A stretch of 37,768 bases of DNA from a virus, in IMG/VR virus record IMGVR_UViG_3300015373_000015, positions 1 through 37,768 of that record. One strand, written 5' to 3'. Positions 1 through 37,768 of this stretch are shown here, piece by piece. The notes beneath the pieces were generated by a model. The model did not search any database. It was given only the letters and a program-made list of their open reading frames with translations, and was not told the DNA's origin. Position numbers and translations under genes: made by a program. Numbering within the stretch: position 1 is the first letter of the stretch; each line of letters begins with the position of its first letter.

Positions 1-1
1 C

Positions 2-74
2 GGGGCGGTAGCTCAGTCGGCAGAGCGGCGGACTTTTAATCCGAAGCGCGAAGGTTCGAGTCCTTCTCGCCCCA
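2..74 (+). tRNA. tRNA-Lys (anticodon UUU)
   Basis: A complete cloverleaf can be drawn by eye. The acceptor stem pairs 2-8 with 67-73 (one G-U pair), with A74 as discriminator. The D arm carries GCTCAGTCGGCAGAGC. The anticodon stem pairs 29-32 with 40-43 around the loop CTTTTAA, giving anticodon TTT at 35-37. The T arm is GAAGG/CCTTC around TTCGAGT. The 3' CCA is not encoded, since ATG follows A74, so it must be added after transcription. A phage tRNA for AAA/AAG lysine codons fits the very lysine-rich small proteins in this window. The gene begins at the window edge, so it may belong to a larger tRNA cluster to the left. Confidence 0.95.
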
Positions 75-199
75 TGTACACATAGACGGTTAAGGGCTAT
101 GCCTGGTGTGGCCAGCGCACGCAGCTTAAACGACAACGACCGGCATAACACTACTATTGACTATGTTCCTAAGTCGGTTTGCGCCTTACCGTAGTGTGG

Positions 200-253
200 C
201 CTTCGAAATGGTGAGTGTGGTCCACTCAGGGGGTTCAATTCCCCCGCGAAGGT
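200..253 (+). other. tRNA-like three-helix fold lacking a D arm
   Basis: CCTTCG (200-205) pairs perfectly with CGAAGG (247-252) as an acceptor-like helix. Inside it are TGAGT/ACTCA (212-216 with 224-228) closing a 7-base loop GTGGTCC, and a perfect T arm GGGGG-TTCAATT-CCCCC (229-245) whose loop fits the tRNA T-loop consensus. If the middle hairpin is an anticodon arm, U33 is present and the anticodon would be GGU (Thr). However, base 37 is C, there is no variable loop, and only AAATGG stands where the D arm should be. No 5' acceptor half is visible upstream that would make a normal class I or II tRNA or a tmRNA. It may be a degenerate tRNA, a D-armless tRNA or a tRNA-like RNA element. Confidence 0.45.
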
Positions 254-280
254 TTCGGACGGACAGGGAAAAGGAGGATG

Positions 281-562
281 ATGGTTGACGCGGAAAGGAA
301 GCCCGCCAAGATGCGGTGCTTCGATTGTGGGTATCGCATTGAGAAGGACGTGAAGGCGAAGAGCGCGAGTGCCTTCATGTATTGTCCCATATGTACTGAT
401 AAGGGCTTGCCAGGAATGATGCTTGTAGTTGAGCTAGATGGTGAGCCGTGTAATGAGGGCTACTTCCCCAAGGCTAAGGGTCCGGGCGAGCGATACGAGC
501 CGGATACCTACCCAGTCAGGGACGATAACCCTTACATGAAGCAGTATAAAAAGGAGAAGTGA
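281..562 (+). CDS. Small zinc-ribbon protein
   Basis: A 93-residue protein of unknown function with a four-cysteine zinc-ribbon pattern near its N-terminus: C13-x2-C16 and C35-x2-C38, the second written YCPIC. The remainder is charged and proline/glycine-rich and ends in a lysine-rich tail. The frame is open from a GTG at 215, but that start lies inside the tRNA-like fold. AAGGAGG at 271-277 points to the ATG pair at 278/281, and 281 is chosen because 278 touches the ribosome binding site. The stop overlaps the next start (TGATG), so the two genes form a small plus-strand operon. Zinc binding is inferred from the cysteine pattern; the partner is unknown. Confidence 0.75.
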   Translation: MVDAERKPAKMRCFDCGYRIEKDVKAKSASAFMYCPICTDKGLPGMMLVVELDGEPCNEGYFPKAKGPGERYEPDTYPVRDDNPYMKQYKKEK

Positions 563-801
563 TGGACCTACTGGGTTTTGAAGAGGTAGAAGAGGTAGTA
601 GCAGACAGTCTAGATCGCCTGCATCGAGATGGGCCGGAAGAAGAGTTCAAGTCATTTGGTGTGGATTATGATGATCTTGCCGACAAAGTGGTAGACATTT
701 TCGGTGAGAAGGCTCCTGAATGGTTTGCAGGATTCCATTCAGGTCTATGTCTAGCTATGCGTTACTGGGAGTACCGGATGCCGGGAGGCCAGGACGACTA
801 G
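562..801 (+). CDS. Small acidic hypothetical protein
   Basis: A 79-residue acidic protein that I do not recognise. Its N-terminal half is rich in glutamate and aspartate (GFEEVEEVVADSLDRL) and predicted helical; the C-terminal half has an aromatic stretch, WFAGFHSGLCLAMRYWEYR. ATG at 562 is preferred over the GTG at 559 because AAGGAG (551-556) lies five bases upstream of it. The start overlaps the stop of the zinc-ribbon gene, so translation is probably coupled. It is the last plus-strand gene before the convergent hairpins at 821-926. Confidence 0.7.
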   Translation: MDLLGFEEVEEVVADSLDRLHRDGPEEEFKSFGVDYDDLADKVVDIFGEKAPEWFAGFHSGLCLAMRYWEYRMPGGQDD

Positions 802-820
802 GGTGTGCTAATATCTAGGT

Positions 821-838
821 GCTACGAAAAATCGTAGC
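821..838. terminator. Hairpin in convergent spacer
   Basis: GCTACG (821-826) pairs with CGTAGC (833-838) around a six-base A-rich loop, 20 bases after the last plus-strand stop. No U-run follows on the plus strand, so on its own it is a weak terminator. It may instead protect a 3' end or be a binding site. Confidence 0.4.
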
Positions 839-874
839 GCTGACATTGCATCACTCCTCCCTCAGCGGAAGGTC

Positions 875-898
875 TGCGAAAGCGGGCCTTTCGCATTT
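875..898 (+). terminator. Putative intrinsic terminator of the plus-strand operon
   Basis: TGCGAAAG (875-882) pairs perfectly with CTTTCGCA (888-895) around CGGGC, followed by TTT (896-898). The eight-base stem and its place between two converging transcription units support a terminator for the rightward genes. The U-tract is short, so efficiency may be modest. Confidence 0.6.
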
Positions 899-912
899 AA
901 GAACGACAACAA

Positions 913-926
913 GGGCCTTGCGGCCC
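913..926 (-). terminator. Putative terminator of the minus-strand operon
   Basis: GGGCC (913-917) pairs with GGCCC (922-926) around a four-base loop. Read on the minus strand, the GC-rich stem is followed by TTGTTGT. It lies just past the last leftward gene (stop at 956), as expected for the end of the long leftward unit. Confidence 0.55.
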
Positions 927-955
927 CGTGTCTAAAGCAAGCAATTAATCAGCGG

Positions 956-1210
956 TTAGCTGTTATCCGTCTGACCCAGACGACCCATGCCAATAGAAGC
1001 GGTCTTCTTGGCACGACCAAACTGGGAGGCACGCGGATTCGTAATCCGGACCGAACCAGTTAGGCCCTGGTCGTTGGACTTGCGAATACGGATACGCTCA
1101 ACTACCGGAGAGGTAACTACTTGATTGGGGTTGAAGTCGCCAGCCTTAAAGGTTAGGCGCTTACCCCTCTTCGTGAAAAAGTATGGAGCAGGTGTGTTCG
1201 AACTAGCCAT
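956..1210 (-). CDS. Small basic hypothetical protein
   Basis: An 84-residue basic protein that I do not recognise, the last gene of the leftward unit. The segment VERIRIRKSNDQGLTGSVRI looks beta-rich, and the C-terminus is rich in Arg, Lys, Gly and Ser. No signal peptide, membrane segment or cysteine is present. It lies in the run of tiny basic and disordered genes at 956-3342, after the recognisable virion, lysis and glycan genes. The ATG has no strong ribosome binding site. A minor virion or nucleic-acid-binding protein is possible but not shown. Confidence 0.7.
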   Translation of the reverse strand: MASSNTPAPYFFTKRGKRLTFKAGDFNPNQVVTSPVVERIRIRKSNDQGLTGSVRITNPRASQFGRAKKTASIGMGRLGQTDNS

Positions 1211-1227
1211 TACGTTATTCTACAGGA

Positions 1228-1533
1228 TTAAAAGCCTACCGTGGGCTTATTCTCAGTTTTATCTAAACCCCACCGCTTAATAATTTCTGTAATAACGGGC
1301 GTAAGTTCGTTGCCCTCATCGTATTCAGTTCCAGGCTGGGTCGGACCCGTAGGGGTTGGACCTGGGCCTGCATCGGCGTGGGACGCCGGGGTAGGACGGG
1401 CGCGAGGGATGCCGGGAATCCCGTCCCTTACATCAGGACTCCCAGCAACCATCGCCAATGGGTTATCGTCGCGCTGTCCCGGCGCGGTCGGATGTCCGCG
1501 ATAAATAGCTATCTGTTCAGGCGTAAGAGGAAT
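1228..1533 (-). CDS. Disordered Pro/Gly-rich protein, possible ATT start
   Basis: A hypothetical protein of about 101 residues. A Pro/Gly/Thr-rich middle (PTPTGPTQPGTE) is followed by a helical tail, LTPVITEIIKRWGLD. The first conventional starts are TTG 1458 and ATG 1452, but neither has a ribosome binding site and the frame stays open for 25 more codons upstream with coherent sequence (PLTPEQIAIYRGHP). GAGGTG at 1541-1546 lies seven bases before an in-frame ATT at 1531-1533, and a stop (TGA) closes the frame just above it. I therefore extend the gene to the ATT. If ATT is not used, the protein has 76 residues. Confidence 0.55.
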   Translation of the reverse strand: MPLTPEQIAIYRGHPTAPGQRDDNPLAMVAGSPDVRDGIPGIPRARPTPASHADAGPGPTPTGPTQPGTEYDEGNELTPVITEIIKRWGLDKTENKPTVGF

Positions 1534-1540
1534 GTCGGAT

Positions 1541-1546
1541 CACCTC
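1541..1546 (-). promoter_or_regulatory. Ribosome binding site favouring an ATT start
   Basis: Minus-strand GAGGTG, seven bases upstream of ATT 1533. It is the only good Shine-Dalgarno match near this gene and does not serve the TTG at 1458. Confidence 0.5.
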
Positions 1547-1565
1547 AAGGTAGTTTACAGGTTAT

Positions 1566-1763
1566 TTACGGCTGCTCAGGTAGCGGCGCGGGAGGAGGCG
1601 TAGTTGGGTTCACCGAGGGATCGCCTCCGGGCGCGTCAGTGGTAGGGCCATCAGGATCGGACGCAGGCGGTGTAACTAGGTTGCCGTCCTCATCTCGCTG
1701 ATTACCGTCAGTTTGGTTCGCCTCGTCCTGGTCGGGACCGGGAACCTTTTTCTCATCTGCCAT
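1566..1763 (-). CDS. Acidic, proline-rich disordered protein
   Basis: A 65-residue protein almost entirely of Asp, Pro, Gly, Thr and Asn (TPPASDPDGPTTDAPGGDP), predicted intrinsically disordered. Function is unknown. The frame extends upstream to 1808, but ATG 1763 is chosen because AGGTGGAG (1774-1781) precedes it at a workable distance and the longer form would overlap the basic gene upstream. It is acidic whereas its neighbour at 1783-1971 is extremely basic, so the two could bind each other; that is inference only. Confidence 0.65.
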   Translation of the reverse strand: MADEKKVPGPDQDEANQTDGNQRDEDGNLVTPPASDPDGPTTDAPGGDPSVNPTTPPPAPLPEQP

Positions 1764-1782
1764 TAGATAATGTCTCCACCTT

Positions 1783-1971
1783 TCATTTCTTTTTCCACTT
1801 CCTTGCATTCAATGCAAAGTTAGCTCGTTTCCGAGTCTTAGGGTTCTTAGAATTCTTAAGTTTTCTCAACTTAGAAACGGGGATTTTCTTCCCCTTCTTT
1901 GTCTTAGTAGTCCTGCGTAGCTTGCCGCGATTCGACTTCTTAATGCGAATCTTTCTGCGACGACGAGCCAT
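1783..1971 (-). CDS. Very basic 62-residue protein
   Basis: About half of its 62 residues are Lys or Arg, starting MARRRRKIRIKKSNRGK and ending in KWKKK, with a KNSKNPKTRKRANFALNAR segment that could form a helix. It has no cysteine and no acidic cluster. Its ATG overlaps the TAA of the upstream membrane micropeptide (TAATG) and has no ribosome binding site of its own, which suggests translational coupling. Charge and size fit a nucleic-acid-binding or DNA-condensing protein or a ribosomal-protein-like peptide. No family is recognised. Four other basic small proteins lie at 3019-3342 and 11918-12058. Confidence 0.75.
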   Translation of the reverse strand: MARRRRKIRIKKSNRGKLRRTTKTKKGKKIPVSKLRKLKNSKNPKTRKRANFALNARKWKKK

Positions 1972-2033
1972 TAGACCAGATAGATAATAAGCAGGACGAC
2001 TAGAATAGCTAGAATAATTCCGCCTACAGTCAC
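1971..2033 (-). CDS. 20-residue single-span membrane micropeptide
   Basis: The reading frame from GTG (2031-2033) is TVGGIILAILVVLLIIYLV after the start residue, one uninterrupted hydrophobic helix of bilayer length. An ideal ribosome binding site, AAGGAGG (2041-2047), lies seven bases upstream, and the TAA stop overlaps the ATG of the next gene. These signals make it a real gene despite its size. It probably sits in the host inner membrane; a holin-like, antiholin-like or membrane-regulatory role is possible but unproven. Confidence 0.65.
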   Translation of the reverse strand: MTVGGIILAILVVLLIIYLV

Positions 2034-2091
2034 GAAAAAGCCTCCTTTATATAAATATTAGCGCTTTTTATGTACCACTTTAGATAAAAAA

Positions 2092-3018
2092 TTATCTTAA
2101 ACCACTTCGGCCTCGGCCTGTACTTCGAATACTTCTAGAGGGCGAGGTTCTGAAGCGGCCATTAGAAGCCATACTTGCGGCCCGTACAGGTGGCTCAACA
2201 AAGGGTGCAGTGGGCGTATTTACATGCACCGATAGGGGTAGCGCACTCATAGTCAGAACGGGCCGAACTAGGGTAGCCTTCTTATCCCTATCAATCGCTT
2301 GCGCGGCATTAACCGTAGAAGGTGTTCCTGCTGTCACACTAGTTGCGGCTGCTCGCAAGGCAAGGCTTACAGCCAGGACTCGGGATGAAGTTGTATCGGA
2401 GGGAGTTACGGTGCCCGATCCTGTCGCACCCGTAGTAGTTTGAATCTTCTCTGAGACTTGAGTTACGTGTCCCGTACCCGTCTGAGTCGCGTCATCCGAA
2501 CGTTCCGTGAAGGTGGTAACCGTAGTCGTCTGCGCTACGTCACTGATTTTTACCGATATTCCTACCGCAAGCGCATTTGGATTAGTCGTGGTAATCCCTG
2601 GCAGCGTCCAAGAGGTAGTAGCCGCTGTATCTGTAGCGGCCGGAACTGTACCCGCTTGCGTTGTGATAGCGTTCGACCACGCTAGAATCCTGGCGCTAGC
2701 AGAGTCACCAGTAGTACCAGTGGCTAGGCCAGTCCACGTCACGGTCGGAGCATCGTTGCCCGTACCGTCAGCGATACGAGAGAATACATAAATCTTCCCA
2801 CCCGAGGCGGTAGCACTTGTCACGGGGAAACCCGTCAGCAATGTCCAGCCGGTAGGAGTCGATACGGTCGCAGTATTCGAGCGTGATGCAGTAACACACA
2901 ACATTAGATCACCATTCTGAGTGGCGGCGTTCTTAGTTGGCGTTAAGTTAGTAGGAGTAACTACGCTGTTGGCTGTATAAACTGCGGTGCCAACTGCCCG
3001 AAAGGTGGGCGTAGCCAT
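2092..3018 (-). CDS. Ser/Thr/Ala-rich structural (tail-type) protein
   Basis: A 308-residue protein rich in Thr, Ser, Ala and Val, predicted all-beta. Its N-terminal 220 residues resemble phage tail or decoration domains (QNGDLMLCVTASRSN, GWTLLTGFPV), and the start is similar in style to the 680-residue protein at 16997-19039. Around residue 230 the motif TVNAAQAIDRDKKATL matches the repeat unit of the tandem-repeat protein at 14312-16105. AAGGGAG lies five bases before the ATG. The last 35 residues turn Arg/Ser-rich, unlike the rest, and a second frame there also encodes a coherent 21-residue peptide (2097-2162), so a frameshift or sequence error near the end is possible. A virion surface or tail role is inferred. 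Confidence 0.65.
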   Translation of the reverse strand: MATPTFRAVGTAVYTANSVVTPTNLTPTKNAATQNGDLMLCVTASRSNTATVSTPTGWTLLTGFPVTSATASGGKIYVFSRIADGTGNDAPTVTWTGLATGTTGDSASARILAWSNAITTQAGTVPAATDTAATTSWTLPGITTTNPNALAVGISVKISDVAQTTTVTTFTERSDDATQTGTGHVTQVSEKIQTTTGATGSGTVTPSDTTSSRVLAVSLALRAAATSVTAGTPSTVNAAQAIDRDKKATLVRPVLTMSALPLSVHVNTPTAPFVEPPVRAASMASNGRFRTSPSRSIRSTGRGRSGLR

Positions 3019-3171
3019 TTAGACTCCCTTATTACCGGCACGACCGGGCACGGAGTTTCCGCTGCCCTTCTGACCCAGACGCTTAAGCGAACTACGATGC
3101 TTAACACGGGCCTTCTCAGCCTTCTTGCGTACATTAGTCTGTACGCTTCCACGCTTCTTTGGGTAAGCCAT
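3019..3171 (-). CDS. 50-residue basic microprotein
   Basis: Begins MAYPKKRGSVQTNVRKKAEK and is rich in Lys and Arg throughout, with a glycine-rich end. The stop is followed directly by the ATG of the gene at 3018, and its own ATG overlaps the TAA of the gene upstream (TAATG). AAGGG lies about nine bases upstream. No family is recognised. Position and composition group it with the other basic microproteins of this stretch, suggesting nucleic-acid binding. Confidence 0.7.
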   Translation of the reverse strand: MAYPKKRGSVQTNVRKKAEKARVKHRSSLKRLGQKGSGNSVPGRAGNKGV

Positions 3172-3284
3172 TACTTCTTACCCTTACCCAGCTTCATTAG
3201 CGAGCGGTTCTGCCCGAGGGCACGCTTCTTGCGAGCAGCACGCATGCGTTGCATACGAACGAGTTGCTTCTCACCTTTTGCCAC
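3171..3284 (-). CDS. 37-residue basic microprotein
   Basis: Starts at GTG 3284 with an ideal AGGAGG (3292-3297) seven bases upstream and reads AKGEKQLVRMQRMRAARKKR onwards, ending KLGKGKK. It is a predicted basic amphipathic helix. The same frame is open further upstream, but that extension overlaps the nuclease gene and has no start signal. The stop overlaps the ATG of the 50-residue gene. Function is unknown; RNA or DNA binding is plausible. Confidence 0.7.
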   Translation of the reverse strand: MAKGEKQLVRMQRMRAARKKRALGQNRSLMKLGKGKK

Positions 3285-3342
3285 GTTTCCGCCTCCTTTT
3301 CTTCTTACGTTTGCTGCGAGATTTCTTGCGGTAACCCCACAT
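3271..3342 (-). CDS. Possible 23-residue Arg/Lys peptide
   Basis: An ATG at 3340-3342 opens a 23-codon frame beginning MWGYRKKSRSKRKKK and continuing almost purely as Arg and Lys to a TGA at 3271. Its codons contain the AGGAGG that serves the next gene, and it overlaps that gene's start by 14 bases. It has no clear ribosome binding site, and its ATG lies in the loop of one of two alternative hairpins (3331-3362). It could be a leader peptide controlling the genes below, a protamine-like peptide, or chance reading of a purine-rich ribosome binding region. Confidence 0.4.
   Translation of the reverse strand: MWGYRKKSRSKRKKKRRRKRGKR
3292..3297 (-). promoter_or_regulatory. Ribosome binding site for GTG 3284
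   Basis: Perfect minus-strand AGGAGG, seven bases from GTG 3284. It fixes the start of the 37-residue basic gene and is embedded in the Arg/Lys codons of the overlapping 23-residue frame. Confidence 0.75.
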
Positions 3343-3362
3343 TGGTTACTCACATTGTAACC
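3331..3362 (-). repeat. Three-armed inverted repeat forming alternative hairpins
   Basis: On the minus strand the order is GGTTAC, AATGTGA, GTAACC, AATGTGG, GGTTAC. The middle arm can pair with either flanking arm, each time with a 7-base stem-loop spacer that differs only at its last base. The arms start exactly 13 bases apart (3331, 3344, 3357 on the plus strand). The element sits between the nuclease stop (3370) and the basic microprotein genes. On the plus strand the right hairpin is followed by GTTTTTAT, so it could also stop antisense transcription. Confidence 0.6.
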
Positions 3363-3369
3363 GTTTTTA

Positions 3370-3750
3370 TTAGTCTTCTCTAAATAATGTGGGGATTTTT
3401 GCCTGCTGACGCTTCTGTTCTGCGCGGGAGGGCACGATGTATTTATACTCACCACTCTCACAAAAGCGCAGAAAATCGTCTGCATTTAGTATTACAAAAC
3501 GATGTCCGTCAACATCTACGGCGATACCGGGAATGGTAGTTCCGGTTACTTCCTCTTCCACTTCCTTCATTAACGCAGGAGTGAGCGAGAAACTTTTCTT
3601 CTCCGTATGCTTGAGGCTCCACAAGAACCGGGCATCGGCTACGTCAAGCTTGGCGTACCACTTGTTTCCTGATCCGGGCTGAGGTTTTGTTCCGAGTAGC
3701 TTGCCCCATATCTTCTCGAACAAGCGACCCTTCTCCTGTGGTGTAGACAA
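3370..3750 (-). CDS. Hjc-like (PD-(D/E)XK-type) putative Holliday junction resolvase
   Basis: A 126-residue protein with the layout of small archaeal Hjc-like resolvases found in phages: QEKGRLFEKIWGKLLG (KG plus E12 region), GSG (26-28), D36 in KLDV, then LWSLKHTEKKSFSLT at 43-57, and a final strand IAVDVDGHRFVILNADDF. In the family the strand with K47 normally reads E-x-K; here it reads S45-L46-K47, so the usual glutamate is absent or displaced. The start is TTG 3750 with GAAAGG upstream. It would cut branched DNA during recombination or packaging. A second, RuvC-type resolvase is at 27089. The assignment rests on motif pattern only. Confidence 0.5.
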   Translation of the reverse strand: MSTPQEKGRLFEKIWGKLLGTKPQPGSGNKWYAKLDVADARFLWSLKHTEKKSFSLTPALMKEVEEEVTGTTIPGIAVDVDGHRFVILNADDFLRFCESGEYKYIVPSRAEQKRQQAKIPTLFRED

Positions 3751-3836
3751 GTTTAGGAGCCTTTCTTTGAATATTCTTTTCGCGGATTAATTCCCGCTGG
3801 CCAACCGTATAGCGTGACCACATACTGAATGCAATT

Positions 3837-4871
3837 CTACGTGACGGCGAGGAAAGCCGTCTCCCAGTCCGAGCATGTATGTTCAGTTGTCCGATTATTG
3901 AGTACATACTCTCGTACATTATGGCCTATTTCTAGGCGCAATTCCTCGTTATTGATGAGGGTTTTGACGGCATGTTTAGCCTCTAGTGGATCATCTACGT
4001 GTAAACCCGTGCGACCATCACCAATATCTGGATACACAATTGGACTGGCGACGAGAGGAATACCTAAAGCGCCTGTCTCAAGCCAACGTAGATCGCTTTT
4101 AGCTCTATAAAAGAAGCTATTACCTGCTGGTGCTAGAGCTATATCAAAGTTGCATAGCACACCAGGGAATAGCTCCATTAACACAAAGGGAATGTGTACA
4201 GCCCGTTCTTGAGTTTCCTTCTTCATATCCTTTACGAAGTCTAAGCCTACGCAGAAGAAGTTAATCCGCTCATCTTCAAGCATTAATTGCTCTAGCTGGC
4301 GCACCCAGGGTAGAACATTACCCTGATGGCCTTCACCACCGGCCCAGCCTACGTGAATCCCTTCCCGTTTAGGAAGTTCCAAGTCCTTGTAACGGTATCC
4401 TTCAACTCCGTTACGACATATCCAAGAATTTTCATTGAATTTCCTATACTTATCCGCTAAGAATTGCGTCGAACAAAGCAGCCCATCAGCGGCAACCATA
4501 CAGGCCTCGTACAGTGGGAGACTAGACTTTGAGAAAGCCTTAGCCCCAGCGTGGCCTGGGATTTTGTGGACTCCATGAATGTAGTCATCGATTTCATATA
4601 GAACTTTAATTCCTTTATCTCGCCAACGATATATCTGCGCTTGCCAGTCTTTCCCAAACGCCTGTTGCAGCACAATAATTTTGTACTTTTCGTACTCCGG
4701 AGGTTCGAAGGGGTTACGGCTAAGGTCAGCAAGGATTGTGTAGTCATTTGGAGGGCCGTAACCTCCCTTCCAGTCACACCCAAGGGTTAGAGCAGGGCTT
4801 CCTGTCCTATACCAAGAGACAGCCGAATGTGTACGGCCTAGGAAAAGTACATCTTCACTACTCAGGCTCAT
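3837..4871 (-). CDS. GT4-type glycosyltransferase (GT-B fold)
   Basis: A 344-residue protein with features of GT-B glycosyltransferases of family 4. There is an N-terminal Rossmann half with KIIVLQQ and KVLYEIDDYIHG (88-100), the inter-domain strand GIHVGWAGGEGHQGN (171-185) and the C-terminal donor-site region FYRAKSDLRWLETGALGIPL (254-273), with K258 and E265 in the expected places. It lacks a signal peptide and membrane spans, so it is cytoplasmic. It would transfer a sugar from a nucleotide donor. It is the last enzyme of the glycan cluster. Its ATG lies within the tail of the zinc-ribbon gene at 4858. Confidence 0.85.
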   Translation of the reverse strand: MSLSSEDVLFLGRTHSAVSWYRTGSPALTLGCDWKGGYGPPNDYTILADLSRNPFEPPEYEKYKIIVLQQAFGKDWQAQIYRWRDKGIKVLYEIDDYIHGVHKIPGHAGAKAFSKSSLPLYEACMVAADGLLCSTQFLADKYRKFNENSWICRNGVEGYRYKDLELPKREGIHVGWAGGEGHQGNVLPWVRQLEQLMLEDERINFFCVGLDFVKDMKKETQERAVHIPFVLMELFPGVLCNFDIALAPAGNSFFYRAKSDLRWLETGALGIPLVASPIVYPDIGDGRTGLHVDDPLEAKHAVKTLINNEELRLEIGHNVREYVLNNRTTEHTCSDWETAFLAVT

Positions 4872-4992
4872 GTATTTTTACCCCGCAATTTGGGTTAGGA
4901 CATTTAGCGATCCAATACCAGCCTAACTGGCCTTCTTCCTTCTCAAAAGAGAGTATCCAGTTACATTCTTTACATTTAGGACTATGCCTCAT
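4858..4992 (-). CDS. 44-residue zinc-ribbon microprotein
   Basis: The frame from ATG 4990-4992 begins MRHSPKCKECNWILSFE, with C7-x2-C10 and C31-x4-C36 (KCPNPNCG), a small zinc ribbon. It overlaps the upstream gene end and overlaps the downstream glycosyltransferase start by 14 bases, filling what otherwise looks like a 110-base gap. Function is unknown. Similar minigenes sit at 6119-6250 and 10826-10963 in the same cluster. Confidence 0.7.
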   Translation of the reverse strand: MRHSPKCKECNWILSFEKEEGQLGWYWIAKCPNPNCGVKIHEPE

Positions 4993-5380
4993 GTTCGCCT
5001 AACTTTTTACGACAAATAGCACACACAATAGTTTTATTATCCATCTCTGTGTACGGCGTATGATTGTGTACTAGACAAATAGTTTTGGCAATCACGTTGA
5101 AAACGGCTTCATCTAGCGGTTCTGGCATCCACATTACATCGTCGTACCAGCGCCAAACTTTCCTGAGTGGAGATTTGTAGGGAAATCCTACCCGCCTCAG
5201 CGTAGCCCTCTCAGCCCTCTCGCGCTTAAGAGCTTTCTCCCAATGTGGCCTAAGCTTCTTATCAATCTCTGTAGAGATATCTCCTAGTTCCATAGAAACT
5301 TCCCGTCCAATCGAGCGGAGATAGGCTACTGGATCAGCTTCTATCCTACGTCTACGTTCGTCTAATTCATCTAGCCCCAT
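4982..5380 (-). CDS. Hypothetical protein with C-terminal Cys/His cluster
   Basis: A 132-residue protein that I do not recognise. The N-terminal two thirds are strongly charged and helical (DELDERRRRIEADPVAYLR, KALKRERAERATLRR), possibly coiled-coil. The C-terminus carries C102, H105, H107, C120 and C123 (VCAICRK), a probable zinc site. It starts inside the end of the upstream glycosyltransferase gene (10-base overlap) and its stop overlaps the zinc-ribbon minigene. It may be an accessory or scaffold of the glycan machinery; this is inferred from position alone. Confidence 0.6.
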   Translation of the reverse strand: MGLDELDERRRRIEADPVAYLRSIGREVSMELGDISTEIDKKLRPHWEKALKRERAERATLRRVGFPYKSPLRKVWRWYDDVMWMPEPLDEAVFNVIAKTICLVHNHTPYTEMDNKTIVCAICRKKLGEHEA

Positions 5381-6156
5381 TTATCTTCTCCAATCAGAGT
5401 AGGCATGTAAGCGGTGAAGTCTTTTCCTTCCCACTTCTGGCCGAAGTATAGCCAGGACTCATCAAACCATTCCGCAGCCTTTCCCTCTCTCCTACGGAAA
5501 AGTCCTTCGTGGTGAATCGCTACCGCTTCCGGTTGGTAAACGCACTTGCCGCCAGAGTGAAAGACTCGTAAACAGTAGTCCAAGTCTTCGTACCCCAGCC
5601 TAAAGTTGTCATCGTACAAGCCAACGCTTTTGAGTGTCTCATATCTAATTAGTTGTAGAGCGCCCGTTACAGGACAGACTCTTTCCTTTCTCGCCATGTT
5701 AAGTGAGCCAGGAGCAAGGCGAAAAATATGCTCCGGGCGTCGTGCAATCAAGCTGAAATAAATTCCGGCATGCTGAATTAACCCGTTCGGGAAAAGCAGA
5801 CGAGCGCCAACAACTTCAGCATCGGTGGCATCCATCTTCTCAAACCAGTCCTTACGGATGAATTCGATATCTGCGTTGACTAATACCGCGTCCTTCTTTT
5901 GGTTACGAGCCATCCGTAGCCCAAGGTTTATGGTGTCAGCAAATCCGGTGTTTTCCTTAGACGTGAATATGTAATCATCACGACGGTTTATGACAAAATC
6001 CCTAAATTCATCCCTTATATCTGGATTGGGAGAGCCGTCATCAATTACATAGACCCTGCCTGGAAAGGTACTCATTAAGCCCTGGATAGTCTTAGCTGCA
6101 TGTGAGGCATCGAACCCGTCACGCAGGTATACCGGGACTATTGCTATCGCTGTCAT
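5371..6156 (-). CDS. Family 2 glycosyltransferase (GT-A fold)
   Basis: A 261-residue GT2 enzyme. It has the N-terminal strand AIAIVPVYLR, VYVIDDGSPNP (35-45), the NTGFADTINLGLRMA nucleotide-binding segment, a metal-binding N94-A-D96 variant of the DxD motif, and the acceptor/catalytic ED pair in GYEDLDYCLRV (E190, D191). This pattern resembles rhamnosyl- and galactofuranosyl-type transferases. It is cytoplasmic, with no membrane helices. GAGGAG lies just before the ATG, inside the overlapping zinc-ribbon gene at 6119-6250. Confidence 0.85.
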   Translation of the reverse strand: MTAIAIVPVYLRDGFDASHAAKTIQGLMSTFPGRVYVIDDGSPNPDIRDEFRDFVINRRDDYIFTSKENTGFADTINLGLRMARNQKKDAVLVNADIEFIRKDWFEKMDATDAEVVGARLLFPNGLIQHAGIYFSLIARRPEHIFRLAPGSLNMARKERVCPVTGALQLIRYETLKSVGLYDDNFRLGYEDLDYCLRVFHSGGKCVYQPEAVAIHHEGLFRRREGKAAEWFDESWLYFGQKWEGKDFTAYMPTLIGEDKWG

Positions 6157-6250
6157 TTTTCTCCTCTCTCAAATCCTTAGCGCATACAACGCACTTACGC
6201 GATACGCTCCAAGCGCGGCAGTCAGGGCACCATTTCCATATCTCTCTCAT
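6119..6250 (-). CDS. 43-residue zinc-ribbon microprotein
   Basis: Starts at ATG 6248-6250, overlapping the TGA of the UDP-sugar dehydrogenase (ATGA), which is typical of translational coupling. It contains W-C8-P-D-C11 and C20-V-V-C23, a minimal zinc ribbon, followed by a charged tail. It overlaps the glycosyltransferase start by 38 bases, and its codons carry that gene's ribosome binding site. Function is unknown; it may bind a cluster enzyme or nucleic acid. Confidence 0.65.
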   Translation of the reverse strand: MREIWKWCPDCRAWSVSRKCVVCAKDLREEKNDSDSNSPGIPA

Positions 6251-7482
6251 TCGCCCAGCCTAATTACATTGACACCCTTTTTGTCAGGTATATACCTAAA
6301 TGGGTCAATCACCGTAATACCAGGCTTAAACTCGTAGGCCTTGTACCGCTCATGCTGAGTGCCGATCAAGACTACATCAAACGGCCCAGAGTCCAGCGTA
6401 TCAAGGTCCTCATAGTGGGAGACACTAGCGCCCTTCTCCTTTAGGAGATTAGCAACCAGTACTGAGGGAGAGCCTGTCTCGATATTTGTTTCGGGCTTAA
6501 AAGCCTTGCCGAGGATCAGCACACGCTTACCGTACTGTAGGCAATAGTCTGCTAGCCACTCAGCGTGGTCCTGACGAGCCATCATCAGATCGTCAAAGAA
6601 ATTGTGGCTCATGCCAATCTTGTTGGCAAGATAACTGAGTGCAATATTGTCCCGTGGATGACACCCGCCGCCGTCGCCCATACCAGCCTTCAGGTATTTG
6701 GTAGAGATAATTCTGTCGCCAGCCATGCCCAGTGCCTTATAGATATCGTCTACATTCATGTTCAGCTTGTGCGCCATTTCCCCGTAGGTATTGGCTAGCA
6801 CCGTCTTAGCGGTGATGAACGTGTTGTAGAACACCTTGATTCCCTCGGCGGTACGAACGTCAGTGACAAATAGCGGGCCGAGATTAAGGTTGAAGTACAA
6901 ATTACCTAGCTTCTCATAGCCATCACCCTTGCTATCCACCATATCGTCACGGCCCACCAAGACGAACTCAGGGTGGAGGAAATCGTGAATTACCGTGCCC
7001 ATAGCAATGAAGAATGGATTGTACACATAATGAACATTGCTTGAAAGTTCTGGCTTTATCCGGCTTTCGAACGTGCCCGGTAGACAGGTAGAAATAGTTA
7101 CTAGAGTGATCTTCTTGCCTAGTCCGTCCGCCGCCTCGCGTACCTGACGTACAGCCTTCTCTAGATACTCATAGTTGAAGTCAGCCCGATCTTCCGTGAG
7201 TTTTGTCGTGCCCTCGTACTCTGGCTCATGTGGCGTCTGTACAGCTACGAATACTATGTCGCTGCTATGTACAACGTCTGTAACGTCTGTACGCCAATTG
7301 ACTTGGGCCTTTTCCATGTACTTCTCTAGCTGCTCTTCTTGGTAGGGCACCTTCTTGCGGCCCTCGATGTACTCACGAACCTCTGGGTTCACATCTGTTC
7401 CGCACACCCGATGGCCATGTGCAGCTATGGCATATGCTACGGGCAGCCCCAATTTTCCTAATCCAATAAATCCTACGTTCAT
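6247..7482 (-). CDS. UDP-glucose/GDP-mannose dehydrogenase family protein
   Basis: A 411-residue enzyme of the nucleotide-sugar 6-dehydrogenase family, which oxidises the C6 hydroxyl of a UDP- or GDP-hexose to a carboxylate with two NAD+. Visible are the NAD-binding GFIGLGKLGLP (4-14), STCLPG (131-136), EGIKVFYNTF with K216 and N220, and the catalytic cysteine C274 in GDGGGCHPRDN, matching the family GGxCxPKD pattern. The C-terminal domain (KRVLILGKAFKPETNIETGS) is complete. The substrate cannot be told from sequence. It would feed a uronic-acid-type donor to the neighbouring glycosyltransferases. Confidence 0.85.
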   Translation of the reverse strand: MNVGFIGLGKLGLPVAYAIAAHGHRVCGTDVNPEVREYIEGRKKVPYQEEQLEKYMEKAQVNWRTDVTDVVHSSDIVFVAVQTPHEPEYEGTTKLTEDRADFNYEYLEKAVRQVREAADGLGKKITLVTISTCLPGTFESRIKPELSSNVHYVYNPFFIAMGTVIHDFLHPEFVLVGRDDMVDSKGDGYEKLGNLYFNLNLGPLFVTDVRTAEGIKVFYNTFITAKTVLANTYGEMAHKLNMNVDDIYKALGMAGDRIISTKYLKAGMGDGGGCHPRDNIALSYLANKIGMSHNFFDDLMMARQDHAEWLADYCLQYGKRVLILGKAFKPETNIETGSPSVLVANLLKEKGASVSHYEDLDTLDSGPFDVVLIGTQHERYKAYEFKPGITVIDPFRYIPDKKGVNVIRLGE

Positions 7483-8018
7483 CTATTTAATATATAGAGT
7501 CCTTTAGCTCCGTCAGAGTCCACTAGTTTAAGTTGCGGGTATTCTCTCTTCATAAGGTCTTTGGTTAGATCATCCTGTTGGTGTGCCTCGAACGGGTTCC
7601 CGTCTACCTCCCCCTGCTCGTACATATACGGCACCACAATGTATGCCTCTTCGCATTTATCCCAAATATCTTTGAGCAATTGCTTCGCTCTCGGCCGCTC
7701 TATGTGTTCGAACACATCGCCAAAGATCATGGCATCGTAATATTCAAGCTCACCACTCGCCGCTAGATCACAAATATCTTGTAAGAATACTTTTTGATAG
7801 CGGGCATCGAGCATTTCCTCTACCACATAAGGCCACCAAACCTCGCAGGCATGCATTATGTAGTCTGGAAACAAATCTCGATACTTACCCCACCCTGCTC
7901 CTACGTCCAAGATACTTTTTCCCTGCGGGAAGCGGTAGCGTAGCTTGTGCGAGATAGTATTACCGGCCCAATCATAGGTAGCCCTGTACCTATTTAACAT
8001 ATTACTGGGACTGCTCAT
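7479..8018 (-). CDS. SAM-dependent methyltransferase (class I)
   Basis: A 179-residue class I methyltransferase. Motif I is ILDVGAGWGKY (36-46), and the post-motif segment AMIFGDVFEHIERPRAKQLL carries D101 and H105, as in small-molecule or sugar methyltransferases. No DNA-methyltransferase motif (NPPY/DPPY) is present, so DNA methylation is unlikely. It overlaps both neighbours by four bases, so it belongs to the glycan operon and may methylate a sugar or the finished glycan. Confidence 0.75.
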   Translation of the reverse strand: MSSPSNMLNRYRATYDWAGNTISHKLRYRFPQGKSILDVGAGWGKYRDLFPDYIMHACEVWWPYVVEEMLDARYQKVFLQDICDLAASGELEYYDAMIFGDVFEHIERPRAKQLLKDIWDKCEEAYIVVPYMYEQGEVDGNPFEAHQQDDLTKDLMKREYPQLKLVDSDGAKGLYILNR

Positions 8019-8806
8019 TGGGCGTGCAGAGCCTCCTCCATCTTCTCGCCAGGGCGTAGGCCAGTCACGATGATGCCGCCAGGATAGTTGTCTCGGTCGT
8101 ATCCAGCCTCGGCCAACAGATCGTCTAGGACTTCGCCCATAGTCACATGCTTGTCCATTTCTGGTATGTATACGTGCGGCACGTAAGTGGCGAAGAGGAC
8201 ATCCTCGGTTACTTGTCTGGCAAGATGTTCCGGCGTAATAAAGTACCGCTTCATACTGTCGTCAGTGAGCATGATCGGCTTCTTATTCGCTATTGCTTCC
8301 TGCCAGAGAGGTACGACGGAGCCGTTCGATCCGTAGATATTACCCGAGCGGACTACCCGAGCCGGTGAACCTACGTGCGAGTTGTATCCCAGCACCAGCT
8401 TCTCCGCTAGATACTTGGTGTAACCATAAATAGATGCGGGATCACACGCTTTATCGGTAGACATATATGTAAATAAATATTCATCGTAACCTAATTGGTC
8501 ACAAGCATTTTCTAGCAACTTATGAGTCTTCACTACGTTCTGGATAACTGCTTCTCGCGGATTCTTCTCGCATTGATCTATGTGCTTCATGGCAGCTAGA
8601 TGCAGGATGTGGTTTTCGTCACCCTCGAACCTGTACTCAGAGAAGTCGCCCGTGTATATCTTAATGTTCGGGTAGTAATACTTCATCCAGGCTATCCGAT
8701 TCTCATTACGATCAATACCTACAATTTCGTTCCCTGGATATAGCTCTTTAACAAAGGCTTGTCCTGCGGTGCCAGTAATACCTGTAATTAGAAATTTCTT
8801 ATTCAT
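8015..8806 (-). CDS. NAD-dependent sugar-nucleotide epimerase/dehydratase (CapD/PseB-like SDR)
   Basis: A 263-residue extended SDR. It has the NAD motif GITGTAG (9-15), HLAAMKHIDQCEKNPREAV, STDKA (116-120), Y127-x3-K131, and the C-terminal GLRPGEKMEEAL signature of the polysaccharide biosynthesis (CapD/PseB/FlaA1) group, many of which are UDP-GlcNAc 4,6-dehydratases. The S-T-D-K tetrad supports dehydratase rather than simple epimerase activity. It is somewhat shorter than the usual 320-340 residues. It would make a deoxy-keto sugar for the glycan cluster. Confidence 0.8.
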   Translation of the reverse strand: MNKKFLITGITGTAGQAFVKELYPGNEIVGIDRNENRIAWMKYYYPNIKIYTGDFSEYRFEGDENHILHLAAMKHIDQCEKNPREAVIQNVVKTHKLLENACDQLGYDEYLFTYMSTDKACDPASIYGYTKYLAEKLVLGYNSHVGSPARVVRSGNIYGSNGSVVPLWQEAIANKKPIMLTDDSMKRYFITPEHLARQVTEDVLFATYVPHVYIPEMDKHVTMGEVLDDLLAEAGYDRDNYPGGIIVTGLRPGEKMEEALHAQ

Positions 8807-10209
8807 GGGGCTGGTCCTGGTCCGGTATATCCTAACTCTGCTCGTTTGATTTCAAGTTTGTACGCCATCGGGCAGTCGGGATGATAGCGAAACGCAGCAC
8901 ACTTGACGGCAGGACGCTTTCCCTCAGCCAGCGTCTTCCATCCTCCTAACCACTTACTATCCCGAGGATTATGCCGGTAGTGATACATGACATCCTCGAT
9001 GTACTCTTCAGTGCGAAGCCACTTCTTCATTGCTCTGGCCCACTGTACATCTTCTGGCTGACCTTTCCGTGGCTTAAAGGTTTCTAGCATCGCTTTCTCT
9101 TTGCGAACGGGATTAAGGTGGCTGACGTTGCGGTAAAAACCGTGCCCATCTTCATCCCACTTGTCGTACTTAAGAGAGTGGAAGGTCGGCTTAAGCTGTC
9201 TATCGTTTAGATAGGCCTGCATTCGCCAGCCCACATAATCAGGCTTGCTCTCGATGGCCTTGAGAATCTTCTCCACGTAATACGGAGGCACGATGTCGTC
9301 GTCGTCAATGAAGCAGATGTACTCGCCCCTAGCCTCTTCTACCAACGCCTGCCTGATGTTCGCTAGCGGCTGCTCCCCGTTATTCCAGTAAGCAAGTATC
9401 TCTACCTGATTCTCAAATTCCTTAGTTTGTGGACAGAGAGTACGCTCCACTAACTGCTTGAACTGCGGGGCACGCTCCACAATGGTTGCTATCAATATGG
9501 ATAGCTTGGGTGATTGGCCGGTCGCCTTCTCTATAGCCATACGTAATGCAAAAGCCTCCTGATCGCGTTCCCACTCCATTTCGGGGCTGTAGTACAGACC
9601 TTCCGGGTCTTCCTGCTGGTGCCTGTAGAGCCGGTCGCGGGTTGTCTCATCCTGGCCGGTCTTGCCCCATATGTAGTGTATGTGATCTGTCTTTACCTGC
9701 GGAAGATACTCACCAATTTCGAGCTTATCCGCCACATCATTGAACCACGTATCATTGTAATCAGAAACGAAATAGGGCGGAACAAAACGCCCAGTAACGT
9801 CCGTCCAATTCTTATGAACAAAACCATGAGTACCGAAAACCTGCTGCCTACCAGTGGGAGCCATATCATCGCCCCATACAAAAGCAATTTTCCCAGGGTA
9901 TTTATCAATAGCCTCTTTGACATTCGTGTCCCATCCTCGTGATTTAAAAACAATGTCATCTCCCATGTGTCCGAAATAAGGTCCAGTAGCGTTCTTCCAG
10001 CAGATGTTCCACATCTCACTGAGCACTACCCGCTCTCCACTAACGAACTTTAGCCTAGGCAAATCGATGTTCTTGTAAGTGGAGTCGTCCTCATCTACAT
10101 ACGCAACGACCTCCACATCCTCCGGGTTGTCAGCCATCTCCATCGCTGAGTTGTAGAAGCGAAGGAACTCCTTGCGGCGCTTTCTAGTAGGTACAAGCAG
10201 ACTAATCAT
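8803..10209 (-). CDS. Bifunctional glycosyltransferase with two GT-A domains
   Basis: A 468-residue protein with two family 2-like GT-A domains in tandem. Domain 1 (about 1-215) opens ISLLVPTRKR and has YVDEDDS and GHMGDDIVF. Domain 2 (about 236-440) opens LSILIATIVERAPQ and has YICFIDDDDIVPPYYVEKI, a clear DxD-type metal site. No membrane spans are present. The two active sites could add two sugars in sequence, as in dual-domain capsule polymerases. ATGA-type overlap with the dehydratase gene and 8-base overlap with the next transferase place it in the same operon. Confidence 0.8.
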   Translation of the reverse strand: MISLLVPTRKRRKEFLRFYNSAMEMADNPEDVEVVAYVDEDDSTYKNIDLPRLKFVSGERVVLSEMWNICWKNATGPYFGHMGDDIVFKSRGWDTNVKEAIDKYPGKIAFVWGDDMAPTGRQQVFGTHGFVHKNWTDVTGRFVPPYFVSDYNDTWFNDVADKLEIGEYLPQVKTDHIHYIWGKTGQDETTRDRLYRHQQEDPEGLYYSPEMEWERDQEAFALRMAIEKATGQSPKLSILIATIVERAPQFKQLVERTLCPQTKEFENQVEILAYWNNGEQPLANIRQALVEEARGEYICFIDDDDIVPPYYVEKILKAIESKPDYVGWRMQAYLNDRQLKPTFHSLKYDKWDEDGHGFYRNVSHLNPVRKEKAMLETFKPRKGQPEDVQWARAMKKWLRTEEYIEDVMYHYRHNPRDSKWLGGWKTLAEGKRPAVKCAAFRYHPDCPMAYKLEIKRAELGYTGPGPAP

Positions 10210-10801
10210 GTGTACCTACCAAGTAATCAACATGCCTTGAAATGTAAAGTTCGTGGCCCTTGTCACGAAGTTCGCGTAGTAATTCTATGTCTTCATGTAA
10301 ATTCTTGGTCGTGTCCGTATCGCTTACAACCTCCTCCTTCAAGAATTTTGGTTTAATCCTTGCGCGTAATGCGTAAGAAATGCCCACCAAACCTTGAGAA
10401 ATTGTGGGGATTTGTTCCCGAGGCAGTATCCCATACTTAGGATGTAGCATACGAAATAGGATTATGTCTGCTGAGGGGTAGTCTTCTACATGCTGTTTAA
10501 GATGTTCTACGTAATGGGGGTCCAACGTATCATCATCGTCTACAAACGCGACCCACTCGCTATCAGCCTTCTCCATTCCGTAATTACGTAGAAGACCCGC
10601 TGAACCCTTAATGTCGGGTACTAATAGGCTGGTCTTACCGTAAGCAGATACGGCTGTAAATGCCTTATCACTTAGGAGACTGCCGTTGTCTAAGACAATG
10701 AGAGCCTCCCAATCATCATCGGTCTGATTGCCTAGAGATTCAAGCGTATCCCAGAGAGAATCCCGGCCCAGCGTAGGGATTATGAAGCTGACAAATGGCA
10801 T
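10202..10801 (-). CDS. Family 2 glycosyltransferase
   Basis: A compact 199-residue GT2 enzyme: VSFIIPTLGRDSL (4-16), ALIVLDNGS, GSAGLLRNYGMEKADSEW, then VAFVDDDDTLDP with the metal-binding DDDD at 88-91. It is close to the minimal catalytic GT-A size and lacks an extended acceptor domain. It is the first enzyme of the glycan cluster in transcription order. The ATG has only a weak ribosome binding site. Confidence 0.8.
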   Translation of the reverse strand: MPFVSFIIPTLGRDSLWDTLESLGNQTDDDWEALIVLDNGSLLSDKAFTAVSAYGKTSLLVPDIKGSAGLLRNYGMEKADSEWVAFVDDDDTLDPHYVEHLKQHVEDYPSADIILFRMLHPKYGILPREQIPTISQGLVGISYALRARIKPKFLKEEVVSDTDTTKNLHEDIELLRELRDKGHELYISRHVDYLVGTHD

Positions 10802-10825
10802 CAGCCGAGAGGATATCAGATAATA

Positions 10826-10963
10826 CTAGCCGCCGCAGCAGGTTTCGATAACTTGCTTACAGTTATCACACTGCGTGTGTCCTGCTACCTCAATACGATA
10901 GCAATACTGGCTGCAAAATGGACAGAATTCACGGCCGTCCTGCGGGTCCGGAGCATCATACAT
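10826..10963 (-). CDS. 45-residue zinc-ribbon microprotein
   Basis: ATG 10961-10963 overlaps the TAA of the upstream gene (TAATG). The protein has C14-P-F-C17, C32-D-N-C35 and a terminal C42-C43-G-G, a classical small zinc ribbon with the strand YCYRIEVAG between the knuckles. Function is unknown. It heads the glycan cluster, and other zinc minigenes recur between its enzymes. Confidence 0.75.
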   Translation of the reverse strand: MYDAPDPQDGREFCPFCSQYCYRIEVAGHTQCDNCKQVIETCCGG

Positions 10964-11220
10964 TAGTAAGCACCCGGCCCAACAGTTACGCCCTCAAACT
11001 CAGACTCGACACGCTTCTTAGCAATGAGAGTAGCCCTACATATAGACTTGCAGCGTTCCATGATGTTCTTATCTGGATTAGATACATCACTAGAGGCCGT
11101 AACCTCTGCACCGAATACTACCGTAGCGATTCCTCTTACGCCTTCTTCAGTCTCAATAACTAGCGCAATCGGTAGGCGACCAAGTTCAATAGCCTCCCAG
11201 TAGGAATCAGCAGCACTCAT
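10963..11220 (-). CDS. Hypothetical 85-residue protein
   Basis: ATG 11220 overlaps the protease stop (TAATG); the longer open frame upstream lies inside the protease gene and is rejected. The protein looks like a small alpha/beta domain, with LPIALVIETEEGVRGIATVV near the start and a helical KNIMERCKSICRATLIAKKR later. Two cysteines (MERCKSIC) are too few for a full zinc site. No family is recognised. Coupling to the papain-like protease hints at a partner or inhibitor, but nothing in the sequence proves it. Confidence 0.65.
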   Translation of the reverse strand: MSAADSYWEAIELGRLPIALVIETEEGVRGIATVVFGAEVTASSDVSNPDKNIMERCKSICRATLIAKKRVESEFEGVTVGPGAY

Positions 11221-11921
11221 TACGGATAGCGCCTTCCTACTGGTATGCAAGCCTCTCCACCTTCCAGCAGTAGCCGCTCCATATCCGCAATGCGAACCTT
11301 GACATTTCCGTAGCGGCCCCAGCTTGGACCCCACGAATTGTGTAGAAGCACATATTCGGGCTTCCCCTCCGAGTCTACGACGACTCCGTAGGCAAGAATG
11401 GCATGGCCACCGACAGTATCTCCACCAATATTGAGGAAGAAATCGTCGTCAGGGTCATACATATTGTCTCGCCACTCAATACCCAGCACAACCGGACCCT
11501 GGTGAGAAAGCGCGAGAACTAGATCGTCAATGGTGTAAGCCCAGCGGTACTCCATGAAGAAGCCCCGGCTTTGCATGACCTTTGCGCCTGCGAGTACGCT
11601 AGTGCCGTCGTAATCCTCGCCATCCCACTCGTCTACCTTCTTAGCGGCGTTGTAAACGCTCTGACCATCATCATAATCAAGGTTAGGAACGATTACTGGC
11701 TGTGCCATAGCTTCGTGGGTCCATGAGAACCCTACGCAAGCACTCGTCTGTCCCTGATCGAGCGTGTATGGCACATGCCAGTAGCGAGTGCGTGGGGAGC
11801 GTAGTTCAACCTCTTTTAATAGGGGCGCAATGCTGAACGATCTACTGCGTTCATCGTATTCTTTAAGTCGCCCTAAACGGGGGTCATCAACAGTAGACCC
11901 GTCCCGCAGATTTACGCTCAT
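11220..11921 (-). CDS. Papain-like (C1 family) cysteine protease
   Basis: A 233-residue protein with a full papain catalytic set. Q56 of DQGQTSACVG is the oxyanion glutamine and C62 the nucleophile, with the same six-residue spacing as papain Q19 and C25. H173 lies in VGGHAILAYG, and N195 in LLHNSWGPSWGRYG. No signal peptide or long inhibitory propeptide is obvious; the first 45 residues could be a short pro-region. It lies between the lysis genes and the glycan cluster. It could mature virion proteins, act during lysis or cut a host protein. Confidence 0.85.
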   Translation of the reverse strand: MSVNLRDGSTVDDPRLGRLKEYDERSRSFSIAPLLKEVELRSPRTRYWHVPYTLDQGQTSACVGFSWTHEAMAQPVIVPNLDYDDGQSVYNAAKKVDEWDGEDYDGTSVLAGAKVMQSRGFFMEYRWAYTIDDLVLALSHQGPVVLGIEWRDNMYDPDDDFFLNIGGDTVGGHAILAYGVVVDSEGKPEYVLLHNSWGPSWGRYGNVKVRIADMERLLLEGGEACIPVGRRYP

Positions 11922-12058
11922 TTCTTCTTCTTTCTCCTCTTACCCCACCGGGCAAAGGCGGCTTTACGAGAACCAGCAGCAGACTTTCGATGGTTTATTT
12001 TCTTATGACCGCGCTTTGCTGCGGCTGACTTCTTTTTGCCTTTAGTTCTATTAGCCAT
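11918..12058 (-). CDS. 46-residue basic microprotein
   Basis: The frame from ATG 12056-12058 begins MANRTKGKKKSAAAKRGHKK, includes SAAGSRKAAFARWGKRR and ends KKKK. It overlaps the endolysin stop by eight bases and the protease start by four (ATGA). Its last codons (AGG AGA AAG AAG) double as the purine-rich ribosome binding site of the protease gene. Composition resembles histone H1/HU-tail-like or ribosomal peptides. A DNA-binding role is inferred. Confidence 0.7.
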   Translation of the reverse strand: MANRTKGKKKSAAAKRGHKKINHRKSAAGSRKAAFARWGKRRKKKK

Positions 12059-12842
12059 AATTGTAAGACGGAACACCGAAGGCGTAACGTACTACACGCC
12101 CTTCATGTCTATGTAGACTAGACCCCATGGCATAAAACGCTGCCCAATCACGATAGGTGAGAACTGGCTGGCCGTCATCGAAGGTAACTCCTTCTGGCCA
12201 CCATGGATCGCTCGGCTTAGTATCGCTCAACTGGAAGCCCTTACCTAGGCGCTCCGCAGCGTAGGGCCAGTTATGGTACAGGCACGCTAGTCGCCATGCA
12301 TACTCAGTCGGATTAGGTTTATTCTGAACGCCGGGGAATTTAGCCTTATCCGTGAAGGCATCGTAACGCTTACGAGTATCCTCGGCAAACTTATTGATCT
12401 GAACCTCGGAGTCAAAAGCCTTTTTAACCTCGGCCTCGTTCCACGGGGGACCATAGACACGGCGCTGTACATAACCGCAATCTACACCTCCGGGCTGGGA
12501 CCAGTTGACGGCTCCGATACGGAACCCGGCCTCCGCCTCAACTAAACCATAGATAAGCCCGCTAGGAAGCTGATAAAGAGCTTTAGCGGTACGGCCAAAA
12601 CCGTCAGCCAGCTTGGTCTGCGTCTTTAGACCCGCAACACCATCCACATATAGACCTTTGGACTGCTGATACTGCTTTACAGCGACATCAGTAGAGTCAC
12701 CAAAATTACCATCAACAACTAGTTCAGGCTCATAGCCTGTCTCGTTGAGGGCGACCTGAAGGGCCGCAACTCCAACACCATCAGGATCGCCCTTTTTGTA
12801 TTCATATATAGTTTTACTCGGTGGGACAGAAAATATCCCCAT
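12051..12842 (-). CDS. Endolysin: peptidoglycan-binding domain plus lysozyme-like domain
   Basis: A 263-residue protein. Residues 17-78 form a PG_binding_1 repeat (ALQVALNETGY, VDGNFGDSTDVAVKQYQQ, VDGVAGLKTQTKL). The remainder starts LPSGLIYGLVEAEAGFRIGA, resembling the first helix of transglycosylase/lysozyme domains with a candidate catalytic glutamate at E102 or E104, followed by GGVDCGYVQRRV. It would cleave host peptidoglycan glycan strands. It lies directly downstream of the holin gene. No signal peptide is present, so export depends on the holin. Confidence 0.75.
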   Translation of the reverse strand: MGIFSVPPSKTIYEYKKGDPDGVGVAALQVALNETGYEPELVVDGNFGDSTDVAVKQYQQSKGLYVDGVAGLKTQTKLADGFGRTAKALYQLPSGLIYGLVEAEAGFRIGAVNWSQPGGVDCGYVQRRVYGPPWNEAEVKKAFDSEVQINKFAEDTRKRYDAFTDKAKFPGVQNKPNPTEYAWRLACLYHNWPYAAERLGKGFQLSDTKPSDPWWPEGVTFDDGQPVLTYRDWAAFYAMGSSLHRHEGRVVRYAFGVPSYNYG

Positions 12843-12852
12843 TATTTATCCT

Positions 12853-13083
12853 TTACTCTTCTTCTGGTACCGGGGCATAGCCACGGTTTGGCACTGCATA
12901 GGTGAGAATAACTAGGACAGCCGCGCTTACAGCGGTCCAAAGTTCGGACGTGTCAAAAGTGTCCGTCTCAACAAGCTGCACAACAATGGCTACAGCAGCA
13001 ACCACAACCGGAACAAGCGCCTTCGCATACGGCTGTACCGATACGGGGAGCTTGCCTACTAGTGCATATAGAAACTCGTTCAT
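12853..13083 (-). CDS. Holin
   Basis: A 76-residue protein with two hydrophobic helices, about 20-39 (AKALVPVVVAAVAIVVQLV) and 48-65 (LWTAVSAAVLVILTYAV), joined by a short acidic loop, with a charged C-terminus (PVPEEE). Size, topology and position between two lytic enzymes fit a class II-type phage holin that opens the cytoplasmic membrane. AAAGGAGGG lies just before the ATG. Confidence 0.85.
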   Translation of the reverse strand: MNEFLYALVGKLPVSVQPYAKALVPVVVAAVAIVVQLVETDTFDTSELWTAVSAAVLVILTYAVPNRGYAPVPEEE

Positions 13084-13099
13084 CTACCCTCCTTTATGT

Positions 13100-13780
13100 T
13101 TAGCGCCCACTGGCGCTGTAGTGAACTGGATCGCGCCATCCGAGCGCGTTGAAAATATGCGGAGAAAGCGGTGCCTTAGCCATAATCGTCCCAAAACGGG
13201 CGTAATCGGATACATCCAGGGCACCACGAGGTTTAACTGAACCCGCATGATTAGAAGTTCTACCGGCACACCGGCCTGCACAGGTCGGAGCACCGCACAT
13301 TCGATAACAAAGAGACTCAGAATAAGCTGGATCACGCCAGCCAGAAACTAGGCGTCCTTGCCAACCATTTCGCCTCGCATAGTTTAAATAAGGCACAAGC
13401 CAGGCAGCGACAGGTACGCCATCGTAGCGAGTAACACCCGAAGTTACGTGGGATTTAATGATCTGCTGCCTGTAACGGATATGCTGCTTGCGACGGCGGT
13501 AAATACCGGCCGCAATCATCTCGACGCTTGAATGCTTACGGGAGCGAGGATGCCTTATACGGCGTACCGTGAGTGGACGCCACGACGCATCGCGTCCATT
13601 CGGGTGCTTCTTTGACTTCACATACTTGGAATAACCGAGGTAATACTTAACTTGCAGGATACGCACGTTAGTCGCATGGCCTCGTACACCATCCACCATC
13701 AATGGATTAACACCCTTAAGATATTTGTGTGTAAACGCATTAAGGGTGCGCTGCATGTTCCGTACTTCTTCTTTAGTCAC
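13100..13780 (-). CDS. M15-type D-Ala-D-Ala/endopeptidase endolysin
   Basis: A 226-residue zinc peptidase of the VanY/M15 type. The metal and catalytic set is H178 in SNHAG, D189 in RGALDVSD and H220 in DPVHYS, with VSGWRDPAYS upstream. The N-terminal 70 residues look like a degenerate peptidoglycan-binding domain (VDGVRGHATNVRILQVKYYL). Between them is an insertion with four cysteines, C158-x3-C162-x4-C167-x3-C171, which is unusual and may bind another metal or form disulfides. The start is GTG 13780. It would cut peptide stems in peptidoglycan and work with the glycosidase-type endolysin. Confidence 0.8.
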   Translation of the reverse strand: MTKEEVRNMQRTLNAFTHKYLKGVNPLMVDGVRGHATNVRILQVKYYLGYSKYVKSKKHPNGRDASWRPLTVRRIRHPRSRKHSSVEMIAAGIYRRRKQHIRYRQQIIKSHVTSGVTRYDGVPVAAWLVPYLNYARRNGWQGRLVSGWRDPAYSESLCYRMCGAPTCAGRCAGRTSNHAGSVKPRGALDVSDYARFGTIMAKAPLSPHIFNALGWRDPVHYSASGR

Positions 13781-13781
13781 C

Positions 13782-14312
13782 TTAAATTATTCCTAAGTCC
13801 ATTAATTCTAGAATTTCACGGTCTTCTTGTAAAACTTGACTATAGTGTAGCGCAACCATCCGAGTGCCTGGGTACGCAAATGCTACATTTCGGGTGAATT
13901 TAACCTCTCCTGCAATCGATGCCTCGAACTGAGTAACCGCAGGAACAACTCTCAGCCTTGCTGGTACCTCTATCGAGAATTCACGGGTAAATCGGGCCTT
14001 AACCTCGAATTCTTCCTCAAATTCGGTACCCGTAATGGGTCCGAAAATGCCTACCGGACGCGACCCGCCAACAGTTACATCGATTTCTACCGGCGTAGCA
14101 GGCACCTTGGTCCAAGTAAGGGCCATAGCGGTGTTTAGCTCCGAATACTCGAACAGGCGGGCCTGTCGCTGGGCCTCATCAACCTCGGTAACGAACTGAA
14201 TTGCTACCGATTTGGCGTAAAACAGTGGACGAGCGAGGTCTAGCTCTGAATACTCGACAATTCGAGACTGACCGACCGCTGTATTTAGCTCAGATGCGGG
14301 GTTAATGTCCAC
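13782..14312 (-). CDS. Putative tail/virion protein sharing repeat motifs
   Basis: A 176-residue protein starting at GTG 14312, overlapping the TAG of the repeat protein (TAGTG). Motifs ASELNTAVG, EYSELDLARPL and EYSELNTAMAL are diverged versions of the T-E-x-D-x-A-x-x-L unit in the large repeat protein next to it. The centre (EFEEEFEVKARFTREFSIEV) is beta-rich. It is probably part of the same surface structure. No catalytic motif is seen. Confidence 0.6.
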   Translation of the reverse strand: MDINPASELNTAVGQSRIVEYSELDLARPLFYAKSVAIQFVTEVDEAQRQARLFEYSELNTAMALTWTKVPATPVEIDVTVGGSRPVGIFGPITGTEFEEEFEVKARFTREFSIEVPARLRVVPAVTQFEASIAGEVKFTRNVAFAYPGTRMVALHYSQVLQEDREILELMDLGII

Positions 14313-16105
14313 TAGAAGTACACAATCTTTTGTGGTAGGTGAAGTGTAACCGTTTTATCGATCTGATCGAAACTAGTTAGAGCAGTTTCGAAAGACTCAG
14401 CGGGTGCAATATTTATCGAATGTACGTGAGTAATCGATAGCGCTTGAGCCTCATTAGTCTCACTAGTTGTGCCAAGTTTCGGCACTCGTAGCGCAACAGA
14501 GTGGTTAGTTTCTACGCCTGGACCGAGATATCGACCAGCCGATAGCGGATTAGAGGTATCGCTCTCAGTGGCAACAGTCAGTGTGACTCTATGAATATGT
14601 GTGACACTGGCTGGGCGTGCTGTATCCGACTCTGTAGCCGCTTGTAGCGTTACCTTCGTCGTCTTGGTAAGTGGACGCGCCGTGTCCGTTTCAGAGGCAG
14701 GAGACAGCTTAGGACGCTTCAGCGTGCCCGCAGAATCAGTCTCGGTAGCAGTGCTGAGGGAGAGTCGATGGGCCGAAGTAAGTGTCTGAGCGGCATTAGC
14801 TTGTGTTACAGCGCCTAGCGACTTGATAATCGGCTTGGTGACGGTAAGCGTTCGAGCCGAATTTGCAGTAGTTGCAGGAGAAAGTGTCTTTTGCTTGGCG
14901 GCTGTTAGCGGTCGTGCTGTATCTGCCTCAATTCCTGCACCAATTGCCTTGTAGTTGCCTGTAAGGACTCCATTAGCAATATCAGTTGTAGTTGCCGCAG
15001 AAATAGTCCGGAAATGGATGAGCGTTATCGACTGAGCACGGGCCGAATCTACTTCTGTACCGATCCCAAGAGACTTCAGGATCGTCTTCGTGAGCGATAG
15101 CGCCGTAGCCTGCATAGAAACGACAGCTATACCCAGATGCTCGAAAATGTGCTGGGCACGGGCCGTATCTGTCTCGGAGGCCGGTCCAACAGTCTTCCGA
15201 ATAGTCTTAGTAAATGTAAGTGGACGGGCAGAATTAGCTGTAGAAGCCGCAGTAAGGTTGACGGCCTGATGTTCACCCGCAGGCTGTGCAACATCTACCT
15301 CGACCGCCGCAGAGAGCTTAGGAATCTTTAGCGTTCCAGCCGTATTAGCTGTAGTTGCTGGCCCTATAGAGCGGTGCTTGTCTACATCTACCGCTTGGGC
15401 AGCGTTTGCCGTAGTAGCGGCGGTGATCGTCCGGAAGTGGACGAGCGTAATCGAAAGAGTTTGGGCTGCATTGGCGGTACTTGCAGCACCGACCGACTTA
15501 ACGATAGGCTTAACAACCGAAAGTGTTTGAGCAGTGTTTGGTTGAGTTACTACACCAAGCGTTTTACGAATAGTTTTTGTAAAGGTGACGCTTTGCGCTG
15601 TATTAGCTGTACTCGCTGCACCTAGCGTTACACGGATGGTCTTCGTAAATGTGAGGCTTTGAGCCGCATTAGGTTGTGTCACCACACCGAGCGACTTGAG
15701 AATAGGCTTAACAACCGAAAGTGTTTGAGCCGCATTTGGTTGAGTACCCGGAGTAATAGTCCGGAAGTGAATTAAGGTATATGTAACCGCTTGGGCCGTA
15801 TTTACATTGGTTGCCACCCCAAGTGTCTTGCGAATGGGCTTGACAACACTGAGCGTTTGAGCCGTATCAGTGGTTGTCGTGACACCTAGCGTCTTACGGA
15901 TCGGTTTAACGACGCTAAGCGTTTGGGCCGCGTTAGCGTTAGTCGCAACACCAAGAGTCTTAACAATCGTCTTGGTTTTAGTGAGCGTCTGGGCAGCGTC
16001 GGTTTCGGTAGCTACGCCAAGAGTCTTGGTTTGGCCGCTCGGAAGAGTAAGTTGGACGAAATCTTCGTCAAACCAACCGAGGATATCCAGCATCCCGCCG
16101 TACAT
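14312..16105 (-). CDS. Tandem-repeat tail/surface protein
   Basis: A 597-residue protein made almost wholly of about 26 tandem units, mostly of 22 residues, such as TLGVATNANAAQTLSVVKPI. Each has a threonine/alanine beta strand, an (N/D)xA(Q/R) turn and a Lys/Arg-rich linker. A variant ending in LIHFRTI or LVHFRTI recurs three times, which suggests higher-order duplication. The first 20 residues are not repetitive (LDILGWFDEDF). The regular pattern suggests an elongated beta fibre or array on the virion. No enzymatic motif is present. Repeat number probably varies between related phages. Confidence 0.7.
   Translation of the reverse strand: MYGGMLDILGWFDEDFVQLTLPSGQTKTLGVATETDAAQTLTKTKTIVKTLGVATNANAAQTLSVVKPIRKTLGVTTTTDTAQTLSVVKPIRKTLGVATNVNTAQAVTYTLIHFRTITPGTQPNAAQTLSVVKPILKSLGVVTQPNAAQSLTFTKTIRVTLGAASTANTAQSVTFTKTIRKTLGVVTQPNTAQTLSVVKPIVKSVGAASTANAAQTLSITLVHFRTITAATTANAAQAVDVDKHRSIGPATTANTAGTLKIPKLSAAVEVDVAQPAGEHQAVNLTAASTANSARPLTFTKTIRKTVGPASETDTARAQHIFEHLGIAVVSMQATALSLTKTILKSLGIGTEVDSARAQSITLIHFRTISAATTTDIANGVLTGNYKAIGAGIEADTARPLTAAKQKTLSPATTANSARTLTVTKPIIKSLGAVTQANAAQTLTSAHRLSLSTATETDSAGTLKRPKLSPASETDTARPLTKTTKVTLQAATESDTARPASVTHIHRVTLTVATESDTSNPLSAGRYLGPGVETNHSVALRVPKLGTTSETNEAQALSITHVHSINIAPAESFETALTSFDQIDKTVTLHLPQKIVYF
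14350..16050 (-). repeat. About 26 tandem ~66-base coding repeats
   Basis: Minus-strand direct repeats coding for the 22-residue units of the preceding protein. Adjacent copies near 15700-15960 remain similar at DNA level (the plus strand repeatedly shows ACTGAGCGTTTGAGCC-like stretches), while copies near the 3' end are more diverged. Boundaries are approximate. Confidence 0.7.
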
Positions 16106-16108
16106 GGC

Positions 16109-16996
16109 TTAACCCATCTTGGTCAAGCGAAGTACAGAATCAGCCATAATCGAAGTCGATGTAGCCGTTTCTGAGGCGTGATAAAGCTCCAAGTTTCCGC
16201 CAACAGTACAAACCAAAAGTCCGCTGATCTGAATGAGGACATCGGCAGCAGTCGTATCTACACCTGCAATCGCGATCATCGTTGCAGCGGTGCTTTTGGC
16301 TCGCTGAGCCATACCTGCAATAACCGTAGGCGCGGCAGTCACGTCCTGATCCATAACGCCCGTGGAGTCAAGCGTACCCTGTGTGATGAACTGCTCAGTC
16401 GCCATAAAGGAAGTCACTGTTCCGGAATGGTTGACAGATAGTTTAGGTCCCACGGTCGCTGTTGCGGATTGGAAGCGTAAGAAATACTCAAAAATCCATG
16501 TACCAGGCCCACAAGCGAGGTCCATACCAGTGACCTTAGCCGCAGTAGTAGTGGAGTTAGAAACTGTTGAAGCTAAACGGGATACGGTGTACTGGCCGAT
16601 ACCAATTGGGTTAGTCTTTTCCAGGCCGTTAGCATCAATAACTCGCATTGGCACGTTTTCACGCCATGACGCCCGTTCGCCCGCAGCAAGAGGGAAGCTA
16701 TCAACAATTGCCGTGCTCGTACCATCAGTAATTTGCAGCGTAAGAGTGTTAGACGTAGAGGCATGAATATTCGACATATTAATCATCTTAATACGCCGAA
16801 CTTTTCCGCCCGTAGGTGAGCCTACAACGTCCGTAGTAGTCGCTGTACTAATCTTGGATATCAAGCGACCAGACGTAACACGATCAGTAGCAGGAGAACC
16901 GGCAGGGTCATAGTCATACCACTCTGCATACACATCCACATTTGCAGTAGTAGTTGTAACTATTTGTACTTTATCTGAAGCGCCAGTTAAAAGCAT
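16109..16996 (-). CDS. Structural (minor tail-type) protein
   Basis: A 295-residue protein rich in Thr, Ser, Ala and Val with no cysteine cluster or catalytic motif. Two similar beta-rich halves are suggested: 1-145 (ADVYAEWYDYDPAGS-like strands, SNTLTLQITDGTS) and 146-295 (GTWIFEYFLRFQSATATVG, LLVCTVGGNLELYHAS). Such proteins are common among tail-tip and fibre genes. It begins immediately after the stop of the LamG-type gene with no spacer. Function is inferred from context. Confidence 0.6.
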   Translation of the reverse strand: MLLTGASDKVQIVTTTTANVDVYAEWYDYDPAGSPATDRVTSGRLISKISTATTTDVVGSPTGGKVRRIKMINMSNIHASTSNTLTLQITDGTSTAIVDSFPLAAGERASWRENVPMRVIDANGLEKTNPIGIGQYTVSRLASTVSNSTTTAAKVTGMDLACGPGTWIFEYFLRFQSATATVGPKLSVNHSGTVTSFMATEQFITQGTLDSTGVMDQDVTAAPTVIAGMAQRAKSTAATMIAIAGVDTTAADVLIQISGLLVCTVGGNLELYHASETATSTSIMADSVLRLTKMG

Positions 16997-19039
16997 CTAG
17001 AACCACATGGTACCAACTAATTCTTCTCCAAACATACCTGCGGTAGCACCTTTCATAGTATTGTCAGCCTGTTGAGTACGAGCAGCATAGTGTGCTTGAG
17101 CACGCGCCAAAGAAAGAGCGCCTGAATAAACCGCTAAATGAGCCATATCTCCTGCTCCAAACAACGACGTACCGTTACGACTCATAAGATTTAATGTGAG
17201 GTTTCCGAAGTTACCCGTAATATTGTTAGTAAGGTGGGCATTTTCAGAAACATCAATACCATTTACGATAAAATTAACATCCTGTGTGCCTGAACCGCGC
17301 TTGAATACGATCACGACATGATGCCATTGGGCGACCGGCAGAACCGAGCGGGCAACATTCTCACCATGACTTGAACCGCCGCCAGTCGGCATGTACGCCT
17401 CAAAGTTGAACGTGACCGACTCATTTGGGTCAATAACAAAGCCGCCTGTTGAGTTGGATGTTCCGTATTCCATCGCAAGGTCATCATCATTGGCATAGTT
17501 GTCCCATTTCAGCCAAAATTCGACCGTAATCGTAGTTTGGGTTGACAAGTCAATAGCTACCTGACCGAAATCATTTGAACCATCGAATGACCATGCTCCT
17601 GTATCTTGAGAAGTATCTAATGGGCCTAAACCTGCTGCAACTGGTGTGGGTCCATTAATCGTAATTCCTGTACCGCCTGCTTGCTCGTCCAGCGGTGAAG
17701 TATCTGAGCCATTCATTGTCCAATAGGCTAGCGGCCCATCTGCCATTACCTCTGTCGAATAAGAAAGACTTGGTCCGAAAGCCCATACAAAGATGTTCTT
17801 ATATAACGCTTTTCCATTAGCCGTAGCCACGTCACCGCCCGTGTCGCTGTTGGGCGCTGTGGCGCGTTTTGCGGGAGCCGGACCCGTGTTGAGGGTTGCC
17901 CCCGCGTCACAAGCCATCAAACAAATACGTGAAGCAGTAGAACCCCTAGCTATCTGTATCATTCCACTGGCCGGGGTAGTTGTAACACCATAATTGTGTC
18001 CAGTTGAAAAGAGTGTTTCTGCACCAGTATAAAAACCAAACGGGCCTCGCGTAATTGGATGAGCGCTGTTCAGAACCGTCATTTGTGTCATTCCGGTATC
18101 TTCGCCGTCCTCACCACCTAGACCTAACTCAACATAGTTGCCTGGTTCAAATGTAACTACGGGCACAGCTACGGTGGCATATTTCGAGCCGAGTGTAGCC
18201 GATGCACACGATTCGGCAATCACAACACCATTCATGCCGGTAACATCTTCCGCTGTCTCGTCGCTGCGTACAGTCACGGTGTAGCCCAAGCCAGTCAGCA
18301 AATTCTGGTGAGCAGTGTCAACTGCTGTCATCGCCGCACTATCCGCGACTACCAAAAGAATATTTCTTGTAGAAGCAGGTTTAAATGCTGCGGCAACGGA
18401 TACATTCGCAAGTGTATTTGACCATGTACCAGCAAGCGAATCTGTCCCAGACACCGAAAGCTTATCTATCAGTGTAATTGATCCTGATGAAGTCCCGCTA
18501 TTAAAGTCATCTCGTTCAACGCCAGCAGATGGTGTGGAAGTGGATATAGTTCCATCGCCACCGGCACCTCCTATCAACGCATCACCAGCCGTGCCAGTGA
18601 CGCTACCGGAGGCCCAGCCCGGTCCTGCACCTGAGCCAGCATTAAACGCTCTGATTGCCCCGGCAATACCTCCTGACGAGTCCACACCTAAATAAGAAGC
18701 GGCGGTAATGGTATAGTCGTTACTGTTAACTGAGCAGTTAACACCTATGCTAGTAGCTGAAGCGAGTCCCGAGGGTGCAAACGCTGCGACTAAATAAATT
18801 CCAATGTTGCCTGATTCAGACTTGTGAACAGTTGTCCACGTTAAGCCTCCACCAGTTCCGGTGATCGTCCCTGTGATGCCTCCGGTGTGGAAGCGGTGCG
18901 CCAGAATTACGATCATCGCGCCAGAAGCAACCGCCGCACTTGTGTTAAAAGTGTGGTTCTGCTGGGTTATGTTGGCCGAACCTGTACCCGTGCTACCAGC
19001 AGTAGGTGCTAGCGCGGCCTGATCGACCGTGATAGCCAT
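16997..19039 (-). CDS. Multidomain tail protein with C-terminal LamG-like domain
   Basis: A 680-residue protein in three parts. Residues 1-225 are Gly/Ser/Thr-rich beta repeats resembling the start of the protein at 2092-3018. Residues 226-430 look alpha/beta (NILLVVADSAAMTAVD, NGVVIAESCASATLG, VPVVTFEPGNYVEL), as in flavodoxin- or amidotransferase-like folds, with no obvious active site. Residues 435-660 form a concanavalin/LamG-like jelly roll (GAWSFDGSNDFGQVAIDLS, TITVEFWLKWDNY, AQWHHVVIVFKRG). LamG domains on phage tails often bind carbohydrate, so a host-receptor role is likely. Confidence 0.7.
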   Translation of the reverse strand: MAITVDQAALAPTAGSTGTGSANITQQNHTFNTSAAVASGAMIVILAHRFHTGGITGTITGTGGGLTWTTVHKSESGNIGIYLVAAFAPSGLASATSIGVNCSVNSNDYTITAASYLGVDSSGGIAGAIRAFNAGSGAGPGWASGSVTGTAGDALIGGAGGDGTISTSTPSAGVERDDFNSGTSSGSITLIDKLSVSGTDSLAGTWSNTLANVSVAAAFKPASTRNILLVVADSAAMTAVDTAHQNLLTGLGYTVTVRSDETAEDVTGMNGVVIAESCASATLGSKYATVAVPVVTFEPGNYVELGLGGEDGEDTGMTQMTVLNSAHPITRGPFGFYTGAETLFSTGHNYGVTTTPASGMIQIARGSTASRICLMACDAGATLNTGPAPAKRATAPNSDTGGDVATANGKALYKNIFVWAFGPSLSYSTEVMADGPLAYWTMNGSDTSPLDEQAGGTGITINGPTPVAAGLGPLDTSQDTGAWSFDGSNDFGQVAIDLSTQTTITVEFWLKWDNYANDDDLAMEYGTSNSTGGFVIDPNESVTFNFEAYMPTGGGSSHGENVARSVLPVAQWHHVVIVFKRGSGTQDVNFIVNGIDVSENAHLTNNITGNFGNLTLNLMSRNGTSLFGAGDMAHLAVYSGALSLARAQAHYAARTQQADNTMKGATAGMFGEELVGTMWF

Positions 19040-19042
19040 TTC

Positions 19043-19402
19043 TTAGACGACTGGCGGGGTATACAGCGTGGAGAAGACCATTGCGCCCGCACGATCAGCC
19101 GAAACCTTCATGCGAACTCCGGTACGAGTCTTTGGGCCAGTATTAATCATTACACCCGGCGATGTTTGAGAGAACTGGCCTCCACTTGAAAGCGCACCCG
19201 TCAACAAATTAACGCTAACTTCAGCGTTATTACTAAGCTGCACTACGATTAGTGCTTGCAGCGGATCAGGGGCCGGGGAACCATCAAAGTGCGTATGCGT
19301 AGCATCAATCGTAATAGTATTAGCTGCGTCATCAAAATTGAGTGACCAGTCTAAACGGCAGTTATTACCGCCTGCACCAGCCGATGCGAAAACATTCGCC
19401 AT
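19043..19402 (-). CDS. Small beta-rich structural protein
   Basis: A 119-residue Ala/Ser/Thr/Asn-rich protein that I do not recognise, starting MANVFASAGAGGNNCRLDWS, with predicted beta strands (NTITIDATHTHF, ALIVVQLSNNAEVSVNL). It lies between two other small structural-type genes and upstream of the LamG protein, with minimal spacing. A virion component such as a decoration or tail-fibre accessory protein is inferred. Confidence 0.6.
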   Translation of the reverse strand: MANVFASAGAGGNNCRLDWSLNFDDAANTITIDATHTHFDGSPAPDPLQALIVVQLSNNAEVSVNLLTGALSSGGQFSQTSPGVMINTGPKTRTGVRMKVSADRAGAMVFSTLYTPPVV

Positions 19403-19427
19403 AATTAATCCTTAATTGTTTAAACGC

Positions 19428-19901
19428 TTAGGTAGCGCGTAGGAAAACGCCCGAGTTGAGTACCACGTCGTTACCATCCGTAGTTACGGAGAACGTGTGG
19501 AACGTCACCGGCAGGAGGTTCGAGTCAGTACCCGCACCCGTGTCAGCGTCGTAATAAATCCCAAGCCCGGTTACGTTGTTGCTCGCGTTCACAGCGGTCC
19601 AAGTCACCGAAGGAACAGATACGTCATACCTGTTGTTGGTGTCGTCAGGAGCGGGGAACGCAGCTAGTTCCGCGTCTGTAAGCGTTTTACGAGGCCACTG
19701 GTTAGCGCCAGTAGCCGCTTGCGCGAAGTTGGCATCAGCCTCGACCGCAGCAGCATCGTCAAGGTCTTCGCCTTGCGCCTGCGTGCCGGAAGACGTGTAT
19801 ACGATCAGAACGAACGCAGAGGCAGCGGGATCATTATTCTCGACTCGATTGTAGAGTTCTACGCCTCTACCCTTTGCAATATTGAATACGAAATCAGCCA
19901 T
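19428..19901 (-). CDS. Putative tail/virion structural protein
   Basis: A 157-residue protein beginning MADFVFNIAKGRGVELYNRV, a type of small beta-rich structural protein often seen in actinobacteriophage tail regions. The rest is Ala/Thr/Asn/Asp-rich with NNRYDVSVPSVTWTAVN and VTFHTFSVTTDGNDVVLNSG strands. No signal peptide or active site is visible. It is one of a run of small virion-type genes downstream of the portal. Confidence 0.6.
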   Translation of the reverse strand: MADFVFNIAKGRGVELYNRVENNDPAASAFVLIVYTSSGTQAQGEDLDDAAAVEADANFAQAATGANQWPRKTLTDAELAAFPAPDDTNNRYDVSVPSVTWTAVNASNNVTGLGIYYDADTGAGTDSNLLPVTFHTFSVTTDGNDVVLNSGVFLRAT

Positions 19902-19910
19902 AAGTTAACA

Positions 19911-20237
19911 TCACCCCCTCGCCTCACTATTAGTGTTAGCTGGATCAATGTTAACAGAAAAAGAGGTTCCATTACTGGAACGAGGCGAATAAAGTTCGCC
20001 CACATCCTGTCCAGAATTCCTCATTAACACGATTGGATAGAAGCCTTGCTTAACCGTATGCTCACTACCGTTAGGCATAAATAAGGCTTTCTCACCATTA
20101 AATTCCTTGGCACCACTAATCGCAGCAGTACGTGTAGCGTAAGTTTGGCCCTGCTTAGTGACATCACTACCGGGTACTCTGAGTGCCCAGTTCCATTTAC
20201 CGTTCTTCAAACGGTATACCTCAATTCTCGCTTCCAA
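19911..20237 (-). CDS. Small protein with DUF1508-like N-terminal fold
   Basis: A 108-residue protein starting at TTG 20237 with GGAG six bases upstream. The first 50 residues (RIEVYRLKNGKWNWALRV, then TYATRTAAISGAKEF) resemble the DUF1508/YegP-type beta-beta-beta-alpha unit, in which a strand pair with a conserved tryptophan is followed by a Y-x-(S/T) helix. The C-terminal half is unassigned. It overlaps its upstream neighbour by 17 bases. Function is unknown; the fold similarity is by eye. Confidence 0.5.
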   Translation of the reverse strand: MEARIEVYRLKNGKWNWALRVPGSDVTKQGQTYATRTAAISGAKEFNGEKALFMPNGSEHTVKQGFYPIVLMRNSGQDVGELYSPRSSNGTSFSVNIDPANTNSEARG

Positions 20238-20631
20238 TTCTTACTCCTGTAGATAGTCCTTTAAACACGATGCTGAATTGCAGATCGGTTTCTGCGTCCT
20301 CCGGGCCATATACACCCCTAGCCCAGAAACGGAAATTGTCGCCCCTGTAGACAGTCTGCTGAGTCACCCAAATAGGCATGCCAGGCTGTGCCCAAACACC
20401 AGGCTCACCCTCTACGTCTTCAGCAAGCTGAATTTGCTCAATGCCATCCCCTTTAAGATGGACTTGAAGTTCTCGAATGTGTGTATCTCCTGTATTTCTG
20501 CCGTAAATCGGCATCGGAGCACTAAAAAGAAGATCATCGAATTCTTCCGGAGCCACGACCTCCGCTAGTTCGATCATCTCAATTTGGTTCTCACGAGCCG
20601 GATCGCTATAGATAGAAATTTGAGCACCCAT
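20221..20631 (-). CDS. Hypothetical acidic structural-region protein
   Basis: A 136-residue acidic protein, MGAQISIYSDPARENQIEMI at its start, with a likely beta-sandwich in the second half (QQTVYRGDNFRFWARGVYG, DLQFSIVFKGLS). Its ATG overlaps the stop of the upstream gene (TAATG). The position after portal and the 284-residue gene suggests a head-decoration or head-tail joining role, but no family is recognised. Confidence 0.6.
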   Translation of the reverse strand: MGAQISIYSDPARENQIEMIELAEVVAPEEFDDLLFSAPMPIYGRNTGDTHIRELQVHLKGDGIEQIQLAEDVEGEPGVWAQPGMPIWVTQQTVYRGDNFRFWARGVYGPEDAETDLQFSIVFKGLSTGVRIGSEN

Positions 20632-21485
20632 TAAATATCCTCCTCGTGTACTTCGGTAATAACACCAGTTTTCTTGTCTCGAATAAATTTCTTTGACCGA
20701 GGAGGTACCTGCACTGTGACTTGAGGAGTGACGTGGATCACCGGAGGTGGCTGATTTCGCTGAGCGTCAGCCATCGCCATTAAAGCCTGTGCCATCTGCA
20801 CTTGGCCTTGACTCATCTCCTCTTCAATTACATTGAGTTCCAGCATCTCAGGAACATTTTCGATCCCCAGTGGCTCCTCATCAGAAGCAGCAAGTTTTTC
20901 TCTGCGCGCGGCAGCCGACTCCAAAGTTTGTTGATCGACACGACGGCCCAAGAAGCGATCAATGGCCTTCGCTGGATGTCCAAGCGCTTCTACTCGATGG
21001 GCAACATCGGCGATCTGATTTGGGTCAAGTTCTGCCAGCAGCCCCTTAATGTGGCCGCGAGAACTGGTAACCCGAACACCCTTATTAGCAAACCCAGTAC
21101 CGCGCAGGCGAGTATCAATGGCGTCCACAAGGTCATTCATGCGCTGTTGCTGCACCATATTGAGGAATCCTTCTGCGTCAACCTGACCAGGGTTATCCAC
21201 CTGACCCTTGAGCCATTTCTGGATTTCCTCTACACCAGTCTGCCCCTTCAGAGTACGAGCGGCAAGGCGCACCTTATCAACCATACGAGCGAACGCCATA
21301 GCGTCCGCGTTAGGTGGCTTAGGCGCTCCACGGCCAGAGCCTTGTCCGCCGCCCTGTCCAAACTTTCCAGAACGAGTGTCGTGGCGTGGGTTTCCTGACT
21401 TCTGACTTGGGGCTACTCGGCTGACTCCTGATCCTGGGACGTTGGCTAGGAGAACTTCCTCGCCGTTAAAGTCGAATTGCTTCAT
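20631..21485 (-). CDS. Head-region protein (possible scaffold or minor head protein)
   Basis: A 284-residue protein in the slot right after the portal-MuF gene. It has a disordered Gly/Ser/Arg N-terminus (GKFGQGGGQGSGRGAPKPP), a helical centre (EIQKWLKGQVDNPGQVDAEG, then ELDPNQIADVAHRVEALG), and a C-terminal beta tail, IHVTPQVTVQVPPRSKKFIR, that resembles the ends of phage minor head proteins. ATG 21485 is chosen over TTG 21491 because AAGAAGG lies six bases upstream. It overlaps the portal gene by 20 bases. Role is inferred from position. Confidence 0.5.
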   Translation of the reverse strand: MKQFDFNGEEVLLANVPGSGVSRVAPSQKSGNPRHDTRSGKFGQGGGQGSGRGAPKPPNADAMAFARMVDKVRLAARTLKGQTGVEEIQKWLKGQVDNPGQVDAEGFLNMVQQQRMNDLVDAIDTRLRGTGFANKGVRVTSSRGHIKGLLAELDPNQIADVAHRVEALGHPAKAIDRFLGRRVDQQTLESAAARREKLAASDEEPLGIENVPEMLELNVIEEEMSQGQVQMAQALMAMADAQRNQPPPVIHVTPQVTVQVPPRSKKFIRDKKTGVITEVHEEDI

Positions 21486-23961
21486 CAACAACCTTCTTCA
21501 GAATCTTGCGGCGAGCCTCATCAGTCACAATGCGATTGATAGTTAGCTCCACACGCTCTTCATCCCAATTGGCAGCACCCTCAATGTCTGCAAACTGAAT
21601 CGAAAGCTCTGCTGGCACTGGCCTCCAAGCCAGAGTGCCGTTAGGATGTTCGTCTTCTTTCCAGGCCGCAGAGATCGTGAAAATTTCTCCATCTCGATCT
21701 TCACAGCCCTGGTCGGTGTCTCCGTGAATAGCGTCTAGAGCCTGTACTCTACGTAGCCCGCTTTCCTCCGCAGCCAGTAACGTGCCCGCGTTGAACACAT
21801 CTCGGGTTTCAGTACGAGCAATACGGCTGGCCTTCCAGGTTGGGAAATCGGTGAAGTGCTCTCGCACTCTCTTCGCCAATTCCTGCTTCGAGGCGACGCC
21901 TTCCCGAAGTTGCGACGCAACAAATTTCTGGACCTCTTCTCGCGTAGTATTGGCAATTAGAGGAATAACTTTCTCAAGGTGATCGTTGACCCACGCCTCA
22001 ATAGTGTCATCATCAGGCATCTTGCCGCCCTTAATGTCCTTCACCTCACCACGAGCAGCCCGCTTCATAATCGCTTTCAAAATTTCTTTGGTTCGGCGAA
22101 TAGCACCTGGCCAACGAGACGAGTCCTTCCACTTTTTCAATAGGTCTGTGGCCTTCGCAAGCTCAACTATTTCGCCAGAACCAGAAAGCTCGACAGACTC
22201 AGAAGATTTCTCAATTGCAATAGCAGCCTGCTCATATTCGTCTAGTTCTAGCTGACGGTACACATTATGTAGCTGGCGGGCGAAGCCCTTAATAGCTTTG
22301 TCCTCATAATGCTTCGTGTTGGGAAGATTTTCAACAAAATCCGTGCCAGCCGAAAGATGTACTGTGCCTTCGGAGCCACCAGTTTCGTAATAAGCACTGA
22401 ATCCTGCTGGCGTGATGGTTACGCCAGTACCCCCAGCAGTAGACGGTGCCGTTACCGGAGCTTGAGCCGCAGCCGCAGCCTCTTCAATTTGACGCTGACG
22501 ACGTTGCTGCACCTCAAAGGAGGCAAGCGGAATTCCTGCGTCATCAAGCAGCGCCTCAAGGTCAGCGAGCTTTAGAAGCTCGGCAGAACCGGCCTCCTGC
22601 TGGCCAATAAGCTGAATTACCTGCGTAGTGAAGTCTAAGTCCCTATCAGCAAAGCCCCCAATAACTAGCTTCGCGTTACCGCCCTGCTCTACGTAGTCTG
22701 CATAGTTAACTGCGAGCCATTGCGGGATTACCCAGCGGTTAATGTGGTCCTCAATCTGCTGAGAGAGGACAGCCTGGGACTCGATGAAGGAGGAGCCAAG
22801 CTCGGCGGCAACATTTCTGGACGAGGTACCTCCGCCGCCTTCGATGAAGGCAAGCTCAGGAATCCACAGAGAACGAAGTTTTTGGACCTGCATGTCCTCA
22901 AGAGGATTATCGAACTGGGAGAAATCTACGGCCTCTTGGACGTACTCGAATTCCCACTTACGGATAGTTCCGCGACCGTTGATGTCTTCCCACGGCTCGG
23001 AAGGCAGAGCCAGAGAGCCACCGGAGCGCACACGGTCTGCAATTGCCAGCGCGTAGTCTGCATAAGTTACTTCTTGTCCTTGATCGTCAATGAATGAACC
23101 TTCAGGGTGGAAAATCTTGGTGCTCGGATCGCCCTTTCGCTCGAAAGCTCGGTCACGAATCGTCCAGATAAACCAGTAGCTCCACCAATAGCGGTACGCA
23201 TAACCAAGACGCGGGTAGCCCCACAGTCGGTTGAAGTTAGCTTCACGCTCGTTGGTGACCCACAGCGAGTGGTACAAATCGATGTTGAAAGTATCCGTCT
23301 TTGTGGCCGTAGACTGAATTCCTGCAATAGCGTTAGCGCCCTCAGTGGAGTACGCAATACCATTAAATTCTCCTTGGCCCGTCCACATTGGTTCCACAAT
23401 GTCTGGGGGTAGAGGCACAAAGGGCTTCCAACCAATCGCTGCAATATTTCCTTGATCCCATACCGGCTTCTCGGTCTGCTCACCTGTCTCTGGATTTGTT
23501 TCGATGAACGTCGCTGGTATCTGTTCCTTCTCTACAAACCGCTTTGCAATAGCTTGGAAACCGTAGTCGAGTGAGTTCAGGTAAGCAGACACGAGTGGGC
23601 CGTATATTTCACGCAGATCATGGTCGAGGTGCGCTGCAATCTGAGCGTTAGCTCCTTCGGGTCCTCTGGCGTCAATGTGCCACTTAGCCCTCATGTGAGG
23701 GGTCTTAATGAAAGACAAACCGAATGCCAGCATCGGGTCACGACGCATAGCATGTAGCTTCGAGAGGGGTATCCTCTCAACTTCGAACGGCGATCCTAGG
23801 GTGTCGGCTGCTTGTCGCCAACCGCCGAAAAGCTGGGTCTGTGCCTGGACAGATGGTGCCTGTTCTTTGGAGGCAACAGAAGCGCGAATCCGGGCAGCCT
23901 CTTCTGGCGAGATAGACCCGTTATCAACTTGACCAGCTTTCCTAATACCAGTAGGAGCCAA
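21466..23961 (-). CDS. Portal protein fused to a MuF-type head morphogenesis domain
   Basis: An 831-residue fusion. The first 500 residues are portal-like: PMLAFGLSFIKTPHMRAKWH, LNSLDYGFQAIAKRF, WWSYWFIWTIRDRAFERKG and the helical QLIGQQEAGSAELLKLADL. A linker rich in Ala/Gln/Thr-Gly (490-540) leads to a MuF domain at the C-terminus, with ARTETRDVFNAGTLLAAEES (about 716-735) and D-x-HGDTDQGCEDRDGEIF and EHPNGTL after it. The portal forms the DNA entry ring, and MuF domains are minor head proteins injected or bound at the portal. The gene follows the terminase, as expected. Confidence 0.8.
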   Translation of the reverse strand: MAPTGIRKAGQVDNGSISPEEAARIRASVASKEQAPSVQAQTQLFGGWRQAADTLGSPFEVERIPLSKLHAMRRDPMLAFGLSFIKTPHMRAKWHIDARGPEGANAQIAAHLDHDLREIYGPLVSAYLNSLDYGFQAIAKRFVEKEQIPATFIETNPETGEQTEKPVWDQGNIAAIGWKPFVPLPPDIVEPMWTGQGEFNGIAYSTEGANAIAGIQSTATKTDTFNIDLYHSLWVTNEREANFNRLWGYPRLGYAYRYWWSYWFIWTIRDRAFERKGDPSTKIFHPEGSFIDDQGQEVTYADYALAIADRVRSGGSLALPSEPWEDINGRGTIRKWEFEYVQEAVDFSQFDNPLEDMQVQKLRSLWIPELAFIEGGGGTSSRNVAAELGSSFIESQAVLSQQIEDHINRWVIPQWLAVNYADYVEQGGNAKLVIGGFADRDLDFTTQVIQLIGQQEAGSAELLKLADLEALLDDAGIPLASFEVQQRRQRQIEEAAAAAQAPVTAPSTAGGTGVTITPAGFSAYYETGGSEGTVHLSAGTDFVENLPNTKHYEDKAIKGFARQLHNVYRQLELDEYEQAAIAIEKSSESVELSGSGEIVELAKATDLLKKWKDSSRWPGAIRRTKEILKAIMKRAARGEVKDIKGGKMPDDDTIEAWVNDHLEKVIPLIANTTREEVQKFVASQLREGVASKQELAKRVREHFTDFPTWKASRIARTETRDVFNAGTLLAAEESGLRRVQALDAIHGDTDQGCEDRDGEIFTISAAWKEDEHPNGTLAWRPVPAELSIQFADIEGAANWDEERVELTINRIVTDEARRKILKKVVDEAIRL

Positions 23962-23964
23962 AAT

Positions 23965-25827
23965 TTAGTACCTGTTATTGCGAACCCGAGTGACTGGCTC
24001 TCCTAGAGATTTACGCCAATCAGCGAATTCGTCACGCGCGTTACTTCTCAATGATAACGGTCCTTTGGGCTTTCGTGTATCAATAATGTGAGTTTTTCTC
24101 TCAATTTTCTCTGCTTTAGGTACACGATTATCCGTTCCTAGTATCTTACCGCGTAAACGTAACAGGTTAATAACCATATATCGGAAGTCTGCCATGGCGT
24201 GATTTAGACCCTCATCTAGCTCCTTGCCGGTCTTCTCATCACGTCGCCAAGCCTTCGCTTCCTTGATCCACATATCGCAACGAATGTCAACTCGGAAAAG
24301 GTCATCATCACAGACCATTTCCCTACAAGCATCAAACTGAGGTTCCGCTTCACGACTGGCATGCCAGGAAGTTTTTAGCTTCATGTCTCGCCATGTCAGT
24401 GCAGCCATCTTGCCCTGCGGGTCAGCAAACCGCTCGGATACACGGAAGGGCCTTTCAAATCCCGCCTCCTCGCATGCCCGCTGCCACTTAGCTTCACGCG
24501 CCTTGACCATTACGCCTAACTTATCTGGCCCAATCTCTGCCATGTAAATTTCATCGAAGCAAACTAGAGTGCCTGCTCGAATAGTTACGGCTTTCCCACG
24601 GAAATTAGTTACTTGAATGTCGTATTTAAGTAGCTGATACCAGTGAACTGAGTGGGGATCGGTCCCTCCCCAGTCCGTAGAGGTGAAGATAGGGCCGTCA
24701 CCAGGATCAGGTAGGAAATCACGGATTACATGGTCTTCCTCACTGAAAGTAGGGAGGTAGTGCCACTTCATTTCAGGCTTCCGGCAGAGAATCTGAGCCT
24801 CGTAGGTCTCTACGTCATTTTCTCTGAAGCCCTTAATAAGGTCAGCTTGAGGCTGCCAGCCACGAGAACGAAAATAGTCACCGCCACAGACATCAGCCAG
24901 TGTTCGGCGAGTTCCATCTTCGTTAAATCCTTTACCTATTTTGTCGCAGTTGCAGAGGGAACAGGGGTCCTCTCCAAGTTGGAGGAGGCGAGCTTTTCTT
25001 TCCTCCTCTGGGGCCTTTTGGCAATTAGGCACTTCCGAAGCCGTCTCCTTCTGGCACCAGATATAGAGCTTTCGAGGCGGTTCCATTCCTTCTTTGATGG
25101 CGTCATCAATTTCATTGATGAGTTGTTGTACACGTCCGTTAGGACCCTTCCGAGTTGAGGTTGATACGTCCTGCGGCAACATCATTAGACCGTTGTTTAG
25201 CTGCTTAGCTACGGTCATGTTCCTTGACTCTCGCCAAGTATCTTCGTGCATCAGTTCAATCTCGTCGGCATGAGCCAGCATTGGGTGAGGACCGTTTACC
25301 TGTTCTTTGGTCGTTCCCAACACAGAAACTCTCGAACCATTGCGGAAAAAGGTGTCCTTCTGAAGAGAAGAAACAATTTCGGGCTTCAGATTTCCTTCAC
25401 TATCCAGAATCCAGCCCTTAAGGTGGTTATACGCTACGTATGACTGATTCTCTACAGCACCGAAGGTGAGACCCCACGAACCAGGCTTGAACCTGGCATT
25501 CAGCCAGTGGAGCACAGCGACCATGAAAGTTTTTCCACCTCCTCGTGGACCAACTCCCAGTGCGGCATTAACTCTTCCGAAGTAAAGATCGGCTAGGAAC
25601 TGGAAGGGTGCGTCATGGTCAGGACAGACAGCAACCGTAGGGATAGCTAGTCCCAGGTTGAGACGAATCCAATCGTGTAATTCTTTGTCGTCTCTCGGGC
25701 CATGCTTCTCCCAGTCCTCTTCATACTGCTTGTTTAACTCTAAGAGAGTTTGTAGCTGGTCATCTGACATATCTGCCAGGAACTCAGCCATAGCCTCCGG
25801 GTTAGACGGAATCTCTGTCTTCTTCAA
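23965..25827 (-). CDS. terL: Terminase large subunit
   Basis: The packaging motor ATPase and nuclease, 620 residues with the chosen start. Walker A is GPRGGGKT (93-100), Walker B ends HADEIEL (D188, E189), and the RNase H-like nuclease domain has STDWGGTD with D385, then CFDEIYMAE and ERFADPQGK. Between the domains lie four cysteines within 26 residues (C269, C289, C292, C294), a possible zinc insertion. The frame is open to 25875, but TTG 25825-25827 has AAAGGA five bases upstream, whereas the ATG at 25791 has too short a spacing. It overlaps the small gene at 25802-25960. Confidence 0.85.
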   Translation of the reverse strand: MKKTEIPSNPEAMAEFLADMSDDQLQTLLELNKQYEEDWEKHGPRDDKELHDWIRLNLGLAIPTVAVCPDHDAPFQFLADLYFGRVNAALGVGPRGGGKTFMVAVLHWLNARFKPGSWGLTFGAVENQSYVAYNHLKGWILDSEGNLKPEIVSSLQKDTFFRNGSRVSVLGTTKEQVNGPHPMLAHADEIELMHEDTWRESRNMTVAKQLNNGLMMLPQDVSTSTRKGPNGRVQQLINEIDDAIKEGMEPPRKLYIWCQKETASEVPNCQKAPEEERKARLLQLGEDPCSLCNCDKIGKGFNEDGTRRTLADVCGGDYFRSRGWQPQADLIKGFRENDVETYEAQILCRKPEMKWHYLPTFSEEDHVIRDFLPDPGDGPIFTSTDWGGTDPHSVHWYQLLKYDIQVTNFRGKAVTIRAGTLVCFDEIYMAEIGPDKLGVMVKAREAKWQRACEEAGFERPFRVSERFADPQGKMAALTWRDMKLKTSWHASREAEPQFDACREMVCDDDLFRVDIRCDMWIKEAKAWRRDEKTGKELDEGLNHAMADFRYMVINLLRLRGKILGTDNRVPKAEKIERKTHIIDTRKPKGPLSLRSNARDEFADWRKSLGEPVTRVRNNRY

Positions 25828-25960
25828 CTGCTTCCTTTGTAATCTTTTCTGCGGCCATTTGCATAATCGCCGCACATATCAGGTCGTGCAGACGCGGATT
25901 TTTGGCAAGCGATGCCTTGATGCGCTCAATAACTACATCATCAGGCAGGAAAGTCGCCAT
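25802..25960 (-). CDS. 52-residue hypothetical protein between terminase genes
   Basis: ATG 25958-25960 opens a frame beginning MATFLPDDVVIERIKASLAK and running through NPRLHDLICAAIMQMAAEKI to a Glu/Asp-rich tail. It is mostly helical. It overlaps the end of the putative small terminase gene by 20 bases and the start of terL by 26 bases, so the three genes are nested and probably coupled. Function is unknown; position suggests a packaging accessory. Confidence 0.7.
   Translation of the reverse strand: MATFLPDDVVIERIKASLAKNPRLHDLICAAIMQMAAEKITKEAVEEDRDSV
25833..25838 (-). promoter_or_regulatory. Ribosome binding site deciding the terminase start
   Basis: Minus-strand AAAGGA, five bases before TTG 25827. 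It supports a TTG-initiated terminase rather than ATG 25791 or the longer open frame to 25875. Confidence 0.6.
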
Positions 25961-26405
25961 CTTCTTCTACTACAGTTCCGTCAATCACGCCTGCCTCCAA
26001 GCGTTCACGAATGGCGGCACCGGCAGGACCATCCGTTAACTTCTCAGCAAGGAGCGCGATAATTCGTTCACGATCAAACTGCTTCGCATCTGCCTCGACC
26101 TCTTGCATAGTGAGCTTGGCCTGCTCCTTCTGAGTATTAAGCCAGGACTCAGCACCACGAAGACGAATAGCCATCGGCTGATTATCTTGGACGGCAGCTT
26201 TGAAAACCTCTGTAATAAGTTCATGGTTTTCATTCGCTGCTTCCGCAACGCTGTCTAGAGCGTGACGATCAACCTTCTTAGGGCGACCGCCCATCTTGCC
26301 ATATTCTGCTCCACCAAACTTGCCCTCTTTGTGTCGTTGGAGAGCTAGTTGGCGTAGCTTCTCGCGTGTCTCGGGAGCTATTTCTCGTTTACGCTTCTCT
26401 GCCAT
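25941..26405 (-). CDS. Putative terminase small subunit
   Basis: A 154-residue basic-then-acidic helical protein directly upstream of terL. The N-terminus (MAEKRKREIAPETREKLRQL) and the GKFGGAEYGKMGGRPKK segment suit DNA binding; the helical centre (LDSVAEAANENHELITEVFK, QEQAKLT-like region) suits ring assembly. Its C-terminus is acidic. Small terminase subunits recognise the packaging site and stimulate the motor. They diverge strongly in sequence, so the call rests on position, size and composition. Confidence 0.6.
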   Translation of the reverse strand: MAEKRKREIAPETREKLRQLALQRHKEGKFGGAEYGKMGGRPKKVDRHALDSVAEAANENHELITEVFKAAVQDNQPMAIRLRGAESWLNTQKEQAKLTMQEVEADAKQFDRERIIALLAEKLTDGPAGAAIRERLEAGVIDGTVVEEDGDFPA

Positions 26406-26420
26406 AGCAGAGATTTTAGC

Positions 26421-27092
26421 TTAGTTACGATATAGCTCGGGATAAAGTTGTGAAAGGTGTGGACCGTTAAAATGGACTAACACCATATCGACCCACTCTG
26501 GATCAACTCTGGTACGCGAGCCTGCCAGGATACGGGTGATCTTTTCCGGGTTCGGCACACCGCTGTTTTTGATTGCGGTGTAGCCTCCGCCTTCTGGCCA
26601 CGCATCGTTAATCCATTTCACGAACGGACCCGTATCCACAATCATTCCGCTCTTATCACTACGCTCATCCACATCCCTGCCGAGGCCAATGCCTTTACGA
26701 CGCCGGTACATCCTGCTCCACTCACGCTTCTTGGCTAGATAAGCCTCTTCACCAATACGTTCGCGGTACTTACGGGCTACTTCCCGCTTCTTTTCGCGTA
26801 CTAGTTCTGGATTCTCTTCACGACGCTTCTTAAGACGCCTTCTATTCTCTGCGTTCTTACACTCTTTGCAATGGGAGTCTGGGCGTAAGTAGATGGCGTG
26901 CTTATATCCAGCCGCCTCCATCTTGTACGCCTGATTCTTCCGGATATGGAACTCACTGATGTCGCGTTGCTCTGTATTGAAATACTTCATTTCTTTACAA
27001 ATAGAACAACGCTTCTTACCTTCCTTTACCGGAGGGTACTTCTTGTAATATTCCTCCCGCCATTCCATAGACTGTTTAGACGAGCCACTCAT
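26421..27092 (-). CDS. Zinc-binding protein resembling an HNH-associated DNA-binding domain
   Basis: A 223-residue protein with C29-x2-C32 (RCSICKEMKYF) and a second pair in HCKECKNAENRRR about 45 residues later, followed by a long Arg/Lys/Glu helix (ENPELVREKKREVARKYRER). This Cys-Cys-basic-helix layout is common ahead of HNH nuclease domains in phages, but no H-N-H core follows. Instead the C-terminus (KWINDAWPEGGGYTAIKNSG, then PEKITRILAGSRTRVDPEWV) looks helix-turn-helix-like. A DNA-binding regulator or nuclease-derived protein is likely. It sits beside the terminase genes, where HNH proteins are often found. Confidence 0.55.
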   Translation of the reverse strand: MSGSSKQSMEWREEYYKKYPPVKEGKKRCSICKEMKYFNTEQRDISEFHIRKNQAYKMEAAGYKHAIYLRPDSHCKECKNAENRRRLKKRREENPELVREKKREVARKYRERIGEEAYLAKKREWSRMYRRRKGIGLGRDVDERSDKSGMIVDTGPFVKWINDAWPEGGGYTAIKNSGVPNPEKITRILAGSRTRVDPEWVDMVLVHFNGPHLSQLYPELYRN

Positions 27093-27571
27093 TTCAATTT
27101 CCTTTCTAGTACAACTGGTCCTGCTAGTGCTGCTGCTGCGGCGTCAGCTTGATCTTGTCCTCCCAAATCCTGACGCTTCCATTTAAATTGAGGATACTCA
27201 GTTTTTAACAAATCATATACTTCGTCTTTTTTAACTTTCTTATCCGGCCACAAGATAGATCGAATCTGAGTGTCCTTTGCCGTTACTACTTGTGCGCCAC
27301 TTACCATCCCGGCAACTATAGCAACAGATTCAGCACGAGCTAGCGCTCTCATAGTTGTCATATTGCGGGTGTAAGAAGATTCTGCAACGCAAATAAGATC
27401 GGGCTGGAAGGCGCGGCAAGAAAAGGTGAGGAAGTTAGACCACTCCACTAGGCGGCGAAATTGAGACTCCTTCTTATCGCCCTGCCATAGAAACACACCG
27501 CTGAGACGTTTATCCTCAACGTGCGCTACTGCGGCCAACATTGTTGCTGGGTCAACTCCTAGAACTCTCAT
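27089..27571 (-). CDS. RuvC-like Holliday junction resolvase
   Basis: A 160-residue RNase H-fold nuclease with the RuvC acidic set: D7 in MRVLGVDPA, E64 in ICVAESSYT, and D140 and D143 in GGQDQADAAAAAL, spaced as in cellular RuvC. The length fits a minimal RuvC. It would resolve four-way junctions before packaging. It overlaps its downstream neighbour by four bases, and its start lies inside the membrane micropeptide gene at 27552. Confidence 0.8.
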   Translation of the reverse strand: MRVLGVDPATMLAAVAHVEDKRLSGVFLWQGDKKESQFRRLVEWSNFLTFSCRAFQPDLICVAESSYTRNMTTMRALARAESVAIVAGMVSGAQVVTAKDTQIRSILWPDKKVKKDEVYDLLKTEYPQFKWKRQDLGGQDQADAAAAALAGPVVLERKLK

Positions 27572-27647
27572 CTTTATCTACATATTCCAGCCAAACTAAA
27601 GCTACGATAATAATTGCCAACGCGGCAAATATATCACCGGCGTCCAT
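27552..27647 (-). CDS. 31-residue single-span membrane micropeptide
   Basis: ATG 27645-27647, with AGGAGG about nine bases upstream, opens MDAGDIFAALAIIIVALVWL followed by the charged EYVDKDESSRS tail. That is one hydrophobic helix with acidic residues on both sides. It bridges an apparent 62-base gap, overlapping the upstream gene by 14 bases and ruvC-like gene by 20. The strong ribosome binding site argues for a real gene. Role unknown. Confidence 0.6.
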   Translation of the reverse strand: MDAGDIFAALAIIIVALVWLEYVDKDESSRS

Positions 27648-28902
27648 TTCTTTCTGCCTCCTGGTGCCTCATTGTCTCCAAACGACTGAGCATATCTACC
27701 TCTCGATAAAGTCCATCTCGCTGAGAGCGATAGGCTTCAACGTTCACCTCAAGCATATTCTCTCGCTGTATCCAGCGTTTCAATTCCTCGTTTTGCTCAA
27801 TCTCTGAATTGATGTCGGCATTAGTTCGTTGATGATTCTGCTCATCGTATTTTACAGATTCGGAAAATAAAAATCCTCGAAGCTCCTTCACAGCCAACTT
27901 GGTTCGACGTAATTTTGCTTCTTCAAGCAATAATTTATAGTTGACTCGATAGGCCAGCGCATTGTAAGCGCCATAGGCTTTTTGCAGGGCTTTGTCGCTT
28001 AACTGCGTGAGGTCGAACGGCAAATCGAGGTCCTCAGAATGTGGTTCAGGCGGGACATGCAAGATGAGCTTGTTTACTTCAACTTCAGCATCCTTGACAA
28101 GCTCGTCGTACTGGTCTACTCCTCCACCTTCATCTTCAGGTCTCTCGCTACTTCCCTCGCTTCTCTCCTCTGCTTCCTCTCCTCCTGAGTCAGGTAGCTG
28201 TGGGGCTGCTTCCTCAGCTTCCCCCTCAGGCGCTTCCTCTCGCGGTGGCTCTTCTTCCTTCTCGGTCTGTCCGTGTTCCTTCGCAAGTTCTTCCTTTCGT
28301 TTCCTTACATATTCAAGTACACGCTTACGTGGACGTGCAGCATCCTCTTCATACATCTCAATGAATTCAAGCTTGTCGTCTACCTCTCCACTCTCAATAC
28401 GTACCTTAAGCTCAGTGATACGTAATCCATCATACCCATCCCATGGAACAGTAGGAGCGTGTTCAAAGTTGTAATAAGGCTTACTTGCTAGCTCAACAAT
28501 CTTTGCAATCTCTGGCGTCATTTCCTCTGGATCATAAGATGCCTTGATCCCTTCGATTAGCTCTTTAGCTTCTACTAGAAGCTCCTGCTCATCCTCTGGT
28601 GGATCGTTCGGATATAGCTCTAGCTTCTTACCTAGTACGAGAATTTCTTTAGCCGCAACAGCATTTACTTCACCATTCTGAGGTTCGCGCTGCATCTGGG
28701 CTGGTACCTTGCTCCAAATACCATCTCCGAAAAGCTCATAGCCTGCGGCCTCTAGCAACCTGTAGCCAGGCTTGGCCAGATGACCTGACACGTAGGCTTC
28801 AAGTGCTTGAGTAACAGCCGCATCAGGCATTGCCTTTACACCAACTTCGTTTAAATATTCCTGCACATCCTGCGTTTCTTTTTCAGTCAACTCAACTGTC
28901 AT
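27634..28902 (-). CDS. Glutamate-rich hypothetical protein with coiled coil
   Basis: A 422-residue acidic protein that I do not recognise. Residues 1-200 are helical and mixed. About 205-270 is a low-complexity Glu/Pro/Gly/Ser linker (EEEPPREEAPEGEAEEAA). The rest, from VDQYDELVKDAEVEVNKLIL onward, is helical with likely coiled-coil segments (SEIEQNEELKRWIQRENML). It lies between two nuclease genes and overlaps the Fe-S nuclease by 11 bases, so a structural or recruiting role in recombination is conceivable. No catalytic motif is visible. Confidence 0.65.
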   Translation of the reverse strand: MTVELTEKETQDVQEYLNEVGVKAMPDAAVTQALEAYVSGHLAKPGYRLLEAAGYELFGDGIWSKVPAQMQREPQNGEVNAVAAKEILVLGKKLELYPNDPPEDEQELLVEAKELIEGIKASYDPEEMTPEIAKIVELASKPYYNFEHAPTVPWDGYDGLRITELKVRIESGEVDDKLEFIEMYEEDAARPRKRVLEYVRKRKEELAKEHGQTEKEEEPPREEAPEGEAEEAAPQLPDSGGEEAEERSEGSSERPEDEGGGVDQYDELVKDAEVEVNKLILHVPPEPHSEDLDLPFDLTQLSDKALQKAYGAYNALAYRVNYKLLLEEAKLRRTKLAVKELRGFLFSESVKYDEQNHQRTNADINSEIEQNEELKRWIQRENMLEVNVEAYRSQRDGLYREVDMLSRLETMRHQEAERNGRR

Positions 28903-29896
28903 TCTTATCCTTCCATCGCGCTAAGACCTTGAGCCTAGCAGTTTCAGCATCGTAATCCTCGCGGATACGTCCTGCCCGATACACGGCTGTAGATTCTTCC
29001 AGAGAATCAATACCTTCCTGATGATCGCTCTGGCAGGATTTCTTAAAGGGGCACCATTGGCAGGGTTGGTAGCTCCATCGCCAACCCATCGGGTGCCTCT
29101 TGGTGGGATTGATCGAGGGCAGTACACCTTCCTCAAACCAGGCTCGCCACTGTCGGAGCTTTTCAATTCCAGCGTCAAAGAATTTCTCATCCAGGTCTAC
29201 TCGGAACTCAGCGGTCTTGGTCGGATCGTTCCGCGAAGCGTAGTAGAGGAAGCCGTGAGTGATTGGCTTCTTATCCGGCCAATCGTTCGATAATTTGGCC
29301 ATAGCAATCTGGACCTTTAACTGAGAGATGTGCCGTTCATCTGGACCGCGTTTACCAACACGCATCTCTTCTATATGTTCAGCGCTCTTAGTCTTTATCT
29401 CTACGGGTACTGGCCTTCCATCGATTTCAATAATGGAGTCAACACTTCCTGTCAGCCAAACCTCGGGGAATTCAAATCCAGTCTGCACCTCCTCATCGGG
29501 AGGAGCCGATAGCAGAATCCCTGCCTCGTACCAAGCCTTAACAAACTCATACTCAACAGCCTTACCAATGCTCATTAAGAATCGGCTCTTACGGCTGACA
29601 GCCTGATGCTCAGGAACATTCATCATCCTATATAGAGCCTGCCTAGGACAAGCTAAGGGATCGTCACCGGGGAACTGCGAGGCGTGAAAGGAAACGTGCC
29701 AAGGCTGGCCGTGCGGTTCCTGATTCTCCGTGCGCCAGCGTTTGTCTTCAGCCTTACCAAAGGACTGCTCAGTAATTGGTTCTACCGTCTGAATAAGCTG
29801 TAGACGATTGAAGAACTCATTACGAGTCAATCTGGTTAGCTGGGTTGCTCCCTGTAGTTGAACGCTTAGAACAGCGGTACGGTCGTAATCACTCAT
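28892..29896 (-). CDS. Cas4/RecB-like PD-(D/E)XK nuclease with predicted Fe-S cluster
   Basis: A 334-residue protein. The nuclease core is D153 in LTGSVDSIIEIDG and E166-I-K168 in PVPVEIKTKSAE, followed by HISQLKVQIAMA (a QxxxY-type helix). One cysteine before the core (C83, ACPRQALYR) and three after it (C279, C282, C288 in QPCQWCPFKKSC) match the four-cysteine iron-sulphur clamp of Cas4 and AddB-type exonucleases. It is likely a DNA end-processing exonuclease for recombination. ATG 29896 is chosen over the longer frame, which lies inside the upstream gene. No CRISPR array or cas genes accompany it. Confidence 0.8.
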   Translation of the reverse strand: MSDYDRTAVLSVQLQGATQLTRLTRNEFFNRLQLIQTVEPITEQSFGKAEDKRWRTENQEPHGQPWHVSFHASQFPGDDPLACPRQALYRMMNVPEHQAVSRKSRFLMSIGKAVEYEFVKAWYEAGILLSAPPDEEVQTGFEFPEVWLTGSVDSIIEIDGRPVPVEIKTKSAEHIEEMRVGKRGPDERHISQLKVQIAMAKLSNDWPDKKPITHGFLYYASRNDPTKTAEFRVDLDEKFFDAGIEKLRQWRAWFEEGVLPSINPTKRHPMGWRWSYQPCQWCPFKKSCQSDHQEGIDSLEESTAVYRAGRIREDYDAETARLKVLARWKDKNDS

Positions 29897-30227
29897 ATCG
29901 TTTTGACATACGCAGATACTCCTCGGCGAGCATGGCATACAGGGCTGCTTGGAACAGATAGTGGTGACCATCTGATCCGGCCTCGTTACGCTTCTGAGCT
30001 TCTAGAAGTGTGTACGCCACCAAGTCGTGAGCTTTTCCACGAGCCGCCGCAAGGATATCACGATTGCGAAAAGAGTTTCCATAACGCTGTTCTCCGAGGG
30101 CTAACTTCCGCATCGCTGCCGATATCTGTAGCTCGGCAGTCGATATCCCCATCTTCCTGCCCTCACGCTCAAGCTCCTTAGTTATTACGTCTTCCCAGAG
30201 ACGATCCCTAGGTTCCGGTTCCGACAT
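29889..30227 (-). CDS. Hypothetical helical protein
   Basis: A 112-residue all-helical protein, MSEPEPRDRLWEDVITKELE at the start and a C-terminal half with HHYLFQAALYAMLAEEYLRM. It overlaps both neighbours (20 bases upstream, 8 downstream), so it belongs to the recombination operon. No cysteine or catalytic motif is visible. The frame is open four codons further to 30239, but the ATG at 30227 is preferred. No function can be assigned. Confidence 0.6.
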   Translation of the reverse strand: MSEPEPRDRLWEDVITKELEREGRKMGISTAELQISAAMRKLALGEQRYGNSFRNRDILAAARGKAHDLVAYTLLEAQKRNEAGSDGHHYLFQAALYAMLAEEYLRMSKRYE

Positions 30228-31482
30228 CTTCGACCACAATCCTCTGATCCCGCCACATCAAGTTTCCATTAATGAATTTAGCGAGGTCTATATTGAATTT
30301 TCCGTCATCAAAGAGTGTCGCTGTCGCAAATCCTGCTTGCCAATCTGGGGCCACTGAATAGCCCAATCCCTGTTTAATCTTGGCCATCGTGCCGCACTCC
30401 ACACCAGTAAGAGTCTCCGTGTTTCCATCAATGTCGTGTTTAGTTAGGAAGACTTCTGACATGCGGTGTGAGTGGCCGACAACTACCGAGTGACCTAGAT
30501 GTTCCAGAGTCTTGAGAGCGGTGGTACCAGACTTCTGAGTGGCGATCCAGCCGTGACGAGCAGCAAGGTTCTCACCTACACGAATCTGTGCATGCTCATA
30601 ATCTCCGTTGGGATTAACCCACTCAATCTCAAGCTCATCTAAACGCAGCAAATGAGAAATCGAAAGAACGGACTCACCAATCTGTTCATCGTCCACCTTA
30701 GCTCTACGTAGACCATACATATTCAGGAGACTGTCAATGACAGCGTTCCTGAGTCTCGCTTCATGGTTACCCGAGAGAAGCTGCCACTGTGTTGCAGGCG
30801 AGGCTTCCTTGTAGTCCTTTAAGACGCCGTATGCGGTATCAATACACTCCTGCATACTGCGAGACCACTCCGGGTTGTAGCGGTGTCGAGAGATGCTGTC
30901 GAAATCCAGCATGTCCCCAATCAGGATTCCCCTATTGGGTTTATTGACTCGAAGCCACTGACAGGCTGCGGCATGTAAATCAACATCGTGATGAGGACAA
31001 TGTTGATCCCCAAAGAATGCAACCAATTCTCCTTCACGTTTCGGCAGGGACGGTAGCTTCTTAGGAGGCTTCCACCCTTCCGCTCGTGCTGGCATTAAGG
31101 CTTCTAAAGCCTTTGGCGCAAGGTCTACACGAATCTGCGTCATTGGTTCTTCATCTGTACCCCACTCGTTCAACCGAGTGCGAAGGATTACCCAATCATC
31201 AGGATCAAGACCACGCCGCTTAACAAACTCCCTAAGATCGGTGGTCCATTCATCTGGTTCGGTGGAGTAGATAGATGCTCTATCCGCTCCTTCGTGAATA
31301 ACGCCCTTATGCCGAAGGCGTGCGGCTTCTATTTCTTCTTCAAGGGCACGCGAACGAATACGGTGTCGTAAGGCTTCCCGAGATACTCCCAGAGCCTTGG
31401 ACGCCCCAATAACTGAACCAGTCTGTTCGACCGCCTCAATTATCTTGTCGTCGCCTACCCAGTGGTGTCTAACGACGCCCAT
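30208..31482 (-). CDS. HTH domain fused to a calcineurin-like metallophosphoesterase
   Basis: A 424-residue protein. Residues 10-48 form a helix-turn-helix (DKIIEAVEQTGSVIGASKAL, then GVSREALRHRIR). Residues 153-400 carry a full metallophosphoesterase signature: D159-x-H161 in FFGDQHCP, GD at 189-190 (LIGDMLDFDS), GNHE at 238-241, H310 in ARHG, and GHSH at 336-339. Related enzymes include Mre11/SbcD nucleases and phosphodiesterases. The HTH suggests action on DNA at specific sites. It is followed in the operon by the Fe-S exonuclease. Which ester it cuts is unknown. Confidence 0.8.
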   Translation of the reverse strand: MGVVRHHWVGDDKIIEAVEQTGSVIGASKALGVSREALRHRIRSRALEEEIEAARLRHKGVIHEGADRASIYSTEPDEWTTDLREFVKRRGLDPDDWVILRTRLNEWGTDEEPMTQIRVDLAPKALEALMPARAEGWKPPKKLPSLPKREGELVAFFGDQHCPHHDVDLHAAACQWLRVNKPNRGILIGDMLDFDSISRHRYNPEWSRSMQECIDTAYGVLKDYKEASPATQWQLLSGNHEARLRNAVIDSLLNMYGLRRAKVDDEQIGESVLSISHLLRLDELEIEWVNPNGDYEHAQIRVGENLAARHGWIATQKSGTTALKTLEHLGHSVVVGHSHRMSEVFLTKHDIDGNTETLTGVECGTMAKIKQGLGYSVAPDWQAGFATATLFDDGKFNIDLAKFINGNLMWRDQRIVVEDVGTGT

Positions 31483-31502
31483 GTTGCATAAAGGATAGCG
31501 TA

Positions 31503-32522
31503 TTAATCCCTGGTGGTGGACAAAACCGCTGCACGTATTTGATTTTTGACTTCCTCGTTCTCTAGCAAGAGTTGTCTCAGTCCCTTGTCCTGGTACTTGG
31601 TTCCTTCGTACTCATACCAAGTCCCTTTCTCGCTAGTTTTCGCAAAAACACCGAAATGCTTACCAGCCTTCAGATACTCGAAAGTCTCATCAAACTTAAG
31701 TGTTTGGAAGTCCAGCCACATAGTCGCTGTTAGTAGTGGTCGTCCCACACGGCTCTTGTCTACACGGACTTTAATCTCCTGACCAGATGGTTCAATCTGG
31801 CCGGACATTCCTTCTTCCTTATTACCCTTCTCATGTAGATTGCCGTTGTTGTCGTAGTACAGCCACTTGCCTTTCTTGAAGTGAGCCGTCATAGACGATT
31901 GGTGATCGAGGATGTTTCCACCAGCAGCAATCTCTCCACCACCAGGCTTGAAATTAGCTCGAACCTGATCCAGCAGAAGGACGGTGTGTTCGTGGTGATC
32001 GAACCGCTCGTTTAGTCTGCGGAATACTTTTCCCCATGCGCGAGCGCTAAGGCCAGGACGCCAATCACGAACATCGGCATTGAGTTCGTCTTCGGACACT
32101 GCAATAGTGCAGGAGTCAATAACATGTAGGTGGACGACGCTGAATAACGCCTCCATTTTGTCGCCAATCTCTTCAATAGTTGTCCCTTCGACAATCGCTA
32201 GCTTCTCTGGCTGTACTCCTCTTACTTTGGCAAATTCTGGATCGTACTGCTTTTCGATGTTATAGTAAGCGCATGAGAGACCAAGCTTCTGAGCTTCGCC
32301 AATTACATTCAATGCCGTCAGCGTCTTACATGAATGGTATCCTCCGTAAAAACGTGAGAAACGCCCTTGGGGAATACCCCCGCCCATCGCAGCATCTAAT
32401 TCAAGACTGCCCGTACTTATTCGGGCGGGGTTCTCATACCGATCCCCCATCCGAATGTCATCTTCATATTTTCTAGAAATCTTGTTAAGGACTTCATTAA
32501 AGTTTTCGTGGTCTACAGACAA
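31503..32522 (-). CDS. RecA/UvsX-like recombinase with altered P-loop
   Basis: A 339-residue RecA-fold ATPase for strand exchange and recombination-dependent replication. RISTGSLELDAAMGGGIPQG (34-53) matches the RecA start of the core. The P-loop is G60-G-Y-H-S-C65-K66-T67, with cysteine in place of the second glycine. AYYNIEKQYDPEFAKVRGV and LHVIDSC (Walker B) follow, then VLLLDQVRANF, the counterpart of the RecA N-Q-x-R segment. The start is TTG 32522 with AAGGGAT upstream. It sits just after the polymerase gene in transcription order. A phage recombinase rather than host RecA is clear from size and divergence. Confidence 0.8.
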   Translation of the reverse strand: MSVDHENFNEVLNKISRKYEDDIRMGDRYENPARISTGSLELDAAMGGGIPQGRFSRFYGGYHSCKTLTALNVIGEAQKLGLSCAYYNIEKQYDPEFAKVRGVQPEKLAIVEGTTIEEIGDKMEALFSVVHLHVIDSCTIAVSEDELNADVRDWRPGLSARAWGKVFRRLNERFDHHEHTVLLLDQVRANFKPGGGEIAAGGNILDHQSSMTAHFKKGKWLYYDNNGNLHEKGNKEEGMSGQIEPSGQEIKVRVDKSRVGRPLLTATMWLDFQTLKFDETFEYLKAGKHFGVFAKTSEKGTWYEYEGTKYQDKGLRQLLLENEEVKNQIRAAVLSTTRD

Positions 32523-32714
32523 CTAGTGGTATCCCTTATTTGGATCGACAACAAAACTGAGGGAATCCAACCAGTGCTGTAAGGCCTCTGGTTCACCAGA
32601 TACGACCATTGTAAACTCGGTAGGCGTCTCCTCGAAGGTAATAGCAAGACCAGCCTCAGACGCGCTCAGGCGAACCTCCATTTGCGTTTTACATACACGC
32701 GGTGGCGGGATCAT
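32523..32714 (-). CDS. Small hypothetical protein
   Basis: A 63-residue protein between the DNA polymerase and RecA-like genes, overlapping the polymerase end by four bases (ATGA). It looks like one small beta-alpha-beta unit (MEVRLSASEAGLAITFEETP, TEFTMVVSGEPEALQHWLDS). No metal site or catalytic motif is present. A replication accessory role is possible from position only. Confidence 0.6.
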   Translation of the reverse strand: MIPPPRVCKTQMEVRLSASEAGLAITFEETPTEFTMVVSGEPEALQHWLDSLSFVVDPNKGYH

Positions 32715-34390
32715 TTCAATTCACTCCATTTCTGACCAATACTTGCTTCCGCTACAAGGTTAGCATCGCCTGATGCATCCATCATTATGTCCTCTAGCAT
32801 CACCCTAGCGTCCTCTGCTTCTTCCTCATGCGTCTCTAGGACTATTTCGTCGTGGATGTAAAGGATGGCTGTAAGGCCCGCCTCATGGATACGAGCGGCT
32901 GCTTCCTTGAAGATATCTGCACACCCACCCTGGATCAGATAGTTGAGTGCAATGTAGTCCTTATCTGGATCGAGATAATGGCGACGGCCTCCGACAGTCT
33001 TCACATATCCCTGCCGTCCGAGGTGCCACCTAATCTCAGCCTTTAGTTCATTTACTTCTGGATAAGTCTGGTGCCAGCGGTTAAGTACCTCGCGGGCTTC
33101 TGCCTCGCTAATCCCGAATGTGTGAGCAGTCTTCTTGATACCTACACCGAACAAGATGGAGTAATTAAGTGTCTTGGCCTGCTTCCTGGTGAAGCCAACT
33201 CCATCGGCGGTGATCTGGTGTAGGTCAAGTCCTTCCTTAAACGCCTTCTCGATAGCTCCACCGGGCGCTAGGTGACCCATCATGCGAAGCTCCATGTTGT
33301 CGTAGTCAGCACCGACCAGAACCATTGGAGATACTGCCTCGAATATGCTCCGTACTCGTTCGGCCGTAGGCAAGTTCTGCATGTTCGGTTCACCACTAGA
33401 CATCCTCCCCGTGCCCGTACCTACTTGCCGGAAGGTTCCGTACACACGACCATTGTGAGAAAACTTAAGCAGCGATGCCGCGTAATCCACCATCTTCTTC
33501 TGCTCGCGCAGCTTCAATATCGACCGAGCTAGGTCATCATCAATAGTTTCCAGTACAGCGGCGTCTAGCTTGACTTGCTTGGATTTCTCCGTCTTGGGGA
33601 GCTTGGTTACATCCACTCCTCGCATGACAAGCGCAGCTTCAATCTGACGTGGAGCATTGGTATTGAAGTCGTCAAACTTTGATAGTTCAATAACTTTCTT
33701 AGACCATCGCTCATAATCTTTCTCGACTTCTCTTTGAAATCTTTTAGCCGATTTCAGATTGATCGGTGCGCCACGTCTTTGCGTATCGTAGATCGCCGGA
33801 AGCACACGATGCTCTAGCGCTAGCGTATCTTCTTGCCCCTCTAGGTCCCTACCACACCGCTGACCTACATACTGCGTTGTCTCTACGTCTGTCATGCAGT
33901 ACGGTTCGAGCAGATGCATGGGAGCATCGCCCTTCTGCGGTTGAGGTAGGCCTTCCTTCTTAGCTTCTCTACGAGCCTTAGAGAGCCACTTCTTAAGCTT
34001 CTCTTCAGGTTCCAATACCCATGGAGGAAGCGCACCTTCCTTGACATAGTTCTTCTGAAGTTTGTCTAGGCCTGTAGACCCTGGCATACGCCAGCCGCTC
34101 AGGTGGGCTACTAGTTGTGTGTCCCTCCACTTATCTTGAGAGGGGAGTACATAGCCATTGTGGTCTAGGAAGGCCCAGTCGAAACAGGAATTGTGGGCAA
34201 AGAACAAGTTATCGCGATTAAGCCACGCCTGTATTTGCTTCCGTTGTTCTGGATGTCGCAGTGATTCCTTGTGTGCGCCTTTAGCGAAACAGACAAGCTT
34301 AAGCTCATCTACTCGCGGGTCTAAGCCTGTCGTCTCAACGTCGAAGGTGACTTCTAGGTGACACTGCTCGTAATCATTTGACAAGTTCAC
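32711..34390 (-). CDS. Family A DNA polymerase with 3'-5' exonuclease
   Basis: A 559-residue replicative polymerase of the Pol I family without a 5' nuclease domain. Exonuclease: D17 and E19 in FDVETTGL, D71 in AHNSCFDWAFL, and Y164-x3-D168 in YCMTDVE, so proofreading appears intact. Polymerase: motif A VGADYDNMELRM with D362; motif B RKQAKTLNYSILFG with R402, K406, Y410 and F414; motif C YIHDEIVLE with H513-D514-E515. The tyrosine at 410 is at the position that sets discrimination against dideoxynucleotides, as in T7 polymerase. The start is GTG 34390, with TTG 34384 as an alternative. It overlaps the preceding gene by 17 bases. Confidence 0.9.
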   Translation of the reverse strand: MNLSNDYEQCHLEVTFDVETTGLDPRVDELKLVCFAKGAHKESLRHPEQRKQIQAWLNRDNLFFAHNSCFDWAFLDHNGYVLPSQDKWRDTQLVAHLSGWRMPGSTGLDKLQKNYVKEGALPPWVLEPEEKLKKWLSKARREAKKEGLPQPQKGDAPMHLLEPYCMTDVETTQYVGQRCGRDLEGQEDTLALEHRVLPAIYDTQRRGAPINLKSAKRFQREVEKDYERWSKKVIELSKFDDFNTNAPRQIEAALVMRGVDVTKLPKTEKSKQVKLDAAVLETIDDDLARSILKLREQKKMVDYAASLLKFSHNGRVYGTFRQVGTGTGRMSSGEPNMQNLPTAERVRSIFEAVSPMVLVGADYDNMELRMMGHLAPGGAIEKAFKEGLDLHQITADGVGFTRKQAKTLNYSILFGVGIKKTAHTFGISEAEAREVLNRWHQTYPEVNELKAEIRWHLGRQGYVKTVGGRRHYLDPDKDYIALNYLIQGGCADIFKEAAARIHEAGLTAILYIHDEIVLETHEEEAEDARVMLEDIMMDASGDANLVAEASIGQKWSELK

Positions 34391-34721
34391 CCTTCGATAT
34401 CTTAGTGGCCGACCAAACTACATATGAGGGCCAAAGCTCTAAGTCTAAGTCTGGATATTTGCCACTATCAAATGCTTGAATGAAACGCTTTACATAGCGA
34501 GGGAAACGTTCCGCTCGATACGGCCTATGATTGGCCCCCAAGGTATCGTCACGAATTGAAGCCCAATTAGGAGTAACCAAAGAGCCTTCTCCAAGACCTT
34601 TAGCTACTGCACAATTACGTGCTGAACCCTTTTCCCCACATGGAATTTCAGACAATGGCGTAAGGCCACTTATCTTACGATGCTTATTAATCCATTTAAG
34701 AGTCTTGTCGTAATCATTCAT
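34374..34721 (-). CDS. Hypothetical protein upstream of the polymerase
   Basis: A 115-residue protein that I do not recognise, starting MNDYDKTLKWINKHRKI, with C28 and C37 in PCGEKGSARNCAVAKGLG and an aromatic end (YPDLDLELWPSYVVW). GGAGG lies seven bases before ATG 34721, which overlaps the upstream stop (ATGA). It overlaps the polymerase start by 17 bases. A replication accessory role is inferred from position only. Confidence 0.6.
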   Translation of the reverse strand: MNDYDKTLKWINKHRKISGLTPLSEIPCGEKGSARNCAVAKGLGEGSLVTPNWASIRDDTLGANHRPYRAERFPRYVKRFIQAFDSGKYPDLDLELWPSYVVWSATKISKGELVK

Positions 34722-34909
34722 TTCCAATCCTCCGGTACTTGATCGGGCGGGTTTAAGCTTTTCTCTATAAGGTTCAATTTGTGCTCTAGATGTATGACTT
34801 TCTTCAACAAGGCTTCCGCTACCTGCGTATCTGAGGCGCTGCTGGGTAGTTCTAATTCCTCGCGGAGGAAAAGCTGTCTACGATGATCCCAACCTAATCC
34901 AGAACTCAC
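34718..34909 (-). CDS. Small helical hypothetical protein
   Basis: A 63-residue protein with a central helix and possible short coiled coil (SASDTQVAEALLKKVIHLEH, KLNLIEKSL). ATGA overlaps join it to the genes on both sides. No motif reveals a function. Confidence 0.6.
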   Translation of the reverse strand: MSSGLGWDHRRQLFLREELELPSSASDTQVAEALLKKVIHLEHKLNLIEKSLNPPDQVPEDWK

Positions 34910-35508
34910 TGCAACCTCTCTAGCACGTCAGAAGAGTACAGATAAAGTCGCTCAGCTTCCGCAGGCTCTAGGCCAAGATCGGGCACAATTGGACCCTCTA
35001 CAGATTCTAGCTCAGAACTCCAATTATGTGTTTGATTGCTCCAAGCCTCTCCCTTAGATGGTAGAAGTTGACGAGCCTCATTCATCAGACACCAGTTATC
35101 GGCCTCCTTGACATACGGCTTATGGAATTCCTCTGGGCCGAATGGCAGATCAAAGGACTCACAAATAGCCGCATCAATCTTGGCTTCAATCTTCCTGAGC
35201 GTATCGCCTAGTAGATGCTTGAACGGGCGGACGATATCGCCTAGGTAAGCCTCAGCGTCGTCGTGGTGGAAACAGGCCAGGACTTGACTCCTAGACCATC
35301 CCATGTGCCTGGCGTAACTAGACGCCATTACCGCGTGCTCAGCTACACTGTAGTAACGATAAACATGACCCGTGAATCTACAGATATTAGAGAGGGCATG
35401 AGCTACGTCTTCCTTGCATACTACGGCTGGATCGGGACTGTCAAAATCGAAGTACCGACCCGTATAGGTTTCAATTTCGGTATCTGTTGGTATATGTAGT
35501 GTCGTCAT
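34906..35508 (-). CDS. HD-domain phosphohydrolase (YfbR-like)
   Basis: A 200-residue HD-superfamily enzyme. Metal ligands are visible as H58 in YSVAEHAVMAS, H82-D83 in FHHDDAEAYLGDIV, and a distal aspartate, probably D137 in VKEADNWCLMNEAR. This matches YfbR-type 5'-deoxynucleotidases, which remove phosphate from dNMPs. Together with the adjacent dNMP kinase it would tune nucleotide pools during phage replication. The opening (HIPTDTEIETYTGRYFDFDS) is typical of phage members. It overlaps neighbours by four bases at each end. Confidence 0.8.
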   Translation of the reverse strand: MTTLHIPTDTEIETYTGRYFDFDSPDPAVVCKEDVAHALSNICRFTGHVYRYYSVAEHAVMASSYARHMGWSRSQVLACFHHDDAEAYLGDIVRPFKHLLGDTLRKIEAKIDAAICESFDLPFGPEEFHKPYVKEADNWCLMNEARQLLPSKGEAWSNQTHNWSSELESVEGPIVPDLGLEPAEAERLYLYSSDVLERLQ

Positions 35509-36140
35509 ACTTGCATCCTTAATTGCAATTTGTGGTCTTCTAAGAGACCTCCTACGGCATCCTCCACTTTCAGTCGTAGTTCTGTCAGGCCTCCGGAATT
35601 ATCCAATCGGTAATCTATTAGGCTTGGATCAATTCCTTGTTCGCTGACGTGGGCGTCGTGTATCTCTAGCTGTCGCTCAACGTTCCAGATGGCTCCGCCC
35701 AATTCCTTAATACGCTCGGCCTCATTGTCAAACCGTAAGTCAGAAATGACACCTATTGTTGCGTTCTTGAAATTGGAGCGGAGCTTATCTGGATCATCTA
35801 GTGGCAATAGACTGTCAACCCAAAAATCTTTACCGAATACTTCTCGGTGAGCTTCTGTTCCATAACTTTGCAGAAATTCTCTACCGCTTACTGGTAGTTT
35901 CCAGTTATCGGTTAAGCCATAGGATGCTACTGAACCTTTCTCCTTAAGCTCGTTACACCATTCAATCCCTTCTCGCATAGTGCAATCTGGTTTGAATAGT
36001 CGATAAGCACTCCACTTAAGTAGATCAGAAAAACCACGTTCCTCGGCAGTAAGCCTTTGACTGTAGGCCCAGTCCTTTACAAAGCCCGCAACCTCACCCT
36101 TACCAGAACGCTTCTGTCCAGTAACTCCTATAAGTAGCAT
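35505..36140 (-). CDS. Deoxynucleoside monophosphate kinase
   Basis: A 211-residue P-loop kinase resembling phage dNMP kinases (T4 gp1 type), which make dNDPs for DNA synthesis. Walker A is G8-QKRSGKG15. ERGFSDLLKWSAYRLF is the substrate helix, and VISDLRFDNEAERIKELGG matches the conserved late strand with its DxRF motif; IWNVER follows. It is in the replication operon, four bases overlapping the HD gene. Confidence 0.8.
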   Translation of the reverse strand: MLLIGVTGQKRSGKGEVAGFVKDWAYSQRLTAEERGFSDLLKWSAYRLFKPDCTMREGIEWCNELKEKGSVASYGLTDNWKLPVSGREFLQSYGTEAHREVFGKDFWVDSLLPLDDPDKLRSNFKNATIGVISDLRFDNEAERIKELGGAIWNVERQLEIHDAHVSEQGIDPSLIDYRLDNSGGLTELRLKVEDAVGGLLEDHKLQLRMQV

Positions 36141-36148
36141 TGAACTCC

Positions 36149-36874
36149 TTACACTTCAAGCCACGGATTCTTGCTCTTGCCTTCCGACTGGCCTTGCTGA
36201 GAATAGTCTCCCTCACCAAGCTTCATCTTGAATTCCTCTACCGAGCCAGGAACCGTGTAATGGTTTAGATCATATTTAGTCTCTGCAAGCTCTTCCTCCG
36301 TAGGAGAGAAGTCCTGCGGCCCGCCATCAATATCCTGCGGGACGATTTCGTAGAACGGAAGGTTATCACCCTTACGGGTTACCTCGAAGCGACGAGAGCT
36401 AAGGCCCTTGTAGCGATCATTGATTACTTCAAGCTTCTCAAACAAACGAATACCGGAAGTCCAGATAGCTACCTGAGTCTTGTTACCTACAGAAATCTTG
36501 TTGCCCCTGGCATCTTTCTCTAGGCGCTGATTCTCGTCACGCTTCCATACAGGAGCGTCAAACCAAATGACGTTGATGTAGCCCTTGAACTTACGATCAA
36601 GCCCACGCTCACATCCTGGGCAAGGCTTACCCTCAGCGTTCTGGTCTAGGCAGGGTACGGTAATTCCCCAACTGCGTCCTTCTACAGGAATCTCGTGTAC
36701 GTCTGCATAATGAACATCATCATTCTCCTCTAGGAAGCGAACGTAGGCGCTCTCTCCATCCTTAATGCTGAAGTAGAGAGGCGGTGGGCCGTCAAATTTA
36801 CGCTCTTGCTTCCACTGACTTTGTGCCTTCTTCTGTTCTACTCGATTCTTAATTCCCGAAAAACCTTTACTCAT
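36149..36874 (-). CDS. Putative single-stranded DNA-binding protein (zinc-containing)
   Basis: A 241-residue protein in the slot after primase. The N-terminus is basic (IKNRVEQKKAQSQWKQERKF). An OB-type beta region follows (GESAYVRFLEENDDVHYADV) with a zinc site from C75, C85 and C88 (PCLDQNAEGKPCPGCERGL) and probably H60, reminiscent of gp32-type phage proteins. Strands such as GYINVIWFDAPVWKR and QVAIWTSGIRLFEKLEVIND continue the core. The C-terminus is Gln/Gly/Ser-rich, ending NPWLEV. The call is from layout and context; another nucleic-acid-binding protein is possible. Confidence 0.6.
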   Translation of the reverse strand: MSKGFSGIKNRVEQKKAQSQWKQERKFDGPPPLYFSIKDGESAYVRFLEENDDVHYADVHEIPVEGRSWGITVPCLDQNAEGKPCPGCERGLDRKFKGYINVIWFDAPVWKRDENQRLEKDARGNKISVGNKTQVAIWTSGIRLFEKLEVINDRYKGLSSRRFEVTRKGDNLPFYEIVPQDIDGGPQDFSPTEEELAETKYDLNHYTVPGSVEEFKMKLGEGDYSQQGQSEGKSKNPWLEV

Positions 36875-36901
36875 CTTTCCCTTTCAATTTTGGTGTGACT
36901 C

Positions 36902-37768
36902 TCAATCTCTGCGTAAGCTTAGCATACGTTTGTGTCCGCTCTCCGCACGTTCAATCTCTTTAACGATGTCGTCTGGTGTGGAGTCAGCAGCATCTATCTC
37001 TGTACTGATTCCGCTAATCGGCATGTGTGGGCCAAATTCTTCTAGCGCACTTATCATAGCGCTCAGGCCTGCTGAATCGTTATCGAACCAGATGGTCAGC
37101 CGATCCGCTTCACGCTTAATGACTTCCTTCTGATACTCGGAGAGGTAGCTCCCGTTAATAGCAATTCCTGCATACCCAGCCTGCCACACCGCTATCGCGT
37201 TTAACTCTCCCTCGCACGCAACGAAGTGTCGGGGCTGCCCATCAAGATACCTGTCCTGATCTAGGATGGCGTTCGCTAAGCCGAAGACAATCTTACTCTT
37301 AGCGTAAGTCTCCCAACCATATTTGGGTCCACCCAGGACTAGATACTTAGGCTTTCCTACAGGATCAATCGTTCGGCCTTTAATCCCTACAAGCCTGTTC
37401 TGCTCATCACGGACTGGAATAGTGATCCTATTGGTGAGATGGTCGTAACCTATATCCCAGAAATCTAAAGTTTCCTCTTCAAATCCACGGTTGTACATGT
37501 ACTTCCGCGCGAAGTCAGGCATATCGCGGAAGCGATCTAGAGCATCATCAGGCAACGCAGGCTGGCGCTCCTCAATGGACTGCGGCTTGCTTGTCAGGAT
37601 ACGGTTCAATTCGTCTTTGGTTGACGTAGCGCCACGTTGGAAATACCCAGGATCGTACTTCTCGCGCAACAATTGTAACGCCTTGATCCGAGATATATCT
37701 TGGGAGAGCATAGCGAATTCTACCGCTGTGCCCTTCTTATGGCAGCCATGACAGAACCAAGCCGTAGA
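36902..37768 (-). CDS. DnaG-type DNA primase, 5' end beyond the window
   Basis: A partial gene: 288 codons are visible and the frame runs open through the right edge. The first visible residues, FCHGCHKKGTAVEFAM, are the second half of a CHC2-type zinc finger with C6 and C9, so the internal ATG at 37711 is not the start. The RNA polymerase core follows (FARKYMYNRGFEEETLDFWD, RITIPVRDEQNRLVGIKGR), then the TOPRIM domain with E186 and E188 in FVACEGELNAI and D229/D231 in IWFDNDSAGLSA. No helicase domain is fused in the visible part. It would make RNA primers for the family A polymerase. Confidence 0.85.
   Translation of the reverse strand, partial: STAWFCHGCHKKGTAVEFAMLSQDISRIKALQLLREKYDPGYFQRGATSTKDELNRILTSKPQSIEERQPALPDDALDRFRDMPDFARKYMYNRGFEEETLDFWDIGYDHLTNRITIPVRDEQNRLVGIKGRTIDPVGKPKYLVLGGPKYGWETYAKSKIVFGLANAILDQDRYLDGQPRHFVACEGELNAIAVWQAGYAGIAINGSYLSEYQKEVIKREADRLTIWFDNDSAGLSAMISALEEFGPHMPISGISTEIDAADSTPDDIVKEIERAESGHKRMLSLRRD

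Follow-up and report, generated by a model that had tools for sequence, protein, structure and literature searches.

The window analysed here, the 37,768-nt stretch given by the viral record IMGVR_UViG_3300015373_000015, belongs to an uncultured phage that probably has an actinobacterial host. Its minus strand carries a cassette of eight co-oriented ORFs, running from 10801 to 3837, in which four genes encode glycosyltransferases (GTs), including one with two domains, and others a PseB/CapD-like dehydratase (SDR), a class I methyltransferase and a UGDH-like dehydrogenase, together with a small ORF (Table 1). A first-pass annotation had described an island of seven enzymes reaching up to position 10963. 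All seven named genes are found on the minus strand with intact catalytic motifs; the small ORF had been overlooked, and the proposed upstream limit belongs to an unsupported ORF that overlaps the papain-like gene, so that the cassette begins at 10801. The head-to-tail overlaps that had been described exist at five junctions (10202/10209, 8803/8806, 8015/8018, 7479/7482 and 5371/5380), but not at the remaining two, where gaps of 90 nt (6157-6246) and 110 nt (4872-4981) occur. A spacing of 418 nt separates the cassette from the upstream gene.

Table 1. Genes of the cassette and context markers in the window, in the direction of the minus strand.
Feature	Position	Strand	Length (aa)	Matches and remarks
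Portal fused to Mu F-like head morphogenesis domain	21466..23961	-		Portal_Mu, Phage_Mu_F, phrog_2662; context marker
Endolysin-like, peptidoglycan-binding domain	12051..12842	-		PF01471 3e-13; several endolysin PHROGs; late/lysis-region marker
Papain-family peptidase	11220..11921	-		PF00112, phrog_16701 3e-52; between endolysin-like gene and cassette
GT-A (GT2-type) glycosyltransferase	10202..10801	-	199	PF00535 8e-15, phrog_14775
Two-domain glycosyltransferase GT468	8803..10209	-	468	phrog_14945 on 2-191, phrog_14775 on 234-420
PseB/CapD-like SDR, UDP-sugar 4,6-dehydratase type	8015..8806	-	263	PF02719 1e-46
Class I methyltransferase	7479..8018	-	179	DVGAG motif; PDB 3cc8 0.005
UGDH-like nucleotide-sugar dehydrogenase	6247..7482	-	411	PF03721/PF00984, phrog_9148 9e-81
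GT2-type glycosyltransferase	5371..6156	-	261	PF00535 1e-4; TIGR01556 7e-9
Small ORF	4982..5380	-	132	overlaps 261-aa GT by 10 nt; no family match
GT-B (Glyco_trans_1_2) glycosyltransferase	3837..4871	-	344	PF13524 above cut-off, phrog_7162 4e-32

The papain-family peptidase is possibly associated with the cassette, and a homologue of it also adjoins GT/UGDH genes in another contig (L049). The gene downstream of the cassette is Holliday-junction-resolvase-like (phrog_2002), and the fused portal resembles those of Gordonia phages. Late expression of the cassette is inferred from its position; a promoter and terminator scan returned signals at chance level only, and tandem-repeat and Rfam scans found a single tRNA. 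A DNA-level search of phage records gave no match, and single-protein scans returned either no match or the virus itself (L002, with 99.9% identity across window positions 14181-33961, which lie outside the cassette). A portal-based prophage search of 24 genomes from the class of L135 also gave no match, a result that says little either way.

The GT-A domains of the cassette carry DxD/EDx motifs. GT468 consists of an N-terminal domain, GT(N) (residues ~1-228), and a C-terminal domain, GT(C) (~229-468), which are separate genes, at 41-47% identity, in L051, L169 and L175; its best Foldseek match is the chondroitin polymerase K4CP, with weak global superposition. A weak homologue of the 199-aa GT occupies the equivalent position in L169 and L175, and distant homologues of the 344-aa GT-B enzyme occur at other places in the L169 and L166 phages. 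The TIGR01556 match of the 261-aa GT, which points to a rhamnosyltransferase subfamily, falls below the cut-off. The SDR has the Polysacc_synt_2 domain with the DK and YxxxK residues characteristic of PseB/CapD, and aligns with the UDP-GlcNAc C6 dehydratase 2gn4 (1e-25), including the catalytic STDKA/YGYTK segments; since it scores 113.6 bits against the PseB equivalog TIGR03589 (cut-off 407.75), its substrate is not assignable. Homologues of the methyltransferase (39-41%) immediately precede the UGDH gene in L051, L056, L166 and L169. No cassette protein matches a flippase or polymerase family or has a convincing transmembrane segment by crude hydropathy, which upholds the earlier statement that membrane and export functions are absent; a lipid-linked initiating transferase, as expected for capsule or O-antigen export, is likewise missing. 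The proposed "up to five linkages" agrees with the five GT domains counted, but the figure is nothing beyond that count.

The dehydrogenase departs from the canonical enzymes. Its AF2 model (pLDDT 90.6) superimposes on 3vtf with a TM of 0.83, and the closest solved structures share about 22-26% identity with it. With the canonical UDP-glucose, GDP-mannose and UDP-ManNAc dehydrogenases it shares the fold (TM 0.83-0.86), the NAD motif and equivalents of Thr118, Lys204, Asn208, Cys260 and Asp264; the catalytic cysteine named by the first-pass annotation is present as Cys274, together with Lys216, Asn220 and Asp278. It differs from them by changes of Tyr10 to Lys, of Glu141 to Phe, Tyr, Gln or Ala and of Glu145 to Met or Gln, by the loss of Arg327, by a cysteine motif that reads CHPRD and by its placement in a separate clade (support 100/99) that leaves out the five canonical phage enzymes sampled. 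The window enzyme itself has Lys10, Phe157 in place of Glu141 and Thr336 in place of Arg327. Among characterized NDP-sugar dehydrogenases, Glu141 is invariant, and Tyr10 and Arg327 are 98% and 99% conserved, respectively (PMC4794789). The Rossmann motif and the Lys204, Asn208, Cys260 and Asp264 equivalents are kept in all 150 relatives, Glu141, a catalytic-loop residue, is replaced in all 150, Lys stands for Tyr10 in 148 of them and the cysteine motif reads CHPRD; viral relatives were gathered with patterns including CHPRDNI or GFIGLGKL and genome relatives with patterns including YNP[YF][LF]IA[MQ] or K[VI][FT]YNT[FY]I, so that only motifs outside each set's own pattern are independent, namely the Glu141 loss for the viral set and, for the genome set, Lys10 together with CHPRD.

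These replacements affect how the chemistry is to be read. A uronic acid product, as proposed earlier, is not established, because the subfamily lacks residues that are invariant or ~98-99% conserved in characterized enzymes. Tentatively, the subfamily might stop short of the normal thioester hydrolysis to the free uronic acid and either release a C6 aldehyde or pass the thioester to an amine, giving a uronamide, with GT(N) as the dedicated transferase and the sugar placed on phage virions. A NadE-like gene lies near the UGDH gene in 15-16 viral loci; for this cassette, uronamide synthesis via a NadE-like enzyme was rejected, as NadE was found neither in the window nor in window-like cassettes. 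The departures from the canon concern residues tied to the second half-reaction of the family, and with solved structures only ~22-26% identical, even a simple assay of the enzyme might bring new chemistry to light.

Homologues of the cassette genes in other contigs keep the gene order, which excludes chance ORFs. The order GT–GT(N)–GT(C)–SDR–MT–UGDH is repeated in four other viral contigs (L051/L165/L174, which are one contig; L056; L175+L166, also one contig; and L169), immediately upstream of the terminase and portal genes. Furthermore, GT(N) adjoins UGDH in 31 of the 45 loci that have GT(N) (expected 7.6, maximum 17 in 5000 shuffles). That this order persists at only 38-48% amino-acid identity implies selection. 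It also speaks against the extremely unlikely case that the cassette is cargo or a decaying island without present function, as do the eight intact, tightly packed window ORFs with their catalytic motifs; erosion does happen, since cluster J phages retain only a C-terminal relic of UGDH and in L049 a fragment of UGDH is fused with GT(N).

In several relatives, the module sits with virion genes. L011 is related to mycobacteriophage cluster J (Omegavirus); its capsid, adaptor and major tail proteins match their counterparts in mycobacteriophage Pound (E 1e-182, 1e-53 and 4e-165). Between its major capsid and head-tail adaptor genes it has homologues of GT(N), GT(C) and UGDH that are 44%, 39% and 48% identical to those of the window. 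The GT(N)/UGDH module comes after the major head gene in L009 and L029, upstream of the head-tail adaptor and major tail genes in L022, and between portal and tail genes in L013; a recognized virion gene is found within 6 kb in at least 12 of the 80 viral loci. The dehydrogenase subfamily also occurs in SAR11, Azospirillum, Patescibacteria and Thaumarchaeota, and many further relatives belong to bacterial and archaeal loci or to GT-rich islands of large phages, where a surface role is likely. Bacterial and archaeal GT(N)/UGDH pairs that neighbor other glycan genes, the known O-antigen conversion GTs of phages and a weak match to phrog_22739 could indicate remodeling of a host surface or secreted glycan, in the manner of seroconverting phages, for superinfection exclusion or receptor masking. 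We consider this unlikely for the window, where the cassette has no membrane-bound or lipid-carrier GT, flippase, polymerase or transmembrane segment, and the packaging, capsid and tail placement in relatives would be unusual for a surface function that acts early or in lysogeny.

Glycosylation of phage DNA bases is very improbable. It is known from T4, and in the UGDH-carrying Bacillus phage SP-15, whose DNA bears phosphoglucuronate, a base-hypermodification cluster is believed to draw on UGDH as well as GTs (PMC5977210; L161); the window also encodes a dNMP kinase and a dNMP phosphatase PHROG. However, the SP-15 enzyme retains the canonical Glu and falls outside the window subfamily, and the cassette is far from replication genes. 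A thymidylate-synthase-like or hydroxymethylase gene was not found in the 37.8 kb, a weak argument because the record is incomplete, and nothing was found that favors DNA bases, the alternative target suggested earlier.

From the gene content, conserved order, motifs and placement among relatives' virion genes, we consider it likely that the cassette produces a modified sugar in activated form and links a short glycan to virion proteins of the phage, late in infection and in the cytoplasm. A virion-protein target is favored over DNA or the host surface because the GT(N)/UGDH placement among virion genes is conserved. The cytoplasmic target and virion glycosylation proposed by the first-pass annotation thus gain support from relatives, whereas its uronic acid chemistry does not. 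In terms of substrates, the UGDH-like enzyme would oxidize a host NDP-hexose at C6; from a UDP-HexNAc, the SDR would produce a 4-keto-6-deoxy sugar. As to linkages, GT(N) may take the dehydrogenase product as donor, as inferred from their conserved neighborhood; the remaining GTs would lengthen the chain and the methyltransferase would cap or modify it. The acceptor would be a head, tail or fibre protein, modified before or during assembly, and the benefit could be particle shielding or tuning of adsorption. Counting against a virion role, the window cassette adjoins lysis genes, outside the head operon. Two Ser/Thr-rich ORFs (2092-3018, 31% S+T; 14312-16105, 25%) were dismissed as candidate acceptors, their composition being ordinary for fibre proteins.

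Parts of the cassette have counterparts in other phages. Cyanophage and pelagiphage sugar islands (Bellamy, HTVC008M) have a UGDH of this subfamily alongside GTs and methyltransferases, but in them UGDH has a NadE-like amidating enzyme next to it or nearby, and the window has none. In Actinoplanes phage phiAsp2, pas33-35 encode a GT, a methyltransferase-type protein and a GT directly after the tail genes, without UGDH or dehydratase; GT(C) is 33% identical to Pas33. Isolates of Microbacterium cluster EC actinophages (Quhwah, Merry, Sunny) carry two GT genes and one annotated as UDP-glucose dehydrogenase (PMC7302621, PMC12614000), with no dehydratase reported among those genes; no Microbacterium phage is among the matches listed or tallied for the window UGDH, and the cluster EC enzyme is therefore not close to its subfamily. 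According to accounts in PMC12363180 and PMC11256854, the virions of Che8, Corndog and Myrna are glycosylated (Freeman et al., 2023), and the former names the GTs Che8 gp110 and Corndog gp38 as essential. Like the window, these phages encode soluble GTs, and GT(C) is 29% identical to Che8 gp108, with no direct match to gp110 or Corndog gp38; Che8 gp109 has a close homologue in Pound, gp20 (1e-105). Che8 has three adjacent GTs and no sugar-nucleotide enzymes in the cluster, whereas dehydrogenase, dehydratase and methyltransferase genes are part of the window cassette.

A further parallel concerns cluster J. Its GT-rich capsid-connector insert also holds a methyltransferase gene and one for a protease-like protein (Pope et al., 2013, PMC3706429), gene types shared with the window. 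Omega gp16, a two-catalytic-domain GT likened to chondroitin synthase and split in LittleE (PMC3706429), resembles GT468 by description only, and in L011 the same slot holds the homologues of GT(N), GT(C) and UGDH. In the sampled isolates of cluster J, UGDH is reduced to a C-terminal fragment of 100 aa and the insert has no annotated SDR, whereas the window has full-length UGDH and SDR, beside lysis genes and not between major capsid and head-tail adaptor, where Omegaviruses carry their GT and methyltransferase genes. Whether the cluster J insert has a viral or a host target was left open (Pope et al., 2013, PMC3706429); since several phage lineages have GT(N)/UGDH next to packaging, capsid and tail genes, the virion becomes the testable default, and cluster J phages, which can be cultured on M. 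smegmatis, provide a laboratory system for it. The cassette suggests that some phages encode sugar-nucleotide synthesis besides transferases, and the position of matching gene sets among capsid and tail genes suggests that the phages concerned coat their own particles with sugars. Actinophage GT clusters are already known; the window cassette represents a fuller version of them and includes an enzyme from an uncharacterized subfamily.

The cassette, in a record of 37768 bases that is apparently a fragment, consists of eight head-to-tail ORFs encoding glycosyltransferases (GTs), a PseB/CapD-like dehydratase (SDR), a methyltransferase and a UDP-glucose-dehydrogenase-like protein (UGDH), and five of its junctions have overlaps of 4-10 nt. 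The genes listed by the first-pass annotation were all correct, but its end coordinate was wrong, one ORF had been missed and two of the supposedly overlapping junctions have no overlap. Composition does not mark the cassette off (GC 0.45-0.50 against about 0.50; 50% for the window).

Gene content of the cassette and coordinates of related features
Feature	Location	Strand	Description
Cassette	window:10801 to 3837	-	8 ORFs, in order of the transcription strand
ORF 1		-	GT, 199 aa
ORF 2		-	two-domain GT, 468 aa
ORF 3		-	PseB/CapD-like SDR, 263 aa
ORF 4		-	methyltransferase, 179 aa
ORF 5		-	UGDH-like, 411 aa
ORF 6		-	GT, 261 aa
ORF 7		-	ORF of 132 aa
ORF 8		-	GT-B, 344 aa
tRNA-Lys (TTT)	window:2-74	opposite	extreme end of record; possible attachment site or assembly break
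Papain-family peptidase	window:11220-11921		Cys, His, Asn apparently in place
597-aa protein	window:14312-16105		probable fibre-like virion protein, built of degenerate KTLGVAT..NAAQTLS repeats; 18% Thr
dNMP phosphatase PHROG	window:34906-36140		beside dNMP kinase and PolA
Cassette contig	3300028831_000280		loci L051/L165/L174
Cassette contig	3300036859_000580		loci L175 and L166, opposite ends of the single contig
Cassette contig	3300048890_000142		locus L169
Cassette contig	3300005294_000123		locus L056; cassette cut by contig end
GT-B homologue of ORF 8	G003:C1:51464-51772		L169 phage, outside its cassette
GT-B homologue of ORF 8	G004:C1:53790-54623		L166 phage, outside its cassette
UGDH without last ~55 residues, and GT(N) gene headed by a UGDH C-terminal piece	L049:5973-6815 and 8682-9755
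UGDH C-terminal fragment	L177:6121-6423; L182:6121-6423		cluster J; free-standing gene

A search seeded from the UGDH, the methyltransferase and the GT C domain recovered the order GT–GT(N)–GT(C)–SDR–methyltransferase–UGDH in four other viral contigs, where GT(N) and GT(C), fused in the 468-aa protein of the window, are two separate genes. The cassette proteins of these contigs are 38-48% identical to those of the window, and that gene order is kept at such low identity conflicts with a non-functional cassette, the least probable of the readings considered. The SDR step may differ, since the four contigs carry an epimerase/dehydratase-type enzyme (PF01370) whose identity to the PF02719-type SDR of the window is only about 25%. 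The large terminase gene directly follows UGDH in all four, and portal genes then follow in L056, L166 and L169.

Placement among virion genes is seen within the clade of the window UGDH, which takes in loci L009, L011, L012, L013, L022 and L029. The major head gene is followed by GTs, GT(N) and UGDH in L009 and L029. In L022, GT(N) and UGDH stand ahead of the genes for the head-tail adaptor and major tail proteins, and in L013 they lie between portal and tail genes. A recognised virion gene was found within 6 kb in 12 of 80 viral loci, a lower bound because few query proteins were used. The Actinomycetes MAG contig L135, possibly a prophage, combines a subfamily UGDH with a virion-gene match. 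The cassette shows GT homology to phages whose virions are reported to be glycosylated. Because the enzymes are soluble, their relatives lie among virion genes and there is this GT homology, we consider it likely that the cassette glycosylates virion proteins with donor sugars made by the phage. Modification of the host surface is unlikely, given a cassette without membrane components, and modification of phage DNA, which has a precedent in phage SP-15 (PMC5977210), is more improbable still, as no base-modifying partner was found in the window record. The fold match of the 468-aa GT is chondroitin-polymerase-like, with a low-confidence C-domain model, and is suggestive of transfer from two donors.

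In the window, replication and nucleotide genes (primase, SSB, dNMP kinase, dNMP phosphatase, PolA, RecA-like protein, nuclease) are followed by head genes, then genes for structural proteins (LamG-domain and Ser/Thr-rich), lysis genes and finally the cassette, which is flanked 5' by endolysin-like genes and the papain-family peptidase and 3' by a resolvase-like gene. The dNMP phosphatase, dNMP kinase and PolA are nucleotide-pool genes that could go with modified DNA. In locus L049, a papain-family homologue likewise adjoins GT and UGDH genes. The portal, a fusion with a Mu F-like domain, is most similar to Gordonia phage portals (23% identity), which, with the GT matches in actinophages, suggests an actinobacterial host, tentatively in view of that low identity and of the window's GC of 50%; a small prophage search with this portal in 24 genomes of L135's class gave no match and carries no weight either way.

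In a survey of 229 NDP-sugar dehydrogenases with 18 invariant residues, Tyr10, which acts in final thioester hydrolysis, occurs in 98% and Arg327 in 99% (PMC4794789). All 150 members of the present subfamily, window included, retain equivalents of Cys260, Lys204, Asn208, Asp264, Thr118 and Glu201. Glu141, which we take to correspond to human E161, occurs in none (Phe 85, Tyr 57, Gln 6, Ala 2), the Tyr10 site holds Lys (148) or Asn (2), and the Glu145 site Met (144) or Gln (6). Arg327 has been lost, and the catalytic-site Cys is followed by His at +1, Arg at +3 and Asp at +4. The motif patterns used to collect relatives bias part of these observations. The predicted model of the window protein (pLDDT 90.6) is closest to UGDH structures (TM 0.83-0.86). 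As judged from entry titles, PDB mutants exist at two of the same sites, BceC Y10K (2y0d) and human E161Q (3khu), the latter holding a trapped thiohemiacetal, so that this natural subfamily has fixed substitutions resembling engineered ones. Either Lys10 and His275 would compensate, or the enzyme product would differ.

Across phages and cellular genomes, no family neighbours this subfamily more often than GT(N) does (43 loci). It immediately adjoins UGDH in 31 of 45 GT(N)-bearing loci, against 7.6 expected and a maximum of 17 among 5000 shuffles, a ratio that overstates independence because the shuffles treat loci as unrelated and several are SAR11 genomes, although the loci come from diverse phyla. 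In L049, where UGDH is about 55 residues short at its C-terminus, a separate GT(N) gene of the locus begins with a 40-residue piece of a UGDH C-terminus. A NadE-like (ATP/ammonia) gene lies beside or near UGDH-like genes in L005, L006, L007, L008, L162 and about 12 more viral loci; these cyanophage, pelagiphage and huge-phage islands possibly serve uronamide synthesis.

A limited literature search found no description of the cassette or the dehydrogenase subfamily in the sources it covered. Among the closest known systems is the capsid-connector insert of mycobacteriophage cluster J, described by Pope et al. (PMC3706429), including a two-domain GT in Omega, with its targets, viral or host, left as an open question. 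L011 belongs to the relatives of this cluster, its capsid (1e-182), adaptor (1e-53) and major tail (4e-165) all matching phage Pound. In Pound and Optimus, the slot between capsid and adaptor holds five GTs, a methyltransferase, a kinase and a 100-aa protein, which in Pound matches the UGDH C-terminus, whereas L011 has GT(N), GT(C) and a full-length UGDH there. The cluster J fragments are annotated as UDP-glucose dehydrogenase or hypothetical. The cassette is a real, conserved and more complete version of the actinophage GT inserts: the kind of insert is known, and the novelty lies in what it encodes, namely its own sugar synthesis and a dehydrogenase from a subfamily that is uncharacterised.
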